Source: Gemmatimonadota bacterium (GTDB lineage: Bacteria > Gemmatimonadota > Gemmatimonadetes > Gemmatimonadales > Gemmatimonadaceae). From it: a stretch of DNA of 17,055 nucleotides. Position 1 is the first letter of the stretch. The number at the start of each line of letters is the position of its first letter. The notes under the pieces are model-generated. The model made no database searches and was not told the DNA's origin. It saw nothing but the letters and a program-made list of their open reading frames with translations. Location: the NCBI GenBank assembly GCA_003222065.1, contig QHUV01000004.1:1-17055 (forward strand). The letters run 5' to 3'. Positions 1 to 17,055 of the stretch are shown here, piece by piece. Position numbers and translations under genes: made by a program.

Positions 1-305
1 TATCGCAGCGAGAAGTCCTGCACCATGCGGACGAGCGCGTCGTACACCGCGCTGTCGCCATGCGGATGGAAGCGTCCGAGCACGTCACCAACGACTGTCG
101 CTGACTTCTTGAACGGCCGATTGGGGACGAGCCCGAGGTCGTTCATCGCGTACAATATGCGCCGGTGTACCGGCTTCAGTCCGTCGCGCACGTCGGGCAG
201 CGCGCGCGACACGATCACGCTCATCGAGTAGTTGATGAACGACTCTTTGATCTCCTCGTCGATGAGGCGCGGAAGGATTCGTTCTCGGTTGTTCGGTGCT
301 GTCAT
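1..305 (-). CDS. gyrA: DNA gyrase subunit A, N-terminal part (runs off window)
   Basis: GyrA is the breakage-reunion subunit of DNA gyrase, which introduces negative supercoils. The minus-strand translation from ATG at 305 gives 101 residues with the family signature: [20 protein letters not shown] (27-46) followed by HRRILYAM, then [19 protein letters not shown] and AVYDALVRM. This is the start of the winged-helix region. The quinolone-resistance positions carry Ser85 and Asp89, equivalent to E. coli Ser83 and Asp87, so the wild-type residues. The catalytic tyrosine (about residue 122) lies beyond the window edge. The SAVYD pattern and the QDFSLRY segment fit GyrA better than ParC, but the C-terminal domain that separates them is not visible. 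The ribosome site is weak (AGG about 7 nt upstream). A promoter is visible at 375-403. Confidence 0.93.
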
Positions 306-341
306 GGGGTGCCTGCAAAACCGGCCGGAAAAGACACACGG

Positions 342-360
342 CGGGCCACACTCAGGCCCG
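342..360 (-). other. Stem-loop in the gyrA leader
   Basis: CGGGCC (342-347) and GGCCCG (355-360) form a 6-bp GC-only stem with a 7-nt loop between the putative promoter and the gyrA start. No T-run follows directly, so an intrinsic terminator is doubtful. It could be a leader structure or chance. Confidence 0.25.
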
Positions 361-374
361 CGGTAGGAGCCTGA

Positions 375-403
375 AATTTACCCGAAGCGCGACCGCAAAT
401 CAA
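375..403 (-). promoter_or_regulatory. Sigma-70-like promoter of gyrA
   Basis: On the minus strand TTGATT (398-403) and TAAATT (375-380) are separated by exactly 17 bp. Each hexamer matches the consensus at four of six positions. Transcription would start near 368 and give a leader of about 63 nt before the gyrA ATG. No start site has been measured; this is read from the sequence only. Confidence 0.5.
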
Positions 404-484
404 TTCGCAGCGCTGTATCTAAGTCGAGATTTTTCAGCCCTTTAGCCAGCGCGACGTGACGACTCCTGTCGCCGGCGAAGGGCC

Positions 485-1342
485 CTACGGACGCCTCGCC
501 GGATCCGTCCCCAAGGTGGCGTTGGAAACCCCGGCGGATGCCGATTCCCGACGCTCCGTCTCTCGCTCTGATGTGCGCGCGATTTGACGCTCCTCCTCCT
601 CCATTTCGGCGTCATCCGCCGCCGCCGCCGCACGCTCCCGCGCCAGCAGGTCCTCACGCTCCCGGCGCCAGCGCTCATACCACTCGCGCGTTACTTCGGC
701 GGCGAGCTCCCGATTGCCAAGTCCGAACGCGAGGGCCATCGCGAGCGCAATCGCGCCGAACAGGATCGCGAATGCGGTCGTGACGATATCCGTGGCAATG
801 CCCAGCTCCTGCAGCGCCATGAAGACGGCGAGAAGAATCACCCCCCCGCGGCCCGTTCGCGCCAATGCGCGTCCGCCGTGCAAACCACCCGCTGATGCTT
901 GAATCAGACCGCCGACGAACCCGCCGAGCACGATACCAACGAGCACGATCACAATGGCAGCAATGACGCTCGGGATGTAGCTGACGAGCGTCGACATGAC
1001 ATCCGCGAGGGACTTGAGCCCCAGCGCATTCGAGGCGAGCACGATCACCGTGAACATCACCAACCAGAAAACGAGATTGGCGATGACGCGCGTCGGATTG
1101 ACGTGCGTTCCCGATCGCTCCACGGCCTGCGTTACGCCGCCACGCTCGAGCAAGTAGTTGAAGCGGATGCGGCGCAGCAGCCGTTCGGTCAGTCTCTCCA
1201 AAACCTTCGCGAGCAAGTAGCCGGCGAAGAGAATGACGAGCGCGGCTAACAACGGGATTGCGAGCTGTCCGAAAACTTGCGAGAAGCTCGCCTGTAGTCG
1301 ATCGCTGAAGTTGGCGCTGTCTGTAGCCTGAGGGAGCTGCAC
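485..1342 (-). CDS. MscS-related conserved TM-helix membrane protein
   Basis: This 285-residue protein has about five hydrophobic segments (roughly residues 26-47, 87-106, 121-149, 167-180 and 187-207). They are followed by AFGLGNRELA at 205-214, a motif typical of the 'conserved TM helix' proteins related to mechanosensitive channels. The C-terminal 75 residues are highly charged (WRREREDLLARERAAAAADD and EMEEEER), probably an extended cytoplasmic helix. The MscS beta domain is missing, so channel gating in response to membrane tension is a family-based guess. The start is GTG at 1342, with no good Shine-Dalgarno sequence and no closer ATG. The zinc-ribbon gene lies 40 bp upstream on the same strand and gyrA lies downstream after a 179-bp gap. 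Confidence 0.75.
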   Translation of the reverse strand: MQLPQATDSANFSDRLQASFSQVFGQLAIPLLAALVILFAGYLLAKVLERLTERLLRRIRFNYLLERGGVTQAVERSGTHVNPTRVIANLVFWLVMFTVIVLASNALGLKSLADVMSTLVSYIPSVIAAIVIVLVGIVLGGFVGGLIQASAGGLHGGRALARTGRGGVILLAVFMALQELGIATDIVTTAFAILFGAIALAMALAFGLGNRELAAEVTREWYERWRREREDLLARERAAAAADDAEMEEEERQIARTSERETERRESASAGVSNATLGTDPARRP

Positions 1343-1382
1343 GGTTGCGCGAGTTAGGTGTGCCGACGAACGAGAGTGGGAG

Positions 1383-1604
1383 TCAATTTCGAGTGCCCCG
1401 CTTCCGATCGAAGATTACACTCCGCCGACACTCTGGACAGATCAGCCATTCACGTTGGCGCGCGTAACCGAGGCCGAACGAGCCTCCGCCGATCGATCGT
1501 GCGGTCATTGCCGCTCCATCACGCGGACACCGCGGCGTCTCGCCAGCCCCAAACGCCTGACGAATGTCCGCCTCCTCCTCAGGTAAGAACTGAGCGCGAT
1601 CCAT
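1383..1604 (-). CDS. Small zinc-ribbon-like protein
   Basis: This is a 73-residue soluble protein with an acidic N-terminus (FLPEEEADIRQAF), a first knuckle C26-PRDG and a second knuckle C56-PEC-59. It looks like a short zinc ribbon, but only three cysteines are visible; Asp29 sits where the fourth ligand would be expected. The function is unknown. The start chosen is ATG at 1604; an in-frame GTG at 1610 adds two residues. The ribosome-binding site appears to come from the heptamer repeat just upstream, whose minus-strand unit TAGGTGC offers AGGTG about 4 nt before the ATG. It lies between the dehydrogenase and the channel-like gene on the same strand, so it may be co-transcribed with either. 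Confidence 0.6.
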   Translation of the reverse strand: MDRAQFLPEEEADIRQAFGAGETPRCPRDGAAMTARSIGGGSFGLGYARQREWLICPECRRSVIFDRKRGTRN

Positions 1605-1639
1605 TAGCACCTAGCACCCAGCACCTAGCACCTCTCACC
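1605..1639 (-). repeat. Heptamer tandem repeat, TAGGTGC-type, five units
   Basis: Five consecutive 7-bp units on the plus strand: TAGCACC, TAGCACC, CAGCACC, TAGCACC and TCTCACC. The first four differ at one position only; the last is degenerate. The array encodes the final residues and the TAG stop (1625-1627) of the upstream dehydrogenase and ends directly at the ATG of the zinc-ribbon gene. Confidence 0.8.
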
Positions 1640-2671
1640 TATGTCTATCACCACTTTCCCAAATTGCTCCGATTTTTCCAGCCTTTCGAAAGCGTGTCGG
1701 CCTTCGGCGAGCGGATACACATGGTCCACAGGAGGATAGAGGCGACCCGCCCGCAGTTGCTCGACGACGACATCGAACTCGGCATCGTTGCCCATCGTCG
1801 ATCCCATGATTGTCCACTGATTCCAGAATAGTCGGCGGATGTCTGTCTCGACCATTGGTCCTGACGTCGCTCCACAAGTCACGAGACGTCCACGCCGCCC
1901 AAGGACGAGCAGCGATTGCTTCCAGGTCGCCACTCCCACGTCGTCGATTACGACGTCCACGCCGCGCTTTGCCGTTCGTTCACGAAGGACTTTCGTGACG
2001 TCGCTCGTGCGATGATTGATCGTCTCGTCCGCGCCTAGCGCCCGGGCGCGAGTCAGCTTCACATCACTACCGGATGTTACGGAAACGTAGGCGCCGAGCT
2101 GTTTGCAGATCTGCAATGCGGCGATGGCGACGCCGCCGCCAATTCCCCAAATGAGAACCCGCTCGCCGGCGCGAACCTGAGCGCGCGTCACGACCATTCG
2201 CCACGCCGTGAGTGTCGCGAGACTGAACGCGGCGGCAATGTCTGCGGGAATCGTCGCCGGAATGACACGAACGTTCATGGCTGGAACGATGACATATTCC
2301 GCCATCGTTCCGGGGTGATGTTCGCCGAGGATCCCGAACCGAATGCACAACGACTGCTCACCCGCTCGACAGTACTCGCACGTGCGATCGCTGATGCCGG
2401 GGTTGATCACGACTGTATCGCCCATGGCGACATGGTGGACGTCGTCGCCGATCTCGTCGACGACGCCGGTGCCGTCCGCGCCAAGCACCCATGGCGGCGT
2501 GATCGTGACACCGGGTAAACCGCCGACGACGAACAGGTCGAGGTGGTTCAGCGCCGCGGCTCGCATGCGCACACGGACATCCGTTGGCCGCTGCACTTGC
2601 GGCATCGGCAGATCGTCGCGGAGCTCGAGCTGGTCCAGGCCGCCGTGCGCGGAGATCGTAAGGCCTTTCAC
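1625..2671 (-). CDS. Quinone-oxidoreductase-like medium-chain dehydrogenase
   Basis: This 348-residue member of the MDR superfamily reduces or oxidises an unknown substrate with NAD(P)H. An N-terminal GroES-like domain (about 1-135) carries AALNHLDLFV at 39-48 and GADGTG at 64-69. A Rossmann domain follows, with WGIGGGVAIAALQ at 175-187. The structural zinc loop is partial: C98-x2-C101-x7-C109, with the usual first cysteine missing. The catalytic zinc Cys is replaced by Asn42 and the usual GHE by GAD, so this looks like the zinc-independent quinone oxidoreductase branch. The start is GTG at 2671 with no Shine-Dalgarno. A TATAAC hexamer 12 bp upstream (2684-2689) would give a nearly leaderless transcript. 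It is transcribed divergently from sucB. Confidence 0.85.
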   Translation of the reverse strand: MKGLTISAHGGLDQLELRDDLPMPQVQRPTDVRVRMRAAALNHLDLFVVGGLPGVTITPPWVLGADGTGVVDEIGDDVHHVAMGDTVVINPGISDRTCEYCRAGEQSLCIRFGILGEHHPGTMAEYVIVPAMNVRVIPATIPADIAAAFSLATLTAWRMVVTRAQVRAGERVLIWGIGGGVAIAALQICKQLGAYVSVTSGSDVKLTRARALGADETINHRTSDVTKVLRERTAKRGVDVVIDDVGVATWKQSLLVLGRRGRLVTCGATSGPMVETDIRRLFWNQWTIMGSTMGNDAEFDVVVEQLRAGRLYPPVDHVYPLAEGRHAFERLEKSEQFGKVVIDIGERC

Positions 2672-2762
2672 AAAATCGGCACCGTTATATTCCGGTTCAA
2701 TTGACCACGCATATTAACCCGCCGGCGAACGGATCGATGGTCGGCGCAGCGCTCCTCAGGCG
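2672..2762. promoter_or_regulatory. Divergent promoter region, dehydrogenase / sucB
   Basis: This 91-bp AT-richer spacer separates the divergent starts. On the minus strand TATAAC (2684-2689) is a plausible -10 for the dehydrogenase, without a good -35. On the plus strand TATATT (2686-2691) and TTGACC (2701-2706) are present but badly spaced for each other. No operator repeat was seen. Confidence 0.35.
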
Positions 2763-4121
2763 ATGACATCAATCAAGGTGCCTCCGCTCGGTGAATCGAT
2801 CGTCGAAGCCACCGTTTCGCGCTGGATGAAAAAGGAAGGCGATCAAGTTTCGCCCGGCGACACGTTGGTCGAGCTGGAGACGGACAAAATCACAGTCGAA
2901 GTTCCGGCGATGAGCCGCGGCGTGCTCACGAAGCGTCTGCACTCCGAGGGCGACGTCGTGAAGGTCGACGACTTACTTGGTGAAATCGACGAGAGCGCGG
3001 CGGCCGCGGCGCCGAAGCGCGAAGCAGCTACGGCCGCTGCCGGTAGCTCGACTCAACGCGCTGCTGGCTCGACGCCGACTCCCGCGCCCGCGGCTCCGCC
3101 CCCGGCCCCGCCTCAGGCCGCGCCGAGCCCGAGCAGCCCTACTCCGGCCGCGGGCGCAGCCAAGGGTGGACCACCAAAGCCAGAAGTTCGCGCGTCGCCG
3201 GCCGCCGAGCGACTGGCCGGCGAACAAAAAGTCGACCTTGCGAGCGTCAGGGGCACCGGCCGCGGTGGTGTCATCAGCAAGACCGACGTCCTGGATCAGG
3301 CGGCCGACGGCGCCGGTCCTCCTGCTCCGGCACGCCCTCCTGCGGCGCAGGCACCAGCGGCCGGCGCGACCGCCGCACCGGCTGGGGCGCCGCCGGCACC
3401 CACGCCCGCGCCGCCGGCGGCCGGTGTACGCGAGACCCGCGAAAAGATGTCGACCCGCCGCAAACGGATCGCCGAACATCTGCTCGAGTCCCAGCACGCT
3501 ACGGCGCACCTAACGACGTTCAACGAGATCGACATGGCCGCCGTCGAGGCCTTGCGGGCCCGCGTCAAGGAGCGGATCGAGAAAGAGCATGGCGTGAAGC
3601 TGTCGATCATGCCTTTCTTCGTGAAGGCGGCGTGCATGGCGTTGAAGTCGTATCCGGTTGTCAACTCGCAGATCGACGGCGACTCGATCGTCTACAAGCA
3701 CTATGTGAACATGGGCATCGCCGTCGCGTCGGACGCGGGACTCGTCGTGCCGAACATCAAGGACGCTGATCGCAAGGCGCTATTGGAAATCGCGCAAGAC
3801 ATTGCGGCGATCGCGAAAAAGGCGCGCGACGGGAAGCTCACAATGGAAGATCTCACGGGCGGCACGTTCACGATTACGAACGGTGGCGTGTTCGGCTCGC
3901 TCGTGTCGACGCCGATCTTGAACTATCCGCAGGTTGGCATCCTGGGGCTGCACAAGATCCAAGAGCGGCCGGTCGCGATCGCCGGCAACGTCGAGATCCG
4001 GCCGATGATGTACGTGGCGTTGTCGTACGACCATCGCGTCATCGATGGGCAACAGGCGGTACTCTATCTGGTCCGTGTGAAGGAGCTGATGGAAGATCCA
4101 GCGACGATGCTCGTCGACTGA
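2763..4121 (+). CDS. sucB: Dihydrolipoyl succinyltransferase, E2 of 2-oxoglutarate dehydrogenase
   Basis: E2 transfers the succinyl group from the lipoyl arm to CoA in the TCA cycle and forms the core of the complex. The 452 residues show one lipoyl domain (1-78) with the lipoyl lysine Lys42 in [10 protein letters not shown]. An Ala/Pro-rich swinging linker follows, then a peripheral-subunit-binding domain (about 141-176: [25 protein letters not shown]) and a second Ala/Pro linker. The catalytic domain (about 223-452) contains [12 protein letters not shown] and the active site DHRVIDG, with His424 and Asp428. [13 protein letters not shown] is typical of succinyl- rather than acetyl-transferases. 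It is somewhat longer than usual (about 400) because of the linkers. Start ATG at 2763; the Shine-Dalgarno is weak. lpdA follows 141 bp downstream. The E1 gene (sucA) is not in this window. Confidence 0.93.
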
Positions 4122-4141
4122 GCCGGAGACTGCGTCGTGAT

Positions 4142-4159
4142 GGTCGTTGCCTAACGACC
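4142..4159 (+). other. Stem-loop after sucB, containing GCCTAACG
   Basis: GGTCGTT (4142-4148) and AACGACC (4153-4159) form a perfect 7-bp stem with a GCCT tetraloop, 20 bp after the sucB stop. There is no T-tract. It may end transcription weakly, protect the mRNA 3' end, or reflect an inverted copy of half of the recurrent octamer. Confidence 0.4.
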
Positions 4160-4262
4160 GACGAGGACGCGCGGCGGACACATCCGCGGCCTTCCGCGTC
4201 TCCTTAGCTTTACGGCGGGTGCGACGGCGTTCGTCGGCCCGCGTACCGGATCGATTCGAAAC

Positions 4263-5714
4263 ATGCCAATTGAAAATTCATCAGCTGACGTCGTCATCAT
4301 CGGCGGCGGACCTGGCGGCTACGTTGCCGCTATTCGTGCGGCCCAACTCGGGTTGGTCACGGTATGCGTCGAGATGGACAAGACGCTCGGCGGCACATGT
4401 GTAAATGTGGGTTGCATCCCCTCCAAGGCGCTATTGACCTCGTCGGAGCATTACGAGTTTGCACGTCAGCACGCGGCGGAGCACGGGATCAGGATCGAGG
4501 ACAAGGGGCTAACGCTCGATCTGGCGACGATGTTGAAGCGGAAGGATGACGTCGTCGCGCAGAACACGCGGGGGATCGAGTTCCTGTTCAAGAAGAACAA
4601 GATCATGTGGGCGAAGGGGAAGGGCTCGTTGCGGCGCACCGAGAAGGGGCTGGAGGTGGCGGTTGCGCCGAGCGCGCCGGCGAGTGGGGGCGCCCCCCCA
4701 CAAGACAGTATCGCTTCGTACGCGGCCAAAAACGTCATCATTGCAACGGGCTCAGTACCAATCGAGCTCCCATTTCTCAAATTCGACGAAGAGCGCATCC
4801 TCTCCAACGTCGGCGCCCTCACCATTCCTCGCGTTCCTCGTCATCTCATCGTCATCGGTGGCGGCGTCATTGGCCTCGAGCTCGGCTCTGTCTGGCGCCG
4901 CCTCGGCGCGAACGTCACCATCGTCGAGCTCATGCCGACGATCCTCCCCGGCATGGACGACGACGTGATCAAGGAGTGCGACCGGGTCTTTCGCCGGCAG
5001 GGCCTCGATCTCCGCACCGGTACGCGCGTCGTCGGCGGCCGCCGCGAAGGTGATCGCCTCCTCGTCGACGTCGAGAAGGACGGCGCGAAGGAGACACTCG
5101 AGGGCGACTACGTCCTCATTGCCATCGGACGCAAGCCGTCGCTCGGCGGCATCGACGCCGCTTCGTTAGGCATCGACGTTGGCCGCCGCGGTGAGATCCT
5201 CGTCGACGATCGCATGAGAACGGGCGCGCCTAACGTCTACGCGATCGGAGACTGCGTGCCCGGGCCAATGCTCGCGCACAAAGCCGAGGAGGAGGGCGTC
5301 GTCGCCGCCGAGTCTATCGCCGGCCAAAACGTCCACATGCACTACAAGTCGATCCCGAACGTCGTCTACACGTGGCCGGAGATCGCCGCCGTCGGCCTCA
5401 CCGAGCGCGAGGTCAAGCAGGACGGCCGCGAGTATCGCGTCGGCCGATTCCCGTTCAGTGCGAACGGTCGCGCGCGGACAATGGGTGAGACCGCCGGCTT
5501 CGTCAAGTTCATCGCTGATGCGCGAACCGATGAGCTGCTCGGTGCGCATCTCGTCGGCCCGAACGTGTCCGAGCTCGTCTCGGAAGTCGTGCTAGGCTTC
5601 GAGTATCGCGCCTCGGCCGATGATCTCGGTATGACCGTGCACGCGCACCCGACTCTCGCCGAATCGACGAAGGAGGCGGCGCTAGCAACTCTCGGCCGCG
5701 CCTTGCATATCTAG
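4263..5714 (+). CDS. lpdA: Dihydrolipoyl dehydrogenase (E3)
   Basis: E3 reoxidises the dihydrolipoyl arm of 2-oxo acid dehydrogenase complexes and passes electrons through FAD to NAD+. The 483 residues show the FAD-binding GGGPGGYVAAIRAAQLG (14-30) and the redox disulfide Cys46/Cys51 in GGTCVNVGCIPSKAL. They also show the NAD-binding GGGVIGLELGSVWRRLG, the second FAD motif NVYAIGDC and the C-terminal His462-Pro-Thr-Leu-Ala-Glu467 catalytic dyad. The length is normal apart from an unusual Ala/Gly/Pro/Ser-rich insertion (about 138-152) before the first ATGS motif. Start ATG at 4263, with poor Shine-Dalgarno. Its place after sucB suggests it serves that complex, though E3 is normally shared with pyruvate dehydrogenase and glycine cleavage. 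Confidence 0.95.
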   Translation: MPIENSSADVVIIGGGPGGYVAAIRAAQLGLVTVCVEMDKTLGGTCVNVGCIPSKALLTSSEHYEFARQHAAEHGIRIEDKGLTLDLATMLKRKDDVVAQNTRGIEFLFKKNKIMWAKGKGSLRRTEKGLEVAVAPSAPASGGAPPQDSIASYAAKNVIIATGSVPIELPFLKFDEERILSNVGALTIPRVPRHLIVIGGGVIGLELGSVWRRLGANVTIVELMPTILPGMDDDVIKECDRVFRRQGLDLRTGTRVVGGRREGDRLLVDVEKDGAKETLEGDYVLIAIGRKPSLGGIDAASLGIDVGRRGEILVDDRMRTGAPNVYAIGDCVPGPMLAHKAEEEGVVAAESIAGQNVHMHYKSIPNVVYTWPEIAAVGLTEREVKQDGREYRVGRFPFSANGRARTMGETAGFVKFIADARTDELLGAHLVGPNVSELVSEVVLGFEYRASADDLGMTVHAHPTLAESTKEAALATLGRALHI

Positions 5715-5735
5715 TCAGGTGTCTCTCAACTCGTG

Positions 5736-5757
5736 ATAGCAGGAGCGCTTCTGCTAT
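5736..5757 (+). terminator. Possible hairpin terminator after lpdA
   Basis: A 9-bp stem (5736-5744 with 5749-5757, one G-U pair) and a GCGC loop begin 22 bp after the lpdA stop. The following sequence (TCATATGATTACT) is AT-rich but has no true T-run, so termination is possible but not certain. Confidence 0.4.
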
Positions 5758-5802
5758 TCATATGATTACTCCCCACTAGCACGACCCTCGCGCGGCAGGT
5801 CA

Positions 5803-6285
5803 ATGACCGGCTATTTCGCCCAGGCGCCGCGGGCGCTGTCGCCCGACGATCACGTGCCGGCGCGCGTGCTGCTCATGGGCGCGCTCGGCGTCACCCCATA
5901 CATCGATCGGGCGATGGAAGTGCTGCAGCTCGCGGAGCGCGGGCATGACCATGAACATCGCGCGCTCGTGATTGCCCGCGACGGCACGGTCGCCGCGCTG
6001 GCGCTTTACGGCGCGGTGGCCGGAGCGCTCGGTGTCAGCAAGCTTCATGCAGCGGTCGTTGCGCCGAGTGTGAGTGTCGCCGACGTTGGCCAACGGCTCC
6101 TGAGCGCGATCTTGGACGAGGCGCGGAGCGAAGGCGCCCGTCTCGTCGTCGCCGAAATGCCCGACGATCCCGCGATCGGGCAGGTGCGCGCGCTCCTCGC
6201 CTCGGTGGGATTCGAGGAAGAAGCGCGCGTGCCCGACTTTTATCGCGCCGGCGTCGCGCTTACGCTACTGCGCCGTGACCTTTGA
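5803..6285 (+). CDS. GNAT-family acetyltransferase
   Basis: This 160-residue protein fits the GNAT fold that transfers acetyl from acetyl-CoA to an amine. The core strand ALVIARDGTVAALALYG (about 48-64) is followed by the CoA-pyrophosphate-loop region VSVADVGQRLLSAILDEARS. That region is a diverged version of the Q/RxxGxG/A motif. The C-terminal signature is VGFEEEARVPDFYRAGVALT followed by LLRRDL, with the tyrosine typical of GNAT enzymes. The substrate cannot be read from sequence. Start ATG at 5803 with a modest CAGG upstream. It converges with the peptidoglycan-binding-domain gene, the two stops lying 12 bp apart. Confidence 0.78.
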   Translation: MTGYFAQAPRALSPDDHVPARVLLMGALGVTPYIDRAMEVLQLAERGHDHEHRALVIARDGTVAALALYGAVAGALGVSKLHAAVVAPSVSVADVGQRLLSAILDEARSEGARLVVAEMPDDPAIGQVRALLASVGFEEEARVPDFYRAGVALTLLRRDL

Positions 6286-6297
6286 GGCATCAGTGGC

Positions 6298-6795
6298 TCA
6301 CGGTCCGCGGGTGGTGTCCTTTTTCGTGCTGGGCCGGCGGCGTGTCGAATCGGCGCGGGTCGAGCGACGCATGGATGTGTCCCCGCGCATTCGATCCATC
6401 CCGCGATTCGTGCGCGACATTTCACTTCCGCGAAGGCTGTCGGATGTCGTGAAGTTCAAGTTCAGCGAACGGAAGAGATCGTTAGGGTTGTTTCCCGTTA
6501 CGCTGTTCTTCTGCCGGGCACAGTTCATCGCTCTCCTCGTTCGCGGGCCCATCACTCCATCGATTGAACCCGGATCACAGTCGTTCTGCTTGAGAGCGGT
6601 CTGAAGCTGGGTGATCTGATCGTGCGTCAGTCCATAGTTTCCTGAAGCGCGGCCGATCGAGCCGGCCGACGTTTGCTGCCGACGAGGTCGCGCGCGCGTA
6701 CTGTCGGCACCGCGCATGCGCGACGAGTCCGTTTGTGCCGCCGCAATCGTCGGAACGATCGCGAGGGCGACCACCGCCATCGCCAGTCTCGTCAT
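6298..6795 (-). CDS. Secreted peptidoglycan-binding-domain protein
   Basis: This 165-residue exported protein starts with a clear Sec signal peptide (about 1-20, cleavage near AIAA-type AAAQ). One PG_binding_1-type repeat at about 55-95 contains THDQITQLQTALKQ, then SIDGVMGPRTRRAMNCAR, the usual three-helix cell-wall binding fold. Cys73 and Cys92 flank the motif and may form a disulfide. The rest is low complexity and rich in Arg, Ser, Thr and Asp (residues 22-50 and 125-165), without a catalytic domain. It may anchor or organise cell wall rather than cleave it. The start at 6795 is well supported by AAGGAGG with 5-nt spacing (GGAGG at 6801-6805). It is downstream of the S9 peptidase, separated by a strong terminator, so it has its own promoter. 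Confidence 0.8.
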   Translation of the reverse strand: MTRLAMAVVALAIVPTIAAAQTDSSRMRGADSTRARPRRQQTSAGSIGRASGNYGLTHDQITQLQTALKQNDCDPGSIDGVMGPRTRRAMNCARQKNSVTGNNPNDLFRSLNLNFTTSDSLRGSEMSRTNRGMDRMRGDTSMRRSTRADSTRRRPSTKKDTTRGP

Positions 6796-6908
6796 TTGTT
6801 CCTCCTTCTTCTCATATGAGCAATACTCGAATCGCAGCGGCGGCGGTGCGCAATCAACGAGCCGAACGAGCAGACCGCCATCGAATCGCGGTTCGACCTC
6901 ACGATCCG

Positions 6909-6947
6909 AAAAAAAGTCACAGTCGTCGCCATGGCGACGACTGTGAC
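6909..6947 (-). terminator. Rho-independent terminator of the S9 peptidase gene
   Basis: Positions 6916-6947 are a perfect 32-bp palindrome (16-bp arms, first half GTCACAGTCGTCGCCA, centre CCATGG). On the minus strand it is followed directly by seven T residues (6909-6915). It lies 26 bp past the stop of the peptidase gene at 6974. This is the strongest intrinsic terminator in the window and isolates the downstream gene. Confidence 0.88.
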
Positions 6948-6973
6948 CTCCTTCGATCGGTTATGAGTACTCT

Positions 6974-9019
6974 CTATTTCGTCTTTGTCTGACCAGCTTG
7001 AACGGTAGTCTGCGTCTTGATGTACTTGTCGTACCACGCGAGATAACGTTCGATGCGATCCTTCCGGTAGCTCGGTAGCGTGATGCCGTGGAACTGGCCG
7101 GGATAGATTACGAGCTCCGTCGGAATGCCGAGCGAGCGCAGCGCCTGGTACATCTGCTCGCCGCCGATAATGGGAACGTTGAAGTCGGCCGATCCGCCCA
7201 TGAAGAGCGCCGGCGTCTTGATGCGATCGGCATGGAAGAAGGGATACGAGATCTTGATCCACAGGTCCTGGCTCTTCCAAGGCGGTCCGATCTCCTGATT
7301 GTATTGCGTGATGTACTGGTCCGTTCCATACATCGAGAGCTGCAACGCGCTTCCCGCGCCGGCGACCGCCGCCTTGAAGCGCGGTGTCGTCGCGATGGTG
7401 TAGTCGGTGAGAATGCCACCGTAGCTCCAGCCGCCAATCCCAAGTCGGTCGCCATCGGCGACGCCGGAGCGAATGGCCTCGTCGACGGCGCCGATGAGAT
7501 CCATCACTTCCTTGTCGCCCCAATCGGCGAAGATCGCCTTTTGGTACGCCGAGCCCCGACCGCTCGACCCGCGGTAATTCACCGACAGCACGGCGTAACC
7601 ATTGGCGGCAAAAAACTCCCGGTCGAAGCTGAAACTGTAGCTGTCCTGTCCGTTCGGGCCGCCGTGAATGTACAGGATCAGCGGCAACTTGCCTGACGAG
7701 GCGTTCGCTGGCCTAACGAGAACACCGTGTACCTCGGTCCCGTCCTTGCTCTTCGACGAGAACCCTTCGGTGGTACCGAGTTGGAGCTGGGCAAAGACAG
7801 AATCGTTCTGGTGCGATAACTGCCGCAGCGCGCCATTCTCCCAAGCATACACTTCGCCAGAACGATCCGGCGTCGAGGTCAGCACGACGACCTTCCCTGC
7901 GGCGCTCGTCGAATACGACGACACGACGCGCTTCCCCGAGATCAATCGCTCGACAGCGCCATCGGCGACGCGAACGCGCGCGAGCTGCTGCTCGCGATCG
8001 TCGGACAGGAGCACATAGACTGACTTGCCGTCGGCGCTGAACTGCGCGTTGGACAGCGGGCGATCGAGGGCTTCGGTGACGACGTGTGCTGGAGCGCTGC
8101 CGTCGCTTGGGACAATGGCGAGCTTGCTCAGACTGTAGGCTTGATACTTCGGCTCGTCACCGCGGAAGAACGCGAGCCACTTTCCGTCCGGGCTCCACGC
8201 CGGTCGACCACCGTCCGGCCCGATGAAGTTGGTGAGTCGCTTGGCGGTTGCACCGGCGCGTGCTTCGATGACGAACACGTCATCATCGCGCGAGCGCTCC
8301 GGCTCGGCGACCGGTCCGCGCACGAATGCGATCATGCGTCCGTCGGGCGACCAGCTCGGCGTGCCGTCGTCATCGAGCCCGGAGGTCAGCGTCTCCGTCT
8401 TCTTCGTCTCCACATCGAACAGCGACAAATGACTCCGCTTGCTGCCGAGGTAGCCGGCGACGTCGCGCTTGAAGTTGTAGCGATCGATGACGATCGGCTT
8501 GGGCGTCTTGTGCTCGGCTGTATCGTTTTTCAAAACCGAGTCCGTCTCCTCGTCGACGACGAGCACGAGCTTCTTGGAGTCCGGCGACCAAGCGAACTCG
8601 GACACACCACCTCGTAGTTGTGTCACTCGCTGTGCTTCGCCGCCACGCCGATCGAGCAGCCAGATCTGTGCGCCCTTGCCTTCCTGCCGGCCAGACAAGA
8701 ACGCGAGGTACCGCCCGTCCGGGCTCCAGCGCGGCGCGCTCTCACTCTCCGGGCTCGACGTGAGCCGCAGCGTCGTCGAGCCGTCCCAGCTCGTCATCCA
8801 GATATCGTTGTCGGACTTGTCTTTCGCCGAATCGATTGCCGTTACGGTGTACGCCACCCATCCGCCATCGGGCGATATCTGCGGGTCGCGAACGTCCTTG
8901 AGATGGTAGAGGTCGCCGCTCCGAATGGCACGCTTCGCTTGGCCATTGGCTGGCGAAGGAGAGAGTTGGAGCAGGGCGCAGGTTGCCAACGATGCTAGCG
9001 CAGCGGAGATGCGGCGCAT
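6974..9019 (-). CDS. Secreted S9-family prolyl oligopeptidase / dipeptidyl aminopeptidase
   Basis: This is a secreted serine peptidase that likely trims dipeptides or acyl-amino acids from peptides. The 681 residues begin with a signal peptide (MRRISAALASLATCALLQLS, cleavage near residue 26). A seven-bladed-propeller region (about 40-400) follows with repeated WSPDG motifs (for example WSPDGRYLAFLSGR, WSPDSKKL, WSPDGRMIAFVRG, WSPDGKWLAFFRG). The C-terminal alpha/beta-hydrolase domain carries the triad Ser532 (GGWSYGG), Asp612 (GSADFN) and His644 (GQFHGI). The length is normal for S9C. An in-frame start at 9127 would add 36 residues before the signal peptide; 9019 is chosen because GGAGG (9027-9031) precedes it by 7 nt. 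It is transcribed divergently from the beta-lactamase-like gene. Confidence 0.92.
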   Translation of the reverse strand: MRRISAALASLATCALLQLSPSPANGQAKRAIRSGDLYHLKDVRDPQISPDGGWVAYTVTAIDSAKDKSDNDIWMTSWDGSTTLRLTSSPESESAPRWSPDGRYLAFLSGRQEGKGAQIWLLDRRGGEAQRVTQLRGGVSEFAWSPDSKKLVLVVDEETDSVLKNDTAEHKTPKPIVIDRYNFKRDVAGYLGSKRSHLSLFDVETKKTETLTSGLDDDGTPSWSPDGRMIAFVRGPVAEPERSRDDDVFVIEARAGATAKRLTNFIGPDGGRPAWSPDGKWLAFFRGDEPKYQAYSLSKLAIVPSDGSAPAHVVTEALDRPLSNAQFSADGKSVYVLLSDDREQQLARVRVADGAVERLISGKRVVSSYSTSAAGKVVVLTSTPDRSGEVYAWENGALRQLSHQNDSVFAQLQLGTTEGFSSKSKDGTEVHGVLVRPANASSGKLPLILYIHGGPNGQDSYSFSFDREFFAANGYAVLSVNYRGSSGRGSAYQKAIFADWGDKEVMDLIGAVDEAIRSGVADGDRLGIGGWSYGGILTDYTIATTPRFKAAVAGAGSALQLSMYGTDQYITQYNQEIGPPWKSQDLWIKISYPFFHADRIKTPALFMGGSADFNVPIIGGEQMYQALRSLGIPTELVIYPGQFHGITLPSYRKDRIERYLAWYDKYIKTQTTVQAGQTKTK

Positions 9020-9184
9020 GACGAGTCCTCCAGGAGGAGTTGAGGCCTGGTGAGAGCGAATTTCCGAAGCGGCGCTAAATATCGGACGGTGCACGTTGAG
9101 TAGCGAGGGGAACTTGTAGCACACCAACAGCGATCTTTACTGTTCACCTCGCCGGCACCGCCTTTGCGACTGCATTGACAGGCT

Positions 9185-10084
9185 ATGACCTTTCCGTCCG
9201 CGTTGGACCGGGACCGAGCCCCGTCGCTCCCGCAGAATCTCGACGCGCTCCGCCAGCGCATCGACGCCGCCGCTCGAAAGTCCGACGCGCGCGCAATTGC
9301 CGTGGCGCTCCACGACGCGGAATCCGGAGCCGAGCTGCATTACGACGCGGACCGCTGGTTCCACGGCGCGAGCACGATCAAGATCGCCATCCTTCTCGCG
9401 GTGTACGGCGAGATCGATCGCGGGCGGTTGGCTCCCCAGTCTCGTCTGCACGTGCGCAATCGATTCCTCAGCGCGTACGACGGCTCGCCGTTCCGCATCC
9501 TCGCGGACCGCGACGCGGATTCCGACGTGCATGCGTCGATCGGCAAGACAATGCGCGTGAGCGAGCTGGCGCTGCACATGATCGCCATGAGCAGCAACCT
9601 CGCGACAAATCTGCTCCTTGATCTCATCGGACTGGAGACGGTGCAGCGGACGATCGAGCGATTCGGCCTAACGGGCCTCGATATCCGCCGCGGCGTCGAA
9701 GACGAGAAGGCGTTCGAGCACGACATCGTGAATCGAGTGACGGCGAACGGACTCGTTGGGCTGCTTCGTCTCATTGCCGAAGAGCGAGCGTACTCACCCG
9801 AGCTCTCACGCGAGATGCTCGACATTCTGCATCAGCAGGAGTTCAAGAAAGGCATACCAGCGCGGCTTCCGCGCGACGTACGCGTCGCTCATAAGACGGG
9901 CGATATCTCCAGCGTCGCGCACGACGCCGGAGTTGTGTATGCGCCGGGGCGCAAGCCGTACGTCGTCGCCATTCTCACCGAATGGGCTGCCGACGCGGGA
10001 AGCCGTTCGCCGACGATCGCGTCGATCTCCCACGCTGTTTACGACTACTTGCGTGGCACCGGCCAAGAAGGTTCCGATGCCTGA
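9185..10084 (+). CDS. Class A beta-lactamase-like serine hydrolase (cytoplasmic)
   Basis: This 299-residue protein has the penicillin-recognising serine-hydrolase fold (Beta-lactamase2 type). Ser63-x-x-Lys66 (GASTIKIAI) is the nucleophile motif, Ser136-Ser137-Asn138 replaces the usual SDN, and Lys237-Thr-Gly239 (AHKTGDIS) is the third motif. The segment RRGVEDEKAFEHD stands in the omega-loop region; the classical E-x-x-L-N is not evident. There is no signal peptide: the N-terminus is MTFPSALDRDRAPSLPQ and an in-frame TGA lies 9 nt upstream at 9176. Real beta-lactamases are exported, so a cytoplasmic amidase or peptidase role is more likely than resistance. It is first in a three-gene operon; the next ATG overlaps its stop by 8 bases. 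Confidence 0.85.
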   Translation: MTFPSALDRDRAPSLPQNLDALRQRIDAAARKSDARAIAVALHDAESGAELHYDADRWFHGASTIKIAILLAVYGEIDRGRLAPQSRLHVRNRFLSAYDGSPFRILADRDADSDVHASIGKTMRVSELALHMIAMSSNLATNLLLDLIGLETVQRTIERFGLTGLDIRRGVEDEKAFEHDIVNRVTANGLVGLLRLIAEERAYSPELSREMLDILHQQEFKKGIPARLPRDVRVAHKTGDISSVAHDAGVVYAPGRKPYVVAILTEWAADAGSRSPTIASISHAVYDYLRGTGQEGSDA

Positions 10085-10709
10085 GTTGCGTGCCGACTCG
10101 ATGCGCATCGTCGATGGATATCGGCTCGAGAAGCCGAAGCGCGACGCGTTGATGCCTGGCGGCGCGCTGCGCGACCGCGAGGGACGCACGCGCCAGCTGC
10201 CGCGCTACTTCTACGAAGTGGAATCGTGGGACGCGGCGCTCGAGCAGGAACTTGCGCCGCACTTCAACATGTGGGAGTTCATTCAGACTGACGTTCGCGA
10301 GGCGACGCCACTCCGTTTTTTCCCGCGCTATGTGCCATGTGCCGTAACGCTCACGGCGGCGATGCTCGAGCGATTCCGCGAGGCGGTCGGTGAGCCAGTA
10401 CGGATCTCCGCCAACGGCGGCTATCGCTCGCCGCAGCACGAGCTGACGAGCCACGCCTCGACGCATTGCTGGGCGTCGGCCGTGAACATCTACCGCATTG
10501 GCGACGAGTACCTCGATTCGCGCGACCGCATCGGGCGCTATGCGGACGTCGCGCGCGACGCGCTACCCGGCGCCTGGATCCGCCCGGTCGGCGAGGATCG
10601 CGGCTTTGCTGACGATCACCTGCACTTGGATTTCGGCTACGTCATCGCCGTGCCGCACGATGCGCCGGGTGATCCATTCAACCCGAAGCTCGAGGGCGAC
10701 CCGCTGTAG
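10077..10709 (+). CDS. M15-like D-Ala-D-Ala carboxypeptidase homologue
   Basis: This 210-residue protein matches the Peptidase_M15_3 fold, zinc enzymes that cleave D-amino-acid peptide bonds. Visible motifs are ISANGGYRSPQHE, then S128-T-H130-C-W-A-S-A-V-N137 (family pattern SxHxxGxAxD) and D180-H181-L-H183-L-D (the HxH motif). His130 and His183 keep the zinc ligands, but the third ligand Asp is Asn137, so activity may be altered or lost. There is no signal peptide. Start ATG at 10077 is supported by AAGAAGG 6 nt upstream and the 8-bp overlap with the preceding stop, a translational-coupling arrangement. The next gene begins 6 bp after its stop, so the three are almost surely one transcript. 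Confidence 0.75.
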   Translation: MPELRADSMRIVDGYRLEKPKRDALMPGGALRDREGRTRQLPRYFYEVESWDAALEQELAPHFNMWEFIQTDVREATPLRFFPRYVPCAVTLTAAMLERFREAVGEPVRISANGGYRSPQHELTSHASTHCWASAVNIYRIGDEYLDSRDRIGRYADVARDALPGAWIRPVGEDRGFADDHLHLDFGYVIAVPHDAPGDPFNPKLEGDPL

Positions 10710-10715
10710 CGGGCC

Positions 10716-11996
10716 GTGACGGTCGTGCGGGCGCGGAAGGAGAAGCGGAAACGTGAGCGCCAGACGCGCCTAACGGCGACGGCCAATGCGGGGCGCGCGA
10801 TGACGCGCGCGACGTCATCCTTGGCGGCGATCGGCATCGAGGCGGAGTTCGTCGTCGTCATCGACGGCGTGCCGGTGCGGCCGGAGGATATTTTCGGCTC
10901 GCCACGGCGCATCGTCCGCGGCCCGCTCCTGCATCGAACCGGACGCTCCTATCACTTGCCGACCGGCAGCGCGGTGTACTTCGACACAGGCGTGATCGAG
11001 CTCGCGACGCCGATGATCGAGCTCGAGCGCGGTTGCGCGGCGCGCGCCGGCCGCTCGCTCTGGGAGAGCATTCTGTTCCTGCGGCGCGAGCTCGATGTCT
11101 GGCAGGAGCGATTCGGTCGCGACGTGCGACTGGTCGGGTTTAGCACTCACTACAACGTCTCGTTTACTCCACCCACCGGCGCGCTGGCCTCGAATCGCAC
11201 GGTGGAACAACTCGCATTGCTGCTGACCTATATCCTGCCGGCGCCCGTCATGCTCCTCGCGGCCAATCGGCAATCGACCGGAATCGGCGTGCGCCCGCGC
11301 CGTAATCGTGTCGAGGTTACGGCCGACTTCACCCCGGACGCCGCGTTGATGATCGCCACGGCGACACTCGTCGTCGGCGTCGTGCGCGAGGTCATGAGTT
11401 GGCCACGCTATGATCTGTCGATCCTCGGCGAATCGGAGCAGCGCGACCTACCGGTCTTTCGCGATTTCGCGCCTGTACCGCATAGCTCGCGAAAGGGATG
11501 GGTCGCTCGGCATACCTGCTTTCCACGGAACCCCTTCACCGCTCGCGTTGACGAGGATCAGTGGAACGTGCGTGACGGCGAGCCGCTCTCGCTCCGGGAG
11601 ATTGCCGGTCGCATCACAAGGCGATTCTGGCCAGCGATTCGGCGGTACGCCGACCCGTTCACGCTCCGTCTGATTGGCGCCGTCATGGCGGGCCGGACAC
11701 CGTCGCTTCTCGAGCTGGCCGACCGGCCGCCGGCGTACGAAAGCGTGGGGCGACTTTGCGCCTGGGAGGAGCTTTTCCCGGAACACGAGCTGCCGCGATC
11801 GCGCTATGAGCGAGTGCTCATTCGCGCCATCCACGGCGACCGGCTGCACCTCGGCGGCGGCGAATGGTATACGCCGACAGGGATGCGCGGCTGGTCACAT
11901 GTCGTGTTTCGCCGCGACCGCGACCGCAGCAAGCATGTGTTCTCGCTCGACTACCTGCTGCGCCATCTGGAGGATTGGGAAGCTGGCAGCCGTTAG
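10716..11996 (+). CDS. Putative glutamine-synthetase-fold carboxylate-amine ligase (amidoligase-like)
   Basis: I recognise no characterised homologue, but the pattern fits the GCS2/amidoligase group, which joins a carboxylate to an amine using ATP. An N-terminal strand Gly40-Ile-Glu42-Ala-Glu44 (IGIEAEF) gives the G-x-E-x-E metal/ATP motif. A second acidic region is VYFDTGVIELATPMIEL. A central FSTHYNVSF contains His145-x-Asn147-x-Ser149, and NRVEVTADFTPD (Glu200, Asp204) follows. The C-terminal half is rich in Arg and Trp. It is 426 residues from GTG at 10716, or 398 from ATG at 10800; the first adds a basic stretch (RARKEKRKRERQTR). GTG is preferred because it sits 6 bp after the upstream stop. 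There is no signal peptide. It converges with the epimerase gene, the stops 5 bp apart. Confidence 0.55.
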   Translation: MTVVRARKEKRKRERQTRLTATANAGRAMTRATSSLAAIGIEAEFVVVIDGVPVRPEDIFGSPRRIVRGPLLHRTGRSYHLPTGSAVYFDTGVIELATPMIELERGCAARAGRSLWESILFLRRELDVWQERFGRDVRLVGFSTHYNVSFTPPTGALASNRTVEQLALLLTYILPAPVMLLAANRQSTGIGVRPRRNRVEVTADFTPDAALMIATATLVVGVVREVMSWPRYDLSILGESEQRDLPVFRDFAPVPHSSRKGWVARHTCFPRNPFTARVDEDQWNVRDGEPLSLREIAGRITRRFWPAIRRYADPFTLRLIGAVMAGRTPSLLELADRPPAYESVGRLCAWEELFPEHELPRSRYERVLIRAIHGDRLHLGGGEWYTPTGMRGWSHVVFRRDRDRSKHVFSLDYLLRHLEDWEAGSR

Positions 11997-12001
11997 GCGT
12001 G

Positions 12002-13114
12002 TTACTGACGGACGGCAGCGTGCCAGGCGGCCAACGCCTCTGCTTCCTTCTCTGGCGTGATCGCGAATCGTGGCTTGGCGCGGCGCGCCTCCGGCACCGA
12101 CGGCCACCAGGCGAGCGTGTCACGCACCGTCGCGGCGAGGGGCCGGAATGTCAAACCCGATGCGACCGCCTTGTCATTGCGGATCGACATCATGCCGTCG
12201 TCGTTACCCTCGAGGCGCGCCCACGGAATCGCCTCGTCGATTTGGTGCGCGGCGAGGAACGCATAGTCGTCGATCCAGGTGAACGTCGCGTCGGATCCGA
12301 TGGCTGCCTTCGCCTGCTCGAGGAACGCGGGCATCGTTAGGCGCTCCTTTGGCCCCACCGCGTTGTACACGCCAGTCACCTGCTGCTCGAGTAGCCGCAC
12401 CATCCACTCGGATAGGTCGCGCACGTCGATGAGCTGCACCGGATCGTCGCGGCGTCCTGGCGCCAGCACCTCACCACCCTTGGCCAAGCGAACCGGCCAG
12501 TACGGAAAGCGATCAGTGGTGTCGCCGGGACCGACGATGTACGTCGGGCGCACGACGATGGCGCGACCGCCGAACGCCTCCTGAACCTCGTGCTCGCAAC
12601 GCGCCTTGGCGACGCCGTACGTCTCGGAGCCGTCTTTCGGATCCGCAACCTCGAGATGCGGCGCCACCGACTCGTCGAGACCACGCTTGCGATATGGATA
12701 GTAGACGCCGGTCGACGACGTGAAGAGGTACTGCCTCGTCGAATCCTTCAACAGCTGAGCAGACTGCCGCACCCATTCCGGATTCGTCGCTGAGTCGTCG
12801 ACGACCGCGTCCCACCGTTTGCCGATGAGCGCGCCGAGCTGGCCGTTGCGATCCCCGATGAGACGCACGACTTCGTTAGGCAGGTCCGCCTGGCGGCGGC
12901 CGCGCGTAAAGATCGTCACCCGATGGCCGCGCGCGACCGCGTATCGTACGAGATGCGGACCGATGAAGCCGGTGCCGCCGAATACGAGCAGGTCGATCGG
13001 CGCCCGCGCCACGGTGACGCCGGCGGCGGCATCGGCGAACGCCGTGGCGCTGCGACTGAGCAGCGCGCCGCCCAGAACTATACTGCCTTTGAGAAAGTCG
13101 CGTCGGTTCGTCAT
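12002..13114 (-). CDS. Tat-exported NAD-dependent epimerase/dehydratase-like protein
   Basis: This 370-residue extended-SDR protein has a twin-arginine signal (TNRRDFLKGSIVLGGALLSR, residues 2-21). The Rossmann motif GGTGFIG lies near residue 46, FTSSTGVYYPY gives the Ser region, and the catalytic Tyr-x-x-x-Lys is in TYGVAKARCE. The C-terminal half resembles sugar-epimerase or isoflavone-reductase-like proteins (VRPTYIVGPGD, QLIDVRDLSEWMVRLL). The substrate is unknown. Export by Tat implies folding with its NAD(P) in the cytoplasm before translocation. The start at 13114 is preferred over 13150 because GGAGG (13123-13127) lies 8 nt upstream and the Tat motif begins directly after it. Confidence 0.85.
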   Translation of the reverse strand: MTNRRDFLKGSIVLGGALLSRSATAFADAAAGVTVARAPIDLLVFGGTGFIGPHLVRYAVARGHRVTIFTRGRRQADLPNEVVRLIGDRNGQLGALIGKRWDAVVDDSATNPEWVRQSAQLLKDSTRQYLFTSSTGVYYPYRKRGLDESVAPHLEVADPKDGSETYGVAKARCEHEVQEAFGGRAIVVRPTYIVGPGDTTDRFPYWPVRLAKGGEVLAPGRRDDPVQLIDVRDLSEWMVRLLEQQVTGVYNAVGPKERLTMPAFLEQAKAAIGSDATFTWIDDYAFLAAHQIDEAIPWARLEGNDDGMMSIRNDKAVASGLTFRPLAATVRDTLAWWPSVPEARRAKPRFAITPEKEAEALAAWHAAVRQ

Positions 13115-13154
13115 GTTCGCATCCTCCGATGGCGAGCGAGGGCGAAACATGTTA

Positions 13155-13171
13155 GGCGCGAGTCACGCGCC
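13155..13171 (-). other. Short GC hairpin upstream of the epimerase gene
   Basis: GGCGCG (13155-13160) and CGCGCC (13166-13171) form a 6-bp stem with a 5-nt loop in the 133-bp gap between the DUF3185 gene and the epimerase gene. No T-run follows on either strand. It may be a weak terminator or chance. Confidence 0.25.
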
Positions 13172-13247
13172 CCACCACCCACCCAACCAATTCCTTACAG
13201 AGCTGACCGCGACGCCTTGAGCCCTATTGTCGCGTCTCCCGATTTCA

Positions 13248-13469
13248 TCAACTCGCTCGTCGCACCGCCACGATCAGCGCTACGCCAGCAAGGATCGCCA
13301 CGCCGCCGACGATAGGCGAAATGGGAATCGTGCGCTCTTCCCGCGTTGTCACCTGCAGTGGTCCGACGCGAGCCACCTCGCGTCGCTGGCTGTAGCTGAT
13401 GCCGCCGTACGCGATACCGACAAGACCGAGGACGACGAGAATGATTCCGACGAGAGTGCCCACTTTCAT
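13248..13469 (-). CDS. Two-TM DUF3185-type membrane protein
   Basis: This 73-residue inner-membrane protein has two hydrophobic segments (MKVGTLVGIILVVLGLVGIA, 1-20, and SPIVGGVAILAGVALIVAV, about 51-69). They are separated by a polar loop, YSQRREVARVGPLQVTTREE followed by RTIP. The pattern YGG-SYS-R-E-x-x-x-x-GP-x-x-x-T-x-x-x-x-x-IP is the one I associate with DUF3185. The function is unknown. An upstream start at 13598 would add 43 non-conserved residues before the first TM segment; 13469 is preferred, with GAGG about 9 nt upstream. It is transcribed divergently from the DinB-like gene and in the same direction as the epimerase gene. Confidence 0.72.
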   Translation of the reverse strand: MKVGTLVGIILVVLGLVGIAYGGISYSQRREVARVGPLQVTTREERTIPISPIVGGVAILAGVALIVAVRRAS

Positions 13470-13731
13470 GGTCGATACCTCTACGAGGATGTTCGCGGCG
13501 CGCCAATGGGCGACCACGAGACGCTGCACGACTAAACAATATGGTGGTTGGGCGGCGTTCGCTCTGGCGGAACGCGACGGGAAACATACTGGCGCCAAGC
13601 CAGGCCGTATCTTGCGGGGGCAAGGCTACGGCGCCGCACGGTAGAGTGGTCCCTCCGCACTACGAGGACGTATTTCGCGAGTGAAGATTTTAAGTCAGCA
13701 ACAGCTTGGCTCACCCTGTCCGGTCATCATT
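13470..13731. promoter_or_regulatory. Divergent intergenic region, DUF3185 / DinB-like
   Basis: These 262 bp lie between two divergent starts and must hold both promoters. I see no confident -35/-10 pair; TATTGT (minus strand, near 13540) is the only AT-rich hexamer of note. Small frames through it have no conserved features. Confidence 0.3.
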
Positions 13732-14253
13732 ATGCGCTCACTTCTCGCCGCTACCCTCGCTCTCTCGATGCTCGCGAGTGCCGCTCGCGCGCAAACCAAG
13801 CAGCAGCTCGTCGATGACTGGGAGCGGCAACGCACCAATGTCCTCGCCTACATCGACGCAATGCCCGACTCGGCAATGGCGTTTCATCCGACACCCGGCG
13901 TCCGCGATTTTGCGCAACAGATCGTGCACTTCGTGGCGACTAATTTGGAAGTCGCGGCGATGACGTTGAAGGGAGCCAAGGAAGCACCGTTCACCCTCGA
14001 CACGACCCAGCTCCACCAGAAGGCCGCCCTGCGCGACTACACGGATCGCGTGTACGGCTATCTCCTTGATGCCCTGAAGAGTGCGACGCCATCACAGCTC
14101 CTCAAGCAGTCGTCAGTGTACAATCTCCCAGCACAGTCGGCGACGCGCTGGCTCGATCTGAGTTATGAGCACGCTGTGTGGACGTTAGGCCAAACCGTGC
14201 CATATCTGCGGCTGAATGGCGTCACGCCCCCCGCATATAAGCAGCCGTTGTAG
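13732..14253 (+). CDS. Exported DinB-superfamily protein
   Basis: This is a 173-residue DinB-like four-helix-bundle protein with a Sec signal peptide (MRSLLAATLALSMLASAARA, 1-20). DinB signatures are FHPTPGVRDFAQQIVHFVAT (the conserved His of the first metal-binding helix) and SYEHAVWTLGQTVPYLRLNG followed by VTPPAYK (the second His and the usual C-terminal end). DinB proteins are metal-dependent, often thiol-linked enzymes of mostly unknown substrate; the exported form is common in some soil bacteria. A longer frame starts at GTG 13681 and adds 17 residues before the signal peptide; ATG at 13732 is preferred. Its stop converges with the SGNH hydrolase end at 14303. Confidence 0.8.
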   Translation: MRSLLAATLALSMLASAARAQTKQQLVDDWERQRTNVLAYIDAMPDSAMAFHPTPGVRDFAQQIVHFVATNLEVAAMTLKGAKEAPFTLDTTQLHQKAALRDYTDRVYGYLLDALKSATPSQLLKQSSVYNLPAQSATRWLDLSYEHAVWTLGQTVPYLRLNGVTPPAYKQPL

Positions 14254-14302
14254 CGCAGGTGGTGAACCCCAGACGACGCGGAGCGTCCACTGGATTCGAT
14301 TC

Positions 14303-14892
14303 TCAGGCTCCCAAAGCACGTAGGGCGATAGGCAGGATGACCGTGGCCCAATCGGCGTACATCGCGGCTGATGGATGGAGTCCGTCCGCGGCGAGCAAAG
14401 TGCGGTCGTGCGCCGCTCGCCGCGAAACCGTCGTCACGTCCACGAACGCGGCGCCCGCCTGACGAGCCGTACCGTGCGCAGCTGCGTTGAACTCGTCGAT
14501 CTCGGCACCAATCGCCTTCCGTCCGCGTGGATCCCTCGCTGCGAATGGCGTCATACCCCAATCCGGAATCGAGATCGCGACGACACGCTGCGCCATCCCA
14601 CCAGCGAAACCTATGGCGCACGACAGTAAAACAGTAAAGCCGTCGCGAAACGCGCCCGAGCCGTGCCCGCGATACTGATCGTTGACCCCGATCAGCAACG
14701 AGACAAGGTCGAAGTCGCGGCGCGGCGCTGGCGATACCCCGTCGACAGCGGCGAGCAGCTCGGACGTTGTCCAGCCGGTGCGGGCAATGATCTGCGGCTC
14801 GCCGAGCGCCATCCCGGCCGAGCGCGCCACCGCGACGAGCTGGGCCGGCCATCGCTCCGTCGCGCTGACGCCCTCGCCGATTGTGTAGGAAT
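14303..14892 (-). pseudogene. SGNH/GDSL hydrolase lacking its start (frame offset)
   Basis: The frame encodes an almost complete SGNH esterase/lipase: SYTIGEGVSATERWPAQLVA at the N-terminus, LIGVNDQYRG (the N-containing block) and DGLHPSAAMYADW with the C-terminal Asp/His pair. The nucleophile block should read GDSY. Here the frame gives RHSY because one base is missing between 14892 and 14893; adding a G restores GDSYTIGEG. With that base the frame runs into the upstream gene, not to its own ATG. The only start inside the frame is GTG at 14830, which would drop the nucleophile Ser (14888-14890). So the enzyme cannot be made intact unless fused, frameshifted, or unless the sequence has an indel here. 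Confidence 0.75.
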
Positions 14893-15921
14893 GCCGAAGA
14901 AGCTGCGGACCATCACACTGCGGCGGTCCCGGGGCAGGAGCTTCACATTCTCCGCGAATTGCGGAAAGCCGCCGTCCCTGATGAGATATTGCTCAACGTT
15001 CGAGATGTAAAGGGCCGACACCTTCTCGCCACGCTCGGCGACGAGTTGCGCGATGGCCGCCAGTGCATGCTCACCGGCCGCGTTGCCGACAACGGGCACG
15101 ACGAGGTCGCGGCCCTCGAGCCCTTTCACGTACTGGAAGGCCTCCTCGGATGCGAGGAAATTCGCCTGCCGCCCCGACCTGTCTTTCTCGAGGAGCAGCT
15201 GGCGGTAGGTCGGATGGTATGGCCGCGGCGCCCGCCCGATGCTCGAGTACCGGAGGTCGAGGGAATCGCGCACGAAAGCGTCGCGAATCCGGGCAATCGT
15301 CTCCAGGTCGAGCGTCGACAACGGAATGCCGAATCGCCTAACGCGCTGGCTGATCGCTGACTGCACCGAATCCGCGAGGTCGCCGTCGGTGTGTATGGCG
15401 TCGATGTACTCTACGAGGTCCTGGATCGACTTCGAGCCCCAGTGGTCGACATCGCGCGGGACGGGCTTTCCGAACAGAAAGCAGAGGTACTCGACCCTGT
15501 TGCGCGACATCGCAAAAAGCGACTTGAAGAGAAGGTGCTCGAGGAGGTTGTCGCGACGGATGTCGATCATGAACGCGATGTCCGGCCGGATCATCGCGAT
15601 GTACGAGAAATTCTGATCGGGGCCGACGCCGATGTACGCTCCGCCCTGGACCTTCAGCCGTCGCATGCCGTCGAGTACGTGCAGATAGGACGTCTCATTG
15701 GAGATGAGATTGTCGGAGTCGAAATAGCCGCCCGGCTCCGACAAGCGCTGAACGAGGCGCGCGAACGCCGAGTCGGCCGGCGTTGGCGAGAGGGCGAGCG
15801 GCGAGGCGTAGGCCGCTCGTGTCGACGGTCGGGTGGCATCGCCGATCGCCAGCGATCCGGTGAGGATCGCCGCTGCAATCGCGGCGAGCAGCCACGGCAT
15901 CGACCGGAATCTGGGACTCAT
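14692..15921 (-). CDS. Exported protein of unknown function, C-terminus disrupted
   Basis: The gene starts at ATG 15921 with GGAGG (15928-15932) 6 nt upstream; a start at 15963 only adds residues before the signal. A hydrophobic N-terminal segment (about 9-26) is a signal peptide or anchor. The conserved-looking body (about 50-343) includes GGYFDSDNLISNETSYLHVL, GGAYIGVGPDQNFSYIAMIR and PDIAFMIDIRRDNLLEHLLF. Later it has VSALYISNVEQYLIRDGGFP and LLPRDRRSVMVRSFFG. It resembles the LIC_10091-like proteins of unknown function (family recalled, not searched), and the layout suggests a methyltransferase-like Rossmann fold. After Gly343 (codon 14893-14895) the frame runs out of register into the SGNH gene; the last 66 residues (Arg/Ser-rich) are read-through, not native. 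Confidence 0.65.
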   Translation of the reverse strand: MSPRFRSMPWLLAAIAAAILTGSLAIGDATRPSTRAAYASPLALSPTPADSAFARLVQRLSEPGGYFDSDNLISNETSYLHVLDGMRRLKVQGGAYIGVGPDQNFSYIAMIRPDIAFMIDIRRDNLLEHLLFKSLFAMSRNRVEYLCFLFGKPVPRDVDHWGSKSIQDLVEYIDAIHTDGDLADSVQSAISQRVRRFGIPLSTLDLETIARIRDAFVRDSLDLRYSSIGRAPRPYHPTYRQLLLEKDRSGRQANFLASEEAFQYVKGLEGRDLVVPVVGNAAGEHALAAIAQLVAERGEKVSALYISNVEQYLIRDGGFPQFAENVKLLPRDRRSVMVRSFFGIPTQSARASARRSDGRPSSSRWRARPGWRSASRRSLPAPAGQRPSCSPLSTGYRQRRAATSTLSRC

Positions 15922-15972
15922 CGACGACCTCCGCTGAGCCGAAATTACTGAGCGTGCTGGCATCTCTGCCAG

Positions 15973-16845
15973 TCATCGGCGCGCGGCGATCGAGTGTCGC
16001 GCCCGCCCCTGGCTCTTGCTCTCTCGCAATAGCTCCGCGAGTCGCAGCGCGTCGTACGGTGCATGGACCTTGGCGTCATTGTCGAAGTAGACGTACGCGT
16101 CACGGCCGCTTCGACCGCGCCAGCGGCGAATGCGCGCTGCCCAGTCATCGAGCTCGGAATCGGTATAACCGCTTGCGTAGAGCTCGGTCGAGCCATGCAG
16201 TCGCGCGTAGATGAAGTCCGCCGTCAATTCCTCCGCGTACCCGAACTTCCCTGCCGTATCGGCGAAGACGAGCGCGCAATGGTTGGCGCGCAGTATGTCG
16301 TAAAATTCCTCGCAGAAATACGATGGATGCCGCACCTCGAACGCGTGTCGGTAGCGGATGCGCCGTCCGTCGACCGCCTCGAGCAGCGCGCCTTGCTTGA
16401 GTCGGTGGTCGTGATGGCGCGCGACGTCCTCGGCGGCGAGAGAATCCCGCGGAAGCATGCGCATGAAGCGGTCGAGCCGCTCGGCCTCGAAACCGTACGT
16501 CGCTGGCAGCTGCCACAAGAACGGCCCGATCTTCGCCCCGAGCGCCAGGAGGCCGCTCGCGAAGAAGTTCCCGAGCGCGCGCTCGCAGTTGCGCAGCTTC
16601 AGATTGTGTGTGATGAACCGGCCGCCTTTGATCGCGAACACGAAACCGCGATCGGGCACCTCCGTAGCCCAACGCGCGAATATGCTCGGTGACTTGAGAC
16701 TGTAGAACGTCCCGTTCAACTCGATGGAGTTGAAGCACCGACTCGCATATTCCAGCCAACGCGCTTTCGTGAGTTGCGCGGGGTAAAACGCACCGCGCCA
16801 GCGCGGATAGTCGTAGCCGCTGATGCCGACGTATGATCGGCGCAG
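15973..16845 (-). CDS. DUF72 family protein (YecE-like), non-standard start
   Basis: DUF72 proteins are TIM-barrel-like and of unproven function. The N-terminal block RRSYVGISGYDYPRWRGAFY is followed by FNSIELNGTFYSL, FAIKGGRFITH, PFLWQLPATYGF, FEVRHPSYF and the C-terminal DAYVYFDNDAKVHAPYDALR. All family blocks are present. The conserved N-terminus lies upstream of the first TTG (16719), so that start is too short. Between the in-frame TGA (16867-16869) and the VGISGY block there is no ATG, GTG or TTG. CTG at 16843-16845, preceded by GGGGAC at about 8 nt, is the best candidate and gives 290 residues. The preceding gene ends 17 bp upstream, so translation may be coupled. Confidence 0.75.
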   Translation of the reverse strand: MRRSYVGISGYDYPRWRGAFYPAQLTKARWLEYASRCFNSIELNGTFYSLKSPSIFARWATEVPDRGFVFAIKGGRFITHNLKLRNCERALGNFFASGLLALGAKIGPFLWQLPATYGFEAERLDRFMRMLPRDSLAAEDVARHHDHRLKQGALLEAVDGRRIRYRHAFEVRHPSYFCEEFYDILRANHCALVFADTAGKFGYAEELTADFIYARLHGSTELYASGYTDSELDDWAARIRRWRGRSGRDAYVYFDNDAKVHAPYDALRLAELLRESKSQGRARHSIAARR

Positions 16846-16862
16846 GTTTCGTCCCCGTGCGT

Positions 16863-17055
16863 CTATTCAGGCCGCGGCGCGTGAGATGTCGTTTGCGACA
16901 TCACGAGCCTGAGCTGGGTGAGAAACGCGGCCGGTCCGGCGTTGTCGGGGAGGGCGTGCAGCGCGCGAAGGACGTCTTCCTCGCGCACGGCGAGGCCGGC
17001 GCTGATCGTGTTGGGATCGACGCCCACGCGTTCGAACTCCTTCAGCAGCTGCGCG
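16863..17055 (-). CDS. Unidentified protein, C-terminal 63 residues (runs off window)
   Basis: An open minus-strand frame enters at the window edge and ends at TAG (16863-16865). The 63 residues (AQLLKEFERVGVDPNTISAG, then LAVREEDVLRALHALPDNAG, ending LRLVMSQTTSHAPRPE) look helical and soluble. I recognise no family. It precedes the DUF72 gene by 17 bp and is probably in the same operon. Confidence 0.5.
   Translation of the reverse strand, partial: AQLLKEFERVGVDPNTISAGLAVREEDVLRALHALPDNAGPAAFLTQLRLVMSQTTSHAPRPE

Follow-up and report, generated by a model that had tools for sequence, protein, structure and literature searches.

In some Gemmatimonadaceae the octamer GCCTAACG recurs throughout the genome in either orientation, and it is best explained as a recognition word kept by selection or molecular drive. 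The likeliest of its possible roles, to which we give about an even chance by analogy with known uptake words, is that of a self tag of the uptake-signal type. In the window, the 17,055-nt stretch of DNA analysed here (GC content 63.7%), the word occurs in 11 exact copies, 6 on the + strand and 5 on the − strand, and a recount confirmed each of them at the position given by the first-pass annotation. That annotation had estimated 60–65% GC and less than one copy by chance, and both figures hold: the expectation is 0.4, with dinucleotide shuffles giving a mean of 0.39 (maximum 3 in 200 shuffles) and an order-2 Markov model giving 0.27.

The enrichment extends well beyond the window, contrary to the main refuting condition set by the first-pass annotation: the genome from which the window comes (a 3.73-Mb Gemmatimonadaceae bin) holds 2,065 copies, 986 + 1,079 on the two strands or 1 per 1.8 kb, against 226 (114 + 112) for the reversed word. 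When all 8-mers were compared with a Markov model, as proposed, GCCTAACG ranked 1 at order 2 in each of the samples from three genera. The copies are spaced slightly more evenly than in a Poisson process (variance/mean 0.75–0.82 in 5-kb bins).

Copies in the window and their codons

Nine of the 11 window copies lie within genes. Three of these are read as GC-CTA-ACG: copy 5 (9666..9673, +) in a beta-lactamase-family gene (9185–10084, +), kept in the relative G001; copy 6 (10768..10775, +) in the open reading frame 10716–11996, kept in both G001 and a second relative, G002; and copy 8 (12335..12342, −) in an epimerase-like gene (12002–13150, −), kept in G002. TTA codons are created by copy 2 (5164..5171, −), which is read TCG-TTA-GGC within lpdA (4263–5714) and is replaced by CGCTCGGT in G001 and CGCTCGGC in G002, and by copy 10 (14183..14190, −), which is read ACG-TTA-GGC in a DinB-like gene (13681–14253, +) and is kept in G001. 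Two copies are read as C-GTT-AGG-C, giving AGG: copy 4 (7711..7718, +) in an S9 peptidase gene (6974–9127, −), kept in both relatives, and copy 11 (15336..15343, +) in a DUF7790 gene (14692–15963, −), kept in neither. The last two in-gene copies contain CCT-AAC: copy 3 (5228..5235, +) in lpdA, read GCG-CCT-AAC-G and kept in both relatives, and copy 9 (12874..12881, −) in the epimerase-like gene, read CTG-CCT-AAC-G and kept in G001. The codon readings are therefore as first claimed, with seven of nine in-gene copies creating CTA, TTA or AGG.

Outside this set, copy 7 (11991..11998, −), kept in G002, overlaps the end of the open reading frame 10716–11996 and provides its TAG stop; the earlier label of that frame as amidoligase-like finds no confirmation, as the frame has no match to a Pfam family. 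Copy 1 (4149..4156, +) lies between a sucB-like gene (2763–4121) and lpdA, in a hairpin whose position after sucB the first-pass annotation had likened to that of many uptake sequences in Neisseria and Pasteurellaceae. The 55-nt stretch at this hairpin folds no better than its shuffles (z = −0.52), no T-run follows downstream, and hairpin pairs are rare, with only 3 convergent neighbours at ≤60 bp among 808 unique copies. A terminator role for GCCTAACG is ruled out by the fold test and the low pair counts, and this part of the argument for an uptake sequence fails.

Evidence for selection on the DNA word

Sense codons point to a constraint on the DNA itself. TTA codons fall inside CG-TTA-GGC in 106 of 137 cases in G018 (sampled, repeats not removed), 20 of 62 in G000 and 54 of 195 in G001; for CTC codons in the same context, the counts are 184 of 6396, 20 of 1219 and 63 of 5396, respectively. 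The word uses all four stop-free reading contexts. This use of every context, together with the clustering of rare codons in the word, supports the suggestion of the first-pass annotation that selection acts on the DNA. Conservation of the window copies is also high, with the word kept at 6 of 10 aligned orthologous places in G001 and 5 of 10 in G002, against background 8-mer conservation of 16.2% and 17.6–17.9% (P = 0.002 and 0.02, respectively).

Distribution among relatives and replicons

A search of 36 family members found 12 word-rich genomes from 10 genera (G000, G001, G002, G007, G013, G018, G022, G027, G029, G030, G032 and G035), with 709–4,469 copies, and 24 word-poor ones, with 4–50. 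The rich genomes do not form a single clade on a ComEC tree, from which the short rows G006 and G031 were left out, though the word is identical in all of them. Samples of 20–40 kb each were taken from the intermediate genomes G007, G013, G027, G030 and G035, and those of G007 and G027 contained 2 copies each.

One-mismatch forms of the word, the class of variants compared here, are enriched as well, clustering at certain word positions, and which forms are enriched differs by lineage: ACCTAACG reaches 107 per Mb in genus g1 versus 2.3 per Mb in pooled word-poor relatives, and GCCTAACA reaches 64–123 per Mb in G018 and G032 versus 6.9 per Mb in the same pool. A second, high-GC set of poor genomes (136 kb, including two integron neighbourhoods) differs from this pool, with 17 copies of GCCTAACG and 10 of ACCTAACG, and the rates given here are those against the pool.

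Every replicon sampled from G032 carries the word, and its small plasmids, rich in insertion sequences (IS), are nearly as dense in GCCTAACG as its chromosome. Its IS neighbourhoods, 85.7 kb of loci that overlap in part, contain 26 copies or 0.30 per kb, which is below the genome mean of about 0.43. The Phage_portal profile found no match in 10 word-rich genomes. A search of the literature on Gemmatimonadota, Gemmatimonadetes and Gemmatimonas and on such words in general, by titles and abstract openings, found no paper on such a word in this phylum, and none of the titles listed among papers containing its letters dealt with it.

A proposed uptake-type self tag and its rivals

The Gemmatimonadaceae word shares many features with the DUS of Neisseriaceae and the USS of Pasteurellaceae: it is short and non-palindromic, present in thousands of copies on both strands and inside and outside genes, shows no replication-strand bias in G018 and is accompanied by enriched one-mismatch forms in genomes with ComEC, DprA and type IV pilus genes. 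For comparison, the two known uptake words are reported in 1471 and 1965 copies, with no orientation bias and with a mismatch footprint (PMC1939737). In this reading, a competence protein that binds DNA at the cell surface or in the periplasm, by analogy a pilin, would prefer fragments that bear the word; once taken up and recombined, such DNA would keep restoring and multiplying the word in the chromosome and resident plasmids. We infer uptake as the process here, and a pilin-like protein as the putative reader of the word. Competence genes of the kind that the first-pass annotation had suggested looking for are present, in that the window's genome encodes ComEC, DprA, PilO and a PilQ-like secretin, but ComEC, DprA and the secretin are equally common in word-poor relatives and thus do not discriminate rich from poor genomes. 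Beyond belonging to another phylum and being another word, GCCTAACG differs from DUS and USS in two respects that count against an uptake role. It forms almost no inverted pairs, whereas every genome with a DUS dialect is reported to have many of them (PMC3630211), and it is identical across scattered non-sister genera, whereas Neisseriaceae dialects are reported to follow phylogeny. The near-chromosomal density of the word in small IS-rich plasmids and its unexceptional standing at Markov order 6 also weigh against uptake. Uptake remains the best reading.

An unlikely but substantive alternative is a non-palindromic counterpart of the cyanobacterial HIP1: the word would be created or maintained by methyltransferase action with biased mismatch repair, or would label the cell's own DNA against a nuclease. 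HIP1 is also a dense octamer, and the patchy gain and loss of GCCTAACG among relatives resembles that described in PMC4390886; the marking of every sampled G032 replicon, the concentration of tolerated mismatches at certain positions and the one-base difference at 3 of the 4 window copies not kept in G001 also fit. However, HIP1, which is linked to methyltransferases, and the other HIP words described there are palindromes, and GCCTAACG is not. Further, the window copies that are not kept in G002 (5) and in G001 (4) give 9 comparisons, and in 5 of these the difference is ≥2 bases, which one-step conversion does not predict; no one-mismatch word is clearly depleted in genus g1 versus the GC-matched pool of poor relatives. 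We consider it improbable that the word works as Chi does, halting a RecBCD, AddAB or AdnAB nuclease and initiating recombination. Chi is likewise a non-palindromic octamer, GCCTAACG is dense in chromosome and plasmids, and the PDDEXK_1 profile exceeds its Pfam cut-off in 5 of the 12 rich family members (G007, G013, G018, G027 and G029). Against this, only the match in G029 has E < 1e-10 (the other four range from 2.8e-4 to 1.8e-6), poor members have such matches more often (15 of 24), and RecC occurs in 6 of 60 genomes, of which only G027 is rich. Profile matches to RecC and PDDEXK_1 are both absent from 7 of the 12 rich members (G000, G001, G002, G022, G030, G032 and G035); RecC or a strong AddB-type nuclease was found in just 2 of 12, and Chi-type strand bias is lacking in G018. 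The Chi proposal of the first-pass annotation is disfavoured by these profile counts and stays among the rivals. Its KOPS proposal, a polar chromosome signal of the KOPS or AIMS type, would account for the high density, yet has next to no probability: counts across the skew-defined arms of one genome, G018, are 123:119 (21 stretches), which rules it out there, and the G032 plasmids are marked nearly as densely as the chromosome.

Similarly, we regard as very unlikely an origin in integrons, with CGTTAGGC as the R′ box of attC and the integrase or its cassettes driving the spread. The octamer does equal the R′ box of arrays in the same order: along a 20-kb stretch in the relative G036, CGTTAGGC is the reading of 21 out of 24 attC R′ boxes, 12 of the 26 octamers in the word-poor G017 lie within 20 kb around its integrase, and integrase genes are common. 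In attC, however, R′ and R″ boxes are paired, 83–129 bp start to start in most of the G036 sites listed, whereas copies in rich genomes sit singly inside ordinary genes. Convergent core pairs at ≤150 bp number 0, 1, 4, 0 and 0 in samples of G000, G001, G018, G022 and G032, against 2.6, 5.5, 7.6, 0.8 and 0.6 expected, and hence show no excess. This pairing test rules out an integron origin of the genomic copies, though in relatives such as G036 and G017 the attC sites do contain this box. Nor does the integrase discriminate rich from poor members, being above cut-off in 9 of 12 and 16 of 24, respectively (Fisher test, 0.71). The match between octamer and core box is perhaps a coincidence. It is a long shot that the two agree for a reason, in which case cassettes shed by relatives would carry the uptake word in attC, coupling transformation to cassette capture, and the word's reader would spread horizontally between Gemmatimonadaceae lineages. 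An artefact of codon usage or composition is scarcely credible. In the three genus samples its ranks are 1, 29 and 11 at Markov order 4, and order 6 does not single it out. The reason is that the 7-mers it contains are hardly seen outside GCCTAACG, such that higher orders absorb the word. Pooled poor relatives of similar GC hold 2 copies in 435 kb, and the creation of rare codons in four contexts contradicts the artefact.

Implications

In the literature considered here, uptake words come from two proteobacterial families, and a Gemmatimonadota word of the same class would be an independent case. If GCCTAACG is an uptake word, the interleaved rich and poor genera would offer a natural on/off comparison for the gain and loss of sequence-specific transformation. 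A link to methylation or a nuclease would instead make it the non-palindromic equivalent of HIP1. The word-rich genomes seem to include that of a cultured species, as G018 is probably Gemmatirosa kalamazoonensis KBS708, which would make the question directly testable.

Octamer enrichment in the window and across the genome

The octamer GCCTAACG occurs 11 times in the window against an expectation of 0.27 to 0.39, bearing out the over-representation described in the first-pass annotation. Nine copies lie within genes and are spread over all four stop-free contexts (CTA-ACG, TTA-GGC, GTT-AGG and CCT-AAC), so they do fall in different frames, as had been proposed; of the remaining two, one forms the stop codon of an open reading frame and the other is intergenic. 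Pfam matches identify 2-oxoacid dehydrogenase acyltransferase (sucB-like), lpdA-like, S9 peptidase, beta-lactamase family, epimerase, DinB_2 and DUF7790 genes in the window. The open reading frame at 10716–11996, earlier labelled amidoligase-like, had no Pfam match and the label stands unconfirmed. We assign the genome to Gemmatimonadaceae from its LpdA, whose best match, at 85% identity, is in a bin labelled Gemmatimonas sp.; the matches ranked after it come from Gemmatimonadota or Gemmatimonadaceae bins. At 1605–1641, the window also holds a dispersed short repeat of CACCTAGCAC-type units, with at least 29 matches in G002 and at least 1 in G001 (both congeneric relatives) at 84–100% identity among the candidates scored.

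The enrichment is not confined to the window: its genome, an assembly of 736 contigs that totals 3.73 Mb at 82% completeness, carries 986 + 1,079 copies of the octamer versus 114 + 112 of the reversed word. Under an order-2 Markov model of pooled stretches, the octamer ranks first among 8-mers in the window's genus (323 versus 8.7 expected, 535 kb) and in the relatives G018 (312 versus 6.5, 520 kb) and G032 (179 versus 7.8, 440 kb). An order-4 model places it at ranks 1, 29 and 11, respectively, and at order 6 it is unexceptional in the pooled samples, because its 7-mers are found almost solely inside the octamer.

Relatives poor in the word are a better control than Markov models. Across 36 genomes of the family, the window's own included, 12 hold 709–4,469 octamers (word-rich) and 24 hold 4–50 (word-poor). 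Pooled word-poor relatives of similar GC have 2 octamers in 435 kb; a high-GC word-poor set, including two integron neighbourhoods, has 17 in 136 kb; and 37 Pseudomonadota loci (695 kb) have 7, versus 41 of the reversed word.

Some one-mismatch words are enriched too. The window's genus has 107 copies per Mb of ACCTAACG and 97 of GCATAACG, versus 2.3 and 4.6 in pooled word-poor relatives, whereas GCCTAACA reaches 64 per Mb in G018 and 123 in G032 versus 6.9 in the pooled word-poor set (14.7 in the high-GC set, equal to two copies). As the enriched words differ between these lineages, the tolerated position is lineage-dependent. Separately, in locus L062 of Gemmatimonadaceae bin P6-2, GCTAGC-containing words are enriched (CAGCTAGC, 11 versus 0.61 in 18 kb), which may reflect either a locally repeated sequence or a further lineage-specific word.

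Constraint at the DNA level

Using a simple gene caller with repeats kept in, we found TTA codons concentrated inside CG-TTA-GGC (106/137 in G018, 20/62 in the window's genome and 54/195 in G001), compared with 184/6396, 20/1219 and 63/5396 for CTC codons in the equivalent context. Octamers per kb inside and outside called genes, again with repeats kept in, are 0.75 and 0.70 in the window's genome, 0.55 and 0.68 in G001, and 0.49 and 1.23 in G018. Window copies are also conserved more often than 8-mers at large: of the 10 compared (the copy at 4149 is unalignable), 6 are retained in G001 (16.2% for all 8-mers, P 0.002) and 5 in G002 (17.6–17.9%, P 0.02), two tests that are not independent because all three genomes belong to one genus. 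Among the nine non-conserved cases from the two comparisons taken together, five differ by at least 2 bases and four by one. The earlier claim of selection on the DNA accords with these results, and the octamer is a real, DNA-level, genome-wide signal.

Which class of word

The known classes of such words named in PMC4390886 are Chi, uptake words and HIP, and among these the octamer's anatomy fits uptake words best; an uptake function is what we infer from it. In uptake words, over-representation is reported to drop as mismatch load rises (PMC1939737), a footprint that the octamer's enriched one-mismatch words resemble. The octamer differs from DUS, an uptake word, in being without the inverted pairing described in PMC3630211; among unique octamers, a convergent neighbour within 60 bp is seen for 0 of 323 in the window's genus, 1 of 312 in G018 and 2 of 173 in G032. 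The G018 sample has 12 tandem direct pairs at most 20 bp apart versus about 1 expected; direct pairs and triplets spaced 9–16 bp are seen at its loci L124, L135, L137, L143 and L145.

Copies are spaced slightly more evenly than Poisson, with variance/mean ratios per 5-kb bin of 0.75, 0.82 and 0.81 in three pooled samples. In 21 chromosomal stretches of G018, each 20 kb long, the strand split across arms defined by skew is 123:119. In G032, density is 0.40 per kb on the 2.99-Mb replicon, 0.36, 0.37 and 0.33 on replicons of 284, 209 and 95 kb, and 0.50 on two larger further replicons (sampled lengths 100, 100, 60, 40, 40 and 40 kb). Plasmid 1 of Gemmatirosa kalamazoonensis KBS708 has 33 octamers in 50 kb.

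A resemblance to integrons also has to be weighed. The octamer is identical to the R′ box of attC, CGTTAGGC in relatives' integron arrays (the paired attC boxes are called R′ and R″): in G036, a single stretch of 20 kb has 24 R′ boxes, 21 of which read CGTTAGGC, and the box likewise occurs in the integrase neighbourhood of G017. However, the pairing of attC is absent from genomic copies in word-rich genomes, where octamers are single and unpaired, and integrase presence showed no association with octamer richness. We provisionally regard this match as coincidental. The G036 stretch (L168, 1–20000) is a large integron with about 24 attC sites; around an integron integrase in G022 (L227, 1–20000), 28 octamers occur in 20 kb versus about 17 expected from the genome mean.

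A Chi-like role would call for a nuclease that reads the word. RecC was found in 6 of 60 relatives, G027 being the sole word-rich one, and PDDEXK_1 in 25 of 60 (within the family, 5 of 12 word-rich and 15 of 24 word-poor), with a strong match in word-rich G029 and weak ones, yet above Pfam's cut-off, in G007, G013, G018 and G027. Seven of the 12 word-rich members showed neither by family search, which divergent forms can escape. On the searches for RecC and PDDEXK_1, Chi read by a known nuclease seems unlikely in many word-rich genomes.

As for uptake, three of the competence genes raised in the first-pass annotation have matches in the window's genome: ComEC, DprA and a PilQ-like secretin (below cut-off). 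Among 60 relatives, 56 have ComEC, including all 12 word-rich family members; DprA is present in 54 of 60 and 11 of 12 (not found in G002, 79% complete), and the secretin in 58 of 60, every match below the model's cut-off; its gene neighbours include PilO in the window's genome and PilM and PilO in G018. For a reader of the octamer, a pilin offers an analogy, since PMC12616744 gives ComP as the DUS receptor and ComN as the predicted USS receptor.

Distribution among relatives

In a sample of 395 genomes from the phylum, high counts are confined to the window genome's order, the maximum outside it being 67 octamers. Within family f2, genus g47 has 181–779 in 6 of 6 genomes, g60 361 and g56 172; in family f3, G041 has 168. 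G243, filed in word-rich genus g21, has 3, versus 2,745–3,754 in three searched genus mates; with a GC in 11 kb of 0.70, much above the 0.61 of G022, and so low a count, it may be misplaced there.

Monophyly of the 12 word-rich family members was rejected (AU p 0.00013) on a tree of ComEC from 38 genomes, which leaves 16 of its 35 inner branches unresolved. By parsimony, the 13 word-rich rows together require 8 changes, 3 of them forced by well-supported branches. The identical octamer has therefore been gained or lost more than once.
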